From Pirellulales bacterium (GTDB lineage: Bacteria; Planctomycetota; Planctomycetia; Pirellulales; PALSA-1355): a stretch of 64,000 nucleotides of DNA. This document shows, one piece after another, positions 1 to 64,000 of the stretch (its first letter is position 1; every line of letters starts with the position of its first letter). The notes under the pieces were generated by a model that made no database searches, was not told the DNA's origin, and saw only the letters and a list, made by a program, of their open reading frames with translations. Location: assembly GCA_022844125.1 (NCBI GenBank), contig JALHMI010000004.1:62001-126000 (forward strand). Reading direction: 5' to 3'. The position numbers and the translations under genes were made by a program.

Positions 1-1654
1 CGGCATCGCTGGCTGCTGGCGTGCTGAATTTCGCCCGATCCGCTGCCACTGCCGCCCGCACCGCCGCCAGTTTCGCTGAAGCGGCCAGGAGCTCCGCTTC
101 GGCCAGCGCAGCCGCGCGGGTTGCCTTGTCGATCTCGGGCTTGAGATCGGGTGGCGCTGTCGGCGGTTTTTCTTCGGCCTTCTGCTCTGAAGGTTGTTCA
201 GCAGGGGCGTCAGCACCATTCCCTGCCGGTGGCGCGGCCGCCGTTTCTGCCTGGGCGAGCTGTTGCGTCTGCCGCTGCCGCAGATCCGCGAGCCTGGTGG
301 TGGCGGTCGACATCGCCTTTTCGCACTGCTCGAGCTTTGCGACCGCCGAGTTAAGCGACTCCTGCTGCACGAACTCCCGCAGACCTGGATAGTGCGCCTG
401 CGCGGGGAGCGTCACCGCGGCGACCTGCAGTTCGTCGCCGCCGAGCGATCTCGGAATGCCCGGCCCCAGCGGCGCATCCTTCACCGGCGTGGCTTCGTTC
501 CCTCGCGTGAACAGATACGTCGGCGACTCGGCCTTCTCGTCGAACACCCGCACGAGACCTTGCTTCGCCGTGTCGCTTTCCCCCGGCAGCCGATCGGTGC
601 GCACATTGTGCGGTTCGAAGAACGCCCGGAACTGATAGTAGTCCGTCTGCAGAATCGGGTCGTACATGTGATCGTGACAACGGGCGCAGTTCATCGTGAT
701 GCCCAGGAAACCCTTGGCCGTGTGTTCGACCGTGGCGTCCAGCCACACGTTGCGATTGAACTTGTACCAGTTTCGCACCAGGAAGCCGGTCGCGCGGTGT
801 GCGTTCTCGTCGAGCGGCGCGACTTCATCGGCAGCCAGCATCTCGACGATCATTTCGTGATACGGTTTGTCCGCGTTCAGCGACTCGACGATCCAGTCGC
901 GCCATCGCCAGATGTGCGGCTGGCTCTCGCGCACTTCCGCCGCGTAGCCATCCCAGTCGCTGTAGCGCCAGACGTCCATCCAGTGCCGGCCCCAGCGTTC
1001 GCCGTACTGTGGACTGGCCAGCAACCGATCGACAACCTTCTCATACGCGTCGGCCGACTCGTCCGCCACAAACGCCCGCAACTCTTCCGGCACCGGCGGC
1101 AGCCCGACCAGGTCGAGATACACCCGCCGCAGCAGCAGGTTTTTCGCGGCCAGCTCGGTCGGCCGTAGTCCCTGCTCTTGATGCTTCGCCGCGATGAACC
1201 GGTCGATCGGATTGGCCGACCACTCAGCCGCAGCAACCACGGGAAGCTCGGGCCGCACCGGTTTCTGAAACGACCAGTGCGCCGTCGGATCGCTCGGCAG
1301 CGGTTCGTCCGGCGTGGGCGCCCCGGCCTCGATCCAGCCCTTGATCTTGGCGATGTCTTCGGCCGGCAGCGGCTTGGCCTCCAGCGGCATCTGTTCGATG
1401 TCGCCCGAGCCGTCGAGCGCTTGCAGCAGCGGGCTCTCGGCAGCCGCCTCGGCAATTGCCGGTCCGCGATCGCCCCCTTCGCGCAGGAACGAGATATGAT
1501 CCAGCCGCAAGTTCGCCTTCTGCCGCAGGCCGCTGTGGCAGCTATAGCAGTGTTTTTCCAGGAGCGGCTTTACGTCGCGCGTGTAGTCGACGTCGGCTGC
1601 CGAAAGCGGTGCGGCCAGCATCATCAGAAGTAGCAGGGGGCCGGCGTTTCGCAT
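1..1654 (-). CDS. PSCyt1/DUF1549 planctomycete cytochrome-like secreted protein (3' end beyond window)
   Basis: The reading frame stays open from an ATG at 1654 to the left edge (551 codons), so the C-terminus is missing. It begins with a hydrophobic signal peptide (MRNAGPLLLLMMLAAPLSAA). A CxxCH haem-type motif follows in 'HCYSCH' near residue 36, as in the PSCyt1 domain. A DUF1549-like region covers roughly residues 135-350, with 'RRVYLDLVGLPP' and a second CxxCH ('CARCHDH'). The last 150 residues visible are Ala/Gln/Glu-rich and coiled-coil-like with a Pro-rich stretch. Family members normally continue into DUF1553, which would lie left of position 1, and are usually cotranscribed with a DUF1501 gene. 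They are exported, and the biochemical role of the family is not settled. Frame and family are clear; function is not. Confidence 0.88.
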   Translation of the reverse strand, partial: MRNAGPLLLLMMLAAPLSAADVDYTRDVKPLLEKHCYSCHSGLRQKANLRLDHISFLREGGDRGPAIAEAAAESPLLQALDGSGDIEQMPLEAKPLPAEDIAKIKGWIEAGAPTPDEPLPSDPTAHWSFQKPVRPELPVVAAAEWSANPIDRFIAAKHQEQGLRPTELAAKNLLLRRVYLDLVGLPPVPEELRAFVADESADAYEKVVDRLLASPQYGERWGRHWMDVWRYSDWDGYAAEVRESQPHIWRWRDWIVESLNADKPYHEMIVEMLAADEVAPLDENAHRATGFLVRNWYKFNRNVWLDATVEHTAKGFLGITMNCARCHDHMYDPILQTDYYQFRAFFEPHNVRTDRLPGESDTAKQGLVRVFDEKAESPTYLFTRGNEATPVKDAPLGPGIPRSLGGDELQVAAVTLPAQAHYPGLREFVQQESLNSAVAKLEQCEKAMSTATTRLADLRQRQTQQLAQAETAAAPPAGNGADAPAEQPSEQKAEEKPPTAPPDLKPEIDKATRAAALAEAELLAASAKLAAVRAAVAADRAKFSTPAASDA

Positions 1655-1820
1655 GCTGCTCGGGATGGCTCCTGCATGTCGCGAGGCCCAGGCGGGATGG
1701 CGGGGCTCGATCGTGTCTTCATACAACACAGTGGCAAGCTTCAACGCCGTCTATCTTAATGTACCCCCTGAACTCGGACAACAAGCCAAAGGGGTGCCGC
1801 CCGCAGGACTTGCGAGCAGA

Positions 1821-2714
1821 TCAGCCCGCGTGCCGCCCCATCCAGCTCAGATACCGCCGGGCATATTCGTCGAGATTCTCGCCACTGCCGCCGCCGCGAA
1901 TCGGGCTGCACATCTCGTAACTGGCCAGGCCCGCAAACCCACCCTCGGCCAGCCCGCGAAAGAACCCCTCAAAGTCGATGAACCCCTCGCCAAACGGCAC
2001 GGCACGCACCATGTCGGGCTCTTGCCGTTCGTAGTTCACCAGCTCCGGCCGATAGCGATAGCGCGGCGTGCGCACGTAGTCGGCATTGGTGGTCATCACG
2101 GTATGCGGCGCCATCAGCCGCGCCGTTTCATAGAGTGGCTCGCCGCGCAGGGCAGGGGACCAGGCGTCGAACCCCAGCTTGACATTCGGCCGGCCGATGT
2201 CGTCCAGCAGATCGAGCAGCGCCTGGCTGTCGACGGCCAAGTCGTGATGGTTCTGCACGGCGAGCGTGATGCCAAAGTCCGCAGCACGTTCGCCTGCCTC
2301 GCGAATCGCGGCCACGACTTTTTGCCACGTGTCCGTTGGGTTCGAACCTTCGTAGTCGTATGCCGTGAAGATCCGCACGTACTTCGCGCCGAGTGCCGAG
2401 GCCAGCCGGCATAGCGACGCGATATAGTCAAGCTGCATTTCCAGAAACGGAACCTCGGCTGCCCGCTGACCGCCGAAATCCGTATAACCGGCCAGCGCCG
2501 CGCACCGCACGCCGTGTTCGCCCAGCGCGCTCCGTACCTCGTTGAGTCTGGCATCGCTGGTATCCAGCGGCGCCAGATGGGGCCGTTTGCCCGCGAGCAT
2601 CACGGAGCGATAGCCGAGCGACGCCGCTCGGGCAATGAACTCCCGCACGTCGAGGCACTCCTGACCCCAGTAGCCCGCGTAACTCACCGAGAAGAGGCTC
2701 AGTTCAAACGGCAT
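1821..2714 (-). CDS. Sugar phosphate isomerase/epimerase family protein (xylose isomerase-like TIM barrel)
   Basis: A 297-residue single-domain protein of the AP-endonuclease-2/xylose-isomerase-like TIM-barrel superfamily. Visible family features are the N-terminal 'REFIARAASLGYRSVMLAG' strand-helix, 'GAKYVRIFTAYDYEG', the metal-site-like 'VQNHHDLAVDS' around residue 180, and the late 'FIDFEGFFRGLAEGGFAG' segment. There is no signal peptide, so it is probably cytoplasmic. Relatives interconvert ketoses or inositol derivatives, but the substrate cannot be read from sequence. It has the same strand as the flanking PSCyt protein and lipoprotein genes but is separated from the latter by a strong terminator, so it is probably its own unit. 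The ATG at 2714 is chosen because the family motif begins right after it. Confidence 0.85.
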   Translation of the reverse strand: MPFELSLFSVSYAGYWGQECLDVREFIARAASLGYRSVMLAGKRPHLAPLDTSDARLNEVRSALGEHGVRCAALAGYTDFGGQRAAEVPFLEMQLDYIASLCRLASALGAKYVRIFTAYDYEGSNPTDTWQKVVAAIREAGERAADFGITLAVQNHHDLAVDSQALLDLLDDIGRPNVKLGFDAWSPALRGEPLYETARLMAPHTVMTTNADYVRTPRYRYRPELVNYERQEPDMVRAVPFGEGFIDFEGFFRGLAEGGFAGLASYEMCSPIRGGGSGENLDEYARRYLSWMGRHAG

Positions 2715-2750
2715 GGTTCAGCTCGACTCTCAAACGCACACGGCTGTACT

Positions 2751-2785
2751 AAACAAAACTAGCCCGAAGCTTTGCTTCGGGCTAG
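2751..2785 (-). terminator. Intrinsic terminator downstream of the small lipoprotein gene
   Basis: Read on the minus strand, a perfect 12-bp stem (CTAGCCCGAAGC / GCTTCGGGCTAG) closes a 3-nt AAA loop and is followed at once by TTTTGTTT. It begins 30 nt after the stop of the minus-strand gene ending at 2815. The stem shares the AGCCCGAAGC core of the dispersed repeat family described elsewhere in the window, so it may be a repeat copy used as a terminator or a chance resemblance. Confidence 0.8.
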
Positions 2786-2814
2786 GGTAACGTCTGGCGG
2801 TTTGCCTGAAGACT

Positions 2815-3249
2815 TTACTTCGAAATTGCCACCCGGTTTTGCGAAGCCAGCTCCGAAGTGCCGGCCTTCCGCTTGGCGAGGTTGCGGGCTTTCGTGGCTT
2901 CGCGCCTGGCGAGTTCGTCGGCGCGGCGCTTCTTGATCGCTTCGATCTTTTCCTGCCGCTTCTCGTCGGCTTCCTGAGACGCCCGTTCGGCCTCCTCGCT
3001 GGCGACCTTATGCAGTTGCATCTGGTACTGCCGGGCAAGTTCTACCTGCTGCATCTGCATCAGGTACTGCCGCGCGACCTCGGTCGAACTGGCAATCGAT
3101 CCGGTGAACTGGCGGGCTCCTTCGCTTCCGGACGTGGCGCGCGAAGCGCCTCCGCTGCGGCAGCCGCCGCCGCCACCGCGCTGGGCGAACGCTTCGTCGC
3201 CGCAGGCCGCGAGCAATCCGATACACAGCACAAGAAAGAACGCTTTCAT
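2815..3249 (-). CDS. Small lipoprotein with glycine-rich N-terminus and charged helical tail
   Basis: A 144-residue predicted lipoprotein of unrecognised family. The ATG at 3249 is preferred over one 16 codons upstream because it starts a clean lipoprotein signal (MKAFFLVLCIGLLAAC) with lipobox LAAC, and AGAGGTG lies just upstream as a ribosome binding site. After the Cys come a Gly-rich stretch ('RGGGGGC') and a region rich in Gln/Met. The last 60 residues are dense in Glu/Lys/Arg (such as 'EKIEAIKKRRADELARRE') and should form a long amphipathic helix or coiled coil. It is probably membrane-anchored on the periplasmic side. The gene stands alone between a DUF1501 gene and a strong terminator. 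Real gene very likely, function unknown. Confidence 0.7.
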   Translation of the reverse strand: MKAFFLVLCIGLLAACGDEAFAQRGGGGGCRSGGASRATSGSEGARQFTGSIASSTEVARQYLMQMQQVELARQYQMQLHKVASEEAERASQEADEKRQEKIEAIKKRRADELARREATKARNLAKRKAGTSELASQNRVAISK

Positions 3250-3426
3250 GGCAAAACACCTCTCGGTTGCCAAGTTGCGCGAGCCAACTCTGTTCAAGAA
3301 ACTTCAGGCCGACTGCGTGTGTGCCTCAACCGCCGCCGACCCTGCCCGCGTACCCATGATTGTAACATCCGGCGCGCAGGGGGTGGCAACAGGTTTTCGG
3401 CCGGATTTGGGCACTCTTTGCCGCCT

Positions 3427-4761
3427 CTACACCAACTCCGCCAGCGGCGGATGGTGCTCGGTGATGTATTGCGGCCGACCGGTTAGATCACTTACGGTCG
3501 TGGAAAGCGGATCGATCCCCAGCCGGTTATAGAGCGTGGCATGAATCTCTTCGAACCGCACCGGCCGATCGACCGCTTCCGCCGCGTTGCGGTCGGTGGC
3601 GCCAATCACCTGGCCAGTTCGCAATCCGCCGCCCGCCATCAAGGCGCACGAAACGTTCGGCCAGTGGTCGCGGCCGGCCTGGGCGTTGATTGTCGGCGTG
3701 CGGCCGAACTCGCCCCACACGATCACGGTCACATCCTTGTCGAGCCCGCGCTGGTGCAGGTCTTCGACCAGCGCCGAAACCCCCTGATCCAGTTGCGGCA
3801 GGTTCTCGCGGCACAGGTTGAAGTTCGACCCGTGATAATCCCAGAAGCTGAAGCTGAGCGTCACGACGCGGACACCCGCTTCCACCAGCCGCCGCGCGGC
3901 CAGGAACTGTTGCATCAACCGCGGAGCGCCGTCCCCCTGATGCTTCTCGGTGCCGAAGCCGTACCGATCGCGCAGCGACTGCGGTTCCTTCTCCAGGTCG
4001 AGCGCCTCGGCCAGCTTGCTGGAGGTGAGCACGCCGAACGCTTGCTGCTGGAACGCGTCCATGCCGGCCATCATGCCGTGGGTGTCGGTGCGGCGGTTGA
4101 AGTTGTCGAGGGCTCCGATCAGGCTCTTGCGATCGTCGAGCCGATCGAGCGAAATGCCTTGCAGCAGCATGTCGTCCTTGCCGTCGCCGTTCGGCTGAAA
4201 CGGCGTGAACGCCGCGCCCAGGAAGCCGGGATAGCCCGAGTTGTACGGCCGATGCTGCATCCGCGGCGACAGCCCGACATAAGGTGGCACCGAAGGCGAC
4301 GTCGCGCCGAGCACCTTGCCGACCACGGAGCCGAACTCCGGCCACCCGCCCGAAGGCTGCTGCTGATGCCGGCGGCCGGTCATGCACTGGAAAGAATAGT
4401 GATCCCCCGTGGCGCCGATGACCGAGCGAATCGGCACGAGCTTGTCCATCATCCCGGCCAGCTTCGGCATCAGCTCGCAAACCTGGATGCCCGGCACGTT
4501 GGTCGCGATCGGCTTGAACTCGCCGCGGATCTCGCTCGGCGCGTCCGGCTTCAGGTCGTACATGTCCTGATGCGGCGGCCCGCCCGGCAGGAAGATCATG
4601 ATCACCGACTTGTTTGACTTCTGCCCCGTGGCAGCTTCCGCCCTGAGCACGTCGGTCAGCGTCAGTCCGCCCAAAGCCAATCCGCCAATCTGCAGAAAGC
4701 CGCGGCGGCTGATGCGGTCGCAATAGCGACCGGGCGTGCGAGGTCCGAGAAGCGTGAGCAT
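3427..4761 (-). CDS. DUF1501 domain-containing protein with Tat signal
   Basis: A 444-residue DUF1501 protein. The N-terminus carries a twin-arginine export signal ('[20 protein letters not shown]'), so folding in the cytoplasm with a cofactor or metal before export is likely. DUF1501 hallmarks are '[20 protein letters not shown]', '[13 protein letters not shown]' and 'GRDHWPN' near the C-terminus; the fold is related to alkaline phosphatase/sulfatase enzymes. Most DUF1501 genes sit next to a PSCyt1/DUF1549 gene. Here the nearest one (1-1654) is separated by two unrelated genes, so this copy looks like an orphan. Its product may act in the periplasm on an unknown substrate. Confidence 0.9.
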
Positions 4762-4896
4762 GGCGGGATCAGTGCTCCGACGACGGCGAGATCAATTAGG
4801 CGGGGATCAATCCAGGCGGGTCACCCGAGATCATATCACACCCGGCTGATGCGTGCCAAGTTCGGAGTTGGAAGTGGGCCCTGACTCACGGTGAAT

Positions 4897-5088
4897 TCAA
4901 CGGCCAGTCCGTGTCCCCAGGCGTCGGGTCAATAGGACCAAGCCGAAGGACGCCAGCAGGCCGATGCACGAGATCGCAGCCACTCCCGCACCTTCTCGCA
5001 ACATTACAGCTGAATCTGAGTAGCCGCCAGCAAACAGTTTGCCTAGGAACTCGTTCGCATTGACGATCCAAGACCGCGAAATAATCAA
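4897..5088 (-). CDS. Possible small membrane protein (weak)
   Basis: A 63-codon reading frame with one hydrophobic segment ('AAISCIGLLASFGLVLL') followed by an Arg-rich end, the layout of a small single-pass membrane protein. It would use a TTG start (5088) with only a weak CACC upstream. The surrounding 359-nt stretch (4762-5120) has no other candidate. It lies downstream of the first parDE pair. No family was recognised; it could be a chance frame in GC-rich DNA. Confidence 0.25.
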   Translation of the reverse strand: MIISRSWIVNANEFLGKLFAGGYSDSAVMLREGAGVAAISCIGLLASFGLVLLTRRLGTRTGR

Positions 5089-5120
5089 GGTGAATTATTG
5101 CCGAGTATCGGGCAGCTTTT

Positions 5121-5417
5121 TCACTCAAATTCGAACGAGGGCGGGAGCTGACGTGCGCCATGCAGAACCCGGAGAATCCGCAGCGAATCGTTGGCAATCC
5201 GGTAGTAGATCACATAACTGCCGAACGTAAAAAAACGTACGTCGTCGTCCGGCGTAGCGAGCCGAGTACCCAGATCAGGCATCCGCGCGAGTAGCGAGAT
5301 GCGCTCCTCGATTCGATCGATGTGGGTGTCAGCTGCCGTAGGATTCTGATCGGCAATGAAATGCCAGATGGACTTCAAGTCGGACTTGGCCGTTATGCTG
5401 CGCTGGATTTTAAGCAT
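5121..5417 (-). CDS. parE: RelE/ParE-family toxin (pair 1)
   Basis: A 98-residue RelE/ParE-superfamily toxin. Family features are the N-terminal 'AKSDLKSIWHFIADQNPTAA' helix pair, the 'LGTRL' turn, 'FGSYVIYYRI' strands and the C-terminal 'ILRVLHGARQ', the usual end of ParE toxins. ParE proteins poison DNA gyrase, whereas RelE relatives cut mRNA; the sequence resembles the ParE branch more. The gene starts 6 nt after the upstream antitoxin gene, so both are cotranscribed and the antitoxin is made first. It is only moderately similar to the second toxin at 5784-6080 although the two antitoxins are nearly identical at their N-termini. Confidence 0.88.
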   Translation of the reverse strand: MLKIQRSITAKSDLKSIWHFIADQNPTAADTHIDRIEERISLLARMPDLGTRLATPDDDVRFFTFGSYVIYYRIANDSLRILRVLHGARQLPPSFEFE

Positions 5418-5423
5418 CGGCCA

Positions 5424-5693
5424 CTATTGCCCCTGGCGACGAGCCTCCCACTCCTGCCTCGCCTCGGCCTTGATTGCGGCCATGTCGAGCTCGGCAAAAT
5501 CGCCGCGCTCGAAATCATCAATCCCCACCTGGATCTTCTGGCGAAGCTCTTCTAGTCTTGCCGCTCGATCCGCCGCCTGCTCCTGCAGCAGCCGCAGGCC
5601 GGCGTTGATCACGTCGGTCTCGCTGGCAAACTTGCCGCTGCTGACCAACTCGTTGATGAAAGCCTGCTGGGCGGGATCGATCTGCACGTTCAT
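5424..5693 (-). CDS. parD: ParD-family antitoxin (pair 1)
   Basis: An 89-residue antitoxin of the ParD/CopG-like ribbon-helix-helix class. The start MNVQIDPAQQAFINELVSSG followed by 'KFASETDVINAGLRLLQ' is the DNA-binding, dimerising part. The rest is a helical, acidic toxin-binding tail. The first 59 residues differ from the antitoxin at 6083-6355 at only three positions (30, 46 and 53), while the last 30 residues are unrelated. ParD proteins neutralise ParE and repress their own promoter. With near-identical DNA-binding halves, the two operons may share operators. Confidence 0.88.
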   Translation of the reverse strand: MNVQIDPAQQAFINELVSSGKFASETDVINAGLRLLQEQAADRAARLEELRQKIQVGIDDFERGDFAELDMAAIKAEARQEWEARRQGQ

Positions 5694-5783
5694 GACGAGA
5701 ACCCCAAAGGCGAATACGTCGGGAATAAATCAGACCTGCTAAACGTCGAGTGCCTCAGTCCACGGACTCTCCTTGAAGACAAT

Positions 5784-6080
5784 CTACAGGTCGCCTCCGA
5801 ACAGATTTTCGACATCACGTGCCCCATGCACAACACGCGCGACGATTATGTCCTCTTCGACCCGGTAGTAAATTACGTAGTTTCCAGCCGTAAAGTATCG
5901 AAGTTCCGGTGACAATTCTGAGCATGACGTTCCCAGCAGCGGTGAACTACCGAGCAAGGCAAACCTGCTGCGGAAAATTTCGAGTTGACGATTCGCAGCA
6001 GCAAGGTTGCTACTAGAAATGTAAAGCCAGATTTCGAGCAGGTCGCGTTCTGCTTGCTTGGCTAGAACAACCGACGCCAT
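5784..6080 (-). CDS. parE: RelE/ParE-family toxin (pair 2)
   Basis: A 98-residue RelE/ParE-superfamily toxin with 'AERDLLEIWLYISSSNLAAA', 'LGTSCSELSPELRYF', 'GNYVIYYRVEEDIIVARVVHGARD'. Length and order of motifs match pair 1 but sequence identity is clearly low, so the two toxins are old relatives, not a fresh copy. The start codon lies 2 nt after the antitoxin stop, indicating one transcript with tight coupling. Cellular action is inferred from the family (gyrase poison or translation inhibitor) and cannot be decided here. Confidence 0.87.
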   Translation of the reverse strand: MASVVLAKQAERDLLEIWLYISSSNLAAANRQLEIFRSRFALLGSSPLLGTSCSELSPELRYFTAGNYVIYYRVEEDIIVARVVHGARDVENLFGGDL

Positions 6081-6082
6081 GA

Positions 6083-6355
6083 TCAGCCCTGTTTCGCGGC
6101 ACGTTCGGCGAGGATCCGCATCCCCTGCTCACGAATTCCGTCGATATCGAGCGGCACCACCTCACCCCGTTCTATCTCATCAATCCCCACCTGGATATTC
6201 TGGCGAAGCTCTTCCAGTTTTGCCGCTCGATCGGCCGCCTGCTCCTGCAGCAGCCGCAGGCCGGCGCGGATCACGTCGGTCTCGCTGGCAAACTTGCCGC
6301 TGCTGACCAACTCGTTGATGAAAGCCTGCTGGGCAGGATCGATTTGCACGTTCAT
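6083..6355 (-). CDS. parD: ParD-family antitoxin (pair 2)
   Basis: A 90-residue ParD-like antitoxin. Residues 1-59 are nearly the same as in pair 1, and the DNA of that part is also highly similar (compare 6270-6355 with 5608-5693). The tail ('RGEVVPLDIDGIREQGMRI') differs completely, as expected if each tail fits its own toxin. DNA upstream of the two start codons is not similar, so the shared block is limited to the coding region of the N-terminal domain. This points to gene conversion or domain exchange. Confidence 0.88.
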   Translation of the reverse strand: MNVQIDPAQQAFINELVSSGKFASETDVIRAGLRLLQEQAADRAAKLEELRQNIQVGIDEIERGEVVPLDIDGIREQGMRILAERAAKQG

Positions 6356-6420
6356 GACGGATTCCTCAACACACGCTTACGACTCACACGGCAATTATAC
6401 CACGGCCAGGGGGCGGCATT

Positions 6421-8109
6421 TCACTCCACCCCTTCGCTCGCCTGCTGCTGCCGGTAGTACTTCAGCCCCGGGAAAAAGAAGCAGCCGGCCGAGACCACGC
6501 CGAACAACGTGATCCCGATCTGAATGTTGTACCGCTGCAGCACCGCCATCACGATCGCCGTGGCAAACAGCGCCGCGCTCTGCAAATAGAACTGCCCGGT
6601 GAGCATGCCCGCCTTCACCAGAAAGATCATCCCGCTCGTCAGCGCCAGCACCGGCGAGAGCGTGAGCACCGGCAGCTCCAGGATCAATTCCACCACGAAC
6701 AACAGCGCAATCGAGAGCATGCTCGCCGCCCAGACGTGCGCGATCTGTCGCTCGACGAACGTCACCGGCCCGCTCCGCCGCCGCAGCGTCCAGAAGATGA
6801 TCGCCCAGGTCCCCAGCCCCACAATCCACAGCGCCAGGTACGGCAGCGGCGAGGTGGTGCCGATCCACTCGAGCACGTTGGTCAGGAACGCCGTGATGAA
6901 CAGCGCCAGGCTGTGCCACATCCACAGCAGGCCCCAGTTCTCCAGCACCGTGGCGTGGTGCGTTTCCCGAAAGGCCCGCGCAATCACCTGCATGAACTGG
7001 CCGCTCCGCGCCGCGGTCGGTTCATCGGCCAGATACGCTTCCAGGTCATCCGCCAGGTCGGCCGCCGTCGCATAGCGCAGCTCGGGCGGCTTCTGCAAAC
7101 ACTTGAGCGCGATCATCTCCAGCTCGCGGTCGGCCCGCGGATTGAGCAAGCGCGGTGGCAGCGGTTCCTGTTCCACGACCATCATCACGGTCTCGACGGG
7201 CGACGCGGCCTGAAACGGCGGCCTGCCCGTGAGCATCTGATAGAGAATCGTTCCCAGGCTATAAACGTCGCTCTCGCGCCCGACCTTGCCCCGCTTCCCG
7301 GCTGCCTGCTCGGGCGCCATGTACGACGGTGTCCCCAGCACCGCACCGCTCAGCGTCAAGTTCGAGTCGGTCTCGACTCGCTTGGCCAGCCCGAAGTCCG
7401 AAACGTGCGGCCGGCCCTCTTCGTCGATCAGAATGTTCGACGGTTTCAGATCGCGATGCAGCACACCCCGCTCGTGCGCGAAGTGAATCGCCCGGCAGAT
7501 CGGCGCAAGTAATTCGGCTGCTTCCCGCGGGTTCATTGGCCCCTCGGCCAGCCGCCGGGCGAGCGTGGTGCCAGCCACGTATTTCATCGTGAAGAACGGC
7601 TGCCCGTCGTGCTGACCGACCTCATAGATCGGCACAATCACCGGATGGTCGAGCCGCGCGGCATTCTCCGCTTCACTGCGAAACCGGGCCAGGTCCGCCG
7701 GCGAGGGCAGCGCATTCTGCAGAATCATCTTGAGTGCGACCGTCCGCCCCAGGCTCAGCTGCTGCGCCTGGTAGACGACCCCCATCCCGCCGCGGCCCAG
7801 CTCTTTGACCAGTTCGTAGTCGCCCAGCACCGAGCCGTTCGCGTCGACGCGGTGCCCCGCGGAGTGTCCCACGGGCGCGGTCGCATCGCTATCGCGCCTT
7901 GACGCGCTACTCGCTCCGGCCGCCACGCAATCGGCAACCAGCATCGTGGCCCACAGCCCGCGCAGCTCTTCGGCCAGCTCGGGATGATCCTTGATCACGG
8001 CGTCGACGTTCGGCAGCGCCCCGTGCTGCATCTCGTCGGCAAGTTGCGCGGCAAGTTCGGCCAGCCGTTCTTCATCCTGCTCAGAAGGTTTCAGCTTGCC
8101 AGAGCTCAT
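6421..8109 (-). CDS. Membrane-bound Ser/Thr protein kinase linked to ECF sigma factor
   Basis: A 562-residue Hanks-type kinase. Residues 1-95 form an acidic helical region common in planctomycete kinases encoded beside ECF sigma factors. The kinase domain spans about 98-365: Gly loop 'LGRGGMGVVY', catalytic Lys in 'VALKMIL', HRD at 218-220 ('GVLHRDLKPSNIL'), DFG at 238-240, and 'GTPSYMAPEQA'. The C-terminal 170 residues hold about six hydrophobic helices (for example 'LALFITAFLTNVLEWIG'), a multi-pass membrane domain rather than PASTA repeats. All catalytic residues are present. It starts 10 nt after the sigma gene, so both share an operon, and the kinase may control sigma activity by phosphorylation (inference from known ECF/kinase pairs). 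Confidence 0.93.
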   Translation of the reverse strand: MSSGKLKPSEQDEERLAELAAQLADEMQHGALPNVDAVIKDHPELAEELRGLWATMLVADCVAAGASSASRRDSDATAPVGHSAGHRVDANGSVLGDYELVKELGRGGMGVVYQAQQLSLGRTVALKMILQNALPSPADLARFRSEAENAARLDHPVIVPIYEVGQHDGQPFFTMKYVAGTTLARRLAEGPMNPREAAELLAPICRAIHFAHERGVLHRDLKPSNILIDEEGRPHVSDFGLAKRVETDSNLTLSGAVLGTPSYMAPEQAAGKRGKVGRESDVYSLGTILYQMLTGRPPFQAASPVETVMMVVEQEPLPPRLLNPRADRELEMIALKCLQKPPELRYATAADLADDLEAYLADEPTAARSGQFMQVIARAFRETHHATVLENWGLLWMWHSLALFITAFLTNVLEWIGTTSPLPYLALWIVGLGTWAIIFWTLRRRSGPVTFVERQIAHVWAASMLSIALLFVVELILELPVLTLSPVLALTSGMIFLVKAGMLTGQFYLQSAALFATAIVMAVLQRYNIQIGITLFGVVSAGCFFFPGLKYYRQQQASEGVE

Positions 8110-8119
8110 GTTGCTTTGC

Positions 8120-8752
8120 TCACGCGCCGTCTTGAGAAGGAGGCTCCTGCAGAATCGCCCGCAGCCGACGCATCGCCCGCAGGTACCGCATGCCGGCGGC
8201 CGACTCGCTGATTTCCAGGCAACTTGCGACTTCCTTGTTCGATAACTGCTCGAAGTGCCGCATCAAGACGACCTCGCGATCCGCGTCATCGAGGGTTTCG
8301 ATCGCCGCGGCAAAGCGACGTTCCAGCTCGTGATGCGTCGCCGCCGCGGCCGGTGTCATTTCCCGATCGCGTACCAGCGCCGCCAGGTCAAAGGCCGACT
8401 GATCGTTGTTCGCAGCAACTTCCATCGCCTGTTCGCGGGCCACGCTCCGCCGTGCGGCATGATGCCGGCGATGCACGTCGATCATCCGGTCGCGTGCGAG
8501 ATGCCTGAGCCACAATGAGAACGGCATGCCGGACGATGCGAGGTAATCGGTGAGCCGCTGATTGGCTTCGACCAACACGTCCTGCACGATGTCGCTGGCA
8601 TCCACCCGCCGCTGCACGGCCTTGTCGAGCCGCATGCCGACCATCCGCCGCAAAGCTTCCCGGTGTCGCTCAAGCAGCTTGTTACGTGCGTCGGCGTCGC
8701 CGTCACGTGCGGCGGAGAGGAGCTCTTGGGTCTCGGCAGATTCGGGCCACAT
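8120..8752 (-). CDS. ECF-type RNA polymerase sigma factor
   Basis: A 210-residue sigma-70-family protein of the ECF type. Region 2 is seen in 'DASDIVQDVLVEANQRL' and 'FSLWLRHLARDRMIDVHRR'; region 4 in 'LDDADREVVLMRHFEQLSNK' followed by a helix-turn-helix. The ATG at 8752 (MWPESAETQE) is chosen because upstream residues in the frame (Pro/Cys-rich) do not look like sigma sequence. No anti-sigma gene is present; instead the next gene is a membrane Ser/Thr kinase, an arrangement known for planctomycete ECF groups. The gene is preceded by a long hairpin repeat (8801-8856). Confidence 0.92.
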   Translation of the reverse strand: MWPESAETQELLSAARDGDADARNKLLERHREALRRMVGMRLDKAVQRRVDASDIVQDVLVEANQRLTDYLASSGMPFSLWLRHLARDRMIDVHRRHHAARRSVAREQAMEVAANNDQSAFDLAALVRDREMTPAAAATHHELERRFAAAIETLDDADREVVLMRHFEQLSNKEVASCLEISESAAGMRYLRAMRRLRAILQEPPSQDGA

Positions 8753-8800
8753 ATCTGGAGAATTATAGCACGGGGCCGGAGCCAGCGGATGGACCTCCAT

Positions 8801-8856
8801 CATAACCCGAAGCGTGAGCGAAGATTAACAGCGCCTCGCTCACGCTTCGGGTTATG
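8801..8856. repeat. Perfect 21-bp inverted repeat, copy of the dispersed AACCCGAAGCGTGAGCGAGG family
   Basis: Two arms, 8801-8821 and 8836-8856, are exact reverse complements over 21 bp around a 14-nt spacer. The core AACCCGAAGCGTGAGCGA recurs at 31128-31219 and in altered form at 24544, 24575, 33124 and 33719. It sits between the DUF1501 stop (8895) and the sigma factor start (8752). As RNA it would form a very stable hairpin that could end or separate the two transcripts. No T-run follows on either strand, so it is not a classical intrinsic terminator. Confidence 0.85.
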
Positions 8857-8894
8857 AAAGGACTGAGGCCCTGTGCCGATTTGAACACGAACGA

Positions 8895-10340
8895 CTACGC
8901 CAGAATCTGCTGCACCACGTTCCCCGCCACGTCGGTCAGCCGGAAATCGCGTCCCTGGAAGCGATACCTCAGCCGCTTGTGGTCAACACCCAGCAGGTGC
9001 AGCACCGTGGCCTGAAAGTCGTGGGCATGCACGCCATCGCTCACCACGTTGTAGCCGAACTCGTCGGTTTGGCCGAACGTCATGCCCGGCTTGATGCCGC
9101 CGCCGGCCATCCAGATGCTGAAGCACCGCGGATGATGATCGCGGCCGAAGTTGTTGGCCGAGATCGCTCCCTGGCTGTAGCTCGTGCGGCCAAACTCGCC
9201 GCCCCAGATTACCAGAGTTTCATCGAGCAGGCCGCGCTGCTTAAGATCTTTCACCAAAGCCGCCGATGCGCGGTCGCATTGATCGGCCTGCCGCTTCAGC
9301 TCGCTCGGCAAGTTGCCGTGATGATCCCAGTCGCGATGATAGAGCTGCACGAACCGCACGTCGCGTTCGGCCAGTCGCCGCGCGAGCAAGCAGTTGTTGG
9401 CGAATGACGACTTGCCCGGCTCCGCCCCGTACATCTCCAGCACGCCGGCCGATTCCTTCGAAATGTCCATCAGCTCGGGCACGCTCGTCTGCATCCGGTA
9501 AGCCATTTCATAAGCGTCGATCCGCGTGGCAATCTCCGGATCGCCCACCGCTTCCAGCTGCATCCGGTTCAGCTTCTGCACGCCGTCGAGCAGGCTCCGC
9601 CGCGCGGCCGGATCGATCCCCTCGGGATTCGACACATAGAGCACCGCGTCGCCAGTGGAACGGAACTGCACGCCCTGATACTTGCCCGGCAGAAAGCCGT
9701 TGCCCCAATAGCGCGCGAGCAGCGGCTGTCCGCCACCACCGGACAGGAGCACGACGTACTCCGGCAGATTCTTGTTCACGCTTCCCAGGCCATACGCACT
9801 CCAGGCGCCCAGCGTCGGTCGGCCGGGCTGCTGGTTGCCCGTCAGCAAATACGTGACGGCCGGATCGTGATTGATCGGATCGGTGTGCAGCGACCGCACC
9901 AGGCAAATGTCATCGGCTACGCTGCCAATGTGCGGCAGCACTTCGCTCATCTCGGTGCCGCACTGGCCGTACTTCTTGAACGGGTAGGCCGGCCCGACCA
10001 TCAGCAGCTTCGACTGCCCGCTGGTCATGCCCGTGATCCGCTGCCCCATCCGCACCGAGTCGGGCAGCTCCTCGCCGGTCAGCTCCTTGAGCTTCGGCTT
10101 GGCGTCGTACAGGTCGATGTGCGAAGGTCCACCGGACATGAACAGGTAGATCACCCGCTTCGCCTTGGGCGCGAAGTGCAACTGACCCAGTGCCCCGAGT
10201 GCCTCCAGCGGGTTCTCCGGCGCCGCTTGCAATCCATCATTCAGTAGCGATGCGAGCGCCAGCGCACCCAGTCCCTTGGCCGATCGGCCAAGCAGCGTCC
10301 GGCGGGTCATTTCGCGGCGAAGGTGTTCGTTGTCGAGCAT
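8895..10340 (-). CDS. DUF1501 domain-containing protein with Tat signal
   Basis: A 481-residue DUF1501 protein. The Tat-like signal is 'MTRRTLLGRSAKGLGALALA'. Family motifs are 'VIYLFMSGGPSHIDLYDAKP', 'LVIWGGEFGRTSYSQG' and 'FGRDHHPRCFSIWMAGGG'. The C-terminus ('LHLLGVDHKRLRYRFQGRDF') also matches. It is the second gene of a two-gene operon: its start lies 3 nt after the stop of the PSCyt1/DUF1549/DUF1553 gene. This pairing is among the most frequent gene pairs in planctomycetes and suggests that the two exported proteins work together, perhaps on complex sugars. That role is inference, since the family lacks firm biochemistry. Confidence 0.93.
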   Translation of the reverse strand: MLDNEHLRREMTRRTLLGRSAKGLGALALASLLNDGLQAAPENPLEALGALGQLHFAPKAKRVIYLFMSGGPSHIDLYDAKPKLKELTGEELPDSVRMGQRITGMTSGQSKLLMVGPAYPFKKYGQCGTEMSEVLPHIGSVADDICLVRSLHTDPINHDPAVTYLLTGNQQPGRPTLGAWSAYGLGSVNKNLPEYVVLLSGGGGQPLLARYWGNGFLPGKYQGVQFRSTGDAVLYVSNPEGIDPAARRSLLDGVQKLNRMQLEAVGDPEIATRIDAYEMAYRMQTSVPELMDISKESAGVLEMYGAEPGKSSFANNCLLARRLAERDVRFVQLYHRDWDHHGNLPSELKRQADQCDRASAALVKDLKQRGLLDETLVIWGGEFGRTSYSQGAISANNFGRDHHPRCFSIWMAGGGIKPGMTFGQTDEFGYNVVSDGVHAHDFQATVLHLLGVDHKRLRYRFQGRDFRLTDVAGNVVQQILA

Positions 10341-10343
10341 CGC

Positions 10344-13300
10344 TTAACCCTTGGTAATCGTTTCGTCGAGGTTCAGCAGCACGTTCGCCACCGCAGTCCA
10401 GGCCGCCAGCTCGACAGGGCTCATCGCCTGCGGCAGTGGTGACTCACCGACTTCCAATAGCTTCTCGGCCGCCGCCGGATCCTTCTCGAACCGCGCCCGC
10501 TGTTCTTCATAGATCGCCAACAGCACCTGCGCTTCTTCTGGCCGTGGCGCTCGCGACGTGCAGAGCTTGAACGCCAGCGCCACGCGCTCCGGCGGCGAGC
10601 TGAATTCCGAACCAACCACGCGCTGAGCCAGCCCCCGCGCGGCTTCGACGAAGCCCGGATCGTTCAGCAGCACGAGCGCCTGCAGCGGCGTGTTGGTCCG
10701 TTCGCGGCGATCGGTGCAGACTTCGCGGTTCGGCGCGTCGAACGTCGCCAGGGGCGGATACGGCATCGCCCGCTTGATGTACACGTACATTCCGCGGCGA
10801 TACAGATCGCGGCCATGGCTTTGCGTATAGCTTTGCGAGCTGAACTCGCCGCCGAAGCCAACCTGCTCCCACAAGCCTGGCGGTTGATACGGCGCAACGC
10901 TCGGTCCGCCGATCCGATCATCGAGCAAGCCGCCGATTGCCAGCGAAGCGTCGCGAATCATTTCCCCATCCAGCCGGAACCGCGGCCCGCGCGCGAGCAG
11001 CCGGTTCTCCGGATCGCGCGTGTGCTTGGCCGGATCGACCCGCGAGCTCTGCCGATACACGGCCGACATCACGATCTGCTTCTGCAGCGCCTTGATGTTC
11101 CAGCCACTCTCGATGAACTCGGCCGCCAGCCAATCGAGCAATTCCGGATGGCTGGGTTGGTCCCCTTGCGAACCGAAGTCTTCGCTCGTCTTGACGATGC
11201 CCACGCCGAAGTACTGCTGCCAGTAGCGATTCACCGTCACCCGCGCCACCAGTGGATGCCGCGGATCGACGAGCCACTGGGCGAGACCGAGCCGGTTGGC
11301 CGGCGCGCCCTCGGGCAGTGGCGAGAGCGAGGCCGGCACGCTGGGAGTCACTTTTTCTCCAAGCGTGCGGAAGTCGCCGCGCACCAGAATGAACGTGTCG
11401 CGCGGCTTGGCCATCTCCTCCATCACCATCACTTCGGGAAACGCCTTGCGCACGTCGTCTCGCTGCTTGTCGAGCGCAGACACTTCCTGCTCCAGCGGAG
11501 CAAACGCCGCCCGGGCCTGCGAGTAATGATGCCTGATAAAGTGGTGGCGGAGCGCGCGGCGCTGCTCGTCCGTTCGTTCGGCCGCGGCCGTCTTGATCGC
11601 TTTTTGCACATCCTCCGGCAAGGTCGACTTCGCCTTGCCTCGCTCGGCCAGTTCCCAAGTCGCCTGGTTGTCGTTGATCGACGACCCCTGCGGCATCCGG
11701 GTCACAATGCCCAGCTTGTCCCAATACACGTGCCCGCCGAACTGCGCGCAGGCCCAACCGTCGATCGTGCTTCCGGCCGGCAAGCCGACTGCAGCGGCGT
11801 CAACTTCCAGTCGCACCCAGCGCCCGACCGGCGGCAGCCCGCCCATCGCGTGTCGGCTGGGCGAGTCGGCTTTGCCCCAGTCGATCTTGTTCTCGCCCCA
11901 CACGGCCCGGTGTTCCCAGCCGCTGCCGTCGTTGAACTGCAGCATGATTTCCGCAGGCGGACTGGCCGGATCGAGCCACACGTGCGCGATGAACTTATCC
12001 CCTTCGCCAATCAGCAGCGGCTGCGGGGCCTGCTCAAAGTAGTGCTGCGAAAGTCCATCCGCGCGGCGCTGACTCGCGAGGTTACCGCTCAGCACCGGCT
12101 GCGGCGAACCGGCGAACTGCCAGCCGGCGTCTCCTTCGCCCGAGCCTTTGCTTCCCGGCGGAATCGCATCGTCCACCCACACATAATCGCGCGGCGTGGG
12201 CGAAAGTGCCGCCGGCGTGTTCGGCACGTCAATCTTCTCAAACTCGGCCAGCTTCGCCTGCACCTGTTTTTCGATGTCCGCTTTTTGCGCATCAAGTTGT
12301 GCGAGCTGCGCTTCCTGCTCCGGCTGCGGCACTCGCATGCTCGGCACGGGGTTCGTCTTCCGCCCGTCGAGCCCCTGTTCCGGCACGTTGTGGAAGTACG
12401 CATACAGCGAATAGAACTCGCGCTGCGTGAACGGGTCGTACTTATGGTCGTGGCATTCGGTGCAGGCCAGCGTCGAGCCGAGAAACACCGTGGCCGTCGT
12501 GTTCACGCGATCGACGATGTACTTCGAAAGGTACTCGGCCGGATCGGCGCCCCCTTCGAAGTTCACCATTCCGTTGCGATGAAAGCCCGAGGCGATCTTC
12601 TGCTCCACGGTCGGATTGGGCAGCAGGTCGCCGGCAAGCTGCTCAGTCACGAACTGATCGAACGGCAGGTTGCGATTGAACGCGTCGATCACCCACTCGC
12701 GATACAGCCACATGTCGCGGTGGTTGTCGATGTGATAGCCGTTCGTGTCGGCATAGCGGGCCAGGTCGAGCCACTTCTGCGCCATCCGCTCGCCGTAGCG
12801 CGGCGAAGCGAGCAGCCGATCGACGAGATGCTCGTAAGCATCGGGATCGGTGTCCGCGACGAACGCATCGACTTCCACAGCGCTCGGCGGAAGGCCGGTC
12901 AGGTCGAAGCTCAGCCGGCGAATGAGGGCGGCGCGGTCGGCTTCGGCTTCCGGCTGGAGCTTCTCTTGCTCGAGTCGCTGGAGCACGAAATTGTCGATCG
13001 GCGTCCGCGGCCAGCTCGTGTTACTGACCACCGGCGCGGCCGGTCGCACGATCGGCTGATACGACCACTGGTCCTGCCACTTGCCCCCTTCATCGATCCA
13101 CCGCCGTAGCGTGGCGATTTGCTCTGCCGAGAGCGGCTTCCCCGCATCCTCCGGCGGCATCACCGTGTCCGGATCGCTGCTCGTGATCCGCTGGACGAGT
13201 GCACTCGCCTTGCTGTCGCCCGGCACGATCGCATGGCCGCCCGACTCGAGTGCGGCCAGCGCCCGCTCGCGCTGATCCAGCCGCAGCCCGGCCTGAAGCT

Positions 13301-13460
13301 GGGCTTCATCTGGCCCGTGACAGGCGTAGCAGTGGTTCGACAGGATCTGCCGCACTTCGCGCTGGTAATCGACCGGCGCGGTGGCAGGTTCAGCTCCCAG
13401 AACAAAACGCGGCAGCGCGAGCGCAGCAACAGCCGTGGCGAGTAGCAGGAGGCGGGGCAT
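10344..13460 (-). CDS. PSCyt1/DUF1549/DUF1553 domain secreted protein
   Basis: A 1038-residue exported protein, complete. Signal peptide [17 protein letters not shown]; PSCyt1 with '[13 protein letters not shown]' (CxxCH, residues about 42-48) and '[11 protein letters not shown]'; DUF1549 from about 140 to 350 with '[12 protein letters not shown]' and a second CxxCH '[11 protein letters not shown]'. A middle insert of about 180 residues (roughly 440-620) has a Trp/Gly-rich beta pattern ('[18 protein letters not shown]') like a carbohydrate-binding sandwich. DUF1553 occupies the C-terminal 350 residues ('[20 protein letters not shown]', '[13 protein letters not shown]'). It is first in the operon with the DUF1501 gene. 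It is likely periplasmic; haem attachment is expected from motifs but unproven. Confidence 0.94.
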
Positions 13461-13628
13461 GGCTTGGTGGGGGAACCGGGTCGGCAGGAGATCAGAAGCG
13501 TCCGCAGGCGGCCGACCTCCATTAAACCATTAGCCGTGCCAAGTTTGCAACTAAGCGTTCTGAGAGTAACGCGTGATTAGCGTGTGCAGCCAGAAAACTT
13601 GGCTAGCGAGCATCTTTGCGTTGCTGGC

Positions 13629-14033
13629 CTATTCGTCCCCGGAATGTGGTTGACGAATGGTCAAATCCTTGACGATGGCCTCTGGAAACAATGACTCCAC
13701 TCGACGAACTAACGCTAGATACTCATCCGGAACTGGATAGTGGCCGTGATAGTGGTCCGACCCCGCGTGCCGCATCAAGATCAGCGACTCGGGCTTCTCA
13801 CCCAGCAGCCTGAGCGTCCAAGGAAATGCGGACGGCGGTTTTGGCGTAAAGCCAATTGACCCGCCAATATCCAAATTCATGTCCAGCCACGCACGAGCCT
13901 CTCGGCGTTCGCTGATCCAGTGGAGGTGGTAGCCCAACCACACCCCCAAAATCGCCACCGCGACCATGAACGTCCGCAGTGAGAACCGGAACCAGCGTCG
14001 TTTTTGGGAGGGAGTTGGGCTGTCATCGCTCAT
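13629..14033 (-). CDS. Hypothetical protein with planctomycete 'RFSLRTFM' membrane motif
   Basis: A 134-residue protein beginning with a polar stretch, then 'RRWFRFSLRTFMVAVAILGV' leading into one transmembrane helix and 'WLGYHLHWISERREA'. This N-terminal pattern occurs in many small planctomycete proteins of unknown role; the Arg-rich stretch before the helix suggests the N-terminus stays in the cytoplasm. The remaining 90 residues form a soluble domain without a recognised family. The gene begins 31 nt after the stop of the GT39-like gene and may be cotranscribed with it. Existence is likely; function unknown. Confidence 0.7.
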   Translation of the reverse strand: MSDDSPTPSQKRRWFRFSLRTFMVAVAILGVWLGYHLHWISERREARAWLDMNLDIGGSIGFTPKPPSAFPWTLRLLGEKPESLILMRHAGSDHYHGHYPVPDEYLALVRRVESLFPEAIVKDLTIRQPHSGDE

Positions 14034-14064
14034 AGGGGCATTCTAGTTGATGGCAGACCATTGC

Positions 14065-15807
14065 CTACCCTCGCCCCGGCAGCGCTGCATTCCGAACCGG
14101 CTGATCGCGCACCTGGAAGACGAGCACCTTGCGCGGCTTGCGGAACGGCAGCGGATCGTTGATCTCCAGCACCTGCTGGTAGTAAGGCGCAAGCTGCTCC
14201 AGCCATTCCGGCCGATAGTCGTGCGCGTTCACATGCATCACGGCATAGTCGTACCGCGCGTCCGGCGCCTTGAGCAGCGCTTCGCCCAGCGAGGGCGACA
14301 GCGGCACCAGTTCCGCCACCGGCTTGCCGCTGTAATAGGGCACGTACGGCGAATTGCACACGATGCCCGCCCCTGGCGCGATGCGCTGCTGGACCCACTC
14401 GGTCGCTTCGATCACCGGAATGAATTCCGCATTCAGCCGCCGCAGCGTATACGGCAGCACCAGCAGGCAGCAGGTCACGAGCGTTCCCGCGGCCAGCCAC
14501 CTCGGCCGCAGTCGGATCCAGCGCCCGACCTCGACGCTCGACTGCCAGATGCCTAGCGCCGCGAACGGCATCGCCAGCCCCACCAGCGGAATCGTATGGC
14601 GGTGGGCCACGTAGCCCGAGAACACAAACACCGAAACCAGGACCACGATGTGCGTCGCGCCCAGCGTGGCCAGAAACGCAATCTGAATGCCCGCTGGCCG
14701 ACGCCAAGCCAGCGCGAGGTTGCCTAATAAATAATACGGAATGAAGACGAACTTGAGTCCCTGGCAGATGCTGTTGATAAACGCCGCGAAGCCCAGCCCG
14801 ATGAGCGAACAGACCAACTCCGGTGAATAGTCGGGATCGCCGTTCGGATCACTAGGATCCACGATGGCAGGCGCAACCGGCGCAGGCGATTGAGCAACGG
14901 CCAGTGGCGGTGTTTGGACGGGCATCGGCGCCGGCGCTTGCACGACAGCAGGCGCAGCCACAGGCGGCGCAGGTTGAATTGGTGCTTGCGGCTCAGGCAC
15001 ATTCGCCGCCGCGACCCGAGCCTTAGCCGCTTCCTCCGCTTCCGCCAATCGCTCGATGTAACTCGGCGCCGGCTTCGCTTTAAAAATCAGTAGCTGCTTG
15101 CTCGTAATCTTGCCGGCCAGCAGCATGTACGGCGAAGACACGACGAGCGCGATTCCCGCCACCGCCGCCAGCGCCACGGCCGACTTTCGCCACGGCCACG
15201 AAGAAACCGCCAGTAGCAGCACGAACGCCGAAGCGATCATCGCCACTTCCAAACCCTCGGGCCGCACCCAGAACGCCAGCCCGCTGGAAAGCCCTGCCAG
15301 CGCCAGCCTGCGCAGGCTTCCGCTCGTCAGCCCTGTCGAGGCCATCCAGGCCGCGAACAGATAGAACAGCCCGTGCAGCGTGTCGCTTTGGGCGTCGACG
15401 GCAATTGCCCGCGGCACTGGCAGCACCGCAAAGCCGATCGCCGCGATACTGGCAATCGTCGTACCGAACATCTCGCGCGCAAACAGCCAGATGACGACCA
15501 CCGTCAGCAACCCCGCGATGAACGACACGGCAATGCCGCCGGCCATCCACGCTTCGGGCTCGTGGCCGTAACCAACCGCTTGCAGCGCGCGTGTGGCGCC
15601 AAGCATCATGGCCGGATAGCCGGGATGCTGATCCTCATGTTGCATCGTGGCCAGCGGATCGGCCGCCAGTCCGCGCGCGACGCGCGTGAAGATGATCCCG
15701 TCGGCGCTGATCGTGGGCAGCCGAAAGAACAGCACCGACTGCAGAATCGCCGTGCCGAGCAGAATGAGCGCCAGGGGCCAGTAGGGGCGAAGCCGAGCCG
15801 CGACCAT
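14065..15807 (-). CDS. GT39/ArnT-like integral membrane glycosyltransferase with Pro/Ala-rich insert
   Basis: A 580-residue polytopic membrane protein. The first loop holds 'ISADGIIFTRVARGL' and 'HEDQHPGYPAMM', like the catalytic acidic loop of lipid-linked-sugar transferases of the GT39/PMT/ArnT group. About ten hydrophobic helices follow. Between helices, roughly residues 270-330, there is an extended Pro/Ala/Gln insert ('APPVAAPAVVQAPAPMPVQT') that the family normally lacks. The soluble C-terminal part ('CNSPYVPYYSGKPVAELVPL') would lie outside the cytoplasm. It probably moves a sugar from a polyprenyl carrier to a lipid, glycan or protein at the outer face of the membrane. It is next to the priming transferase gene and belongs to the polysaccharide region. 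Confidence 0.8.
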   Translation of the reverse strand: MVAARLRPYWPLALILLGTAILQSVLFFRLPTISADGIIFTRVARGLAADPLATMQHEDQHPGYPAMMLGATRALQAVGYGHEPEAWMAGGIAVSFIAGLLTVVVIWLFAREMFGTTIASIAAIGFAVLPVPRAIAVDAQSDTLHGLFYLFAAWMASTGLTSGSLRRLALAGLSSGLAFWVRPEGLEVAMIASAFVLLLAVSSWPWRKSAVALAAVAGIALVVSSPYMLLAGKITSKQLLIFKAKPAPSYIERLAEAEEAAKARVAAANVPEPQAPIQPAPPVAAPAVVQAPAPMPVQTPPLAVAQSPAPVAPAIVDPSDPNGDPDYSPELVCSLIGLGFAAFINSICQGLKFVFIPYYLLGNLALAWRRPAGIQIAFLATLGATHIVVLVSVFVFSGYVAHRHTIPLVGLAMPFAALGIWQSSVEVGRWIRLRPRWLAAGTLVTCCLLVLPYTLRRLNAEFIPVIEATEWVQQRIAPGAGIVCNSPYVPYYSGKPVAELVPLSPSLGEALLKAPDARYDYAVMHVNAHDYRPEWLEQLAPYYQQVLEINDPLPFRKPRKVLVFQVRDQPVRNAALPGRG

Positions 15808-15907
15808 ACGAACCTTTCAGCCTTTTGCGTTCCAGCAAGCCGCCGACTTTCCGTGGCCGCTGGGCTGGACACGCACAGGCGTCGGCCCCGTGGCCACACC
15901 GGCACGT

Positions 15908-16588
15908 CTAGCCGCGGTCGATCAGCAAGCGCCAGGGAGTCAGCAGCAGAATCTTGAGGTTGAACCCGACGGACCAGTGGCGAACGTAATACAGATCGAA
16001 CTCGAGCCGCTTTTCCAGCGAGGTATCGCCGCGCCAGCCGTTCACCTGCGCCCAACCGGTCATACCGGGCAGGACCTGGTGCCGCTGAGCGTACACGGGA
16101 TACTCTTCCGAAAACTCCTTCACGAAGTACGGTCGCTCGGGGCGCGGCCCGACCAGGCTCATGTCCCCTTTGAGCACGTTGAATAGCTGCGGCAGCTCGT
16201 CGATGCACCAGCGGCGGAGCAGGTGCCCCAGCAGCGTGCAGCGCGGATCGCCCCGCTTGGCCCACACCGGACCAGTCGCCAACTCGGCGTCGAGGCCCAT
16301 CGTGCGAAACTTATAGATGACAAAGGGCCGCCCGCCCAAGCCAATGCGCTGTTGCCGATAGATCGCCGGTCCGCGGCTCGTCAGTTTCACGAGCATGGAC
16401 ACGACCAGCATCGGCAGACCAAGCACCAGCAGCATTGCCGAGGCACCCGCAATGTCGACCAGTCGCGCGGCACGGTTGCCACGCTTGGTTTCGACGCGCG
16501 GATGCGGCGGCGCAAGCGGTTGCGGCGCAAGCGCAGCCGTACGGTTTAAAGTCAGACTGCGCATTGATTTGAGGGGCTGAGTTTTCAT
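15908..16588 (-). CDS. Polyprenyl-phosphate sugar-phosphate transferase (bacterial sugar transferase domain)
   Basis: A 226-residue enzyme of the WcaJ/PglC-type 'bacterial sugar transferase' family. After a variable 40-residue start comes one hydrophobic membrane hairpin ('LVDIAGASAMLLVLGLPMLV'), then the catalytic core: 'SRGPAIYRQQRIGLGGRPF', 'YKFRTM', 'IDELPQLFNVLKGDMSLVGP' and 'RPE'. These enzymes put the first sugar-1-phosphate on undecaprenyl phosphate and so start a repeat unit of surface polysaccharide. The short length means it is the core-only form without the multi-pass N-terminal part. Its position 435 nt from the divergent ABC exporter genes supports a role in the same pathway. 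An alternative ATG eight codons downstream is possible. Confidence 0.92.
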   Translation of the reverse strand: MKTQPLKSMRSLTLNRTAALAPQPLAPPHPRVETKRGNRAARLVDIAGASAMLLVLGLPMLVVSMLVKLTSRGPAIYRQQRIGLGGRPFVIYKFRTMGLDAELATGPVWAKRGDPRCTLLGHLLRRWCIDELPQLFNVLKGDMSLVGPRPERPYFVKEFSEEYPVYAQRHQVLPGMTGWAQVNGWRGDTSLEKRLEFDLYYVRHWSVGFNLKILLLTPWRLLIDRG

Positions 16589-17022
16589 GCAAATTGACCG
16601 CTTTCGGCCCGGTTCCGGTCATGGAAGGGGGGGACTTATAGCAAACGTCGCTTGGCGTGAGCTAGATCATTTTGCGCGGCAGCATGATCGGGCCCGGTCC
16701 GCGAGTCGTGTTTACCTGCGGACAAACCAAAAAGCTGTTGACCTGACTGGCCGTTTCCAGGTATAGCCCTGCTCATGCAACAGCGGCAGAACAGCCGCTG
16801 GCAGGCGCGAGGCATCAACTAATTGGCTGCGCACCAGGGGCAGAAGGGCGCACAGAGACAGGTTCGCAACACCTTCTCCTTGGAGGAAAAGGCGCACGTC
16901 CCGCGATGCTTCGGATGGGACACCGCGGGCGGGTTGTGGGTCATGGCGGAGCTATGGTCCAGACGACCTTTGGCTCCTGAACCAAGTATCGGCCAGCAAG
17001 AGCTGAAAATATCTGCTAAGGA
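16589..17022. other. 434-nt divergent intergenic region between priming transferase and ABC exporter
   Basis: No convincing coding frame is present on either strand; two short frames in it lack a binding site and family resemblance. It separates the minus-strand sugar transferase from the plus-strand exporter operon, so promoters for both directions must lie here. One candidate plus-strand promoter is listed separately. No strong hairpin was noticed. Confidence 0.6.
16738..16767 (+). promoter_or_regulatory. Candidate sigma-70-like promoter for the exporter/glycosyltransferase genes
   Basis: TTGACC at 16738-16743 and TATAGC at 16762-16767 are separated by 18 nt, close to the vegetative consensus. 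Transcription would start about 250 nt before the ABC permease. This is pattern matching only. Confidence 0.3.
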
Positions 17023-17826
17023 ATGGCAATTTTGAGTACATTTGCCGCGACCCAGACCCGCAGCCGTGCCCTCGTCTACTATCGCGACCTCGTCCTGGTC
17101 CTGTTGGCCAAGGAATTCAAGGTCCGCTACAAGAACACGTTCATGGGCTATGCCTGGAGCGTGCTTCACCCGCTCGTGCTGGCACTCATCTTCTCGCTGT
17201 TCTTCAGCGTGTTTGTCCGCTTGCAGGTACCTGACTACACGCTCTACCTGATGGCCGGCCTGTTCCCCTGGCAGTGGGTCTCCAACACCTGCTTCGGCGC
17301 GAACGGCTACTTTCTGTCCAATGCTTCGCTGATCAAGAAGGTTCGCTTTCAGCGCTGGATGCTGGTCCTCTCCGGCGTGCTGAACGAGGCGATCCACTTT
17401 GTCTGCTCGCTGCCGGTCGTCATTGGTTTCATGCTCTACTACAGCAAATCTCCCGAATGGAACTGGCTGTGGGCCGTGCCCCTGCTGCTCGGCATCCAGA
17501 TCGTGATGATGACCGGCGTGGGCCTGTTCATCGGCACCTGCAATTTATTTTTTCGCGATCTCGAGCGGCTGGTTTCGCTGCTGGTGCAACTGCTCTTCTA
17601 TCTGACACCAATCGTCTACACGGCCGACATGATCCCGCCGGGGTACACCTGGCTGCTCTATGCCAACCCCTTTGCCGCACTGATCGTCTGCTGGCAGGAC
17701 CTGTTCTACGCCGGAGCGCTTACGCCCGCGTTCCTCGCCACGGCGGCCGCCTGGAGCGCCGCCTGGGCGCTGATGGGCGGCTGCGTCTATGCCTGCAAAG
17801 TCTGGAGGTTTGCCGAGATTGTTTAA
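17023..17826 (+). CDS. ABC transporter permease for polysaccharide export (Wzm-type)
   Basis: A 267-residue ABC-2 permease. Family features are the amphipathic entry 'YRDLVLVLLAKEFKVRYKNT', 'LGYAW-like' segment FMGYAWSVLHPLVLALIFSL, about six membrane helices, and the late 'LLFYLTPIVYTADMIPPGY' plus 'NPFAALI'. It forms the membrane channel that pushes a finished lipid-linked glycan across the inner membrane, using the ATPase encoded next. AAGGA directly abuts the ATG, which is too close. A TTG three codons on (17032) would have better spacing, so the true start may be there. It overlaps the ATPase gene by 8 nt or more. Confidence 0.92.
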   Translation: MAILSTFAATQTRSRALVYYRDLVLVLLAKEFKVRYKNTFMGYAWSVLHPLVLALIFSLFFSVFVRLQVPDYTLYLMAGLFPWQWVSNTCFGANGYFLSNASLIKKVRFQRWMLVLSGVLNEAIHFVCSLPVVIGFMLYYSKSPEWNWLWAVPLLLGIQIVMMTGVGLFIGTCNLFFRDLERLVSLLVQLLFYLTPIVYTADMIPPGYTWLLYANPFAALIVCWQDLFYAGALTPAFLATAAAWSAAWALMGGCVYACKVWRFAEIV

Positions 17827-18574
17827 CGACGTAGCCATTCGCCTCCGCGGCGTATCGAAACGCTATTACCTGGGCAGTCCCGTCGGTGAGGGCTTCAAGC
17901 ACCTCATCCTGCACCTGCCCAGCCAGATCAAGGCGCTCCGCCAGCGCCGGCCGTTCCACGCGCTCACCGACGTCTCGTTCGACGTCCGGCGGGGGGAATG
18001 CGTGAGCCTCATCGGCCGCAACGGCGCCGGCAAAAGCACCACGCTCAGCCTGATCGCCGGCGTGCTGCGGGCATCCGCGGGCAAAGTCGAAACCTACGGC
18101 CGCATTTGCCCGCTGTTGGAACTTGGCGCCGGCTTCAATCACCAGCTCACCGGCCGCGAAAACATTCTTCTCAACGGCGTCCTGCTGGGGCTCACCCGCC
18201 GCGAAGTCCGCCAGCGCACCGCCCAGATTATCGAATTCTCCGAACTTCACGACTTCATCGACGCCCCGCTTCGCACTTACTCCTCGGGCATGGTCGTGCG
18301 GCTCGGGTTCTCCGTGGCCGTGCACCTCGATCCGGACATTCTGCTGATCGACGAAGTGCTGGCCGTGGGCGATGCCCGCTTCCGCACGAAGTGCTTCGAG
18401 CGGATGGAGCACTTCCGACGCCGTGGCACGACGATGATTTTCGTCAGTCACGACACCGGCAGTGTCTCGCGAATCAGCGATCGCGTGGCACTGTTCGATG
18501 CGGGCCGACTCATCGACATCGGCGAACCGGGCCGCATCATCGACGCCTACCAGCAACGCAGTCTGGCAGCCTAG
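17819..18574 (+). CDS. ABC transporter ATP-binding protein for polysaccharide export (Wzt-type)
   Basis: An ATPase of the teichoic acid/O-antigen exporter type. Walker A is 'LIGRNGAGKSTT', the signature 'TYSSGMVVRLGFSVA', Walker B 'ILLIDEVLAVGD', H-loop 'MIFVSHDTGSVSR'. I prefer the TTG at 17819, 10 nt after a GGAGG (17804-17808) and overlapping the permease stop by 8 nt; an ATG at 17789 in the same frame is the longer option. The protein ends at about residue 251, so it lacks the C-terminal carbohydrate-binding domain that some Wzt proteins use to check the chain end. Export may therefore be coupled to synthesis in another way, as in capsule-type systems. Confidence 0.92.
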   Translation: MFNDVAIRLRGVSKRYYLGSPVGEGFKHLILHLPSQIKALRQRRPFHALTDVSFDVRRGECVSLIGRNGAGKSTTLSLIAGVLRASAGKVETYGRICPLLELGAGFNHQLTGRENILLNGVLLGLTRREVRQRTAQIIEFSELHDFIDAPLRTYSSGMVVRLGFSVAVHLDPDILLIDEVLAVGDARFRTKCFERMEHFRRRGTTMIFVSHDTGSVSRISDRVALFDAGRLIDIGEPGRIIDAYQQRSLAA

Positions 18575-18774
18575 CGGCCACGAACTGCCCTTTCGTGGAT
18601 CACAAGAATCGGTTAAACGAACGCATTGATTTTAGTGTGCGAAGCACTCGTCATTGGCCGCAGCTCTGGCTTGCCGCGTGACGTGCCTGCCAGCACGCGA
18701 AATTGATCGCGTGAGCCGCGCTCCCTGACAGGCACATTCGGGACGCTCTTCGAACCATTGGAAGTCACGGACCG

Positions 18775-19824
18775 ATGATCGATTGTGCCTCCCGTTTTGG
18801 CGCTTGCACGGAAACCGTCTGCGAAGTTTTCTCCGCCGGCCGGGGCCCCGTCTACGACTATCTGCGGTTCAACGCCCAGTCGCCGCAGCAAGTTCCCTTC
18901 TACTATTTGAAACTCGTCCGCGACGGAAAAACCGAGCGCCGCCCGGGCCGGGCCACGCGGCTGTCGACCGAACAGGTCGGCATCGCCTACCAGGCCGTCT
19001 TCCAGCATGACCCTTCGCCGGACCTGGTCAGCACGCTGCACGAGACTTGCGGCGACCACAGGAAACTGACTCACGAGCTGCTCGCTTCGCCGAGGTTTAT
19101 CGAGCGCCTGCCGAGTCTGCTCGCCCAGGCATTTCCCGACTTGCGCCGGCTGTGGCACGTGCACATTCCCAAGACCGCCGGTACCAGCTTCTTCGCCGCG
19201 GCCACCGCCAGCGGCTGGGGATACGTTAACTACAACCGCCTCCTGGCCGCCGCCGGCGACGTGCAAAAGGTTGCCGAATCGCTGCGCATCGGTCCGGAAA
19301 TCCGCAGCCGGCTGATCATTTCCGGTCACTGGCATCTGTGGCGTCAGTTGAGCGACATCGACCCGGTCGATCCCGTCGTGATCTTCGTCCGCGATCCGCT
19401 CGAGGCCATGATCTCGGAGTTCAATTTCGCCGTCGATGTGGTCAACGGCAGCGACAACGTGCACGCAGCCAGTCCCAGCGTGATGCTCGACCGCGGGTTC
19501 GATCCTGCGAGCTTCCCGAATTCCTATCGCCAGGGCTTCTTTGTCGCGAACGTCCAGTGTTCGTATCTTGCGCACGACTCGCTGTGCCAGACGGTGCTCG
19601 CGAATCTCGCGCGGCTCAACGCCGAGTTGCTTCCCTCCAGTGCCGTGGACTACGCCACGCGAAAGTACTTCGCCACGATCGGTCGCCGCCGCGAGAACGT
19701 CTCTCGAAAGCACATCGAGTTGCACGATCTTGCCCCTTCGCTCCGCGAAGAGCTCCTGCTTCGCAGCACCCAGGACGTGATGCTCAACGAGATCGCCCGG
19801 CGCCGCTTTCAAGAACTGTCTTGA
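18775..19824 (+). CDS. Sulfotransferase-family protein
   Basis: A 349-residue protein. Around residue 129 is 'HIPKTAGTSFFAAATA', the 5'-phosphosulfate-binding loop of PAPS-dependent sulfotransferases. The 3'-phosphate-binding type segment 'DPVVIFVRDPLEAMISEFNF' follows about 75 residues later. The N-terminal 125 residues are an additional helical region (DUF4214-like spacing, not certain). It lies 200 nt after the exporter genes and before glycosyltransferases on the same strand. The simplest reading is that it sulfates the glycan made by this locus. No signal peptide, so it would act in the cytoplasm on the lipid-linked chain or precursor. The substrate is inferred from context only. Confidence 0.82.
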   Translation: MIDCASRFGACTETVCEVFSAGRGPVYDYLRFNAQSPQQVPFYYLKLVRDGKTERRPGRATRLSTEQVGIAYQAVFQHDPSPDLVSTLHETCGDHRKLTHELLASPRFIERLPSLLAQAFPDLRRLWHVHIPKTAGTSFFAAATASGWGYVNYNRLLAAAGDVQKVAESLRIGPEIRSRLIISGHWHLWRQLSDIDPVDPVVIFVRDPLEAMISEFNFAVDVVNGSDNVHAASPSVMLDRGFDPASFPNSYRQGFFVANVQCSYLAHDSLCQTVLANLARLNAELLPSSAVDYATRKYFATIGRRRENVSRKHIELHDLAPSLREELLLRSTQDVMLNEIARRRFQELS

Positions 19825-20000
19825 ACTTCCTGCACCCGCGGCTCGCCGAGGGCTGCTATCGCCGCTAGCAGTCGCGCAAAATATTCCACCAGACCGGGAT
19901 ACTTCGCAGTCGCGCGATCTGTTAGATTTTCGCTTCGGCTCGACCGGCAACGACGAGGGAGTGTGCTGCCGCCGAGCCTTGCCCTGGGGGGGCTGTCGGC

Positions 20001-21494
20001 ATGATGCCGCGCAAACTTCGTGTATTGATCGACATGTCGATGGCGTGCCGCGGCTACTGCGGCATCGCTCAAGACGTGCGGCTGTTGTACAAGACGCTGG
20101 CGCGCTGTCCCCAGCTCGAAGTCACGGGTCTCATCTACCGTCCCCAGAAGTTCGCCGCGCCGCATCGCTTTCGCTCAGGCAAAGCACCCCGGGCCGATTT
20201 GCTCGCTGCTCAGGCCACGTTTCTCAACAAGCTCTCGGACACCGGCACGCCCGGAGACTTCCGTTCGCTGTTGGGAATCAGCGCCCGCGCGGCCGCGGTC
20301 TCGCACACGCTCTCGGCCCGGCCCGTTCGCCTCGCCCCGCTTGATGCCCGGATGTTCGCCACCGCGCTCTGGCGACAATTGTTTCATCAGACGCTGCCGC
20401 CGGAAGACGTGGCACTCATCCAGCAGGGGCGTTTCGTCCTCTCCGACATGAGCGACGGCATGATTTTCGCCCGGGGGCTCTCGGGTCGCAAGCCGCTGGC
20501 GATCGACACGCGCGGCTACGACTTTCTGATCGTGCAAGGTCCACGTCCCCTGCGCGTCAGCCCTGGAACCCGGCACGTCACACGCTACCACGACATGATC
20601 CCGGTGCTCGAACCGGACACGATGAAACATCCCTGGGCCATTCGCTGGCACCAGCGCGCCATCAGCCAGAGCGAGCAAAGCGTGTTTGTCTGCAATTCCG
20701 AGCCGACGCGGGCGGATCTCGTTGATGTATTTCCCGAACTGGAATCGCGCTCGACGACGATTCCTTATACCCGTAGCGATGTCTTCCGCCGCAGCGAATC
20801 GGCATCCATGGCACTTTCAGTGCTCTCGCAGCGCCGTTCTCCGGCCACGAGTCAGCCCGCCGCGCGGAGCCTGCCGCGCTACCTGTTGTCCGTATCCACG
20901 CTCGAACCGCGCAAGAACTTTATCGGCCTGATCCAGGCCTTCAGCCGCGTCAAGTCGCTGGCCGCGGTCCGCCAGCACATCGGACGGCTAAAGCTGGTCA
21001 TCGTCGGCGGAACTGGATGGAAGCACGACCCGATCCTGGCTGCGATCCGGCCGCTGGCGGCTCAGGGCGACCTCATTCACCTCGAAGGCGTGTCGTCCGA
21101 CGAGCTGCGCGTGCTGTATTCGCATGCCGAAGCCCTGGTGTTTCCGTCGCACGCCGAAGGGTTCGGATTCCCGCCGCTCGAAGCCTTGCAGTGTGAAACG
21201 CCCGTGATTGCCTCGGACTTGCCGTCGCATCGCTGGGTGCTGGGCGATGCGGCCCTGTATTGCGAGTCCAATTCGGTGGAGAGCATCGCCGACCAGATTG
21301 TGCGCCTGATCGCCTGCGATCAGTCGTCCGGAGTGCGCGCCGCGCTGCTAGCAGCCGCGCGCCGGCAGATCGAGCGGTTTGACATCGATCGCTGTGGCGC
21401 GGCCTGGACCGAGTTCTTCCAGCAACTGGCGGCGACCGGCGCGGCCCAGTCCCCCGCCCGTAAGCCAGCAGAAAAACGGCGCGCTGCCGCGTGA
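20001..21494 (+). CDS. GT4-type glycosyltransferase (tandem paralogue A)
   Basis: A 497-residue GT-B fold glycosyltransferase. The C-terminal domain shows 'STLEPRKNFIGLIQAFSRVK', 'KLVIVGGTGWKHDPI', the E-x7-E type motif 'EGFGFPPLEALQCETPVIAS' and 'ALYCESNSVESIADQI', all typical of group 1/GT4 enzymes that take NDP-sugars. The N-terminal opening 'DMSMACRGYCGIAQDVRLLY' is shared nearly word for word with the next gene, so the two are tandem duplicates. A long N-terminal domain (about 250 residues) includes 'RHVTRYHDMIPVLEPDTMKH'. Likely retaining enzyme adding one sugar of the repeat unit; donor and linkage unknown. Confidence 0.9.
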   Translation: MMPRKLRVLIDMSMACRGYCGIAQDVRLLYKTLARCPQLEVTGLIYRPQKFAAPHRFRSGKAPRADLLAAQATFLNKLSDTGTPGDFRSLLGISARAAAVSHTLSARPVRLAPLDARMFATALWRQLFHQTLPPEDVALIQQGRFVLSDMSDGMIFARGLSGRKPLAIDTRGYDFLIVQGPRPLRVSPGTRHVTRYHDMIPVLEPDTMKHPWAIRWHQRAISQSEQSVFVCNSEPTRADLVDVFPELESRSTTIPYTRSDVFRRSESASMALSVLSQRRSPATSQPAARSLPRYLLSVSTLEPRKNFIGLIQAFSRVKSLAAVRQHIGRLKLVIVGGTGWKHDPILAAIRPLAAQGDLIHLEGVSSDELRVLYSHAEALVFPSHAEGFGFPPLEALQCETPVIASDLPSHRWVLGDAALYCESNSVESIADQIVRLIACDQSSGVRAALLAAARRQIERFDIDRCGAAWTEFFQQLAATGAAQSPARKPAEKRRAAA

Positions 21495-21698
21495 CAACGG
21501 CCGCAGCATTCCACCTTAAGAGGAACAGTTCGGAAGCGAAGTGATTTAAACCTCACTGATATTTGTGCAGACCTGCGGTTGTGGTAATTTTTGCAACCGC
21601 TCAAAAAACACCCCCCGGGATGATCGGCCCGCGACATGGCTGTCGCCCGCGGCCGGTGACCCCCCTTTTCCCAGGAAATGCCAGGAGTGCGACTCGCC

Positions 21699-23216
21699 AT
21701 GAAGGCACGGAAGCAGCGAGTGCTGTTGGATCTGTCGATGGGGCTGCTCGGATACTGCGGCATCGCCCAGGACGTGCGCCTGCTCTATAAAACGCTGGCG
21801 TCGTCTCCCGACGTCGAACTGACCGGCATGATCTATCCGCCGTTCTCCCGGACGTTCGGCCACCGGTTCGCCAGGTCGACTTCGCCGCAAGCCGATCGGA
21901 TCGCGAACCAGGCGTGCTTTCTCTGGAGCTTGAATGAAGGACCGCCGGCGCTGCCTTACCCGCGCCCGGTGCGCATGCTGATGAAGGCCGCGCACGCCGC
22001 TTCGCGGATGACCAAGCGCAAGGCCCAGCTCGAACCGCTCATCGCCTCGAAACTCTGGCCGACCGTCTGGCGCAGCATGTTTCGCCAGACGCTCTCCGCA
22101 TCGGACATTCCTCTCGTCGAAAACGGCCAGTTCGTCCTGGCCAACATGTCGGCCGACACGATCTTCATGCGGGTCATGGGCTTGCGCCGCCCCATCCAGC
22201 TCGACACCAGCAACTACGACTTCGTGATCACGCAGACGGCCCGGCCGTTCACGGTCAGCCCCGGCACGCAGCACATCGTGCGCTATCACGACATGATTCC
22301 GATCACCCAGCCGGATACGATGTCGCGCACGATGGACATCGAATGGCACCACCGTTCGATCCGGCAATGCCGCGACAGCTTCTTCGTCTGCAACTCCGAG
22401 CCAACCCGCGAGAACCTGGTCGACGTCTATCCCGAACTGATGGATCGGGCCGCCACGGTTCCGTATATGCTCTCGAACGAATACTGGCCCGACGGCAGTG
22501 CTTCGCAGGTCCGTTCGATCATCTCGATGCGGCGTTCCACCGCTTCGGGCGTCACGCCGCGCCGCTCGCTCAAAAAGACCCCGCGCTACTTGATGTGCGT
22601 GTCCACCATTGAGCCGCGCAAGAACTTCACCGGCCTGGTCCAGGCCTTCAACATCCTGAGGGCGCGGCAAAGTATCAATCGCACGGCGCCCGATCTGAAG
22701 CTGATTATCGTCGGCGGTCCAGGCTGGAAGTTCGAGCCGATTCTGCACGCGATGCGCGAGCCGATCGCCGCCGGCCACGTGATTCACCTGGAGAAGGTCA
22801 CCTCGGAAGAGCTCCGCGTGCTGTATACCCACGCCGAGGCGTTCGTCTTTCCGTCGAACGCCGAGGGCTTCGGCTTCCCGCCGCTCGAGGCCATGCAGTG
22901 CGACCTGCCGGTCATCGCCTCGGACATCGCTGAGCACCGCTGGGTGCTGGGTGATGCGGCTCTGTATTGCAACTCCTATGACGTGAACTCGATCGCCGAT
23001 GCGGTCGAACAGCTCGTGGCTTCGGAGGAAGCCCCCGCCCTCAGACGCGAGCTGATTGCCCGCGGCCGCCGCCGCGTCGAGCGCTATACGCTCGACCGGT
23101 GCCGCGATCAGTGGATCGATTTGCTCGAGCGCCTGCGGAGTGGAGAACGACCGCTGGCCAGTGTGCCTCCCGCTACGACCCCGTTCGTGAGCGGCTCGAA
23201 GGAACGAGCCGCCTGA
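21699..23216 (+). CDS. GT4-type glycosyltransferase (tandem paralogue B)
   Basis: A 505-residue paralogue of the preceding gene. It opens with 'LDLSMGLLGYCGIAQDVRLL' and shares 'HIVRYHDMIPITQPDTM', 'VSTIEPRKNFTGLVQAF', 'EGFGFPPLEAMQCDLPVIAS' and 'HRWVLGDAALYCN'. The ATG at 21699 is chosen because CAGGAG lies 11 nt upstream and the shared sequence starts there; an in-frame ATG seven codons earlier is the alternative. It probably adds a second sugar of the same class. The nucleotide-sugar dehydrogenase gene starts 23 nt downstream, so these genes are likely cotranscribed. Confidence 0.91.
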   Translation: MKARKQRVLLDLSMGLLGYCGIAQDVRLLYKTLASSPDVELTGMIYPPFSRTFGHRFARSTSPQADRIANQACFLWSLNEGPPALPYPRPVRMLMKAAHAASRMTKRKAQLEPLIASKLWPTVWRSMFRQTLSASDIPLVENGQFVLANMSADTIFMRVMGLRRPIQLDTSNYDFVITQTARPFTVSPGTQHIVRYHDMIPITQPDTMSRTMDIEWHHRSIRQCRDSFFVCNSEPTRENLVDVYPELMDRAATVPYMLSNEYWPDGSASQVRSIISMRRSTASGVTPRRSLKKTPRYLMCVSTIEPRKNFTGLVQAFNILRARQSINRTAPDLKLIIVGGPGWKFEPILHAMREPIAAGHVIHLEKVTSEELRVLYTHAEAFVFPSNAEGFGFPPLEAMQCDLPVIASDIAEHRWVLGDAALYCNSYDVNSIADAVEQLVASEEAPALRRELIARGRRRVERYTLDRCRDQWIDLLERLRSGERPLASVPPATTPFVSGSKERAA

Positions 23217-23239
23217 CCCTGCTAGAAAGGATTCGTACT

Positions 23240-24529
23240 ATGAAGGTCGCCGTCATCGGCACGGGCCGTGTCGGCCTGCCGCTCGCGCTATCGCTAATCG
23301 ACTGCGGCGCGCAGGTCCTGGGCGTTGATCTCAGCGAACAAACCCGCCATGCCATCAACGTCGAACGGCGGATGCCATTCGACGAGCCGGGCTACGACGA
23401 ACTCGCCGCCTCGGGCAAGCTGCACATCACCGGCAATATTCGCGACGCCGCGGATTGCGATTACTTCATCGTGACGGTCGGCACGCCGCTCCGCGCGCAC
23501 ATCGAAACCGATCTCTCGTTCGTCACCAAGGTGATCGAATCGATCTGCGAGTTTCTCGCGCCGGGTCAGACGATCGTCATGCGCAGCACGACGGCCCCCA
23601 AGACCACGGCCTTCGTGGCCAGCCTCATCGAGTCACGCACCTTCCACAAAGTCGGCCGCGACGTGTTCCTGGCCTGCTGCCCCGAGCGGATCGTCGAGGG
23701 CAAGGCCCGCGAAGAGCTGCACCAGCTTCCGCAGATCATCGGCACCGAAGACTCAGCCAGCGCACAGTCCGCCGAACGGCTGTTCGCTCTGCTCGGCGCG
23801 GAACCCTTGCATTGCAACTGGGCCACCGCCGAGCTGGTCAAACTGTTCTGCAACGTCTCGCGCTACGCCTACTTCGGCGTGATCAATGCCCTCTCGATGA
23901 TCGCACTCGACCAGAACGTCGAACCGCACGAAGTCATCGAGCTGGCCAACCGCGACTACCCGCGCAAGCTGCACGGCAAGCCGGGCTTCACCGCGGGTAC
24001 GTGCCTCCGCAAGGATTTCGGCATGCTCGCCGAGAACTACTGGAGCGGCGGCTTCCTCACCGAAATCTGGCGGATCAACGAATCGCTGCCCAAGTACCTG
24101 GTCGACCTGGCCAAGAACCGCTACGGTACCCTGAACGGCAAACGCATCGCCGTCCTCGGCTATTCGTTCAAACGCGACGCCGACGACGTCCGCGACTCGC
24201 TGGCCCCCAAGCTGATTCGCTACCTTTCGCGCGAAACGCCGGCTTCGATCGTCGTCAGCGACCATCACCTCTCGGTGAACCATATCGAACCGTGCCCGGG
24301 CCTGCAGTTCACGCCCGACATGGACACCGCGCTTCGCAACGCGGACTTCATTTTCATCGCCACGAATCACACGCTCTACATCGACCAGCGCGACAAAATC
24401 CTCGCCACGGTCAACCGCGGAGCCCGCGTGATCGACATCTGGGACACCTGCGGTCAGAATCGCGCCACAATCGACACCGAGTCGCTGGCCAGACAAAAGT
24501 CGTTCCAGCTCCGCCGCACAGCAGCATAA
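23240..24529 (+). CDS. Nucleotide-sugar dehydrogenase (UDP-glucose/GDP-mannose dehydrogenase family)
   Basis: A 429-residue NAD-dependent enzyme that oxidises the C6 alcohol of a nucleotide sugar to a uronic acid in two steps. The Rossmann motif is 'VAVIGTGRVGLPLALSL', followed by 'VTVGTPL', 'RSTTAPKTT', 'CCPERIVEGKAREEL' and the catalytic Cys in 'GTCLRKDFGML'. The C-terminal domain has 'IAVLGYSFKRDADDVRDS'. The open frame extends upstream, but ATG 23240 starts the Rossmann strand and has AGAAAGG just before it. The 'GTCLRKD' form is looser than the usual GGxCxPKD. It would supply the acidic sugar for the polysaccharide; whether UDP-Glc, UDP-ManNAc or another is not decided. Confidence 0.92.
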   Translation: MKVAVIGTGRVGLPLALSLIDCGAQVLGVDLSEQTRHAINVERRMPFDEPGYDELAASGKLHITGNIRDAADCDYFIVTVGTPLRAHIETDLSFVTKVIESICEFLAPGQTIVMRSTTAPKTTAFVASLIESRTFHKVGRDVFLACCPERIVEGKAREELHQLPQIIGTEDSASAQSAERLFALLGAEPLHCNWATAELVKLFCNVSRYAYFGVINALSMIALDQNVEPHEVIELANRDYPRKLHGKPGFTAGTCLRKDFGMLAENYWSGGFLTEIWRINESLPKYLVDLAKNRYGTLNGKRIAVLGYSFKRDADDVRDSLAPKLIRYLSRETPASIVVSDHHLSVNHIEPCPGLQFTPDMDTALRNADFIFIATNHTLYIDQRDKILATVNRGARVIDIWDTCGQNRATIDTESLARQKSFQLRRTAA

Positions 24530-24543
24530 CGAAACCAGCTCCC

Positions 24544-24600
24544 AACCCGACGCGTGAGCGAGGATGCTGATCCTAGCCCGAACCGCAAGCGAGGGTACTT
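24544..24600. repeat. Two direct copies of the dispersed CCCGA-GCGAG repeat
   Basis: Between the dehydrogenase and epimerase genes are AACCCGACGCGTGAGCGAGG (24544-24563) and AGCCCGAACCGCAAGCGAGG (24575-24594), both in the same orientation and 31 nt apart. They represent the two subtypes of the repeat ('AACCCGA..' and 'TAGCCCGA..'). Unlike at 8801 and 31128 there is no inverted partner here. Confidence 0.7.
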
Positions 24601-24655
24601 ACCAAACAAGTTCTCCCTCGCGCGCCAGCGTCTTGCATCGTAAGGAAATCAATCC

Positions 24656-25648
24656 ATGTCGCGGATCATGGTCACCGGCGCGGCCGGCTTCATCGGTTAT
24701 CACCTCGCCCGGCGCCTGCAGAAACGGGGCGATGCCGAACTGCTGCTCGTCGACAACTTCTCGCGCGGCGCCAACGACGAGCTCTACCAGGAGCTCCGCC
24801 GCCTGCCGCGTGTGAAGGCCTTCGATTGCGACCTCTGCGATCCGGCCGACGTGGCTCGGCTGCCCGACGACGTCGATACGATCTACCACGAAGCCGCGCT
24901 CAACGGCACGCAGAATTTCTACGAGCGTCCGTACGAAGTCCTGCGCAGCGGCACGCTGCCGACGTTCTACCTGCTCGATAAGTACGCTCGCAGCGGGCGC
25001 ATGCAGCGGTTCGTCTATGCCGGCACGCCCGAGTCCTACGCCTCGACCGTGACGAAGTTCAATTGGCCGGTGCCGACCGACGAGAATGTGCCGCTCTGCA
25101 TTGACGACGTGTTCAACGAGCGCTGGTCGTATGCCGCCGCCAAGATCCACGGCGAAGTGCTGGTGATCAACGCCTGCCGGCAGTTCGGCGTCCCGTTCTC
25201 GATCATCCGCTATCACAACGTCTTCGGCCCGCGGATGGGCGATAAGCACATCGTCCCCGACTTCCTGATCCGCCTTCGCAATGACGTCGCCGAGTTGCAC
25301 GGCCACGGAGACACCCGCGCGTTCCTGTACATTGACGACGCGGTCGAAGCCACGATTCTCACCGGCGAACATTCAGCCACCGCCGGCCAGGTGGTTAATA
25401 TTGGTGGCTCGCAAGAGCTGACGATGCTCGAACTCGGCCGCCGGATGATGCAGCTTGCCGGTCGCGATCCCGACTCGATCGTCCTGCATCCCTCGCCCGC
25501 CGGCAGCGTCAAACGCCGGCTCCCCTCGACCGAGAAACTCAAACGGCTCACCGGCTTCCAGGCCCAATGGTCGCTCGACGAGGGTCTGCTCGAAGCAATC
25601 CGCTTCTACGCCCCCGAACTGCTCACCGACGTCGCCGCCGCAGCGTAG
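24656..25648 (+). CDS. NAD-dependent epimerase/dehydratase (extended SDR)
   Basis: A 330-residue extended short-chain dehydrogenase. 'VTGAAGFIGYHLARRL' is the GxxGxxG dinucleotide loop. 'YHEAALNGTQNFYERP' and 'YAGTPESYAS' supply the Ser/Thr of the active site, and 'WSYAAAKIHGEVL' the YxxxK. 'RYHNVFGPRMGDKHIVPDF' is the sugar-nucleotide-binding region. It follows the nucleotide-sugar dehydrogenase and could act on its product, for instance as a uronic acid epimerase or decarboxylase, to set the final donor sugar. The exact reaction cannot be read from the sequence. Confidence 0.9.
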   Translation: MSRIMVTGAAGFIGYHLARRLQKRGDAELLLVDNFSRGANDELYQELRRLPRVKAFDCDLCDPADVARLPDDVDTIYHEAALNGTQNFYERPYEVLRSGTLPTFYLLDKYARSGRMQRFVYAGTPESYASTVTKFNWPVPTDENVPLCIDDVFNERWSYAAAKIHGEVLVINACRQFGVPFSIIRYHNVFGPRMGDKHIVPDFLIRLRNDVAELHGHGDTRAFLYIDDAVEATILTGEHSATAGQVVNIGGSQELTMLELGRRMMQLAGRDPDSIVLHPSPAGSVKRRLPSTEKLKRLTGFQAQWSLDEGLLEAIRFYAPELLTDVAAAA

Positions 25649-25680
25649 GCGAGTTGCGATCGTCGGATCTGATTGTGTGC

Positions 25681-25711
25681 CACAGGTGGCCGCGCCAGCG
25701 GCTCACCTGTG
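25681..25711. repeat. Hairpin in convergent gap after the epimerase gene
   Basis: CACAGGTG at 25681-25688 pairs with CACCTGTG at 25704-25711, with an inner CCGC/GCGG pair around GCCA. It begins 33 nt after the epimerase stop. The minus-strand glycosyltransferase ends at 25902, so the two genes converge. A role in transcript ending is plausible, but no T-run is present. Confidence 0.55.
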
Positions 25712-25726
25712 CTCGCTGCGATTCAT

Positions 25727-25768
25727 GTTGGGTGGCCCTGACAACTGTCAGGGTGCCTCCGGCACAAG
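25727..25768. repeat. 42-bp palindromic repeat, copy 1 (CCCTGACA-N2-TGTCAGGG)
   Basis: The centre CCCTGACAACTGTCAGGG (25736-25753) is a near-perfect palindrome. The whole 42-bp block is the reverse complement of 28692-28733 with only about four mismatches. Both copies sit in gaps between convergent genes. The flank GGTGGC...GTGCCTCC is conserved as well, so this is a real dispersed element, not a chance stem. Confidence 0.8.
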
Positions 25769-25901
25769 AAGGATCAGGGCACGCGTCACGCACGCTGTGG
25801 GCTCTGCACTCACGTGGCTTCAACCTGCCACCCGCCGACCAAGAGCCCGGTTGACGGCCCATGGCATCCATAGCAATCCTGCTGCTCGTGCAAGCATCCA
25901 A

Positions 25902-27083
25902 CTACGCCGCGATGCGCTGCCGCATCGGCGTCGCCATGTCGCTCGCGTGCGGGTCCGCGGCGCGCCCGGCGAACTCCTCCCAGGCGTCGCGCACGTGCTG
26001 GCGGATCTCCTGCCGGAAACCGGCCTGGCTGAACCGTTCGGCGTTCACCCGGCAGTCCGAGGCGTGAATCTGCCCGCCGTGCTGCTCGAACTGCCGCACG
26101 GCCGCCACCATCGCCGCGGGCGTCTGTTCATCGAACAGCACGCCCGTCGGCCGTTCGTGCTCGAGTCCGCGGACGATCTCGGCCGCGCCGCCGCGAGCAT
26201 AGGCAATCAGCGGGCAGCCCGCGGCCTGAGCCTCTGCCAGCACGATGCCGAAATCCTCGCGCCCGGCAAACACGAACGCCTTGGCCCGCTCCAGGTGCGA
26301 ACGCAGCACCTCGAAGTTCTGGTATCCCAACAGGCTCACGTTCGAGGTCGCTTTCTTCCGCAATGCCTTTAGTTGCGGCCCGTCGCCAATCAGCACCAGT
26401 CGCCGCTGGGGCATCTCGGCAAATGCTTGCACCAGCAGTTCGATCCGCTTGTACGGCACCAGCCGCGAGACGCTCAGATAAAAGTCCTCGCGATCCGGTC
26501 GTGCGCTGAACGCGTCGGTATCCACGGGTGGATAAATCACGGTCGCCGGCCGCCGATAGGTTTTCTGAATTCGCCGGGCGATGAACTGCGAGTTCGCGAT
26601 GAAACTGTCCACGCCGTTCGCGCTCCGCACGTCCCACTGACGAAACTTGTGCAAGCAGTGCTGCGCCAGCCAGCGGAGCGGATTCAATCCCGGCTTGCTC
26701 CCGAGATACTCGCTCCGTGCGTCCCACGCATAGCGGGCCGGCGAGTGTACGTAGCTGACATGCAATTGGTCGGGGCCGGTGATGACGCCCTTCGCCACGC
26801 AGTGGCTGCTGGAGATCACCAGGTCGTAGGCTGCCAGATCGAACTGCTCAATCGCCAGCGGCATCAGCGGCAACATCCACCGATAGCGCGTGCGGGCCAG
26901 TGGCAGATGCTGCAGGAAGCTGGTGCGGACATTTTTTCCGCACAGAAAGCCGCGCTGCTCAGCCGGCACAAAGTCGATCAGGCTGAAGACGTCGGCCTGC
27001 GGATATACCGCGAGGAGCTGTTCCAGAACCCGCTCAGAACCCGCGTACGTGACCAGCCAGTCGTGGACGATGGCAACTCGCAT
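25902..27083 (-). CDS. GT4-family glycosyltransferase
   Basis: A 393-residue GT-B enzyme. It opens with 'MRVAIVHDWLVTYAGSERVL', the classic start of GT4 enzymes of the WbaZ/mannosyltransferase group. 'FSLIDFVPAEQRGFL' and 'YVHSPARYAWD' follow, and the C-terminal domain has 'YLSVSRLVPYKRIELLVQAF', 'RLVLIGDGPQLKAL' and 'REDFGIVLAEAQAAGCPLIA' (E-x7-E). ATG 27083 is chosen: GGGGGG lies 6-11 nt upstream and the extra 15 codons of the longer frame lack family likeness. It closes the polysaccharide locus on the opposite strand; it probably adds a mannose-like sugar. Confidence 0.9.
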   Translation of the reverse strand: MRVAIVHDWLVTYAGSERVLEQLLAVYPQADVFSLIDFVPAEQRGFLCGKNVRTSFLQHLPLARTRYRWMLPLMPLAIEQFDLAAYDLVISSSHCVAKGVITGPDQLHVSYVHSPARYAWDARSEYLGSKPGLNPLRWLAQHCLHKFRQWDVRSANGVDSFIANSQFIARRIQKTYRRPATVIYPPVDTDAFSARPDREDFYLSVSRLVPYKRIELLVQAFAEMPQRRLVLIGDGPQLKALRKKATSNVSLLGYQNFEVLRSHLERAKAFVFAGREDFGIVLAEAQAAGCPLIAYARGGAAEIVRGLEHERPTGVLFDEQTPAAMVAAVRQFEQHGGQIHASDCRVNAERFSQAGFRQEIRQHVRDAWEEFAGRAADPHASDMATPMRQRIAA

Positions 27084-27380
27084 GACGATCCCCCCCAAAG
27101 CCAATTCCTTGGCGACGCACTGATGCACGGCAATCCTTTACCGTGCGGACGGCCAACGTAACACAGCGAGCGCCGATCGGAAAACCCCGGTTTCTCGTGA
27201 GTCTCGTTGCCAGCACGCTCGGGTGCCCGACGCGCGCTTCGAGGCCCTGCCGCGGAGTAATGATCCTTCGCCGCCGGGTGCCTCGCTGGGACAGCGGTAC
27301 CAAGCGGGTGTACGGCGAGGTAGAATTTGAGCGGTCGCCAGCGCGCTCGCCAAGCTTCCACACCGCAGAGGTGCCCGCCC

Positions 27381-28604
27381 ATGCCCGCCGTCAATCGCCG
27401 CAAGTTCATTCAAAATTCCGCTGTCACCGTCGCGGCCTTTGCCCAGGTCAGCCAGTTCACGTTGCTCGCCGGCCAGCAGCCTGCCGCCAGCACCGTGGCA
27501 GGTAACACCATCGCGGGCAAAGACGCCCGGCTCATCGTACACGTGGCTGAACCGCCGGTCCTGGAAACGCCGCCAGCGCTCTTGGCCGGCCACCAGATCA
27601 CGCCCGCTTCGCTGTTCTTCGTCCGCAACTGTCAGCCCACGCCCGAGGCGTCCGGGGCCGATCCACTCGCCGCCTGGCAGGTCGAGATCGCGGGCCTCAT
27701 CAATCGTCCGCAATCGTTCACCGGCAAGGTGCTGCGCGCACTTCCCAAACAGGAAGTCGAGATGGTCGTGCAGTGTTCCGGCAACGGCCGCGCTCTGTTT
27801 TCCGAAGCGGCCGAGACCGAAGGCTCGCAGTGGCTCCGCGGTGGCATGGCAAATGTCCGCTTCGGCGGCGCACGACTGTCCGACGTGCTCAATCATCTTG
27901 GCGTCAAACCAGATCCGAAAGCGAAATATCTCGCTGCCGAGGGCCGTGACAATCCCCAGCCCGGCAAAGCCGATTTCGAACATAGCCTGCCGCTCGACGA
28001 AGTGCTCGAAAAATCGCTGCTTGTCTGGGAACTGAACGGCGAACCGCTCACCCCAGTGCATGGCGGACCGCTGCGCCTCGTCACGCCCGGCTTCTATGGC
28101 ACGATGCACGTCAAATGGATCGGCCGACTTCGCTTCGAGGATCATGAAACCACGAACGACTACCAGGTCACCAGCTACCGCATCCCGCGCGAAGTGCTGA
28201 AGCCCGGAACTAAATTTGAGACCAACCTCGAAAACAGCGAGCCCCACTGGCGGATGCGGCTCAAGAGCGTCGTGCTTACGCCAGCGCCGGGCGAACGCGT
28301 CCCGGCGGGCCGAGTGAAACTGCACGGCGTCGCGTTCAACGATGGCGAAGCCCGCATCGACAGCGTGCTGATCTCGGCCGACCGCGGCGTTACCTGGCAG
28401 CAGGCCAGGCTCGACGTGCCCGAGAGCCCTTACGCCTGGTACCAATGGCAGGCCGCGCTGGAACTTCCCCACGGCGAGCACGAGGTGTGGGCCCGCGCCG
28501 TCGATGCTCTCGGCCGCACTCAGCCGCTCGACGGCAGCATCTTCTGGAACCCCAAGGGTTACACCTGGAACGGTGTCGAAAAGATCAAGCTTGCTGTCGT
28601 GTGA
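27381..28604 (+). CDS. Sulfite oxidase-like molybdopterin-dependent oxidoreductase with Tat signal
   Basis: A 407-residue protein. The start at 27381 follows GCAGAGGTG and gives 'NRRKFIQNSAVTVAAFAQV', a twin-arginine signal. The Moco domain (about 80-270) contains 'ASLFFVRNCQPTP', the expected ligand Cys in 'VVQCSGNGRALFSE', 'HGGPLRLVTPGFYGTMHVKW' and 'YRIPREVLKPG'. The C-terminal Mo-co dimerisation domain has 'VKLHGVAFNDGEARIDSVLI'. No b5 haem domain is present. It is probably a periplasmic oxidase of sulfite or a related small compound, exported with the cofactor in place. The partner electron carrier is not encoded nearby. Confidence 0.92.
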   Translation: MPAVNRRKFIQNSAVTVAAFAQVSQFTLLAGQQPAASTVAGNTIAGKDARLIVHVAEPPVLETPPALLAGHQITPASLFFVRNCQPTPEASGADPLAAWQVEIAGLINRPQSFTGKVLRALPKQEVEMVVQCSGNGRALFSEAAETEGSQWLRGGMANVRFGGARLSDVLNHLGVKPDPKAKYLAAEGRDNPQPGKADFEHSLPLDEVLEKSLLVWELNGEPLTPVHGGPLRLVTPGFYGTMHVKWIGRLRFEDHETTNDYQVTSYRIPREVLKPGTKFETNLENSEPHWRMRLKSVVLTPAPGERVPAGRVKLHGVAFNDGEARIDSVLISADRGVTWQQARLDVPESPYAWYQWQAALELPHGEHEVWARAVDALGRTQPLDGSIFWNPKGYTWNGVEKIKLAVV

Positions 28605-28628
28605 ACCCGCCGTTAGTCGACCGGGTAG

Positions 28629-28651
28629 CACCGACAACTCACTTGTCGGTG
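28629..28651. terminator. Hairpin after the sulfite oxidase-like gene
   Basis: CACCGACAA (28629-28637) and TTGTCGGTG (28643-28651) form a 9-bp stem with a CTCAC loop, 25 nt after the plus-strand stop. There is no T-run, so termination is only suggested by its place in a convergent gap with enolase. It could also be a repeat element, since ACCGACA recurs at 28681. Confidence 0.45.
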
Positions 28652-28691
28652 TGCGAAGCGGTTGTACTTCGTGGGGCGGCACCGACATCCG

Positions 28692-28733
28692 CCTGTGCTG
28701 GAGGCACCCTGACAATTGTCAGGGCCACCCGAC
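28692..28733. repeat. 42-bp palindromic repeat, copy 2 (CCCTGACAATTGTCAGGG)
   Basis: A perfect 18-bp palindrome (28707-28724) inside a 42-bp block that matches 25727-25768 in reverse orientation. It ends 3 nt before the enolase stop codon, in the gap between convergent genes. Likely a mobile or amplified intergenic element. Confidence 0.8.
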
Positions 28734-28736
28734 GGC

Positions 28737-30014
28737 TCACCCCCCGAGCTCTTCCGCGATCCGCAGCAGCCGGTTGTACTTCGCGAGTCGCTCGCTTCGC
28801 ACGATCGAACCGATCTTGATCCCATCCGCCGCGGTCGCCACGGCCAGATCGGCAATCGTCGTGTCCTCCGTTTCTCCGCTGCGGGCCGAGACGATGAACC
28901 CGAAACCGCCGCGCCGCGCGACGAGCACCGCTTCAAGCGTTTCCGACAGCGTGCCGATTTGATTCAGCTTGATCAGCACGCTGTTGCCAGCCCGCTCGGC
29001 GATCCCGCGTTCGATCCGCTTGACGTTGGTCGTGAACAAGTCATCGCCCACCAGCCGCACCCGCGAGCCAAGTCGCGCGGTCAACCGCTGCCAGCCGGCC
29101 CAATCATCTTCGGCGAGCGCGTCCTCGATGCTGCGAATCGGATACTGGTCCACGAGCCTGGCCATGACGTCGATCATCTCGTCGCTCGTGAGCTGCGCAT
29201 CGCCGGTCGCGATCAGCCGGTAGTTTCGCCCGTCGTAGAAATGGGTGCTCGCCACGTCGAGGGCAATCGTCACGTCGCGCCCCGGCTGGAGTCCCGCCGC
29301 TTCAATCGCCTTCAGCACCAGCTCGATCGCTTCGCTGTTGCTTTTCAGTCGCGGGCCATAACCTCCCTCATCGCCCACCAGCCGGCCCTCGTAACCGCTT
29401 GAGGTGAGCAGCGAGCCGAGCCGTCGATAGACCCGCACGATCCACTCCAGCCCCTCGGCATAGTTGGCCGCGCCATTCGGTTTGATCAGATAGTCTTGAA
29501 AGTCCAGGTTCCCTCCGGCATGCAATCCGCCCGAGATCATGTTGACCATCGGCAGCGGCATTCGCGGCGGAGGGGCCGAGGTATCGAACTGCCGCATCAG
29601 ATCGTGCAGATGCGTGAATAGCGGCACGCGTCGCGCCATGGCCGCCGCATGCGCCACGGCCAGCGACACCGCCAGGATGGCATTCGACCCCAGCCGGCGT
29701 TTGTCGGGCGTGCCATCCAGCGCGATCAGCCGCGCGTCGATCCCGCGCTGATCGGTAACCTCGTAACCTGCGAGCGCCGGCGCGATCGATTCGCGCGCGT
29801 TCGTCACGGCCTGCTGCACGCCGCGCCCGTCGTACCGTGCAGCCGCCGTATCGCGCAGCTCGTACGCCTCGCTCGCGCCGGTGCTCGCGCCCGAGGGAGC
29901 GATCGCTCGGCCCGTCGCGCCCGTCTTGGTATGCACTTCGGCTTCGACGGTCGGATTCCCCCGGCTGTCGAGCACTTCGCGAGCGACGATGCGGCTGATC
30001 TGCATGAGAACCAT
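28737..30014 (-). CDS. eno: Enolase
   Basis: A 425-residue enolase (2-phosphoglycerate to phosphoenolpyruvate, glycolysis/gluconeogenesis). Visible hallmarks: 'EVLDSRGNPTVEAEV', 'APSGASTGASEAYELRD', 'GSNAILAVSLAVAHAAA', 'PLPMVNMISGG', 'VGDEGGYGP', 'YPIRSIEDALAEDDW', 'LVGDDLFTTN', 'LIKLNQIGTLSETL' and 'VSARSGETEDTTIADLAVA'. The frame is open upstream, but the enolase family starts at MVLMQISRIVARE (30014) or the ATG three codons later. It lies 19 nt after a phosphotransferase gene and is likely cotranscribed with it. All catalytic segments are intact. 'FTTNVKRIERG' replaces the more common 'FVTNPKRLAEG', a mild variation. Confidence 0.95.
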   Translation of the reverse strand: MVLMQISRIVAREVLDSRGNPTVEAEVHTKTGATGRAIAPSGASTGASEAYELRDTAAARYDGRGVQQAVTNARESIAPALAGYEVTDQRGIDARLIALDGTPDKRRLGSNAILAVSLAVAHAAAMARRVPLFTHLHDLMRQFDTSAPPPRMPLPMVNMISGGLHAGGNLDFQDYLIKPNGAANYAEGLEWIVRVYRRLGSLLTSSGYEGRLVGDEGGYGPRLKSNSEAIELVLKAIEAAGLQPGRDVTIALDVASTHFYDGRNYRLIATGDAQLTSDEMIDVMARLVDQYPIRSIEDALAEDDWAGWQRLTARLGSRVRLVGDDLFTTNVKRIERGIAERAGNSVLIKLNQIGTLSETLEAVLVARRGGFGFIVSARSGETEDTTIADLAVATAADGIKIGSIVRSERLAKYNRLLRIAEELGG

Positions 30015-30033
30015 CGACCTGCGTTTTGAGTAT

Positions 30034-31089
30034 TTAGTTCTGGAAGTGCCGCCGCGCCAATTGCAGCACGTCGTCCCACGGTCCTTCGCCGGCCGCGAAC
30101 ACGTCGCGAGCGAGAGAGCGAATCTGCTCGCGCCGTGCCTCCTCGGATAAATACTCGACCGGGCTCTTGCCGTCCAGACGCGCCCACACACAGCCCGCAA
30201 AGTTCTGCGTGCCCCGTGACCAGAGTCTGGTCAGTTCGTCCGGGGTGAGACGCGTTTGCATGACTTCATCGTAAGCCTGCTGGAAAACTTTGGTCAGCGC
30301 CAGGTATCGAGCATGCGCCGGCTGCTTGAGGCAGGCCTTGAGCACCAGGTGACTCAGAAAGAACCCCAGGTCGAAGGCCGGATCGCCGTAGTGTCCCGTC
30401 TCGAAGTCGACCAGCGTCAGCTCATTCTGCGAATGCAGCAGGTTCTTGGGGCTGAAATCCGCATGCACCAGCGCACAGCAATTCTCCTCGAGCGAATCGA
30501 TCAGCCTGGTGACTGCTGCCCTGGAGTCTTCGCGATGCCCCGCCAGCGTCCGGTAATACGGATCGATTCGCAGCGCATCAAATAGCGACCGATCGCCGAG
30601 TGACTGTGCCAGCTCGGCGTGATGCCAGCTTCCCGCATGTAAGCTTCCGAGCAGCCGACCCGCGGCCGCGGCCACCTGCGAATTGGTTTCGGCGGCCAGG
30701 AGCTCCGACTTCCAGGTCGCATGGGGACGCGGGGCCGGCGTCATCGCAAACAGATAGTTCGCGCGATCTTCGAACAGAATCGCGGGCACTGCCGCCGCAA
30801 TCGGCTCGCTCGACTCTCCTCGCTTGGCAAGCAGCGTATGACACACGCGCAGCACCGCGGCCTCGCGCCACACTCGCTCCAAGCTTGCGAACCACGGCTG
30901 CGCTGTCCGCAGTTGGGCTCGCCCCTGCTTGAGCACGAAAGCGTCATCTTGCCGATCGGGCCGCTCCACCCGCAGCACCATGTTCGACACCCCGCCGGTC
31001 AGTTCACGGACGATGACGCGTTCGTTCGGGGCGACGTGGCCGCCATCGCGCAGATACTTCTCCGCCGTGTGTTCATCCAGGATGTGCAT
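30034..31089 (-). CDS. APH-family small-molecule phosphotransferase (MTR kinase-like)
   Basis: A 351-residue kinase of the aminoglycoside phosphotransferase fold, which includes choline and methylthioribose kinases. 'LTGGVSNMVLRVER' is the Gly loop, 'DAFVLKQG' the ATP Lys, 'ALVHADFSPKNLL' the catalytic HxDxxxxN loop and 'LVDFETGHYGDPAFDLGFFL' the Mg-binding Asp. It phosphorylates a small metabolite; 'GGVSN' and overall shape suggest MTR kinase, but no methionine salvage genes are nearby. It is the first gene of a two-gene unit with enolase. An antibiotic-resistance role is not implied. Confidence 0.85.
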   Translation of the reverse strand: MHILDEHTAEKYLRDGGHVAPNERVIVRELTGGVSNMVLRVERPDRQDDAFVLKQGRAQLRTAQPWFASLERVWREAAVLRVCHTLLAKRGESSEPIAAAVPAILFEDRANYLFAMTPAPRPHATWKSELLAAETNSQVAAAAGRLLGSLHAGSWHHAELAQSLGDRSLFDALRIDPYYRTLAGHREDSRAAVTRLIDSLEENCCALVHADFSPKNLLHSQNELTLVDFETGHYGDPAFDLGFFLSHLVLKACLKQPAHARYLALTKVFQQAYDEVMQTRLTPDELTRLWSRGTQNFAGCVWARLDGKSPVEYLSEEARREQIRSLARDVFAAGEGPWDDVLQLARRHFQN

Positions 31090-31127
31090 GGGCGTCTCGT
31101 GCGTGGAAGCAGATCAGGTGCATGCTT

Positions 31128-31219
31128 CACAACCCGAAGCGTGAGCGAGGCGTATTTTCGAAGCCGTAGTTTGAGCGAAGGCTGTCTGGCGATTCTCCTC
31201 GCTCACGCTTCGGGTTATG
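31128..31219. repeat. Long inverted repeat with three copies of the AACCCGAAGCGTGAGCGAGG element
   Basis: Outer arms 31128-31150 and 31197-31219 are reverse complements over 23 bp with one mismatch. Between them lies a degenerate third copy (CGAAGCCGTAGTTTGAGCGA, 31159-31178). The element is in the 222-nt gap between two divergent genes (phosphotransferase and hydrolase), so it is not placed to end either transcript. This argues that the element spreads as DNA and is not simply a terminator. Confidence 0.85.
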
Positions 31220-31311
31220 AATGATCCGCCCCATCCGCATTCTCGCGGTTGACCGTGCCAAGACGGTGCCTTACAAATCGAAGTACTTCCAAAGGCCCAG
31301 TATAGAATAGA

Positions 31312-32376
31312 ATGCACTCGGCGAATGGTCCTCAGGGTGCACCGCACTTGAACGAATCCTTTCCACCGTTTCGGCCGCACCCCTTTCTGCGCAGCGGTCA
31401 TGCGCAGACGCTGGCCGGCGTGTACCTGCCGATGCCCAAGTTGCCCTACCGTGCCGTGCAGCACGTCGTCGAACTCGACGATGGCGACCGCCTGGTCCTG
31501 CACGACGATCGGCCGGACGGCTGGCGCAACGGCGATCGCGCGTGCCTGATGATTCACGGCCTCGGCGGCTGCCACGAGAGCGGCTACATGCAGCGCATCT
31601 CGCACAAGCTCGGTGCTCGCGGCGTGCGGGCCTTCCGCATGGACCTCCGCGGCTGCGGGGCAGGGCAGGGACTCGCGCGCCTCCCCTATCACAGCGGCCG
31701 CTCGGAAGACGCCCGCGCCGCGCTCGAAGCCATCGCCCGCATCGCCCCCGATTCGCCGGTCACGCTGGTGGGCTTCTCACTGGGGGGCAACATCTCGCTC
31801 AAGCTCGCCGGCGAGATGGAAGACCGTCCCTGCGCGCATTGGGACAGCGTGATGGCCGTCTGCCCGCCGGTCGATCTGGCGGCCTGCTCGCGGCAGATTC
31901 AAAAGCGCCCCAACACGCTCTACGACCGCTATTTCGTCACTCGCCTGATCGAGCAGCTCGAATCGCGCCGGCATCATCTTCCGCCCGAGCATGCGCAGCC
32001 GTTCGAGCGCCCGCCGCGCACGCTGTGGGATTTCGATAACCAGTTCACCGCCGTGGTCTGTGAGTTCGGCACTGCCGACGATTATTACGCCCGGGCGAGT
32101 TCGCTGCCGCTGCTGTCGAACATTCGCCGTCCGACGCTGATCCTCTCAGCCAGCGACGATCCGATGATTCCGCCGATTGCCCTGCAATCGGCCAAGTTGC
32201 CGCGGGCGGTTCAGCTTTGCATGACCGAGCGCGGCGGCCACCTGGGCTTTGTCGGTCGCCGCGGCGTCGATGCCGATCGCCGCTGGATGGACTGGCGCGT
32301 GGTAGACTGGGTCACCGGCGTCCAGCGGCTCATCGCCAGCACCGCGTCAAACTCCGCCGCTTTTCCCCAGCGCTAA
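31312..32376 (+). CDS. YheT-family alpha/beta hydrolase
   Basis: A 354-residue alpha/beta hydrolase of the YheT/EMB8 type. 'FRPHPFLRSGHAQTLAGVYL' is the characteristic N-terminus, 'CLMIHGLGGCHESGYMQR' the oxyanion region, 'VTLVGFSLGGNISLKL' the nucleophile elbow (Ser), 'LILSASDDPMIPP' the Asp and 'TERGGHLGFVGRR' the His. All three catalytic residues are present. Such proteins are cytosolic esterases of unclear physiological substrate. A 12-nt gap to the next gene suggests cotranscription. The start codon may be further down, at the Leu before 'NESFPPF'. Confidence 0.9.
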   Translation: MHSANGPQGAPHLNESFPPFRPHPFLRSGHAQTLAGVYLPMPKLPYRAVQHVVELDDGDRLVLHDDRPDGWRNGDRACLMIHGLGGCHESGYMQRISHKLGARGVRAFRMDLRGCGAGQGLARLPYHSGRSEDARAALEAIARIAPDSPVTLVGFSLGGNISLKLAGEMEDRPCAHWDSVMAVCPPVDLAACSRQIQKRPNTLYDRYFVTRLIEQLESRRHHLPPEHAQPFERPPRTLWDFDNQFTAVVCEFGTADDYYARASSLPLLSNIRRPTLILSASDDPMIPPIALQSAKLPRAVQLCMTERGGHLGFVGRRGVDADRRWMDWRVVDWVTGVQRLIASTASNSAAFPQR

Positions 32377-32388
32377 GAGCCCCACACC

Positions 32389-33102
32389 ATGCAGTCGTCC
32401 GACTTTCACAACTGGCCGCCTCTGGTGTGGTTGCTCGCGGCCGTGCTGGCCGCCTTGATTTTCGTGCTGCAGGTCGGCATCCTCGGCTACGCCTATGAGA
32501 AAATCGGCATCCAGCGGCGCACCGCGTTCCTGATCCTGGTGCTCTCGCTCGCCGGCTCTTACGTCAACCTGCCGATTGGCGACATGCTGCCCGATCAGCC
32601 CACGCGGTTTCACGTCTACATGGATCCAGCCTCGGGCGGAACTCACCTCGAGCCGATCGGCACTTCGATCGCGCTCAACGTCGGCGGCGCGATCGTCCCC
32701 ACGCTGATCTCGATCTACCTGCTGGTGAAAAACGCCCTCTACGTCCAGGCGATCGCCGGCGTCGCGTTCGTCTCGGCCGTGGTCCATTGGCTCGCAGCGA
32801 TCGAGCCGGGGATGGGCGTCTCCGTGCCGATTTTCGCGCCGCCGATTGTCTCGGCCGGCGTGTCAATGGTTCTCGCCCGGTATCATGCTGCGCCGCTGGC
32901 TTACATTTCCGGCAGCCTGGGCACGTTGATCGGCGCGGACCTGCTGAATCTCACCGCGCTGGTCGACACAGGGCCGGCTGTCGTCTCGATCGGCGGCGCC
33001 GGCACGTTCGATGGCGTGTTCCTGACCGGCATCCTGGCCGTGCTCCTGGCCGTCAGCCCCCGCCCCGTCACCGACGACGACCCACCGCCGAATTACGCGT
33101 GA
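32389..33102 (+). CDS. DUF1614 family membrane protein
   Basis: A 237-residue polytopic membrane protein. It shows about seven hydrophobic helices and the DUF1614 pattern: 'LVLSLAGSYVNLPIG', 'IALNVGGAIVPTLISIYLL', 'FAPPIVSAGVSMVLA', 'AYISGSLGTLIGADLLNL' and 'VSIGGAGTFDGVFLTGILAV'. The repeated GG and small-residue motifs suggest tightly packed helices, as in a transporter or membrane enzyme. Function unknown. It follows the YheT-type hydrolase at 12 nt. Confidence 0.88.
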   Translation: MQSSDFHNWPPLVWLLAAVLAALIFVLQVGILGYAYEKIGIQRRTAFLILVLSLAGSYVNLPIGDMLPDQPTRFHVYMDPASGGTHLEPIGTSIALNVGGAIVPTLISIYLLVKNALYVQAIAGVAFVSAVVHWLAAIEPGMGVSVPIFAPPIVSAGVSMVLARYHAAPLAYISGSLGTLIGADLLNLTALVDTGPAVVSIGGAGTFDGVFLTGILAVLLAVSPRPVTDDDPPPNYA

Positions 33103-33123
33103 CGCGAAATTGGCGTCACCATC

Positions 33124-33150
33124 TTAGCCCGACGCGCGAGCGAGGGTGCC
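33124..33150. repeat. REP-like repeat, left flank of RAYT gene
   Basis: TAGCCCGACGCGCGAGCGAG starts at 33125 and continues GGTGCC. It lies 20 nt from the end of the transposase gene and is inverted relative to the copy on its other side (33719-33743). Core shared with 24575-24594. Confidence 0.75.
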
Positions 33151-33169
33151 CCGCTTGATGACATTGCCA

Positions 33170-33679
33170 CTACCATTCCGGCCGCTCGTCTTGAGCGTCC
33201 CGTACGTAAGCAATCGCCGCATCGAGACTCTTCTCATCGAACAGATAGCGTGAGCTGCCACCCTCACCCCACCAGGTGCGCTTCCCGTTCGTGCTTCCGC
33301 CGGTTGCGCGTTCAAGTTCGGACAACCTCCGCGAACACCAAGCCTTGAATTGACTTCGTACCTCATCCGGATGTTCCGGAGCAGCGACAACCACATGCAC
33401 ATGGTTCGTTCGTACATTGACCGCAAGCAACTCCCAGCCACGAATCTCACAGTGCCTACGAATTGTCGCTTCCGCAGTGGTGCGATGCACCCCTGACAAC
33501 TTCACCGGATCTGCTTTCATCCGGCGTATGGCGTCGCGCTCGACGAGTCGATTCGGCGGTTGCTGGCCGGCAGACTCTTTCGTCCAGCCGCGCACGTCGC
33601 CCGGCAGCCAGACACCGTATGTGGACCACGTGATGAGATAGCCGAGCGGGTCGGGTTGTGGCGCTTCGTTGGGACGCAT
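33170..33679 (-). CDS. REP-associated tyrosine transposase (RAYT, Y1_Tnp family)
   Basis: A 169-residue single-strand DNA transposase of the IS200/REP-associated class. The 'NHVHVVV' segment at about residues 92-98 is the HUH metal site. A Tyr in 'AIAYVRDAQ' near the C-terminus is the likely nucleophile. The N-terminal 'YLITWSTYGVWLPGD' is typical of this group in planctomycetes. RAYTs are single-copy domesticated transposases that bind and cut REP repeats. Here the gene is bracketed by inverted copies of a repeat present at several other sites in the window, which matches the RAYT/REP pattern. No target-site or IS200 ends were identified. The reading frame is intact. Confidence 0.88.
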   Translation of the reverse strand: MRPNEAPQPDPLGYLITWSTYGVWLPGDVRGWTKESAGQQPPNRLVERDAIRRMKADPVKLSGVHRTTAEATIRRHCEIRGWELLAVNVRTNHVHVVVAAPEHPDEVRSQFKAWCSRRLSELERATGGSTNGKRTWWGEGGSSRYLFDEKSLDAAIAYVRDAQDERPEW

Positions 33680-33718
33680 GCCGAACTCAGTGAGCGAATT
33701 CGCCGGCCGCAGGGCGGG

Positions 33719-33743
33719 GTACCCTCGCTAGCGCTTCGGGCTA
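33719..33743. repeat. REP-like repeat, right flank of RAYT gene
   Basis: On the minus strand this reads TAGCCCGAAGCGCTAGCGAG followed by GGTAC. It begins 40 nt upstream of the RAYT start and faces the left copy (33124-33150) as an inverted repeat. The pair encloses about 595 bp including the entire gene. Confidence 0.78.
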
Positions 33744-33911
33744 ATATACCCAGCTCGCCACGATTCCAAACAGCAGCCCCGAACTCCCAGATGGTGAGTC
33801 CCGCTTCGTGAATCATTGTGCTGCGACCTCCCTGCCGGTTGACGATCCTGTCAGCGCGCCGCGAGGTTATGGACCGAACCTCGATCCCGTGCATTGCACG
33901 AGCGCCAGGTA

Positions 33912-33946
33912 TCAAAAAAGAAAGGCCGCCCGTTGGGCAGCCTTTC
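33912..33946 (-). terminator. Intrinsic terminator of the RRM protein gene
   Basis: On the minus strand GAAAGGCTGCCC / GGGCGGCCTTTC (one G-T type mismatch) closes on AAC and is followed by TTTTTT. It lies about 95 nt after the stop of the RNA-binding protein gene, leaving a 3' untranslated region of that size. Confidence 0.8.
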
Positions 33947-34041
33947 GTGTGCATCCGCAAAATGGTTGTTCGAACCGAGTGGACGCGTTTGTTGTCAGCA
34001 GACGAAGGATTGTCGTCCGCCAAGGGCACAGGCGTGCGCGA

Positions 34042-34392
34042 TTAATAACGGCTGCGGCCACCGCCGCCGCCACCACCGCCACCACCGTAGCCGCCGCGAC
34101 CACCACGGCCGCCGCCGCCACCACCGCCGCCAGGACCACGGTCTTCGCGCGGACGAGCTTCATTCACGGCCAGAGGACGACCGTTGTGCTGCTGCTCGTT
34201 CAAGCCATTGATCGCGGCTTGAGCTTCAGCATCACTTCCCATCTCGACGAAACCAAAACCCTTGCTGCGGCCAGTCTCGCGATCCTGAATCACCTGGGCA
34301 CTGGTGACCGTACCGTACTGCGAAAACAGCGACTCGAGTTCCGAGCTGCTGACACCGTAGGCGAGATTACCTACATACAACTTCTTACCCAC
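34042..34392 (-). CDS. Glycine-rich RRM RNA-binding protein
   Basis: A 116-residue protein with one RNA recognition motif (residues about 3-80): RNP2 'KLYVGNLAY' and RNP1 'KGFGFVEM'. A tail of Gly with a few Arg ('GGGRGGRGGYGGGGG') follows and ends RSRY. This is the layout of cyanobacterial Rbp and plant glycine-rich cold-induced proteins. The GTG at 34392 is preferred: AGGAG lies 8 nt upstream and the RRM begins at once, whereas the open frame upstream is not RRM-like. A candidate promoter lies about 160 nt before, giving a long 5' leader that could regulate translation, for example at low temperature (inference). Confidence 0.9.
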   Translation of the reverse strand: MGKKLYVGNLAYGVSSSELESLFSQYGTVTSAQVIQDRETGRSKGFGFVEMGSDAEAQAAINGLNEQQHNGRPLAVNEARPREDRGPGGGGGGGGRGGRGGYGGGGGGGGGGRSRY

Positions 34393-34549
34393 TCCAAGAC
34401 TCCTGTACGAAGCGCACAATACGACCCTGCAGAACTTTCCGGGTCGCAGACGAAAGGGGCCAAACAGGGGTGGCCCAACCCGGTGGCAGGCGATAGAGGC
34501 TACTGGAGTGCACAGCACGTGGGTCTCGCTCGACGAACCAACCGCGCAA

Positions 34550-34578
34550 AGTATATCATGTTTTGCGAAACCAGATAA
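34550..34578 (-). promoter_or_regulatory. Candidate promoter of the RRM gene
   Basis: On the minus strand TTATCT (34578-34573), a 17-nt spacer and TATACT (34555-34550). The -10 is good and the -35 weak. The predicted start near 34543 gives a leader of about 150 nt. Confidence 0.35.
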
Positions 34579-34616
34579 GAGAGGTGACATTCTCGCATCG
34601 CGCCGGTTAACGGGGT

Positions 34617-34634
34617 TTGTGAAATAAATCACAA
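34617..34634. promoter_or_regulatory. CRP/FNR-type palindromic operator candidate
   Basis: TTGTGAAATAAATCACAA is a perfect inverted repeat with the TGTGA-N6-TCACA form recognised by the CRP family. It stands in the gap between the divergent RRM gene and purE, 46 nt upstream of the purE start and about 82 nt upstream of the predicted RRM transcription start. The AT-rich site stands out in GC-rich DNA. Confidence 0.5.
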
Positions 34635-34679
34635 GGCGCCGACGACGATTCCCAACCCCTTACAACATTCGAGGTTCCA

Positions 34680-35174
34680 ATGCCGAACTCCCAGCCTCCG
34701 CTCGTCGGCATCGTCATGGGTAGCAAGTCCGACTGGGACACCATGCGACACGCCGCCGAAACGCTGACCAGTTTCGGCGTCGCCCACGAGTGCCACGTCG
34801 TTTCCGCGCACCGCACGCCCGACTGGATGCGTGACTACGCCACGAGCGCTGCCTCGCGCGGTCTGCAAGTCATCATCGCCGGCGCCGGCGGCGCTGCTCA
34901 TCTGCCCGGTATGGTCGCCGCGCACACCACGCTTCCGGTGCTCGGCGTGCCGGTCGAAAGCGCGATGCTCCGCGGACTCGACTCGCTGCTCTCGATCGTG
35001 CAAATGCCCGGCGGCATTCCCGTCGCCACGCTCGCCATCGGAAAGCCAGGCGCCATCAACGCGGGCCTCCTCTCGATCAGCATCCTCGCGCTGCACTCGC
35101 CGGAGCTGGCGCAAAAACTTGCCGACTATCGCCAGCATCAAACCGACACCGTCCTGGGAGCCGAACTACCGTGA
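34680..35174 (+). CDS. purE: 5-(carboxyamino)imidazole ribonucleotide mutase PurE
   Basis: A 164-residue class I PurE. It converts N5-CAIR to CAIR in purine synthesis. '[16 protein letters not shown]' is the N-terminal nucleotide loop, '[15 protein letters not shown]' contains the catalytic His, and '[20 protein letters not shown]', '[20 protein letters not shown]', '[13 protein letters not shown]' and '[12 protein letters not shown]' complete the core. Length is standard. It overlaps purK by 4 nt (GTGA), so the two are translationally coupled. Confidence 0.97.
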
Positions 35175-36307
35175 CGCAAGTCCTTCCAGGCGCAACGATC
35201 GGAGTACTCGGTAGCGGTCAGCTCGGCCGGATGTTCGCCATCGCCGCGCGCCGCATGGGCTATCGCGTCCATACGTTCTCGCCCGACGACGACACGCCCA
35301 CCGGCCAGGTTGCCGATTGGGAGACGACCGCCTCGTACGACGATCTCGACGCGATTCGCAAGTTTGCTCAAAGCGTGAACGTTGTCACCTTCGAGTTCGA
35401 AAACATTCCCACGCCCACCGTCGAGCGCGCGGCCGAGTACGTCGCCGTCCGACCCGGCGGGCACGTGCTCTATCACACACAGCACCGGTTGCGCGAGAAG
35501 ACGTTTCTCTCCGGCGCTGGTTTTCCGGTCGTGCCCTATCGCGCCGTTCATTCGCTCGAAGAGCTCAACGCGGCGCTAGTCGAACTCGGTGCGCCTGCCG
35601 TGCTGAAGACGGCCGGTTTCGGCTACGATGGCAAAGGCCAGGCCAAAATTCACTCGCCTGCCGAAGCAGCCACGGCCTGGACGGCGCTCGGCACCAACGA
35701 AGCCGTGCTCGAAGCCTTCGTCGATTTTCAGTCGGAGGCTTCCGTCGTCGCCGCCCGCTCTGTCGAAGGGCACCTGGCCGACTACGGAGTCATCGGCAAC
35801 TCGCACCGCAACCACATTCTCGACGTCTCCGTCGCGCCGGCCGATCTGCCGGTTGAAGTCGGTCGCGAAGCGGTCCGCATCGCCCGCGCCGTGCTCGAAG
35901 CGCTCGATGTCGTGGGCGTCCTGTGTGTCGAGTTCTTCGTCACACGCGATGGCCAGCTCCTGATCAACGAACTCGCTCCGCGGCCGCACAACTCGGGCCA
36001 CCTGACTTTCGACGCCAACGTCACCAGCCAGTTTGAACAGCAGCTCCGCGCGATCTGCGGTTTGCCGCTCGGCTCAACAGAACTGCTGCGTCCGGCCGCG
36101 ATGGCCAACCTGCTCGGCGATCTGTGGACTGCTGGCGAGCCCAACTGGTCGGCCGCGTGCAGTCATCCCGACGTGAAACTGCACCTGTACGGCAAGGAGC
36201 AAGCCCGCCCCGGCCGCAAGATGGGGCACCTCACCGCGCTCGCCACCGACCCGCACCTGGCCGTCGAAGCCGCGCTCTCGGCCCGCCGCGCTCTCACAGA
36301 ACGATAA
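35171..36307 (+). CDS. purK: N5-carboxyaminoimidazole ribonucleotide synthase PurK
   Basis: A 378-residue ATP-grasp enzyme that makes N5-CAIR from AIR, bicarbonate and ATP, the substrate of PurE. '[20 protein letters not shown]' opens the protein; '[10 protein letters not shown]', '[16 protein letters not shown]', '[17 protein letters not shown]', '[20 protein letters not shown]' and '[14 protein letters not shown]' are the ATP-grasp and active-site segments. GTG start, overlapping the purE stop. Complete and of normal length. Confidence 0.97.
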
Positions 36308-36333
36308 GTGAACACCACACGCAAGGACACACC

Positions 36334-36780
36334 ATGATCCTGGACGATCTCAAGCGAGCCGAGCGCTACTACGCCTTGCACCCCGGCTTCAAGGCGGGCT
36401 TTGAATTCCTGCTCAAAGGCGATCTGCTCGCGCTCGATTGCGGCCGGCACGAGATCGACGGCGATCGCGTGTTCGCCCTGATCAACCGCGATCCCGGCCG
36501 AGGGCGCGCGGGCGCGCGCCTCGAAGCTCATCGGAAGCACATCGATATCCAGTTCCTGGTGGACGGCGCGGAAACCATCGGCTGGCGTCCCACGGCCGAA
36601 TGCGAGACCGTTACCGAGGAGTACACGGCCGAGCGCGACATCATGTTCTTTGGCGATGCCCCGGCCAACTGGATCGAGCTGCCCGTCGGCAAGTTCATGA
36701 TCTTTTATCCCGAGGATTCCCACGCCCCGCTGGCAGCCCACGGCGACAATGTCAAAGCGGTGATCAAGGTAGCGTTGTAG
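36334..36780 (+). CDS. YhcH/YjgK/YiaL family protein
   Basis: A 148-residue cupin-like protein of the YhcH/YiaL family (DUF386). Features are 'EAHRKHIDIQFLVDGAETI', 'ERDIMFFGDAPANWIELPVG' and 'MIFYPEDSHAPLAA', with the His and Glu that bind metal in known structures. Relatives are linked to handling of sialic or other sugar acids. ATG 36334 has AAGGA 8 nt before it; the longer open frame overlaps purK. It may share the purEK transcript (26-nt gap), but a functional link to purines is not evident. Confidence 0.92.
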   Translation: MILDDLKRAERYYALHPGFKAGFEFLLKGDLLALDCGRHEIDGDRVFALINRDPGRGRAGARLEAHRKHIDIQFLVDGAETIGWRPTAECETVTEEYTAERDIMFFGDAPANWIELPVGKFMIFYPEDSHAPLAAHGDNVKAVIKVAL

Positions 36781-36960
36781 GCCCTTCGGGTGCCACTGCT
36801 GGCTTGCCCAGCACTGCTTGGTTTCAGGTCTTGCCTTGCACTCTCCGGTTCGAGAATAGCCTCGAACCCGTGTGCGGCGAGCGGCATCCTCAGGCCTTCC
36901 CCGCCGACTATAATTGGAACGCGATCTCTTGGGTCCTGGCGTTCCCTGCCGAGTACGTTT

Positions 36961-37575
36961 GTGTCCGACCAACTGCCCACCCGCGAACCTGACGCGACGC
37001 TCCGTCCGCCGCAGTTCACGCTGCGGACGATGATGGTCGTGACGCTCCTGGTCGCCGTGCTCGTTTCCGTGATGACCGCCGTGGGCACGGTGTGGGCCCT
37101 GGGCCTCTTGTTCTTCGTGCTGCTGATCACCGCGCACGTCGTGGGAAACGCCGTCGGTACCCGGCTTCGCGACCGCGCGACCACCCGGCCAGAGGTTGCC
37201 GCCGAGATGCGCCGCGCGGCCAGCCAGAGGAAGTCCGTCGTCACGCATGGGCCTAGCCGGCTCGGTCAGCACCGCCGGTTGCACTGGTTCACGCTCGTGC
37301 TGACGCTCGCCGGCGCGCTTACCGCGGGCTACTTCGGAGGCGTGGGCCTGGCGGCCGTCTATCCCGACGCGACGACCGCGGCCGTCTGGCTCGCGCACCT
37401 ATCATCCGGCGTGCTCGGCGGCCTGGCGGTGTTCATCGTCACGGCCTTCCTCTCAGTACTTCGCCAAATGCTCAGCGAAGCGCACGCCGGCAGCGATCCC
37501 TATCACCCGCCCGGCTTCCGCGAAGCGAAGCCGGTGGGCTCGGCACAGAAACCGGTCGACGATTCGCGGATCTGA
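36961..37575 (+). CDS. Hypothetical membrane protein with 'QFTLRTMM' motif
   Basis: A protein of about 204 residues with two pairs of membrane helices. After a short polar start comes 'RPPQFTLRTMMVVTLLVAVL', the planctomycete 'F(S/T)LRT' entry into a membrane helix also seen at 13629-14033. The rest has 'WALGLLFFVLLITAHVVGNA', a basic loop, 'FTLVLTLAGALTAGYFGGVG' and a fourth helix. The frame is open back to 36790, but those residues are Ser/Cys-rich and uncharacteristic, so the GTG at 36961 is my choice with no strong binding site. Function unknown. Confidence 0.6.
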   Translation: MSDQLPTREPDATLRPPQFTLRTMMVVTLLVAVLVSVMTAVGTVWALGLLFFVLLITAHVVGNAVGTRLRDRATTRPEVAAEMRRAASQRKSVVTHGPSRLGQHRRLHWFTLVLTLAGALTAGYFGGVGLAAVYPDATTAAVWLAHLSSGVLGGLAVFIVTAFLSVLRQMLSEAHAGSDPYHPPGFREAKPVGSAQKPVDDSRI

Positions 37576-37656
37576 CCAGCAGTTAGCAATCGCAAGCAAG
37601 TCGCCGGCCGGCGTGCACGAGCAGATTTACAAAGCGTTCTTAGATGTCACAGAGAG

Positions 37657-37841
37657 AGAGCCACAGATGGATACTGATGAGCACAGATTAAAGTAGCTCT
37701 CTTCCATTCGGATCGACCGGCGATGCCCGGCACGCTTTCTTCTTCTTCCGTCGTGTCGTGGTGTCGTCGTGGTTCGCTCTTCCCATCTGCGTAATCTGTG
37801 GATCAATATCTGTGTTTATCAGTGTCCATCTGTGGTTCTCT
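37657..37841. repeat. Inverted pair of 'CCACAGAT...CACAGAT' repeat arms
   Basis: The left arm (37657-37691) contains AGCCACAGATGGATACTGAT, and the right arm (37792-37841) carries its near reverse complement ATCAGTGTCCATCTGTGGTT plus an extra CTGTG unit. The 100 nt between them has no gene. CACAGAT-type arms of this kind occur in many bacterial genomes as dispersed repeats of unknown role. The element lies between convergent genes (37575 and 37858). Confidence 0.7.
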
Positions 37842-37857
37842 TCCTCGTTCCCCAATC

Positions 37858-38586
37858 CTACGCCGGCGCCGGCAGATCGACGTTGTGGTACACCTCCTGC
37901 ACGTCGTCGCAGTCGTTCAGCATGCCCAGGAACTTTTCAAAGATCGCCAGGTCGTCGCCATTCAGCGTGACACTGGTCTGCGGCAGGAACGTGATTTCCT
38001 GCACTTCCAGCTCCACTCCCGGAAACGCCGCCAGCAGGGCCGTCTTCGCTTTGAAGAACTCATCCGGCGCGGCGAACACCGTTATCTTGCCGTCCTTGCA
38101 CTCGACCTCGGTCACGTTCACGTCGGCGTCGAGCATTGCTTCCAGCACCTTCTCTTCGTCGTCCCCTTTGAACGACAGCACCGCCTGGCGGTCGAACGAC
38201 AGCGCTGCCGCGCCGGTCGCCGCCAGCTTCGAGCCGGTCTTGGTGAAACAGGCCCGCACTTCCGAGATCGTCCGCTGATTGTTGTCGGTCAAACAGTCGA
38301 CGATCACCAGCGAACCGCCCGGGCCAAAGCCTTCATATCGGGCAGTCGAAAAGTCCTCGCCCCCCACGCCGGCCGCTTTCTGAATCGCCTTGTCGATTAC
38401 GTGGGCGGGCACCTGATCCTTCTTGGCCTTTTCGATCAGGTTCCGCAGCGCGGGATTGGCGTCCGGATCGGCCACGCCGCTCTTGGCCGTCACATACAGC
38501 AGCGTCCCGTACTTCGAATACAACTTCGACTTCTGCGCCGCCGTCTTGAAGATCGCGTGCTTGCGGTTCTCGAAACTTCGTCCCAT
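37858..38586 (-). CDS. YebC/PmpR family regulator (TACO1 family)
   Basis: A 242-residue YebC-family protein. The ATG at 38586 gives [20 protein letters not shown], close to the family's usual start, with GGGAA upstream. Next come '[20 protein letters not shown]', 'DKAIQKAAG', '[20 protein letters not shown]', '[18 protein letters not shown]' and '[20 protein letters not shown]'. Family members are DNA-binding regulators, and some act on ribosomes at proline runs. '[10 protein letters not shown]' in place of 'MAGHSKWANIKH' marks the variant subgroup. No Holliday junction genes (ruvABC) follow here. Confidence 0.92.
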
Positions 38587-38889
38587 GGCAATTCCCGTGT
38601 TCTGTTTGATCGTTAGTTGCAAACGCTCGCGGCCAGCGCGACGTGCAGCGTCACTAGGCCCCGCGAGCGATGGAGATTGGTCGGTCTGGCGGATGCGGTC
38701 TTAGCGGCTGGGCCGCACGACAATCCTAGCCCGGGCGGTCCCGCGCATCGCATCTCAATTCTAACGACCCACGCCAATTTTTTCCCAGGGGGGCACCGCG
38801 GGGCGATATGCCGTCTCGACGTGTGTGAACCGCCAGCTTTTCAAGCGGCGCTTCCCCTAAAAACTGACCCTCTATCAGAAATCCGCGAA

Positions 38890-38918
38890 TTGGCCGACCT
38901 CAAGCAGCGTGATAGAAT
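38890..38918 (+). promoter_or_regulatory. Candidate promoter of the orphan ParD-like gene
   Basis: TTGGCC (38890-38895), a 17-nt spacer and TAGAAT (38913-38918), 40 nt before the start codon. GAGGGAG acts as binding site. The rest of the gap 38587-38889 shows no gene or strong structure. Confidence 0.4.
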
Positions 38919-38958
38919 TTCAAGGAACGGGCCGAAAGCGGGCGAGGGAGCAGCATCC

Positions 38959-39216
38959 ATGGGCATCGACATCTCTCCAGAACACCAAAACTTCGTTCGC
39001 CAGGAACTGGCAAGCGGTCACTTCGCCAGCGAGCGAGAGTTGATTGCTGAAGCGCTCGAGTTGCTCCGCGCCCGTCAGGATGTGCTTGGGAAGCTGAAGC
39101 AAGGCATCGCCCAGTTAGATCGAGGTGAGGGGCGTAAGTATGGCCCTGATGATCGACAGCGATTTGTGGCCGATGTGCTGGCAGAGAACGCCGGCGCGAA
39201 GGCATCTCAGCCGTGA
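38959..39216 (+). CDS. Orphan ParD-like antitoxin
   Basis: An 85-residue ribbon-helix-helix protein of the ParD type: MGIDISPEHQNFVRQELASG then 'HFASERELIAEALELLRA' and a charged tail ('KQGIAQLDRGEGRKYGPDD'). It resembles the two ParD proteins at 5424-6355 in length and fold but not closely in sequence. No toxin gene follows; the next frame is a small membrane protein. It could be a relic, neutralise a toxin encoded elsewhere, or serve as a plain DNA-binding regulator. ATG 38959 fits GAGGGAG upstream. Confidence 0.8.
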   Translation: MGIDISPEHQNFVRQELASGHFASERELIAEALELLRARQDVLGKLKQGIAQLDRGEGRKYGPDDRQRFVADVLAENAGAKASQP

Positions 39217-39270
39217 GTGAGTTTAGTCTTTCGCCGCAGGCCATGAGGCTATCTCGGCTATAATGGCTAA

Positions 39271-39495
39271 ATGTGCGACGCTGCTCCTAAACGCCGCTGG
39301 TTCGAGTCCTACCTGCATGCCTTGCGCCCACTGTTCTGGGTTAGGTTGGTCGGCGGAGCGATGTATTTCCCATGCGCCCTGCTGTACAGCTATGCGGGCG
39401 ATTTCAGCAAGTCGAATGTCATGCTCTGGACTGCGCCGATTTGGATTGTGTTCGGGGCGGCAGGCCTGTGGGCTAGCCGCAACAAGGTTTGTTAA
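39271..39495 (+). CDS. Small membrane protein
   Basis: A 74-residue protein with two hydrophobic segments ('VRLVGGAMYFPCALLYSYAG' and 'WTAPIWIVFGAAGLWA') and a basic start ('KRRWFESYL'), so a two-helix membrane protein with a cytoplasmic N-terminus is likely. A perfect TATAAT lies at 39259-39264, only 7 nt before the ATG, so the mRNA could be leaderless; there is no clear -35. It ends 34 nt before the esterase gene. No family recognised. Confidence 0.5.
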   Translation: MCDAAPKRRWFESYLHALRPLFWVRLVGGAMYFPCALLYSYAGDFSKSNVMLWTAPIWIVFGAAGLWASRNKVC

Positions 39496-39529
39496 TCTGG
39501 TTCCACACATTTCCCCCAGAGTCCACTCA

Positions 39530-40423
39530 ATGCATCTCCGCCCCTGCCTCCTGCTTGTCATGCTTGCCCTGAACTCGTTCGCCGCTCCTTCCCTCCACGC
39601 CGACGACGCTGTCCAAATCGAAAAGAACATTCCCTACCTCGGCGCCGATCGCGCGGAGCAGGCCGATCTCTATCTCCCTCCGAACGCCCCGCCCGGCGAA
39701 CTCCGCCCCGGCATCGTCATCATTCACGGAGGTGGCTGGACCGGTGGCCGCCGCGACGCCAATCGCGAGATCAACATCGGCACCACGCTCGCCGAGCATG
39801 GTTACGTGTGCCTCAGCATCGACTACCTGCTGCAGTCGGCCGAGCCCGACGCAGCAAAGATCTGGCCGCAGAACCTGCACGATTGCAAAACGGCCGTCCG
39901 CTGGCTCCGGGCGAACGCCGACAAGTACCAGATCGACTCAAGCCACATCGGCGTCATCGGCGGATCAGCCGGCGGCCACCTGGCCGCAATGGTCGGGCTG
40001 ACGGGATCGGACCTCGATCCGCCGGGCCCCTACGCTGGCCAATCAACCCGCGTGCAAGCGGTCGTCGACATGTACGGTCCGATGGCTCACAACCGCTCAC
40101 GAATTGATCGGCTGGTCGACCCGACCAGTCCCGACGTTGAAACGCTCGCGAAGCAAATCACGCCGCTCTCGCACATCGACGCTGGCGATCCGCCGGTATT
40201 GATCCTGCACGGCACGGCCGACACGACGGTCGACGTCGAAGACTCCGAGCTCTTCGCCGCGGCGCTCGCCAAGGGGAACGTCCCGCACGAACTCGTCATC
40301 ATCCCGGACGCCCCGCACACCTTCCACCTGCAGCCCGAGCAGCGCGACCTGCGCCCTGTGGTGCTGGGGTTCTTCGAGAAGTATCTGAAGCCGGCCAGTA
40401 AGAATCCGGTCCAGGGAGAATGA
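39530..40423 (+). CDS. Secreted alpha/beta hydrolase (BD-FAE/carboxylesterase type)
   Basis: A 297-residue exported esterase. ATG 39530 starts a signal peptide (MHLRPCLLLVMLALNSFAAP). 'VIIHGGGWTGGRRDAN' is the oxyanion-hole HGGG motif; 'IGVIGGSAGGHLAAMVGL' holds the nucleophile Ser; 'PVLILHGTADTTVDVED' the Asp; and 'PDAPHTFHLQPE' the His. The triad is complete. The architecture matches small-ester hydrolases that deacylate plant or algal polysaccharides and is frequent in planctomycetes; the substrate is not known. Apparently monocistronic. Confidence 0.9.
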   Translation: MHLRPCLLLVMLALNSFAAPSLHADDAVQIEKNIPYLGADRAEQADLYLPPNAPPGELRPGIVIIHGGGWTGGRRDANREINIGTTLAEHGYVCLSIDYLLQSAEPDAAKIWPQNLHDCKTAVRWLRANADKYQIDSSHIGVIGGSAGGHLAAMVGLTGSDLDPPGPYAGQSTRVQAVVDMYGPMAHNRSRIDRLVDPTSPDVETLAKQITPLSHIDAGDPPVLILHGTADTTVDVEDSELFAAALAKGNVPHELVIIPDAPHTFHLQPEQRDLRPVVLGFFEKYLKPASKNPVQGE

Positions 40424-40546
40424 GGCGCGCTCGTCGCGATTCCTATTCGGCGGTACTGACCGTATCGCCATCCAGCGGCCGGTTCTGCCGGTGCTGGTCG
40501 AGTTCCACCGGGTCGAGCCATTTGGCAGCGGCGATGTCACGGCACG

Positions 40547-41728
40547 TCACATTTTCTCGATGTGTTCCGCATCCAGGATGGGCGGTCCGTCACTCGGCGT
40601 CGCGGCACGCGGTAGACGAATCGTGAATCGCGTGCCCTCTTCCTTGTTGGAAGCGACGTCAATGCGTCCGCCGTGCGACCTGGCGACTTCGCGGGCAATA
40701 TAGAGCCCCATCCCAATACTGCACGGGCGATTCGCCGTCGGGTGTTCCGCACTGGAGCCACGGATCAGCGGGTCAAAGATTCGCGGCAGCTCGCCCGGTG
40801 GAATGGGGTTGCCGCTGTTGTGTACCTCGATGACGACGTCGGAGGGTTCGCCACGGAGTGAAAGCCTGACCGGACTATCCGGTGACGAGTGCTGAAGGGC
40901 GTTGCCCAGCAGGTTCGAAATTGCCTGCCGGACCCGGTCGGAATCCCACAGACCGTTCAGGTCGCCCTCGGTGCGAAGTTGAATGTCGCGCTGGGGGTGA
41001 GCCGTGCGGTACTCATCAAACAGTTCACCAGCCAGGGTTCCCAGGTCGAGCGCCGCCGGTTTGACGGGCATCCCCGCGCCGAGACGCGTGCGGGTGTAGT
41101 CGAGCAGGTCGGAGATCATGCGTTCCATGACGGACACGTTGCGAGCGATCTGTTGGCTGCACGCAACCGCCTCGGCGGGATCCTTACAGAGCTGCGGCAC
41201 CATGTGGGCCAACATGCCAATCGAGTTAAGCGGATTGCGCAGGTCGTGGCCGAGGATCGCCAGGAACATATCCCGAGCCTGCTCGACGCGACGGCTATAG
41301 CTGCCAACGGCTTTCGCGATCGACTGATCAATCGATTCGTTGAAGCGGGTGAGGTCGTCAATATTCTGCTCGTCTTCGCTGGGCGAGCTGTCGTGCCACA
41401 GGCGAAGCACGCTGGCGCGCAGGGCGCGGTATTCACTCATCACCTCCAGCAGATCGAAGCCCAGGCTCAGGCGATCGACCGCGTGCAGTTTGGACGCACC
41501 GTCGAGAGCATCATCCTGCTGGTCATCCATTCCCTTGGATTTCAGCTCCTGTTCGGCGGCGGTTTGCGGCGACTTCATATCCCGCGCGGTCGCTTGCAGC
41601 ATTAGCTGGGCGTGGTCGCGCAGCGCGCGTTTGTCGAGTTGTTCCCCGGCGTCGATGGTTCGCGCAAAGCTCTCCCACTCTTTCAGAATGGCCTCGATGT
41701 TCGCGAGGATAAAGTCGGCCAGCCGCAT
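40547..41728 (-). CDS. Soluble sensor histidine kinase with RsbRD-like N-terminal domain
   Basis: A 393-residue cytoplasmic histidine kinase. ATG 41728 has AAGGATG upstream and starts MRLADFILANIEAILKEWES, typical of the RsbRD N-terminal sensor domain (about residues 1-150). The H-box is 'MFLAILGHDLRNPLNSIGML' with His161, followed by HATPase_c: 'QAISNLLGNALQHSS' (N-box), 'VEVHNSG' (D/N-type G1), 'GIG/GMGLYIAREVARSHGG' region. No membrane helix. No response regulator gene is adjacent, so it is an orphan kinase or acts through a receiver encoded elsewhere. Catalytic His and Asn are present. Confidence 0.9.
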   Translation of the reverse strand: MRLADFILANIEAILKEWESFARTIDAGEQLDKRALRDHAQLMLQATARDMKSPQTAAEQELKSKGMDDQQDDALDGASKLHAVDRLSLGFDLLEVMSEYRALRASVLRLWHDSSPSEDEQNIDDLTRFNESIDQSIAKAVGSYSRRVEQARDMFLAILGHDLRNPLNSIGMLAHMVPQLCKDPAEAVACSQQIARNVSVMERMISDLLDYTRTRLGAGMPVKPAALDLGTLAGELFDEYRTAHPQRDIQLRTEGDLNGLWDSDRVRQAISNLLGNALQHSSPDSPVRLSLRGEPSDVVIEVHNSGNPIPPGELPRIFDPLIRGSSAEHPTANRPCSIGMGLYIAREVARSHGGRIDVASNKEEGTRFTIRLPRAATPSDGPPILDAEHIEKM

Positions 41729-42010
41729 CAAACATCCTTGGCCCTTCAGGCCGCGGGCAAGAGGTTTCACAGGGTACGCACGTGTCCGCCGGTCACCGGC
41801 CCATCATAGGGTATTTGGTCGCAGGACGTCACCGATCCGGGCCGTTTCCCTGGCGCAGGCAACCAAATCCATTCCTGGCTGAGCGAATCGCGACACGAGT
41901 TGGGCCAGCGCCTGGGAATGACCTCATGCAATGCGGACATTCCGTCGAACTAAACGATGTGTCAGCTTGTGTTTCGTTCGGCTTCCCATCCTCAATTTGG
42001 CTAGCTCTCT

Positions 42011-42172
42011 ATGACGCCTCCTAAAGACTTGGGAATGCTCCTGCTGGCCATCTGGCTCATCTTGTTTGGCCTGCTAACCTCGCCCTTCTTGGGCCTCAGT
42101 TTCTCGCATAGCGGCGACGTCTTAGGGGTCTTGGCGATCGTGACCGGCGTGCTGCTGGTGATGAAACGCTAG
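42011..42172 (+). CDS. Very small membrane protein (53 residues)
   Basis: ATG 42011 to TAG 42172 encodes 53 residues with two membrane helices ('LGMLLLAIWLILFGLLT' and 'GVLAIVTGVLLVMKR'). Small proteins of this pattern, with a loop near 'FLGLSFSHSGDVLG', are known in many bacteria as uncharacterised short membrane proteins. A clear stem follows 6 nt after the stop (42178-42200), which supports a real unit. Function unknown. Confidence 0.65.
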   Translation: MTPPKDLGMLLLAIWLILFGLLTSPFLGLSFSHSGDVLGVLAIVTGVLLVMKR

Positions 42173-42177
42173 AAGAA

Positions 42178-42200
42178 GGGGACGGTAGTCTCCCGTCCCC
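42178..42200 (+). terminator. Stem-loop after the 53-residue membrane protein gene
   Basis: GGGGACGG (42178-42185) and CCGTCCCC (42193-42200) form a perfect 8-bp stem with a 7-nt loop, then GTTGCTTCT. The tail is only partly T-rich, so termination efficiency is uncertain. Confidence 0.5.
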
Positions 42201-42240
42201 GTTGCTTCTCATCTGACTTCCAGCAACTATGCTGTGACGG

Positions 42241-42479
42241 ATGATACCGTACGAATTCAAAATACTACTGACAGTCGCAACTATCATTGGGGCACTATTG
42301 ATTCGATTTGCGATTACCCCTGCCCATCAGGACGATGGCAGATGGTGGACTGGGGGGCAAACACGACCCGTTCTATAGAGCGGCTCTATACGCCCGAAGG
42401 CGTTTTTCGCAAACAGGCCAAGGGCACGCTCATCGCCGGACTAGCCATCATCAAGATTTTCGTGTGGTTCTTGCTGTAG
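42241..42479 (+). pseudogene. Small two-helix membrane protein gene with a frameshift at a G6 run
   Basis: From ATG 42241 the frame encodes MIPYEFKILLTVATIIGALL... and stops at 42376-42378 after 45 residues. A second frame, offset by one base, takes over after the GGGGGG run (42355-42360) with 'RSIERLYTPEGVFRKQAKG' and a membrane helix 'LIAGLAIIKIFVWFLL', ending at 42479. Adding one G to the run joins the two into a 79-residue protein with a helix at each end. The 'YTPEG' segment resembles a motif of small planctomycete membrane proteins. Sequencing or assembly error, true pseudogene or phase variation are all possible. Confidence 0.5.
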
Positions 42480-42528
42480 TTCGCCAACGCGGGGAAAGGG
42501 TTTCGGAGCTACGCGTCCCCGGGCCAGC

Positions 42529-42577
42529 TTGACTTTCGGAAAAGAATACCGCATAATTTGACTAGTTTGACTAGTCA
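42529..42577 (+). promoter_or_regulatory. Promoter and operator of the Phd/PIN toxin-antitoxin operon
   Basis: TTGACT (42529-42534), 17 nt, CATAAT (42552-42557). Directly after comes a 9-bp tandem repeat TTGACTAGTTTGACTAGT (42558-42575), which includes the palindrome TGACTAGTCA (42568-42577). The repeat covers the expected start of transcription, the place where a Phd-like antitoxin would bind to shut off its own operon. Confidence 0.6.
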
Positions 42578-42592
42578 TGTTGGGGCTCGGCA

Positions 42593-42838
42593 ATGTCACA
42601 AGCAAAGTGGAGTATCGCCGACGCGAAGAGTAAATTGAGCGAGGTCCTCACTCGAGCGGAGGAACAGGCTCAAATCATTACCCGGCGAGACCGCCAGTAT
42701 GTGGTTCTGGACGGCGATGAGTATCAGCGTCTGAAGGGGAGCCTACCCAGCCTGAAGGAACTGATCCTCAAAGGTCCGAGTCTGGAAGGGCTCGACCTCC
42801 ATCGCGACCCATCGAAAGGTCGGGAGTTTGAGCTTTGA
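42593..42838 (+). CDS. Phd/YefM-family antitoxin
   Basis: An 81-residue antitoxin. The N-terminal half has the Phd/YefM DNA-binding pattern: 'WSIADAKSKLSEVLTRAEEQ', 'QIITRRDRQYVVLDGDEYQR' and 'LK'. The rest is a polar, probably unfolded toxin-binding tail ending 'REFEL'. It binds the neighbouring PIN toxin and represses the operon. The stop overlaps the toxin start (TTGA), so the two are translationally coupled. Confidence 0.9.
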   Translation: MSQAKWSIADAKSKLSEVLTRAEEQAQIITRRDRQYVVLDGDEYQRLKGSLPSLKELILKGPSLEGLDLHRDPSKGREFEL

Positions 42839-43254
42839 GGACCCTCGTTGATACCTGCGTGCTTTCCGAAGTACAACGCCGGCAGGGAAACCCTCGAGTT
42901 CGCGAGTCTTTTGAGGCCCTTGCATCAGACGACGTGTATCTCAGCGTGCTTACGTTGGGCGAACTGAGGAAGGGAATCGACAAACTCAAAGTCGGCGCCA
43001 GAAAGCGCTCACTGACTGCCTGGTTTGATCGAATTGTCCTTGCCCCGGGAGATCGCATCCTGCCAGTTGATGTTGAAACGGCCGTTATCTGGGGCGAGAT
43101 CGCTGCGAAGTGCGAGAGGAAAGGCCGGCCGCTTCCCGCAATCGATTGCCTTATCGCCGCCACGGCCCTTCGCCATGGTCTCCACTTGATGACGCGCAAC
43201 GTAGCTGATTTTGAGCCCACCGGAGTGATGCTAATCAACCCGTGGGGAGAATAA
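42835..43254 (+). CDS. PIN-domain ribonuclease toxin (VapC/FitB-like)
   Basis: A 139-residue PIN-domain RNase. The first acidic residue is in 'TLVDTCVLSEVQR', the second in 'VLTLGELRKGI', and the third and fourth in 'AIDCLIAATALRHGLHLMTR' and 'NVADFEPTGV'. All four acidic positions of the metal site are present, so it should be active. 'TCVLSE' and 'NVADF' are typical of the FitB/VapC branch; targets would be tRNA or rRNA (family knowledge). It uses a TTG start that overlaps the antitoxin stop by 4 nt, which keeps toxin output low. Confidence 0.92.
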   Translation: MRTLVDTCVLSEVQRRQGNPRVRESFEALASDDVYLSVLTLGELRKGIDKLKVGARKRSLTAWFDRIVLAPGDRILPVDVETAVIWGEIAAKCERKGRPLPAIDCLIAATALRHGLHLMTRNVADFEPTGVMLINPWGE

Positions 43255-43317
43255 CGCAGACTAAGCTCTTTGGCCCGCGTTAGGAATTTGAGCTGCGAAC
43301 GAATTCAAACATTATTT

Positions 43318-43914
43318 TCACTCCGCCGGCACCAGCCGCGTCGAGAACACGATCTCGACTGCCGCTTCGTCGTCCGTCGGCAGAGCAGGGCGGCGGGTGA
43401 GCCGATCGGCAAGTCCGATCAGCGTGTCGAGGTCGAGGCCCATGTAGCGGCCGCTCCCCACGATCGCTCGCACGCCGCGAAACAGCGTGCCCGCGCGGCT
43501 GCCATGTCGAGCCACGCCTTCAGGCCGCCCTTCGCGGACCTTCACGCCGGCCGCGGCCAGCTTGATCAATCCCTTGAGAAAGTCGGCTTCGACGCCGCGG
43601 CGACCGCAAGCGTTCCACACGCCTTCCCAGGTCTCGTGCGCTTCCCAGTAGTAGCCGTGATTGAACAGGTCGCAGCCCAGCAGGTACTCGCGCGAAAGTT
43701 GCCAGTGCGCCGGATCGAGCGGAGTGGCCTCGCGCAGCGAGTGGCCATAGCTATGGCCGGCCGGGTCGCGAATCGGATGCGGAAAGCGGCCGCTGACGTA
43801 CGAGTACGGCGGCAGCGGCGCCTCGGGCACCAGCCGGGTGAGCATCGTGTGCGGATGTCGGGTCGACCCGCTGGCCATCGAAACGCTCGAGCAGTGTGTA
43901 TCCACGGTTGCCAT
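43318..43914 (-). CDS. DUF309 domain-containing protein
   Basis: A 198-residue protein. The core is the DUF309 helical bundle: 'YLLGCDLFNHGYYWEAHETW', 'EGVWNACGRRGVEADFLKGL' and 'IKLAAAGVKVREGRPEGVAR'. The N-terminal 70 residues are Pro/His-rich ('RFPHPIRDPAGHSYGHS'). The HxxxE arrangement within DUF309 suggests a buried polar site, but no activity is known. Start uncertain: ATGs at 43914, 43878 and 43845 are possible and none has a good binding site. Same strand as the YbjQ gene upstream. Confidence 0.85.
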   Translation of the reverse strand: MATVDTHCSSVSMASGSTRHPHTMLTRLVPEAPLPPYSYVSGRFPHPIRDPAGHSYGHSLREATPLDPAHWQLSREYLLGCDLFNHGYYWEAHETWEGVWNACGRRGVEADFLKGLIKLAAAGVKVREGRPEGVARHGSRAGTLFRGVRAIVGSGRYMGLDLDTLIGLADRLTRRPALPTDDEAAVEIVFSTRLVPAE

Positions 43915-43976
43915 ATCTATTGTTGCTCCAACGCTAGGCTTGCTTCAACGTTATTCCGTCGTTCTTGGCTTGCAAG

Positions 43977-44351
43977 TTATGCTTCTTCCACGATCACGGC
44001 CGTGCCATAGGCCAGCACTTCGGTCGCGCCTTGCATGATCTCGGTCGCGTCGTACCGCATGCTCACCACCGCGTTCGCGCCCATCGCGCTCGCGTGCTGC
44101 AGCATCAGGTCGAAAGCTTCGGCTCGGGCATGCTCACAGAGGGTTGTCAGAATCGTGATGTTTCCGCCAAACAGCGATTGCACGCCGGCGGCAAAGTTGC
44201 CCACCACGCTTCGGGATCGAACCGTAATGCCGCGCACCACGCCCAGGTTGTGCACGATCCGGTAGCCCGGCAGTTCCCAACTGGTGGTGACCATTGGGTT
44301 CGTCGTGAGCGTTGCCTGAGGATGGGTCTGCGTGGCGGTACTCCAGCTCAT
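43977..44351 (-). CDS. YbjQ/UPF0145 family protein
   Basis: A 124-residue YbjQ-like protein. After a 25-residue leader comes the core: '[20 protein letters not shown]', '[20 protein letters not shown]', '[19 protein letters not shown]' and '[11 protein letters not shown]'. The family forms pentameric rings and is sometimes called heavy-metal-binding, without functional proof. No signal peptide. It diverges from the symporter gene at 44520 across a 168-nt gap. Confidence 0.9.
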
Positions 44352-44519
44352 GAGTGCTTGACCTCGAAGGGGATTCGCCGAGCGATTGCCTGCGCGGCAC
44401 AGAAAAACGACTTGCCACGGTCGGCCCGCTCAGCGAAAACTGGAGGGCCGCACGACGTTTGACCGGGAGCACGACGGCGGAGTGCACCTGCAATCGCCCC
44501 CCGATACCTGGAGTATACG

Positions 44520-45815
44520 TTGCAGTTTTCGCCCGAGGATTCCGATCGTTCTTCCGCCGCCGCGGCGCCGCTGGGCTTCTGGCAACGTTGGCAAAGCTGG
44601 CCGCTTTATCTGCGGATCGTAGGGGCCGTAGTGATTGGCGTGCTCGTGGGCCTGCTGCTCGGCGAGCGCGCCGCCGTCTTGCAGCTTCCCAGCCGACTGG
44701 TGCTACGGATTCTCGGAGCGCTTGCGCCGCCGCTGATCCTGCTGGCAATCGTCCAGGCCCTGATGCGGGCGGAAATCGGCGGCCGCAAGGCCGGTCGGCT
44801 GGCCTTCCTGCTGGTGCTGAACACGCTGGTCGCGATCAGCATCGGCCTGTTGGTGGCGAATGTCATTCAGCCGGGTCGCTGGGTCGAAGCGCAGCCGCCG
44901 CCGGCCGGCGAAAAGACCGAACAGGCGAAAGACCCGCTCAGCATGTTCCTCGACAACGTGCCCAAGAGCATCTTCGGCCCGCTGAGTGATGGCGGCAGCG
45001 TGCTCTCGGTGATCTTCCTGGCCGTGAGCTTTGGCATTGCGCTTCGCCGCCTGCGGCATCACCATCTCAACACGGTCGACGACCTGGTGGCCGTGGCGCT
45101 GCAGAGCCTGGTGATCATCCTGCACTGGATTATCGACGTCATTCCGCTGGCGGTGCTGGGCATCGTGGCCAGCATCATCGGCGTGAGCGGTTTTGGCGAC
45201 TTCGTAGCCCTCGGCGGCTTCGTGATTGCAGTGCTGATCGCGCTCGCGCTGCAGGCGACGTACTACCTCGTGCGGGTGTACTTCGGAAGCTGGGTTCGGC
45301 CGTGGGATCTGTTGCGCGGCACGCGCGACGCGCTGGTGATGGCCTTCTCGACCAGCAGCTCGACGGCCACGATGCCGGTCACGTATGCCTGCCTGCGCGA
45401 GAACGTCGGCATTCGCGAGGAATCGGCCACGATGGGCGCGCTCGTCGGCGCGAACTTCAATAACGACGGCACCGCGCTCTACGAGGCCATGTCGGCCCTG
45501 TTCGTCGCCCAGCTGCTGGGTATGGAGCTGTCCATCGGCCAGCAGTTCATGGTCGTGTTGACCTCGGTCGTGGCGTCGGTCGGCGCGGCCGGCATTCCCG
45601 AGGCAGGCCTGGTCACGATGACGCTGGTCTTCAACGCCGTGGATTTGCCGGTGGAGTACATCGCCATCCTGCTCACCGTCGACTGGTTCCTTGACCGCTC
45701 GCGCACCGCGATCAACGTGATGGGCGACCTGAACGTGAGCTGCCTGCTCGACGGCAAGGTGCCTCCGCCGGAACGCTTGGTGGCCGAGACGCTGCCGGCC
45801 GCTGAGAATGCTTAG
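44520..45815 (+). CDS. Dicarboxylate/amino acid:cation symporter (DAACS family)
   Basis: A 431-residue secondary transporter of the GltP/DctA type. Family segments are 'RILGALAPPLILLAIVQAL', the Ser-rich re-entrant loop 'AFSTSSSTATMPVTYACLRE', 'ALVGANFNNDGTALYEAMSA' (NxxGT motif altered to NNDGT), 'VVASVGAAGIPEAGLVTMTL' and 'TVDWFLDRSRTAINVMGDLN'. It takes up glutamate, aspartate or C4-dicarboxylates with Na+ or H+. Its 3' end overlaps the convergent potassium channel-like gene by 4 nt. Confidence 0.92.
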   Translation: MQFSPEDSDRSSAAAAPLGFWQRWQSWPLYLRIVGAVVIGVLVGLLLGERAAVLQLPSRLVLRILGALAPPLILLAIVQALMRAEIGGRKAGRLAFLLVLNTLVAISIGLLVANVIQPGRWVEAQPPPAGEKTEQAKDPLSMFLDNVPKSIFGPLSDGGSVLSVIFLAVSFGIALRRLRHHHLNTVDDLVAVALQSLVIILHWIIDVIPLAVLGIVASIIGVSGFGDFVALGGFVIAVLIALALQATYYLVRVYFGSWVRPWDLLRGTRDALVMAFSTSSSTATMPVTYACLRENVGIREESATMGALVGANFNNDGTALYEAMSALFVAQLLGMELSIGQQFMVVLTSVVASVGAAGIPEAGLVTMTLVFNAVDLPVEYIAILLTVDWFLDRSRTAINVMGDLNVSCLLDGKVPPPERLVAETLPAAENA

Positions 45816-46600
45816 CCCGGCATATCGCCGATCGTCGGATCTGCCTCAAGACTTGCCGGCAAGACTCGCTCAGCTTCTTCAGCGGGTTCGCCGTGCACGC
45901 GGCCTTCCTCGGCGGCTTTTTCCTCCTCGCGCATCGTTGTGAGAAACGAACTACCGACCAGGCTGATGAAGGTGCCGAAGATCCCAATGCCAATAACCAT
46001 CGTGACGATTGCCACCAGTCGCCCGCCGACGGTAATCGGTACGACGTCGCCATAACCGACTGTCGTCAGCGTGGCGAACGACCACCACAGCGCGTCCCAC
46101 ATGTGCTTAAACACCTGCGGCTGGGCATCGTGTTCGAACTCGAACATCGCCAGCGAACTGGCGAGCAGCACGATGACCGCCACGAAGCCGACAACCGCCA
46201 GCTCCGGAGCCACGCGCCGGAATCCGTGCATCACGTTCTGCAGCGCCCGGTTGTAGCGGTACAGCTTGAGCAGCCGCAGCATCAGAAACGCCCGGATCAT
46301 CTTCAGCGAACGAAAGCCGGTGCCGAGCCCGACCAGCACGGGCAGGATGGCCAGCAGATCGATGATCCCCAGCACGGTGACCGGATAGCGCCAGCGATTG
46401 GCGGCGGTCGCCCAGCGGACGATGTATTCGAACAGGAACCAGGTGAGCAGGATCCGCTCGTTCCACTGCCAGAACGTGGCGCCGGCATCGCCCCGCCGCT
46501 CCTCGGCCTCCATGAACAGCACGACGATGCTGAAGAACACCATCGCCTGGGCGATGTATTCGAACCAGCGTCGGACGGTCGCTCGTTGCTTAGGGGTCAT
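45812..46600 (-). CDS. Voltage-gated-type potassium channel-like ion transporter (copy A)
   Basis: A 262-residue six-helix ion transporter. The S4-like helix is 'FRSLKMIRAFLMLRLLKLYR' with regular basic residues. The pore loop has the potassium filter 'TTVGYGDVVP', followed by 'IGIGIFGTFISLVGSSFL'. The cytosolic C-terminus is short and acidic, without a KTN/RCK domain. It is probably an inner-membrane potassium channel. The next gene upstream (46696-47460) is a clear paralogue, so the pair arose by tandem duplication. Confidence 0.92.
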   Translation of the reverse strand: MTPKQRATVRRWFEYIAQAMVFFSIVVLFMEAEERRGDAGATFWQWNERILLTWFLFEYIVRWATAANRWRYPVTVLGIIDLLAILPVLVGLGTGFRSLKMIRAFLMLRLLKLYRYNRALQNVMHGFRRVAPELAVVGFVAVIVLLASSLAMFEFEHDAQPQVFKHMWDALWWSFATLTTVGYGDVVPITVGGRLVAIVTMVIGIGIFGTFISLVGSSFLTTMREEEKAAEEGRVHGEPAEEAERVLPASLEADPTIGDMPG

Positions 46601-46695
46601 CGCTGGCGATGCTTGGGTTCAGGCGGGTGGCCAGTGGCGGGCGTTCATAGGCCGATAGGCAACAGTAGCTTCCGTGGCCAGCCTGCATAATCGGC

Positions 46696-47460
46696 CTAAC
46701 CGGCCCTGCGATATTGTGGAGCGGGCTGCGGCTGGGGGATCGGCAGCGGCGTGGAGTCAGCAACGTCCCGGCTGTCGCCATCGCGCATGCTGGTCAGAAA
46801 CGAACTCCCCACCAGGCTGATGAACGTCCCCAGCACGCCGATCCCCACCAGCATCGTGCCGATGGCCACGACCCGGCCGGGCGCCGTGATCGGATAGATG
46901 TCGCCATAACCCACGGTGGTGAGCGTCACGAACGACCACCACAGGGCGTCGCTCAAATGGCCGAACTTCTCGGGCTGAGCTTCCCGCTCCAGTTCGTACA
47001 TCGCCGTCGAACTCGCAATTACCACGATGCCGGCCACGAACCCGACCACGCCCAGTTCGCGGCGGACGCGGCGAAACCCGTGCATCACGTGCTGCAGCGC
47101 GTCGTCGTAGCGATACAGCTTCATCATCCACAGCAGCGGCAGCAGTCGCACGAACTTCAGCGACCGCAGGCCCACCGTCAAGCCAACCAGCGAAGGGACG
47201 ATCGCGACCAGGTCGATGAACGCCAGTAGCGTGAAAGGGTAGCGCAAGCGATTCCGCGCGTGCTTCCAGCGAAATAGATATTCGCCGCAGAACAGAGTGA
47301 GCAGCAAGCGCTCGTTCCAGACCCAGAAGCTGCTCGCAGCCTGCGCCGCGCCGCGCGAGACAAGTTCCGCCTCCAGATAGAACACGACCACGCTGTAAAT
47401 CACGAGCAATTGCCCGCTGATCTCGAACCAGCGGCGGCCGGTGGTGGATTCGGGAAGCAT
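46696..47460 (-). CDS. Voltage-gated-type potassium channel-like ion transporter (copy B)
   Basis: A 254-residue paralogue of the next gene. S4-like 'LRSLKFVRLLPLLWMMKLYR', shared segment 'ALQHVMHGFRRVRRELGVVG', filter 'TTVGYGDIYP', and 'LVGIGVLGTFISLVGSSFLT'. Both copies keep an intact filter and gating helices; they differ mostly in the C-terminal tail (here Pro/Gln-rich) and the first loop. Two such channels could form mixed tetramers. The start is ATG 47460. Confidence 0.92.
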   Translation of the reverse strand: MLPESTTGRRWFEISGQLLVIYSVVVFYLEAELVSRGAAQAASSFWVWNERLLLTLFCGEYLFRWKHARNRLRYPFTLLAFIDLVAIVPSLVGLTVGLRSLKFVRLLPLLWMMKLYRYDDALQHVMHGFRRVRRELGVVGFVAGIVVIASSTAMYELEREAQPEKFGHLSDALWWSFVTLTTVGYGDIYPITAPGRVVAIGTMLVGIGVLGTFISLVGSSFLTSMRDGDSRDVADSTPLPIPQPQPAPQYRRAG

Positions 47461-47731
47461 GGAGGCGGCGTGTTCTGGGACGGGGAGCGGTATTCAGATC
47501 GCTGCCAAGCGGACAGCGGGCGGCGGAGAATATCGCGAGCGGCCCGGCGGTGAAAGGCGAACTCTGCCGGCTCGAGCGCTTACAGCGGCATGCTGGCGCT
47601 GCTAGCACGTCAGCGGCGGCAGCCTTTGACAGCGGTTTGCCGCCAGAGGAGTCCGATAGCTAATCATGCGCCAGGGCGCACGGCAGGATGCCGCGAAACG
47701 CCCAATCCCCGGCGCAGGGAGGGAATCCATC

Positions 47732-47920
47732 ATGCAGAGCGGACCCACGCCTCGCTTCGTCGTGCACAAGCTGCCGCAGCTTGCGGCCGCCGATGACCCT
47801 AAGCGCATCCTGCGGCGTTTCGTCGCACAAGTCGGCGGAATCGAGAATGCCCGTCGGGCGCTCGACTTCCTGGCACTTCTCGAAGGAGCGCACGACGAAC
47901 AGCGCCGCGAAGCCGCCTGA
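47732..47920 (+). CDS. Small helical protein (62 residues)
   Basis: ATG 47732 has GGGAGGG 6 nt upstream and encodes MQSGPTPRFVVHKLPQL..., then 'RFVAQVGGIENARRALDFLA' and 'LLEGAHDEQR'. The segment 'FV-QVGG-ENA--ALDFL' resembles a motif of short planctomycete proteins of unknown role. The strong binding site and compositional match support a real gene. No partner was recognised. Confidence 0.55.
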   Translation: MQSGPTPRFVVHKLPQLAAADDPKRILRRFVAQVGGIENARRALDFLALLEGAHDEQRREAA

Positions 47921-48008
47921 CAATAGCCCGTCGCGCCGCGAGGGTAGCCTGCCGCGCGGCTTTGGCTACACCACCCGCCTCTTCCCGCCGTCGCCAGCAA
48001 ACGCACCG

Positions 48009-48719
48009 CTAGTCAAACAGCGTCCCCTGCGTCTTCAGCGGTTCACTGGTGGCGATTAATTCCGGACCCTCGCGCCGCGCACTGTTCACCGCCCTGCTCA
48101 CCGGGTGCAACGTCATCGCTTCGGCCGGAAATGATTTGAGCAGCGGCGTCAGTTCTTCCGGCTCCTGAAGGTCTTCATCCAGCCAGCGCGCATAGTCACT
48201 CGGCGGCAGGATCACTGGCATCCGATCGTGCAGCGGCTGCAACAGCTCGTTGGCTTCGGTCGTCACGATCGTACACGAGTCGATCGCCAGTTCGCCATGC
48301 TGCCAATGCTCCCACAGGCCGGCGAACGCAAACGGCCCATCCTGCTTCAGGTGGATGTAGTATGGTTGCTTCGGCTTCGCCCCCTGTCGCCATTCGTAGA
48401 ACCCATCGGCCACGATCAGGCAGCGGCGCTTGCGAAAGGCCTCGCGGAACGCCGGCTTCTCGGCCAGCGTCTCGCTGCGGGCGTTGATCATTCGACCGCC
48501 GATCGCGGGATCGTCCGCCCAGCGCGGAATCAGCCCCCAGTGCAGCGGGACCAGCTCCCGCTGGCCCTGCGAAGACGACTCGCGCACCACAAACACCTGC
48601 TGCGTGGGGGCGATGTTGTACCGCGCCCGCCATTCGTCCCCCACGAGTGCCGTCGGCGCGAGATCGAACGCGTCGGCCACTTGCCGCAGTGGAGTTCGCA
48701 GGGTGAAGCGTCCGCACAT
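48009..48719 (-). CDS. SRAP-family protein (SOS response-associated peptidase, YedK/HMCES-like)
   Basis: A 236-residue SRAP protein. Start at ATG 48719 places Cys at position 2 (MCGRFTLRTP), which is required: the N-terminal Met is removed and Cys2 crosslinks to abasic sites in single-stranded DNA. Other conserved parts are 'ARYNIAPTQQVFVVR', 'LHWGLIPRWADD', 'NARSETLAEKPAFREAFRKR', 'RCLIVADGFYEWRQ', and 'HDRMPVILP' with the active-site His. The role is protection of abasic sites at replication forks. Full length and intact. Confidence 0.94.
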   Translation of the reverse strand: MCGRFTLRTPLRQVADAFDLAPTALVGDEWRARYNIAPTQQVFVVRESSSQGQRELVPLHWGLIPRWADDPAIGGRMINARSETLAEKPAFREAFRKRRCLIVADGFYEWRQGAKPKQPYYIHLKQDGPFAFAGLWEHWQHGELAIDSCTIVTTEANELLQPLHDRMPVILPPSDYARWLDEDLQEPEELTPLLKSFPAEAMTLHPVSRAVNSARREGPELIATSEPLKTQGTLFD

Positions 48720-48823
48720 AGTCCAACCCATCCCGGCCGCACGATGCCGCTGCGATGAATTGTAGTCCGCTCTTGCTCGCGCGGATAGAATCGCTCGTTC
48801 TGCAAGGACTCCGGAGATCGACC

Positions 48824-49609
48824 ATGCCGACGCTGGCCCGAATTCACCTCTATCCCTTCAAATCGCTCGATCCCGTCCGGGTCAGCGAGGCGCGGCTGCT
48901 ACCCACGGGAGCCCTGGAACACGACCGCCGTTTTGCCCTGGTTGATGAACGCGGCGCCTACATCAACGGCAAGCGAACCAGCCTGGTGCACGCCCTGCGT
49001 ACGCACTTCAACCCGACCAGCGGTGGGTTCAGCGTCCGCGTCGTGGGCTCGGACGACGAGCATTCATTTCAGGTCGACCAACAGCGCAGTGAGCTAGCCA
49101 CTTGGTTCAGCCGGTATTTTGAAATGCCGGTCTCGATCCTCGAGAACACCGCAGGCGGCTTTCCCGATGACCTGGAGCTGCCCGGCCCGACCGTAATCTC
49201 CAGCGATTCGCTATCGGCCGTGGCCGGCTGGTTTGAAGGTGTCACCGTTGATGGCGCACGCGACCGCTTTCGCGCGAACCTGGAAATCGACGCCGGTGAA
49301 CCGTTCTGGGAAGATCGCCTGCTCGCGCTGGGAATGGGCGCCGTTAGGTTTCGCATCGGCGATGCGGAGCTCTTGGGGATGAACCCCTGCGCCCGTTGCA
49401 TCGTGCCGACGCGCGACGCGGCGACGGGCTCCACCATTCACGGCTTCGCCAAGGAGTTCGCCCGGCTTCGCAAAGAGAACCTGCCCGCTTGGGCGCCCGC
49501 CGAAAGGTTCGATCACTTCTATCGCCTGGCCGTGAACACGAAACCGGCGGCTAGCCGGCCGGTGGTGATTCGCGAAGGGGACGAGGTCGAGATTTTGGGT
49601 CTCGAATAG
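48824..49609 (+). CDS. MOSC domain-containing protein
   Basis: A 261-residue protein with an N-terminal MOSC beta-barrel ('RIHLYPFKSLDPVRVSEARL', 'LEHDRRFALVDERGAYI') and a C-terminal MOSC domain. The conserved Cys is in 'GMNPCARCIVPTRDAATG', as in proteins that handle the molybdenum cofactor or reduce N-hydroxylated compounds (YcbX/mARC). ATG 48824 has GGAG 8 nt upstream. It diverges from the SRAP gene. It may serve Moco enzymes such as the one at 27381, by family only. Confidence 0.9.
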   Translation: MPTLARIHLYPFKSLDPVRVSEARLLPTGALEHDRRFALVDERGAYINGKRTSLVHALRTHFNPTSGGFSVRVVGSDDEHSFQVDQQRSELATWFSRYFEMPVSILENTAGGFPDDLELPGPTVISSDSLSAVAGWFEGVTVDGARDRFRANLEIDAGEPFWEDRLLALGMGAVRFRIGDAELLGMNPCARCIVPTRDAATGSTIHGFAKEFARLRKENLPAWAPAERFDHFYRLAVNTKPAASRPVVIREGDEVEILGLE

Positions 49610-49622
49610 CGACTAGCGCGCG

Positions 49623-52010
49623 CTACTTCGCCGGCGCGGCCCACTGATCGCCCCAGCCACGATACAGCTCGCTCAGAAATGCTTCCCACTCGTCGCGAGT
49701 GCGCGACGCGGGAAACGGTTGCGGTCGCACGGGCTTGACGTCCGACCAGGCGACTTCGAATTGCCCGTCGGCCGTGATCTGACCGATCCGCGGCGTCTTG
49801 AAGGCATGCAGCGTCTCGGGACAGATCGTAATCTCACCCTCGGGCGCGGCATACTTCTGACCGCGGAAGGCTGTGCGAATTTTCTCGGCCTCGCAACTGC
49901 CGGCTTTCTCAACTGCCGCCGCCCACAGCTTCACGCCCACGTAGGCGGCTTCCATCGGGTCGGTCAGCGAGCGTTGGGGACCATATTTATCGCGGAAGGC
50001 GGTGACGAACTGCTGATTCGCCGCGCCGCCCAGCGCTTGGAAGTAGTTCCACGCGGCGTAGTCGCCGGCCATCGTGGTCGGATCAAGCCTGCGCAGCTCC
50101 TGCTCGCCAACCGAGAAGGAAATCGTGCTCACGACGTCTGGCTTCAGCTTGGCTGCACGCAGTCGCGCGAAGAACGGTACGTTCGTATCGCCGTTGATCG
50201 TGTTGAGAATCGCGTCCGGTTTCGCGAGGGCAATCTTGTCCACGATCGGCTGCACATCGAAGCTACTCAGCGGCAGGTACTCTTCGCCGACGATCTCACC
50301 ACCCAGCTTCTGAAGCTCATCGCGAATGATCGCGTTGGCGGCCCGCGGGAACACGTAGTCCGATCCGACCAGAAAGAACTTCCGCTTCTGCTGGAAGGCG
50401 AACAGCCAGGCGAGCGCCGGCGTGATTTGTTGATTCGGCACCGCACCGAGATACACCACGTTGGGCGATTCTTCCAGCCCCTCGTACTGCACAGGGTACA
50501 CGAGCAGGTTGTCGTGCTGTTCGACAATCGGCACGATTGTCTTCCGCGCGGCCGATGTCCAGCAGCCAAAGATCGTGCAAACTTTGTCTTCGGCGAGTAG
50601 CTTCTTAGCCTGCTCGGCAAAGACTGCCGGCTCGGAGCGGCCGTCGCGCACGATCGCCTTGACCGGCCGTCCCAGCACTCCGCCAGCTCGATTGAGCTCT
50701 TCGATCGAAAGCAGTGTGGCATCGACCACCGGCGACTCGCTCTCTTCCATGCTGCCCGTGAGCGAATGCAGAATGCCAACCAGAATCGGCGAACCGGTCG
50801 GGGCGAGCGGAAGTGCATTTGAACCGGCCACTGGCGCCGCGGCGGGATCCGTATCGCGCAGCACGGCATAGCCGCCGATGCCCGCCGCCAGGCCGACTGC
50901 TCCCAAACCTGCCGTCGCCAGCCACACGCGGCGATTGGATTTCGCTTCGGCAGGCGCCGCCAGCGCCGGCGCAATCGCGGCGTGCGTCGCGCCACTGCGG
51001 CTGGGCAGGGCAATCTCCGTCGCCCCCGACAGTGTCGCGATCACGGCGTTCAAATCGGCCAGCATTTCGTCCGCTGTTTGATACCGGTCTTCCAGTTTCT
51101 TGGCGGTTGCTCGCTGCACAATCTGAGTGCACGCCGCCGGCAGCGTCGGCTTGATCTTGCGCGGGTCCAGCGGCGGTCCGCCCACGTGCGAGAACATGAT
51201 CTGCACGATGCTGCCCGACTCTTCATAAGGATGGGCGCCAGTCAGCAGGCTGTAGTAAGTGGCTCCCAGCGAGTAGAGATCGCTCCGTGCGTCGACGGGC
51301 CGCGACTCGCATTGCTCGGGGCTCATGTAATAGGGTGTACCGGCCACGGCGCCCTCACGTGTGAGCTGCATCGTGGCGCCAATTGTTTGCTTCGCCAGGC
51401 CGAAGTCCGCGATCTTCACCGACCCATCAGGTGCCCGCAGCAAGTTTGCCGGTTTGATGTCGCGATGCACCAGCCCGACGCGATGCGCCGCGGCCAGTCC
51501 CTTGCAGGCGTCGGCCGTGATCTGAGTGGCGGCCAGCACCGAGAGTGCGCCTTGCCGTTCCAGCTCGCCGTCAATCGTTCCGCCGCCGACGTATTCCATC
51601 ACGAGGTAGTAGGCGTCGCCGTCGCGGTCAACTTCGTAGATCGCCACCGCGTTGGGATGCGTCAGCTTGCCGGCGGCTTTGGCTTCCGAGAGAAACCGCG
51701 CTAGCGCCGTTGCATTGCTCGAGAGTTCGACCGGAAGCATCTTGATCGCGACGTCGCGCTCGATCGTCGTGTCGTGCGCGAGAAATACGACGCCCATTCC
51801 ACCCGCGCCCAGCAGGCTGCGGATTTCGTAGCGATCGATCCGACGGCCAACCCACTGTTCGGCATTCGTCAGGCTCGGAAAGCTCTCGCCTGGCGAGCGC
51901 GATCCAGCGTCCCCATGGGCCATCGTCTCACCCATCTTGGCGTCGGTCCGCTGCGAACGCGGAAGCTGCGCCGCTTTCTCGGCCGGGCTGATGTTCTCAG
52001 GCGTATTCAT
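49623..52010 (-). CDS. Ser/Thr kinase fused to a urea/amide-type ABC substrate-binding domain
   Basis: A 795-residue fusion. Residues 60-325 are a Hanks kinase: 'LGAGGMGVVFLAHD', Lys90 ('VAIKMLP'), HRD at 182-184, DFG at 202-204, 'GTPYYMSPEQ'. Residues 362-384 form one transmembrane helix. Residues 408-795 are a type 1 periplasmic binding domain of the urea/short-chain amide group: 'VGILHSLTGSMEESESPVVD', 'GCWTSAARKTIVPIVEQH', 'YPVQYEGLEESPNVVYLGA', 'DPMEAAYVGVKLWAAAVE'. The layout predicts a receptor kinase that binds a small nitrogen compound outside and signals inside. Both parts keep key residues. No ABC permease is nearby. ATG 52010 is chosen from context. It is monocistronic. Confidence 0.93.
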   Translation of the reverse strand: MNTPENISPAEKAAQLPRSQRTDAKMGETMAHGDAGSRSPGESFPSLTNAEQWVGRRIDRYEIRSLLGAGGMGVVFLAHDTTIERDVAIKMLPVELSSNATALARFLSEAKAAGKLTHPNAVAIYEVDRDGDAYYLVMEYVGGGTIDGELERQGALSVLAATQITADACKGLAAAHRVGLVHRDIKPANLLRAPDGSVKIADFGLAKQTIGATMQLTREGAVAGTPYYMSPEQCESRPVDARSDLYSLGATYYSLLTGAHPYEESGSIVQIMFSHVGGPPLDPRKIKPTLPAACTQIVQRATAKKLEDRYQTADEMLADLNAVIATLSGATEIALPSRSGATHAAIAPALAAPAEAKSNRRVWLATAGLGAVGLAAGIGGYAVLRDTDPAAAPVAGSNALPLAPTGSPILVGILHSLTGSMEESESPVVDATLLSIEELNRAGGVLGRPVKAIVRDGRSEPAVFAEQAKKLLAEDKVCTIFGCWTSAARKTIVPIVEQHDNLLVYPVQYEGLEESPNVVYLGAVPNQQITPALAWLFAFQQKRKFFLVGSDYVFPRAANAIIRDELQKLGGEIVGEEYLPLSSFDVQPIVDKIALAKPDAILNTINGDTNVPFFARLRAAKLKPDVVSTISFSVGEQELRRLDPTTMAGDYAAWNYFQALGGAANQQFVTAFRDKYGPQRSLTDPMEAAYVGVKLWAAAVEKAGSCEAEKIRTAFRGQKYAAPEGEITICPETLHAFKTPRIGQITADGQFEVAWSDVKPVRPQPFPASRTRDEWEAFLSELYRGWGDQWAAPAK

Positions 52011-52194
52011 ATTCGTCGGCGGATTCCCCACCCGGCAGTCAAAGCGAGAGCGGCGCAAGTGCTTTCTGGCTGTACGCAGGCCGAGCGGCTCTGGGTCAAT
52101 CCTACCTCATAGACCGCCCCCAAGAATAGCGGCGATCAATTGCGTAAACTGTCAATCGGAAACGAGTTCCAGCGCCTCGATCGACTCCGCTCGG

Positions 52195-52896
52195 CTACCA
52201 CGTGTATCCCAGGCCGGTCGAGCCGATATGAAACATCTCCAGGCTGTTCACCTGTGCGTCGTAGGCCGCGAACGCTTTCAGCCCTCCGGCCAGGTCCCAA
52301 CTGACTCGCCCGCCCAATAGCGCCCAATTGCTGCCGTAGCGCAGTCCCTGGGTAACGAAGATATTCGAATCGCCCGGCGCGAAAAACGAAGTCGGCCCAG
52401 AGTCGTTCTGGATGAACTCGCACAGCCACAGCAGTCGCGCCTCGGTGTGCATTCGCGATGTTTCGCGCCAGGGGCGGGTAATCAGCACGCGGCCGCCGAC
52501 CACGCTCCGCTGATCGTTGGCATCCAGCGCCGACGTTGCAAACCTTGGCAGCTCGGCTTCGAGTTCGCGGTAGTCCTCCGGCGGCAGTTCCACCGTAATG
52601 GGATGCCTGTCGCTTGGCAGATGAAACGACGACTCCGGCGCAGGCTGCCAATCCAGCTTGCCGCGCTGGGTCACTCGCGGCAGGAAACCGTACTGCGAAT
52701 AGTCCTCCGCCACCGGTTGCCGCAGTCGCGGTTTCAGGCTCGCGACCAGCAGCGGTTTCTCGACAATCGCCGGTTCTGCAGTGTCCGCGCGAGTGCCTGG
52801 TCCCAGCACGAGCGCGACGACGAACAGCGCCAGGCGCCAAAGCGCAGGGCTGCCATTCGAGGAAGCTGACGTAGTGAATGCTGGCCGAGAGGGCAT
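52195..52896 (-). CDS. Exported protein of unknown function, beta-rich
   Basis: A protein of about 233 residues with a signal peptide ('WRLALFVVALVLGPGTRA'). The last 100 residues alternate aromatic and small residues and end 'FHIGSTGLGYTW', resembling the closing strands of an outer membrane or autotransporter beta-barrel, but the length fits only a partial barrel. The middle holds 'DRHPITVELPPEDYRELEAE'. ATG 52896 is preferred over a TTG at 52935; neither has a good binding site. No family recognised with confidence. Confidence 0.6.
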   Translation of the reverse strand: MPSRPAFTTSASSNGSPALWRLALFVVALVLGPGTRADTAEPAIVEKPLLVASLKPRLRQPVAEDYSQYGFLPRVTQRGKLDWQPAPESSFHLPSDRHPITVELPPEDYRELEAELPRFATSALDANDQRSVVGGRVLITRPWRETSRMHTEARLLWLCEFIQNDSGPTSFFAPGDSNIFVTQGLRYGSNWALLGGRVSWDLAGGLKAFAAYDAQVNSLEMFHIGSTGLGYTW

Positions 52897-53137
52897 GGCA
52901 GAAGAGAGCGGCTGCGGTTGGACTGCAAACGCCAAGGGTTACGTAGTCCCGTGATCCTTGCTTCGGCCCTCTGCTGGCGGCAGCAGCAGCAAACTTCGCC
53001 TGGCCGGCCGGCCGCGGTCAAAGTCAGGCGTGATAGCAGCCGCAAACTCTCGCACGCTGACCCAGCCTCTCACGCCCACCGCGGCTTAGGGTATAATCCG
53101 CGCCGGCAACTTCGATACACCGCGCGGCCCTTCCGGC

Positions 53138-54343
53138 ATGGATGCTCCTCTCGATTTCGAACTCGACGTTCTCATCCTGGGTGGCGGCTGCGCGGGCCTG
53201 TGGCTGCTCGACGACCTGCGGCGTGTCGGCCTGCGCGCCTTGCTCCTCGAACCAAACGAACTCGGATCCGGTCAGACGGCCGCCGCGCAAGGCATCCTGC
53301 ATGGCGGGCTGAAATACTCACTGGCTGGTTTGCTTTCGACGTCGGCGCGCATGGTTCGTGAGATGCCCCAGCTCTGGGAAGCTGCGATCGCCGGGACCAT
53401 TCAGCCCGAGCTGTCGGCGATGCGTTCGCGCGCTGCCTGGTGTGCCTTGTGGCGTGGCGCATCGCTCAAGTCGTGGACCTCGATGCTGGGCGCGGTCGCC
53501 GCGCTGCAAGTCAAACCGGTGGAACTTGCCGAGCCGGACATCCCGCCGCTGCTCCGCGGTTGTCCGCGCCCCGTCTATCGACTGGCCGAACGCGTGATCG
53601 ATCCCTTGAGCCTGTTGGAAGCGCTTACCCAGCGGAATCGTGGCCTGGTGTGGAAAGTAGATGCGCCGGGCGACCTCTCGCTTAAGCGCGATGCGATTCT
53701 CGTCCGTCGCCGGAAAGCAAATGTGCAGGTGCGGCTCCAGTCCCGCTGGATCGTCCTCGCCGCCGGGGAAGGCAATGCTCGGCTGCGCGAGCAGCTCGGT
53801 CTGTCGGCCGAGATCATGCAACGCCGCCCCTTGCGCGTGGCGCTGGTCCGCGGCGAATTGCCGCCACTCAATGGCCATTGCGTTGAAGGCGCGAAAACCC
53901 GCGTCACGATCACTTCCGACGTCGACCGCGCCGGCCGCATGGTCTGGCAGCTCGGCGGGCAAGTCACCGAAGACGGCGTGACGATGGATGCGGATGAGTT
54001 CCTGCAACATGCCCAACGAGAACTGGCCGCGGTGCTCCCCGGCTTTCGCGCGGAAGGGCTCGAGTGGGCCGAGTTCAGCGTGAACCGCGCCGAACGCAGC
54101 ACCAGCAGCGGCCTGATGCCGGGCGATGTCCAGATCGTTCGCGACGGCAACGTCCTCACCTGTTGGCCAACAAAGCTTGTGATGGCGCCGCTCCTCAGTC
54201 GCCGCGTGATCGAGCTCTTGGAACTCCCCCCCGGCGGCGACGCAACGGAGTGGCAGCATAGAATAGCGGCGCTCGCTTGGCCGTCGCCGGCCGTCGCACA
54301 ACCTCCCTGGGAAAGAGAACTCGCGTGGAAAAACGTCAGCTAG
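53138..54343 (+). CDS. FAD-dependent oxidoreductase (DAO/glycerol-3-phosphate dehydrogenase-like)
   Basis: A 401-residue flavoprotein. 'DVLILGGGCAGLWLLDDLRR' is the dinucleotide fold for FAD, and 'GSGQTAAAQGILHGGLKYSL' the following loop typical of the DAO family. 'LQSRWIVLAAGEGNARLREQ' is the second FAD contact. The C-terminal third resembles glycerol-3-phosphate or lactate-type dehydrogenases ('VTITSDVDRAGRMVWQLGGQ'). Substrate unknown. It overlaps the aldo/keto reductase gene by 19 nt, so both are made from one transcript and may run successive oxidations on the same compound. Confidence 0.85.
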   Translation: MDAPLDFELDVLILGGGCAGLWLLDDLRRVGLRALLLEPNELGSGQTAAAQGILHGGLKYSLAGLLSTSARMVREMPQLWEAAIAGTIQPELSAMRSRAAWCALWRGASLKSWTSMLGAVAALQVKPVELAEPDIPPLLRGCPRPVYRLAERVIDPLSLLEALTQRNRGLVWKVDAPGDLSLKRDAILVRRRKANVQVRLQSRWIVLAAGEGNARLREQLGLSAEIMQRRPLRVALVRGELPPLNGHCVEGAKTRVTITSDVDRAGRMVWQLGGQVTEDGVTMDADEFLQHAQRELAAVLPGFRAEGLEWAEFSVNRAERSTSSGLMPGDVQIVRDGNVLTCWPTKLVMAPLLSRRVIELLELPPGGDATEWQHRIAALAWPSPAVAQPPWERELAWKNVS

Positions 54344-55086
54344 GCACCGGCGGCCCGCTGGTCAGTCCGATCGGTTTCGGAGCATTCAAGATCGGCCGCA
54401 ATCAGAAGACCAAGTACGGCGCTCACTACGAGTTGCCCGACGACGCGACCGTCGCGCGCCTTCTCAACGAGGTCGTCGATCTGGGGATCAACTACATCGA
54501 TACCGCGCCGGCGTACGGTCTGAGCGAACAGCGGATCGGCGCCGCGATTGGCCATCGCCGTGGCGAGTTCATTCTCTCGACCAAAGTCGGTGAATCATTC
54601 GATGTGCAGAGCTCGACGTCGATCTACGACTTCTCGCGCGCGGCGATCGAAGCCAGCGTGCGGCAAAGTCTGGAGCGCCTGCGAACGGACTGCTTGGACG
54701 TGCTCGTCCTGCATTCCCCCGGCGACGACCTCGGCATTCTGCACGGCACGGACGCGGTGCCCACGCTACTCGGGTTGCGAGAGCGAGGCATCGTCCGCGC
54801 CGTCGGCCTCTCGGCCAAGACTTCTGAGGGAAGCCTGGCCGCCATCCCCTGGGCCGACGTGCTGATGGTTGAGTATCACCTGGCCGATCGTTCGCAAGAA
54901 GCGGCGCTCGAAGCGGCCTCGGCCGCGGGCTTGGGCATCGTCGTCAAGAAGGGGCTCTCGGCTGGCCACCTTTCCGCGGCCGACGCCATTCCGTTCGTGC
55001 TCGCCAATCGGGCCGTCGCGTCGCTGATCATTGGCTCGTTGGATGTCGAACACCTGCGCGAGAATCTGCAACTCGCCGCCGGCTGA
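54325..55086 (+). CDS. Aldo/keto reductase
   Basis: A 253-residue aldo/keto reductase. The GTG at 54325 follows GGGAAAGAG and starts 'EKRQLGTGGPLVSPIGFGAF'. The active site Asp and Tyr are in 'GINYIDTAPAYGLSEQRIG', Lys in 'FILSTKVGES', and His in 'LDVLVLHSPGDD'. NADPH is likely bound by the 'IIGSLDVEHLRENL' end. It is shorter than typical 300-residue members at the C-terminus. Coupled to the preceding flavoenzyme. Confidence 0.9.
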   Translation: MEKRQLGTGGPLVSPIGFGAFKIGRNQKTKYGAHYELPDDATVARLLNEVVDLGINYIDTAPAYGLSEQRIGAAIGHRRGEFILSTKVGESFDVQSSTSIYDFSRAAIEASVRQSLERLRTDCLDVLVLHSPGDDLGILHGTDAVPTLLGLRERGIVRAVGLSAKTSEGSLAAIPWADVLMVEYHLADRSQEAALEAASAAGLGIVVKKGLSAGHLSAADAIPFVLANRAVASLIIGSLDVEHLRENLQLAAG

Positions 55087-55102
55087 AGTGATCCTCACTT
55101 AC

Positions 55103-55729
55103 TCAGAAGGGCAGGGGGGCGGACCACCGAAGGACTTCACCGCTCAGCGGATGACGTAGCGAGAGACTTTCGGCGTGCAGCATCAGTCTCCCAGCCAACT
55201 TCCGCACGGCCTCCTCCGCGTACAACGGATCGCCCAGGATCGGATGCCCAATTGCGGCCAGGTGCACACGCAGTTGATGCGAACGGCCGGTGAGCGGCGA
55301 AAGCTCCAGGCGACTTCGGTCGCCTGTCGAATCCAGCAAGCGATAGCGCGTCACTGCCACTCGACCTTGCTCCAGATCGACCATGTGCCTGGGCGGACGA
55401 TCGCAATCCTTCCGCAGCGGCAACTCGATGCTCCCTTCGACCTCTTGCGGAACGCCGTACACGACGGCCTCGTAGCGTTTCTCAACCGTACGCCCCTCGA
55501 ACTGGCGGCCCAGCTCGCGCTGCGCCTCAGGCGTCAGCGCCATCAGAAAAACACCCGAGGTATCTCGATCCAACCGATGCACGACCAGCGCCGCGGGAAA
55601 GACCGCCTGCACCCGCGCGCTCAAGCAATCGGCCAGCTCCGGGCCTCGACCCGGCACCGCCAGCAGCCCGCTCGGCTTATCGAGCACCAGCAGGCACTCA
55701 TCGCGGTAAATGATCGGCAGGTCGTTCAT
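55103..55729 (-). CDS. RluA-family pseudouridine synthase
   Basis: A 208-residue enzyme that isomerises uridine in rRNA or tRNA. The catalytic Asp is in 'VVHRLDRDTSGVFLMALT'; other segments are 'IIYRDECLLVLDKPSGLLAV', 'KRYEAVVYGVPQE', 'LTGRSHQLRVHLAAIGHPIL' and 'GDPLYAEEA'. There is no S4 domain, so it is the short RluA/TruC form. Overlaps the GDSL hydrolase gene by 4 nt. Target base unknown. Confidence 0.92.
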   Translation of the reverse strand: MNDLPIIYRDECLLVLDKPSGLLAVPGRGPELADCLSARVQAVFPAALVVHRLDRDTSGVFLMALTPEAQRELGRQFEGRTVEKRYEAVVYGVPQEVEGSIELPLRKDCDRPPRHMVDLEQGRVAVTRYRLLDSTGDRSRLELSPLTGRSHQLRVHLAAIGHPILGDPLYAEEAVRKLAGRLMLHAESLSLRHPLSGEVLRWSAPLPF

Positions 55730-56874
55730 TCGACCAGCAGCGCGAGGATCAGCTGCGCATATAGCCGATGCCCAAAGTCGCTGGGATGATTCACGCCGTT
55801 GCCGTTCACGTCAATCTCGCGCTTGCGCCTTAGAATTTGTTCCCACAAATCGGTGAGATCGGCCAGCGCCACGCCCGGTCCGACAAACGAAGCGAGCACG
55901 TCGCGATAGGGCCGGAACATCTCGCGGGGTGTATGCACCCACTGGCTGTTTCCCAGCATCGTCGCCACCAGGATGACTTCCGTGTCTGCGTCGTGCTTCT
56001 TGGTCTGCGCGAGCATATCAGCAATCGCCGCACGATAGCCCTCGGGGTTTCGCCCGCCGACGTCGTTCATCCCGTAAGCGATGATCACCAGGTGCGGATT
56101 CGTCGCCAGCAGTGCGTCGAGATCGCCTTGCCCGCGGGCAACGTTCCAGCCGCCGACCGCGCGATTAACCAGTTTCACGTTCGCCCCGTAACTCGCACGC
56201 AACTGCGCCGCAACCAGGTCGGGGTAGGGGGGCATCCAGGGCGGTGCGCCGCTAAACAGCGAGGCGTTATATCCCTCGGAGATACTGTCGCCGCTCACGG
56301 CGAGCGTCAAGGGCTGCTTCGCGCGCAGCCGGGCCAGCGTCCTGGGTAACTGCTCATTCGCGAGCTTGGGAATCTTGCCCGCCCACTTCCCTGGCTTGTG
56401 CTTGTAAGTGACCTCCACCTGCTGGTCGTGGAACCAATGCTCATTGTCGAACAGCACGCCGCGAGATTTGTCCCCCGTCTTGTGCGGAATGCTGCGCGGA
56501 GCGCCGACCGGAGGAAACAAATCGGCCGCGGCAAGCAGCGGAATGCGCGACTCGGGCGTCAGCGCGAGCGTCTGTTCGCCCGGCGTGAACGTGAAGTCGC
56601 GGCCCGCCTCGAACGCTTGCGTCCCGTCGGCGCGATGAATCGCAATGATCTCCTCGGCCGGAAACAGCAGCTTGCCGACTGCCGGCCGTCCCTCTTCATC
56701 GCGAACGAAGATCAAACTCTCGCGATAGACGGTGTCGCCACGCCACACCGGCTCGAGCAGACGCAGGCTCGGCAGCATCGACTCGACTGACGGTTTCGTT
56801 ACTGGCTCGGCAGCCGGCGATACATGTGCCGAAAGCAACAGAATCAGCACCGCGGTGATCAATTCAACCTGCAT
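55726..56874 (-). CDS. Secreted SGNH/GDSL hydrolase
   Basis: A 382-residue exported hydrolase. ATG 56874 opens a signal peptide (MQVELITAVLILLLSAHVSP). The SGNH motifs are 'TLAVSGDSISEGYNAS' (block I Ser), 'VNRAVGGWNVARG' (block II Gly), 'LVIIAYGMNDVGG' (block III Asn) and 'HPSDFGHRLYAQL' (block V Asp/His). About 170 N-terminal residues form an extra beta-rich domain before the hydrolase domain. Expected role: esterase or deacetylase on an external glycan. Its gene overlaps rluA-type gene at the end. Confidence 0.9.
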   Translation of the reverse strand: MQVELITAVLILLLSAHVSPAAEPVTKPSVESMLPSLRLLEPVWRGDTVYRESLIFVRDEEGRPAVGKLLFPAEEIIAIHRADGTQAFEAGRDFTFTPGEQTLALTPESRIPLLAAADLFPPVGAPRSIPHKTGDKSRGVLFDNEHWFHDQQVEVTYKHKPGKWAGKIPKLANEQLPRTLARLRAKQPLTLAVSGDSISEGYNASLFSGAPPWMPPYPDLVAAQLRASYGANVKLVNRAVGGWNVARGQGDLDALLATNPHLVIIAYGMNDVGGRNPEGYRAAIADMLAQTKKHDADTEVILVATMLGNSQWVHTPREMFRPYRDVLASFVGPGVALADLTDLWEQILRRKREIDVNGNGVNHPSDFGHRLYAQLILALLVE

Positions 56875-56913
56875 CGAGATCTCTTGTGCGTGCCGAGTGA
56901 TAATAATCATTCG

Positions 56914-59730
56914 TCAATACACCTGATCTGCAAAGTACCCGCCGTTTGGCAGCACGATGATGCCCCAGGTTTCACCGATGGCGATCTTCAGCTTCTCGCC
57001 CGACTCTTCCTTGCCCGCCGCCTTCACGTTGAAGGTGTAGTTGCCCGGCAGAACGTGCAGTGAGACGCCGTCTTTCGGATTCTCCGCGCCTTTTCCGGCG
57101 GCGACCTTGTACGGCTGGCCATTGATCACGATTGTGATTTCTTTGTCCCCGGCGTTACCCAAAATCAGCCGACCCTTGCCGGCTTGTGGTTCAATCCCGG
57201 CCGCCTTGGCCTTCGCGGGATAGCGAATGGCGAGCGTCGCCTGCGTGTCGTCTCCCTGCCTGGCAAGCGTCACGCCAATCGAACCCTCGGGACTCGCGAA
57301 CACCAGCGTCGCCGCGTCGTCCGCAATCTTGGCTGCCTTTGCGTCCTCTTTCCAACCCCGAGTGGCGAACTCGCGGCGATAGAATTCCACCACCGCCGCC
57401 AATGACGCGGGAATTGTCGCCTCGACCGCCTTGCGGAACTGGCTGCCGAATGACGATCGGTTTTTCGTCACGAGCGGATAGGGGATCCCATCATGGTCCT
57501 CCGCGCCGAGTTCTTCCGTCGCCGGCTCGGGGGCCTCGACCACGGCCGCATCAGCCGGTCTGCCGACGATCAGCTTCACGTCGAACGGCGCCGTGAAGGT
57601 GTACTCGTTGTCGAACAGCTTGCCGGGCTCGACCAGCTTGGCACTTCCGCGCGCCCGATCGCCGTCGATCGAGAGACTGGCCTGGATCTTGTCTTCTCCC
57701 TGGCCGCCGAGGTTCACGCTCAGTCCGCTGGCATACATGAACAGGTAGCTCAGCTTGCCTTCGGCGTCGTAGCGCAACTTGAGTTGTGGATCGAAGCTCA
57801 GTGCATCGCCGCCGTCCTGAGCGTTGTTCAAGAGCGCCACAATCTTTGCCACGTTGATCGGCTTGGTCGAGAGCAACACCTCGGTCTTCAGGTCGCCATC
57901 GTCTTCGACTGCCTGATACGCCACGCCGTACGCAAGTTGGTAAGTCTTACCGTCGGCGACGATCGTGGCGCCGGTCACTTTCTGCTGCGCCGCGGGAATG
58001 TTCGCCGCATAACGCAGCCGGGGTGGCTTCGCTTCTTCCGGCTCCGAATCGTCGCCGGCCGGTTCTGATTCGCTGGCAACCGGCTCCTCGGGCATGTCGG
58101 CCGGAGCGTCGTTATCCTTCACGACCGCTTTCCGTTTGGCGACTTTCGTCGCCGCTCGCGAGGCGGGCGTGCGGTCCCAATTCAGATTCTTCGTAATCAG
58201 CATGGCGTCGCTGCCGCCGCCATTCTGGTTGACCATGATCGTCAGATTCGCCTCGCCGAGATTGAATTTCAAGATCCCCGAATAGTCGGTCACGAGCTGA
58301 TTCTCTTCGGCCGTCCAACCCTGCTCGGGTAGCCGCTCTTGAAAAAAGCGAATCAGCTCGGGAACACTGTCGGCGCTCGAGACCTTGATCATCTTCGTGA
58401 CCTTGGTGTACTCCACGCCGGCTCCCTCGGGCATCGGCAGATCAGCGACGGCCGTGGAACCCCGCGCGCCAGCGGCCTGGCGTTTCGCGGCTGGCTTGGC
58501 TTTGCCCGGAGCCGCCTTGCCTGTCGCCGTTTTCACGGCCTCCTGGGCTTCACCAATCGCGTCGGCCGCCATCTTTTCGGCCGACTTGAGCAGCGCGCCA
58601 ATATCCTCCCCCTCGGGCAGTTCGGGCAGTTCGGGCATTTCCGTTTCCGGCTCTTCTACAGCCGACTTCTCATTCTCTGCGAGTTCCGCCGCCTGCTTCT
58701 CGGCGAGCTTCTTCTTGGCGGCTTCTTTCGCCAGCCGTTCTTCTTCCTTCACTTCGGCAGCCGTATCGAACTCAACCTTGGTTCGCACGATGTCCGTGTA
58801 GTGTTCCATGTCGAGCGAGATCAAGTCGCCCGCGGCGTTGCGGAAGATGAGGAACGCCGTATCGTCGCGATCATCGGTGATCGGCTGATCCGTGGTCGGT
58901 TTCCAGCCCAGTTTCGCCAGCTCGGTTTGATAGAAGGTGACAACCGGCATGATGTCTTCCCCGGGAAAATCAAAGCTGACGGACTTGTCGCTGTCGTCGT
59001 AGCGCGCGTCGGGCGCATCGGGCGGAAACGGCAGATCGGCCGAGAGCAGATCCGTGCTGTAGCGAAGCAGCGTCTGGTTGTTTTGCGCAGGCGCGGTGGA
59101 CACCCAGGCCATGACGCGAATGCCGTTCTTCTTGAAGTACAGCATCGGCATCTCGTCGTCGCCCGCGGCGCCATACGGAACCCAACCCGCACCAGTGAGC
59201 AGCTTGCGGGCGGCCTCGGCCGTTTCGGCAACCTTGGCCCCGGTGAGGTACGAGGCATCGCCGCCGAACGAGCCAAACGGCTTCATCCCCTTGGGCACCG
59301 GAAGTGACGTCGCCGCGATGTTGCCGTGATTGACCAGCGAGACTTGCGACCAGCCTTCCTTTTTCGGATCGCCAGTGACCGCGCTCACGCCGACGGTGAG
59401 TGTGAAGTCTCCCTTCTTGAACTGGGCGGAATGGCTTGTGTCTGCATGATATCCGCCCGGCTGTTCCTTCCAGCCCGCTTTGGTGAGCGCTTGCTTCTGG
59501 AACTCGTACGCCGACTTCGTTTCGGCCGGCGCTTCGTACAGCAAAATGCCGAGCGTCTGGATGCCAGCCCCAACAGCCCCTTGCAAGCGCGGGAACGTGC
59601 GCAGGTCGAGCACCTTGGCCGCGCTTTCGGGAGTGGCGGGCTCGGCAGCGAACACCAGTGACGCCGTGCACAAAGTCACGGCGACAAGCGGCAAACCCAG
59701 GGACAGGCGGTTTCTGAACGAGGCAAACAT
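56914..59730 (-). CDS. Secreted multi-module protein with five copies of a 'FY-x-L-x-GW' domain
   Basis: A 938-residue exported protein (signal peptide ends at about residue 28, 'LVFAAEPAT'). Five segments of about 90 residues share the order: a helix such as 'PVVTFYQTELAKLGW', a turn, a strand like 'TAFLIFRNAAGDLISLDM', and a second strand ending in a polar tail. The GW pairs are at residues 86, 182, 275, 471 and 792. Modules 3 and 4 are separated by a charged coiled-coil (325-360) and an Ala/Lys/Pro-rich linker. Between modules 4 and 5 is a separate 160-residue beta region with acidic linkers. The C-terminus ('AIGETWGIIVLPNGGYFADQ') is a small beta domain. Location probably periplasmic or surface. 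No enzyme motif seen. Confidence 0.85.
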   Translation of the reverse strand: MFASFRNRLSLGLPLVAVTLCTASLVFAAEPATPESAAKVLDLRTFPRLQGAVGAGIQTLGILLYEAPAETKSAYEFQKQALTKAGWKEQPGGYHADTSHSAQFKKGDFTLTVGVSAVTGDPKKEGWSQVSLVNHGNIAATSLPVPKGMKPFGSFGGDASYLTGAKVAETAEAARKLLTGAGWVPYGAAGDDEMPMLYFKKNGIRVMAWVSTAPAQNNQTLLRYSTDLLSADLPFPPDAPDARYDDSDKSVSFDFPGEDIMPVVTFYQTELAKLGWKPTTDQPITDDRDDTAFLIFRNAAGDLISLDMEHYTDIVRTKVEFDTAAEVKEEERLAKEAAKKKLAEKQAAELAENEKSAVEEPETEMPELPELPEGEDIGALLKSAEKMAADAIGEAQEAVKTATGKAAPGKAKPAAKRQAAGARGSTAVADLPMPEGAGVEYTKVTKMIKVSSADSVPELIRFFQERLPEQGWTAEENQLVTDYSGILKFNLGEANLTIMVNQNGGGSDAMLITKNLNWDRTPASRAATKVAKRKAVVKDNDAPADMPEEPVASESEPAGDDSEPEEAKPPRLRYAANIPAAQQKVTGATIVADGKTYQLAYGVAYQAVEDDGDLKTEVLLSTKPINVAKIVALLNNAQDGGDALSFDPQLKLRYDAEGKLSYLFMYASGLSVNLGGQGEDKIQASLSIDGDRARGSAKLVEPGKLFDNEYTFTAPFDVKLIVGRPADAAVVEAPEPATEELGAEDHDGIPYPLVTKNRSSFGSQFRKAVEATIPASLAAVVEFYRREFATRGWKEDAKAAKIADDAATLVFASPEGSIGVTLARQGDDTQATLAIRYPAKAKAAGIEPQAGKGRLILGNAGDKEITIVINGQPYKVAAGKGAENPKDGVSLHVLPGNYTFNVKAAGKEESGEKLKIAIGETWGIIVLPNGGYFADQVY

Positions 59731-60001
59731 AGAGGGGATCCTCGAAGGCTATTTAGCACTGAATCGTGAGGACGAATGTTGGGCGAATCCGCTGATCTTA
59801 ACGAGCTTTTGCGTTCCGCCTAGACCGGTCCTCGGAACTGATCTGGCGGTTTCCTAACCCTCCAGGCGCTGCCCCTGCCAAATTGTTACATGTCAAACTG
59901 TGCGTCAGGCCAAGATTTCTGCCGAAGCGGATGCCGCACAACTTACGCTCCGCGGATGTGGTATCCTCAGGATTCGTCGTCGGCCCCTTCGAGTGGAACA
60001 G

Positions 60002-61261
60002 ATGCTCAGTCCAGTTCGAGTCGTGCACCTTGCGATGCTGTGCGTCCTGTTAATGGTCAGCCAGGTTCGCAGCGCGCCTCCTGTTTCTGCCATTTGCAGC
60101 GCTGCTCCGAAGTTTGAAAAGATCGTCCTCACCGATAAGTATTACGCCGACGGCATCAACTTCGGCGACATCGATCGTGACGGCACGCTCGATATCGTCG
60201 CCGGCCCGTTCTGGTACCGGGGACCCGACTATAAACAGGCGCGGGCGTTCTATCCGCCCGTGCCGCTCCCGCCCGAAAAGAGTCCGTCGGACAGCATGTA
60301 CTCGTTCGTCCACGACTTCAGTGGCGACGGCTGGCCCGACATCCTGGTGCTGGGGCGCGTGCATCTGCATCCGGCCTACTGGTATGAGAACCCCGGCGAG
60401 AGCGTCACCACCCGCGACGCGCCGTGGCAGAAGCACTATGCCTTCGAGCGCGTGCAGGGCGAGTCGCCCCCATTCGTCGATCTGGATGGCGACGGTCGGC
60501 CGCAGCTTATCTGTCACTGGCTGGGGCGCTGGGGTTGGATCGAACCCGACTGGCAAAAGTCGCGCGCGCCGTGGAACTTTCATCCGCTCTCGGACGTCGG
60601 CGAGTGGAAAGAGTTCTATCACGGCACCGGTGTCGGAGACCTGAACGGCGACGGCCGAGCAGACCTCGTGCTCAACGATGGCTGGTTCGAGCAACCGGCG
60701 CCTCCAGATGCGCAGGCCAACCGACCTTGGCCCTGGCATCCGCTGAAGCTTTCCGATGACCGCGGCGGCGCCCAGATACCGATCTTCGACGTCGATGGCG
60801 ACGGCGACAACGACCTGGTCACCGCGATGAATGCCCACGGTTGGGGACTGGCCTGGTTCGAGCAGCGCCCTGACGGCGACCAAATCGCGCTACACCAACA
60901 CCCGATCATGGGCAGCCGTGACGACCTCGTGCAGTTCGGCGTGGCCTTCACGCAGCCGCATGCCCTCGATGCGGGCGACATCAACGGCGACGGGCTGACC
61001 GACGTAGTCGTTGGCAAACGGATGTGGGCCCACGGGCCAACCGGTGACATCGAACCCTCGGCTGCGCCGGTGCTGTACTGGTTCGAGCTGCGGCGGGATG
61101 CTGGCGGCCAGGTTCGCTTCATTCCGCACCTGGTCGACGATCGCAGCGGTGTCGGCGTTCAGGTGGTCGCGGTCGACTTCGATTGCGATGGCGACGTCGA
61201 CATTCTTACCGCCTCGAAGTTGGGCAGCTTCCTGTTTCGAAATCAGTCGCCGCGCAATTAG
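60002..61261 (+). CDS. Secreted FG-GAP/VCBS repeat protein
   Basis: A 419-residue exported protein. ATG 60002 starts a signal peptide ('VRVVHLAMLCVLLMVSQVRS'). About six FG-GAP/VCBS-type repeats with calcium loops are seen: 'FGDIDRDGTLDIVAG', 'FVDLDGDGRPQLICH', 'GDLNGDGRADLVLND', 'FDVDGDGDNDLVTAM', 'GDINGDGLTDVVVG' and 'VDFDCDGDVDILTA'. These fold into a beta-propeller used in surface or secreted proteins for binding. The DxDxDG metal residues are kept in every repeat except the last (DCDG). No enzymatic domain. Upstream promoter not obvious. Confidence 0.9.
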   Translation: MLSPVRVVHLAMLCVLLMVSQVRSAPPVSAICSAAPKFEKIVLTDKYYADGINFGDIDRDGTLDIVAGPFWYRGPDYKQARAFYPPVPLPPEKSPSDSMYSFVHDFSGDGWPDILVLGRVHLHPAYWYENPGESVTTRDAPWQKHYAFERVQGESPPFVDLDGDGRPQLICHWLGRWGWIEPDWQKSRAPWNFHPLSDVGEWKEFYHGTGVGDLNGDGRADLVLNDGWFEQPAPPDAQANRPWPWHPLKLSDDRGGAQIPIFDVDGDGDNDLVTAMNAHGWGLAWFEQRPDGDQIALHQHPIMGSRDDLVQFGVAFTQPHALDAGDINGDGLTDVVVGKRMWAHGPTGDIEPSAAPVLYWFELRRDAGGQVRFIPHLVDDRSGVGVQVVAVDFDCDGDVDILTASKLGSFLFRNQSPRN

Positions 61262-61451
61262 CCAAGGTTATCCAATCGCCTGCTTGTTTTTAAGGCCATC
61301 GGTGGGGTGCGATCCGCTGTCATGTACCGAATTCGCACACTTAGTTTGGACATGCGAAATTCTCACCCCAGTCTTGTGTTGTGGCAGGTTGCCAATCGTT
61401 GCATATTCACACCCTACTGCCCCTAGCAACACTGTGTAACCTCAGTCCGGC

Positions 61452-62714
61452 ATGCAAAAAGACAGTTTAGACAGCCCGCTCGCCAATCTGATCTCGTCGT
61501 GTCAACCGGCCCCCGCGGAACTTGAAGCCCGCCGCGCCATGTGGCAGGGCGAGCTTTCTGGCGGGCGGGATGCCTTCCGTCGGGCCTTCGAGGACGCCGG
61601 AATCGGGATGGCGATCGTCGATCTTGATGGACGTTTTGTCCGGGTCAACCAATCGCTTTGTGCCATGGTTGGGTTCACGGACCGTGAACTGGTGGAGATG
61701 ACATTCCAGCAAATCACCCATCCCGACGATCTCGAAGCCGATCTCGGACTTGTCCGCAGAATGTTTGCCGGCGAGATGAATAACTATAACTTCGAGAAAC
61801 GCTACCGGCACAAGGATGGCAGTGTTATTTGGATTCTGCTTAGCGCTTCGCTGATCCGCGACGCCGAGGGGCGGCCTTCTTACTGCGTCTCGCAGATCCA
61901 GGATATCACCGCCCGCAAGAAGGCCGAACAAGAGTCTGCCCTCCGCCTGCGCGAGATCCAGCGGCTGACGCATACCGCAAATCAACTGCTGCGCGCTTTC
62001 GAGACGGGCGCAGACGAAGTCGTTTACGCCAAGGTTCTGCAGATCGTACTCGCCGCATTCGAGAGCAAGGCCGGCCTGTTCCTGCGGTTCGATACCGATG
62101 GATCGCTGGTGGGGCCTTACCGGGCAGCCGGCGCCGTCTTCACGCCTCGCTGCTCACCCGATAGCTGCGACCTCTGGTCCCGGGTTATCGAGCAGCGGCG
62201 CGTCATCGCCGAAAATACGCCGCGGATGATGGGCTGCGGCCTCACGGTAGCCCGCTCGCTCGCGGGACCCATCCTGTACGACGACACGGTCCTGGGAATC
62301 GTGCATCTGGGAGACGCGCCGACGGACCACACCCAGAGCGAGTGCGACCTGCTCACTCGAGTTCTGCAACTCACCGGGCCGGCCCTCTACGCCCGGATGC
62401 GTCTCGCGGAATTGACCTCCCGCGAACTCGAGGTGATGGAGATGATCGTGACGGGCCTTACGCAGAAGCAGATTGCCACGGCGCTGAGCGTGAGCGTGCA
62501 AACGGTTGCCAAACATCGGGCCCGCGTCCTTGAAAAACTCTCCGTTCGCGGTGATGTGGACCTGGTGTACTTCGCCCTGAAAAAGCGGTCCAATCGCTTG
62601 TTCGATCCTGCCGGCCATCACGTCTTGCGGCACCCGCCGCTCATTGACACCGGCGCAAACTACCTGCCCAGGCAACTGGAACACGAAATTGCGCTCGAGC
62701 CGCCGAAGGAATAG
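61452..62714 (+). CDS. PAS-domain LuxR-family transcriptional regulator
   Basis: A 420-residue cytoplasmic regulator. A PAS domain follows residue 40 ('AFEDAGIGMAIVDLDGRFVR', 'KRYRHKDGSVIWILLSASLI', with a PAC end 'QIQDITARKKAEQESALRLR'). A GAF-like domain lies at about 195-320 ('ILYDDTVLGIVHLGDAP'). The C-terminal helix-turn-helix is the LuxR/GerE type: 'LTSRELEVMEMIVTGLTQKQ' and 'VSVQTVAKHRARVLEKLSV'. No receiver domain. It likely senses a small ligand or redox state and binds DNA. Gene is monocistronic, with no kinase partner nearby. Confidence 0.92.
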   Translation: MQKDSLDSPLANLISSCQPAPAELEARRAMWQGELSGGRDAFRRAFEDAGIGMAIVDLDGRFVRVNQSLCAMVGFTDRELVEMTFQQITHPDDLEADLGLVRRMFAGEMNNYNFEKRYRHKDGSVIWILLSASLIRDAEGRPSYCVSQIQDITARKKAEQESALRLREIQRLTHTANQLLRAFETGADEVVYAKVLQIVLAAFESKAGLFLRFDTDGSLVGPYRAAGAVFTPRCSPDSCDLWSRVIEQRRVIAENTPRMMGCGLTVARSLAGPILYDDTVLGIVHLGDAPTDHTQSECDLLTRVLQLTGPALYARMRLAELTSRELEVMEMIVTGLTQKQIATALSVSVQTVAKHRARVLEKLSVRGDVDLVYFALKKRSNRLFDPAGHHVLRHPPLIDTGANYLPRQLEHEIALEPPKE

Positions 62715-62782
62715 CGGCAGCACGCTGGAAAAACGCCAGGCCGTTGGCGTTGCCAGCCCGTCATGATGGTTTGCCCCGTCGG

Positions 62783-62811
62783 TTGGGTTCGCGGGTGAGT
62801 CTGCGTACAAT
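62783..62811 (+). promoter_or_regulatory. Candidate promoter of the DUF3817/ceramidase-like pair
   Basis: TTGGGT (62783-62788), a 17-nt spacer and TACAAT (62806-62811). It lies about 70 nt before the GTG start of the DUF3817 gene. Confidence 0.4.
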
Positions 62812-62882
62812 GGGGGCTTTCTTATCCGATTCGCCGTGCGCCTCGCCCGCCGCAGCCTGCCCTCGTTGAAAGGCCTCTCATC

Positions 62883-63212
62883 GTGTCGCGTGACCCTGTC
62901 CGTGATTTCCGCTGGATTGCAATCGCCGAAGGCGCGTCGTTCCTGCTGCTGTTGTTCATCGCGATGCCGCTCAAATATTGGGCCGGCATCCCCCTCTGGG
63001 TGCGCATCGTGGGCTCCATCCACGGCGGTCTGTTCCTGCTCTACATCTGGGCCGCGCTCCGAGCCGCCAATCACGACAAGTGGTCGATCAAGCAACTGCT
63101 CGTCGCGCTTGTCGCGTCGCTGTTGCCGTTTGGCCCCTTCGTAATCGATCACAAGCTGAAGCAGGAAGAACGAGCCGAGGAACTGGCCACAGCCCGGGGA
63201 CCAGCCAAATGA
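62883..63212 (+). CDS. DUF3817 family membrane protein
   Basis: A 109-residue protein with three membrane helices. Family segments are 'RWIAIAEGASFLLLLFIAMP', 'LKYW', 'VGSIHGGLFLLYIWAAL' and 'LLVALVASLLPFGPFVIDHK'. GTG start. It overlaps the next gene by 4 nt (ATGA), so the two are coupled. Function unknown; paralogous to parts of some transporter proteins. Confidence 0.9.
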   Translation: MSRDPVRDFRWIAIAEGASFLLLLFIAMPLKYWAGIPLWVRIVGSIHGGLFLLYIWAALRAANHDKWSIKQLLVALVASLLPFGPFVIDHKLKQEERAEELATARGPAK

Positions 63213-64000
63213 GCCTCTTACGACGTCTCGCCACTGCCGGCTTGCTGTTAGCCGCCGCGCTTGCGATCCCTGGCCCACGGTCGCCCGCCGCTGAAACGCC
63301 GCCCGGCTGGAAGGCCGGCATCGCGCGCACGATCATCACGCCCGAAACCGACGTCTGGCTCGCCGGCTACGGTACGAAGCGATCTTCTGACGGCAAGCTG
63401 CACGAGCTGTGGATGAAGGCCCTCGCGCTCGAAGACGCGCGCGGCCAACGCGCCGTGCTGGTGACCAGCGACTTTCAAGGCGTGCCGCGCAGCATGAGCG
63501 ACCGCGTGTTCACTAAGCTCAAGGACCAACTCGGCCTCGACCGACGCCAGGTGATGTTCACCTTCTCGCACAATCACTGCGGCCCGCGACTGGGCGACGA
63601 CTTGATCGACTACTACCCGGTCGACGAGGCGCAGGAACAACTCGTCCGCGAGTACACCGACCTGATGGTCGAGCGAACCGTGGCAGTCATTGCTGAGTCG
63701 CTCGCGAACCTGGCGCCGGCGGAACTCGCCACAGGTAGCGGGACCGCGACCTTCGCCGTCAACCGACGCAACAACCAGGAAGACGACGTCCCGCGGCTGA
63801 TTGCCGAAGGAAAGCTCGTCGGACCAGTCGACCATCGGGTGCCGGTGATGAAGGTCACGCGGCCGGATGGCGCCACGGCGGCAGTCGTGTTCGGCTATGC
63901 CTGCCATCCGACGACGCTCAGCTTCAATACCTGGAACGGCGACTATCCCGGCTTCGCCCAGCTTGAGATCGAAGCGAAGTATCCCGGCGCGGCGGCGATG
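63209..64000 (+). CDS. Neutral/alkaline ceramidase-like secreted protein (3' end beyond window)
   Basis: The frame runs from ATG 63209 to the right edge (264 codons) without a stop, so it is truncated by the window. A signal peptide (MSLLRRLATAGLLLAAALAI) is followed by the neutral ceramidase N-terminal pattern: 'WKAGIARTIITPETDVWLAG', 'YGTKRSSDGKLHELWMKAL', 'FTFSHNHCGPRLGDD' (zinc His) and 'VVFGYACHPTTLSFNTWNG' (second His). Such proteins are very common in planctomycetes, often with unknown substrates besides N-acyl sphingosine. Coupled to the DUF3817 gene. Confidence 0.9.
   Translation, partial: MSLLRRLATAGLLLAAALAIPGPRSPAAETPPGWKAGIARTIITPETDVWLAGYGTKRSSDGKLHELWMKALALEDARGQRAVLVTSDFQGVPRSMSDRVFTKLKDQLGLDRRQVMFTFSHNHCGPRLGDDLIDYYPVDEAQEQLVREYTDLMVERTVAVIAESLANLAPAELATGSGTATFAVNRRNNQEDDVPRLIAEGKLVGPVDHRVPVMKVTRPDGATAAVVFGYACHPTTLSFNTWNGDYPGFAQLEIEAKYPGAAAM

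Follow-up and report, generated by a model that had tools for sequence, protein, structure and literature searches.

What is a small transposase gene doing between two inverted copies of a short repeat, when related copies lie scattered through the DNA around it? We examined this locus in a window of 64,000 nucleotides, the whole stretch of DNA that was analysed, which lies within contig 4 of the source genome (27 contigs, 6.44 Mb). A first-pass annotation of the window had described the locus as a REPtron-like unit, that is, a RAYT bracketed by inverted copies of its likely repeat. We estimate a probability of roughly three in four that 33121-33747 is a class-3 REPtron-like unit, in which the gene for a Y1 HUH transposase occupies the space between two inverted REPs of its own, the protein would bind, cut and spread such pairs (REPINs), and two protein/repeat pairs reside in the same genome.

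The gene (33170..33679, minus strand) is predicted to encode RAYT-A, a class-3-like HUH/Y1 single-strand transposase of 169 amino acids (H93-V-H95, Y158----Q163), based on its open reading frame, Pfam, conserved residues, an AlphaFold2 model and fold matches. The Pfam Y1_Tnp match is weak and above threshold (E 3.2e-5, 24.5 bits vs a cut-off of 23), and the protein scores under the cut-offs of both NCBIfam REP_Tyr_transpos (26 vs 80 bits) and NCBIfam transpos_IS200 (25.6 vs 55 bits). H93-V94-H95 forms the HUH motif and Tyr158 occupies the catalytic position, and relatives keep both. Specifically, H95 and Y158 are invariant in the family and H93 occurs in at least 90% of rows (43- and 51-row alignments); Q163 is invariant in the 51-row alignment and present in at least 90% of rows in the 43-row alignment. 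The N-terminal residues W18, G22, W24, L25, G27, D28, R30 and G31 are likewise invariant in the 51-row alignment. The AlphaFold2 model (pLDDT 93.1, pTM 0.85) has a Y1-transposase fold. Foldseek matched it to 2ec2, a Sulfolobus tokodaii transposase (E 2.9e-5), and to TnpAREP 4er8 (E 1.7e-4), VIA-align gave Z 13.5 for the best IS200/IS605-type structure (105 residues, 3.4 A) and Z 10.0 for TnpAREP 4er8, and a profile search of PDB sequences returned weak matches of like kind (best E 8.5e-4). A single-protein search of the contig collection recovered no relative. An alignment-based contig search recovered at least 529 in 593 stretches; among the best 80, which were kept, 78 are titled as planctomycete groups (e.g. 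Blastopirellula marina) and 2 just as 'bacterium'. Plasmid and phage collections gave no match at E 1e-5.

RAYT-A is enclosed by inverted arms of 34 nt (33121-33154 and 33714-33747) that are 88% complementary. The left arm, on the plus strand, reads ATCTTAG-CCCGACGC-GCGA-GCGAGGG-TGCCCCGC. The right arm, on the minus strand, reads ATATTAG-CCCGAAGC-GCTA-GCGAGGG-TACCCCGC and lies 34 nt 5' of the RAYT-A start codon. Both share TTAG-CCCGANGC-GCNA-GCGAGGG, the tag lying outermost, and the similarity extends inward (TRCCCCGC). When the 350-bp flanks are compared without gaps, their top inverted match scores 22, compared with maxima of 13 in 273 comparisons of shuffled flanks (three for each of 91 loci) and 12 in 91 reversed flanks, which bears out the earlier claim that the HUH/Tyr gene at 33170-33679 is enclosed by inverted repeat copies.

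We distinguish two repeat subtypes, A (TAG-CCCGA copies, loop GCNA), to which both arms belong, and B (ACAA-CCCGA copies, loop GTNA). The related copies that the first-pass annotation had placed at 8801, 24544, 24575 and 31128 are all real, and inverted partners on the minus strand, at 8834-8851 and 31197-31214, can be added. One inverted pair of subtype B (8800..8823, plus strand, and 8834..8857, minus strand; 10-nt spacer) lies between ORFs 8120-8803, with a 4-nt overlap, and 8895-10340. A second (31127..31150, plus, and 31197..31220, minus; 46-nt spacer) lies between ORFs 30034-31089 and 31312-32376. Two further plus-strand copies are a subtype B REP at 24540..24563 (TCCCAA-CCCGACGC-GTGA-GCGAGG) and a subtype A REP at 24571..24596 (TCCTAG-CCCGAACC-GCAA-GCGAGGGT), the latter without a nearby inverted partner of its own type and situated between ORFs 23099-24529 and 24656-25648. 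The gene row at 32389-36307 comprises DUF1614, an RRM protein, purE (AIR carboxylase) and purK, with a terminator-like hairpin (33920..33946, minus strand) 3' of the RRM gene. The sole Rfam match falls over this hairpin and is sub-threshold (21.6 bits vs a threshold of 50); a tRNA search of 30000-37000 found none, and a sigma-70-type promoter search of 33000-34100 gave no match. At 2759-2785 the window also contains CTAGCCCGAAGC-TTT-GCTTCGGGCTAG, a palindrome with 12-nt arms fully complementary around TTT. It resembles the product of a central deletion that joined two inverted REP halves, and may be compared with the 'double foot' REPs mentioned in the accessible portion of PMC6006769.

The repeats extend well beyond the window. 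The exact core CCCGANGCGNNAGCGAGG occurs 69 times in the genome and 0 times in the reversed control; the A-preceded form ACCCGANGCGNNAGCGAGG, with up to 2 mismatches, has 142 matches vs 13 in the reversed control; and the TAG...GGGT form, with up to 3 mismatches, has 71 vs 2. A GTNA loop is found in 58 of the 69 exact cores. Subtype A is rare in this genome, with 11/69 exact cores lacking the T loop and 5 exact TAG...GGGT places. We examined 100 copies, a sample and not a census, from 40 stretches around listed places (100 of the 142 matches), the window and the L002 locus described below. They comprise 64 with an AA tag and T loop (B), 12 with AG and C (A), 11 of a mixed AG/T subtype (e.g. 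TGGTAG...GTGA...GGGA) and 13 others. Neighbouring copies less than 130 bp apart mostly converge (32 of 49; 9 and 5 are direct and 3 diverge), and the spacers of converging pairs peak at 16-17 nt (9) and 28 nt (7); judged by eye, several spacers of the latter length have a TCGCTCGG-like centre in common. The borders of subtype B are sharp, conservation being at most 0.4 bits outside TCAYAA...GAGG. The short converging pairs look like REPINs. The bracketing, the 142 matches against 13 and the planctomycete titles among the best relatives agree with the proposal that a REP/RAYT-type unit is present in a planctomycete. A tandem array of approximately 180-bp units, each with TAG- and AA-tagged REPs, was seen at L209 (G000 C15:172900-174400).

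A second transposase, RAYT-B (L002, C3:340226-340684), was found by a protein search of the same genome; it is 41% identical to RAYT-A and was accompanied by one weak broken match. A profile search of this genome gave three RAYT matches. RAYT-B sits between two inverted subtype B copies with the ACAA tag, and each subtype is paired with its own RAYT, A with RAYT-A and B with RAYT-B. The two subtypes recognized in the first-pass annotation are thus both present genome-wide, each with a RAYT, and the mixed subtype occurs besides. A broken RAYT in two pieces, one with a stop, was found in a relative, G001 (57% identity over the longer piece), and is flanked by subtype A copies.

Across the order, RAYT matches were found in 91 of 246 genomes with a single protein at E 1e-6 and in 108 of 246 with a 43-row profile, a scan that scored 15 candidates per genome and in which RAYT-negative genomes may hide distant ones. 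We compared flanks at 91 usable loci, taken from the upper score range of the places that the order-wide search listed; among those up to L094, L003 (no tblastn match), L006 (the second piece of L004) and one locus with too short a flank were omitted. An inverted flank pair scoring at least 14 is present at 72 of the 91 loci, and at 0/273 shuffles and 0/91 reversed controls; the other 19 have no flank pair above the shuffle maximum. The named relatives gave bracketing in 64/76, a set that overlaps with the order loci (e.g. L095 and L007), and bracketing counts are quoted at the order level.

Despite great sequence difference, many loci share one plan: tag, outer stem, short internal loop, inner stem and GNNA loop. 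A two-stem hairpin occurs at 59 of the 72 bracketed loci, and the best hairpin has a GNNA loop in 53 of these 59, compared with 55 of the 509 two-stem hairpins obtained from 1440 shuffled arms. In 52 of 105 distinct GCGNNAGC-anchored segments all three outer positions pair, whereas 1000 shuffles of the 3' triplets gave 19 on average and never more than 28. Sliding the partner columns, over -3 to +2 columns (+2 at two of the three positions), reduces outer-stem pairing at each position. The outer stems observed include CCC/GGG, CAC/GTG, CCT/AGG and CCG/CGG, and the outer stem covaries. On the 5' side of the internal loop GA is found in 34 of the 57 CCC-class segments and on the 3' side in 36, and GA/GA or GAA/GA internal loops make up 13/59 of all hairpins; GA on both sides is common only in the CCC class. 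Tandem G.A mismatches in DNA can be stable. Folded as single strands in either orientation, both RAYT-A-flanking copies and one B copy did not outperform shuffled sequences (z -0.9 to 0.4); it is the comparative evidence alone that supports the hairpin.

The loop and tag types follow the transposases. From 102 loci with a GNNA hairpin, 94 had a protein of usable length and 87 remained after removal of near-identical ones; the tag ends in AG in 60 of these 87 rows and in AA in 11. The hairpin finder demands a GNNA loop and pairing stems, and the tests on these labels concern which GNNA and which tag, not their existence; a few rows (e.g. L018, L032, L091) are in the wrong register. In 300 shuffles the second base of the loop never changed fewer than 20 times on the protein tree of the 87 rows (mean 25.6), compared with 7 changes observed; for the AG/AA tag, which 71 of the rows carry in one form or the other, 5 changes are observed, the shuffles giving at least 8 (mean 10.4). 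Loop base and tag both follow the protein tree. At the level of genomes, at least 5 T-loop copies are found in 6/7 genomes with a T-loop RAYT vs 28/239 others (p 3e-5), and at least 5 other-loop copies (the exact-core count minus the T-loop count) in 13/15 genomes with a C-loop RAYT vs 25/231 others (p 3e-10). These p values are a guide, as the 7 and 15 RAYT genomes were hand-picked, when the counts were already available, for having a flanking repeat near the core, and Fisher tests ignore phylogeny. RAYT genomes with other stems were counted among the others, and the flanking repeats at L011 and L012 form no good inverted pair. Cross tests detected no association with the other RAYT type (2/6 vs 23/225, p 0.13, a small sample; 2/14 vs 26/225, p 0.67). 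Two genomes are contrary cases: G018 has 533 T-loop copies, yet C-loop repeats at the two examined of its three RAYT matches, and G236 has 48 T-loop copies and a single RAYT, which is C-loop. We tentatively hypothesize, as one possibility that we hold to be doubtful, that class-3 RAYTs of Planctomycetes may read a two-part REP code, consisting of the second base of GNNA and the tag end AG/AA within a shared two-stem plan, such that several orthogonal transposase/repeat pairs coexist per genome, A and B being such a set.

The first-pass annotation suggested an active or recently active system; syntenic sites and repeats in relatives offer evidence of past movement. In G002, which belongs to another genus of the same family and in which no RAYT was found, DUF1614, RRM and purE follow the same order as in the window. 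From the DUF1614 stop to the terminator-like hairpin, the far edge of the empty site, there are 117 bp in G002 and 818 bp in the window. The unit was therefore gained in the source lineage or lost in G002. As the difference is 701 bp and the unit 627 bp, with 74 bp outside the unit, the site is not base-precise. In G014, which encodes a partial RAYT (57% identical to RAYT-A over residues 66-166), inverted pairs at separate loci have the spacer as well as the arms in common, as judged by eye. The starts of G014 contigs 16-19 (L233-L236) are identical over their first 97 bases, including a REP, and then diverge; they probably mark a longer, very recent repeat at which the assembly breaks. The common spacers and identical contig starts point to recent spread in this genome.

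It is possible, though on balance doubtful, that the RAYT and its two inverted REPs move jointly as an autonomous TIRtron- or IS-like element, with the REPs as terminal inverted repeats and the dispersed REPINs as non-autonomous relatives. The empty site in G002 would fit such movement, as would the occurrence in G001 of the bracketed remnant on contig 24 and of the DUF1614 locus on contig 28 (L227), where there is no RAYT. The bracketing pair converges, in the same orientation as the short pairs, and TIRtrons have been described, as set out in the part of Di Nocera et al. 2013 (PMC3733652) drawn on here. However, the source genome contains no second near-identical unit, its two good RAYT matches being only 41% identical and the third weak and broken; a loss in G002 would look no different from a gain in the source genome; and the empty site, at 701 bp of difference for a 627-bp unit, lacks base precision.

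The class-3 REPtron-like reading, with a RAYT acting on its own REPs, also has to accommodate genomes in which repeats and transposase occur apart. At least 10 core copies are present in 39/108 genomes with a RAYT match vs 14/138 without (odds ratio 5.0, p 1.6e-6, uncorrected for phylogeny). The 14 REP-rich RAYT-negative genomes hold 10-303 core copies; exact core copies without a convincing RAYT number 303 in G183, 179 in G007, 174 in G184 and 112 in G128, with a range of 84 to 303 when G004 is included. Rescoring of these 14 genomes, which took in all candidates in 13 and 150/166 in G128, reached no better than a weak match of E 1e-6, and six of them had nothing at E 1. Conversely, 69/108 RAYT genomes have fewer than 10 copies of the CCCGANGCGNNAGCGAGG core, although repeats with other stems flank many of the RAYTs in these genomes. 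The rule that presence of a RAYT means presence of repeats was rejected as too strong on these two counts. The first-pass annotation had held that repeats absent beyond the window, or equally numerous in relatives lacking any RAYT, would speak against it. The latter applies in part, and the RAYT-negative genomes rich in REPs count against a simple reading in which the transposase makes the repeats. Repeats can persist, or be made, where no RAYT is detectable, and a lost RAYT, a very diverged RAYT or another agent would explain this. These genomes, together with the position of the window copies at or between the ends of long ORFs, would also suit an explanation in which REPs are retained because they serve the host (as terminator, at the mRNA end or in supercoiling), the RAYT having simply inserted between two copies or being a passenger that has ceased to act on them. 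We regard this as improbable, because RAYTs are bracketed at 72/91 loci by hairpin types that follow the protein tree, and because RAYT-A and its 50 aligned named relatives retain the frame, HUH and Tyr even though identity is at most 55%.

Returning to a RAYT that acts on its own REPs, we compared the unit with described systems. Class 3 of the TnpA-Y1 proteins, in the available text of Quentin et al. 2018 (PMC6006769), is characterized by Y----Q, an extended N-terminus and flanking weak hairpins with a CnGA foot in many copies. Its 24 proteins include 11 from Planctomycetes, 6 from Acidobacteria and 5 from Proteobacteria. In that same text its describers leave class 3 as a group of few members that might be intermediate between IS200 transposases and RAYTs and that calls for experiments. 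RAYT-A has the HUH and catalytic Tyr, Y158----Q163 and N-terminal conservation of this class; the CnGA foot fits the CCGA in CCCGA of both flanking copies, and the core has its 69 exact copies. A difference is that the repeats here are better parsed as a larger hairpin (tag with mostly AG or AA at its end, covarying outer stem, short internal loop, inner stem, GNNA), a parse that does not appear in the portions of PMC6006769 at hand. Judged on the described features, the RAYT-A system appears to fit class 3 better than a classical GTAG REPtron.

With the class 2 REPtrons (TnpAREP of E. coli and S. maltophilia; 4er8), it shares the HUH/Y1 fold, inverted pairs, one protein per repeat type and a tag directly 5' of the hairpin, which in E. 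coli has a mismatched internal loop, according to the sections of PMC8266576 used here. These sections report that altering the last two tag letters abolished cutting in S. maltophilia and altering earlier letters reduced it; AG is likewise the most constant part of the tag in the order-level repeats. In contrast to class 2, there is no GT[AG]G tag at RAYT-A (TTAG in both copies) or RAYT-B (ACAA), the loop is GNNA, and RAYT-A is far under the NCBIfam REP cut-off. The first-pass term REPtron-like thus holds for a REP/RAYT-type unit and not for a classical GTAG REPtron. Di Nocera et al. (PMC3733652), in the portion available, describe TIRtrons, planctomycete REPs and many R. baltica tyrosine transposase genes with flanking repeats. 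There, no obvious correlation between transposase and repeat family is reported, whereas this order has one (the odds ratio of 5.0 above, uncorrected for phylogeny). A GTAG tag is present at some relatives' loci, e.g. L010 and L037. IS200/IS605 elements carry hairpins at their ends. Elements such as IS608 and ISDra2 resemble the unit in fold, HUH, tyrosine and, as far as the text of PMC6006769 at hand describes them, hairpin ends; the unit differs in having short inverted dispersed repeats where a multi-copy IS would have a left and a right end. That the unit is an ordinary insertion sequence of the IS200/IS605 family is very improbable, for although Pfam matches Y1_Tnp and the closest solved folds come from that family (Z up to 13.5, ahead of 10.0 for TnpAREP 4er8), the NCBIfam IS200 score is far under its cut-off, the ends are inverted hairpins dispersed genome-wide, and no multi-copy near-identical element is present. 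The system belongs to a kind described before, and it is not a REPtron of the GTAG type or a copy of IS200. Among the top-ranked matches of a literature search in open PMC papers, neither class-3 biochemistry nor a GNNA reading was found.

For the class-3 REPtron-like unit we propose a mechanism based on the TnpAREP work, where, in the sections of PMC8266576 drawn on, what matters for cutting is the tag along with the loop in S. maltophilia or a mismatched region in E. coli. In single-stranded DNA, such as that of the lagging strand, the REP would fold. The RAYT would bind the folded REP by its outer stem (here CCC/GGG), short internal loop (here with GA on either side), inner stem and GNNA tetraloop, and the tag at the 5' foot, ending in AG for RAYT-A and AA for RAYT-B, would act as a guide. 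Tyr158 would then cut near the tag and rejoin the ends, and inverted REP pairs would spread to new gaps. Folding and binding in vivo, the choice of strand, cleavage, the guiding role of the tag and the RAYT, not another enzyme, as spreader are what we infer from the comparison. In the scheme given for Marinomonas in PMC8266576, as far as its text is available, tag A3 and G4 choose a CT site; by this logic, the AA tag would predict a TT site for RAYT-B. The 91 usable loci, the two co-resident pairs, the covarying stems and the candidate code supply concrete substrates for testing how single-strand transposases and their repeats remain matched. The useful part is the covarying set with the two co-resident pairs, and no new kind of system is revealed.

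Other arrangements of RAYT genes and repeats occur in the order. On contig 10 of G017, three RAYT genes lie within approximately 53 kb (1338617-1391409), of which L092 is without a pair and L036 and L010 are bracketed by similar repeats. At L022 (G058 C5) and L014 (G077 C1), a whole inverted REP pair is present on each side of the RAYT, with flank arms of 83 and 99 nt.
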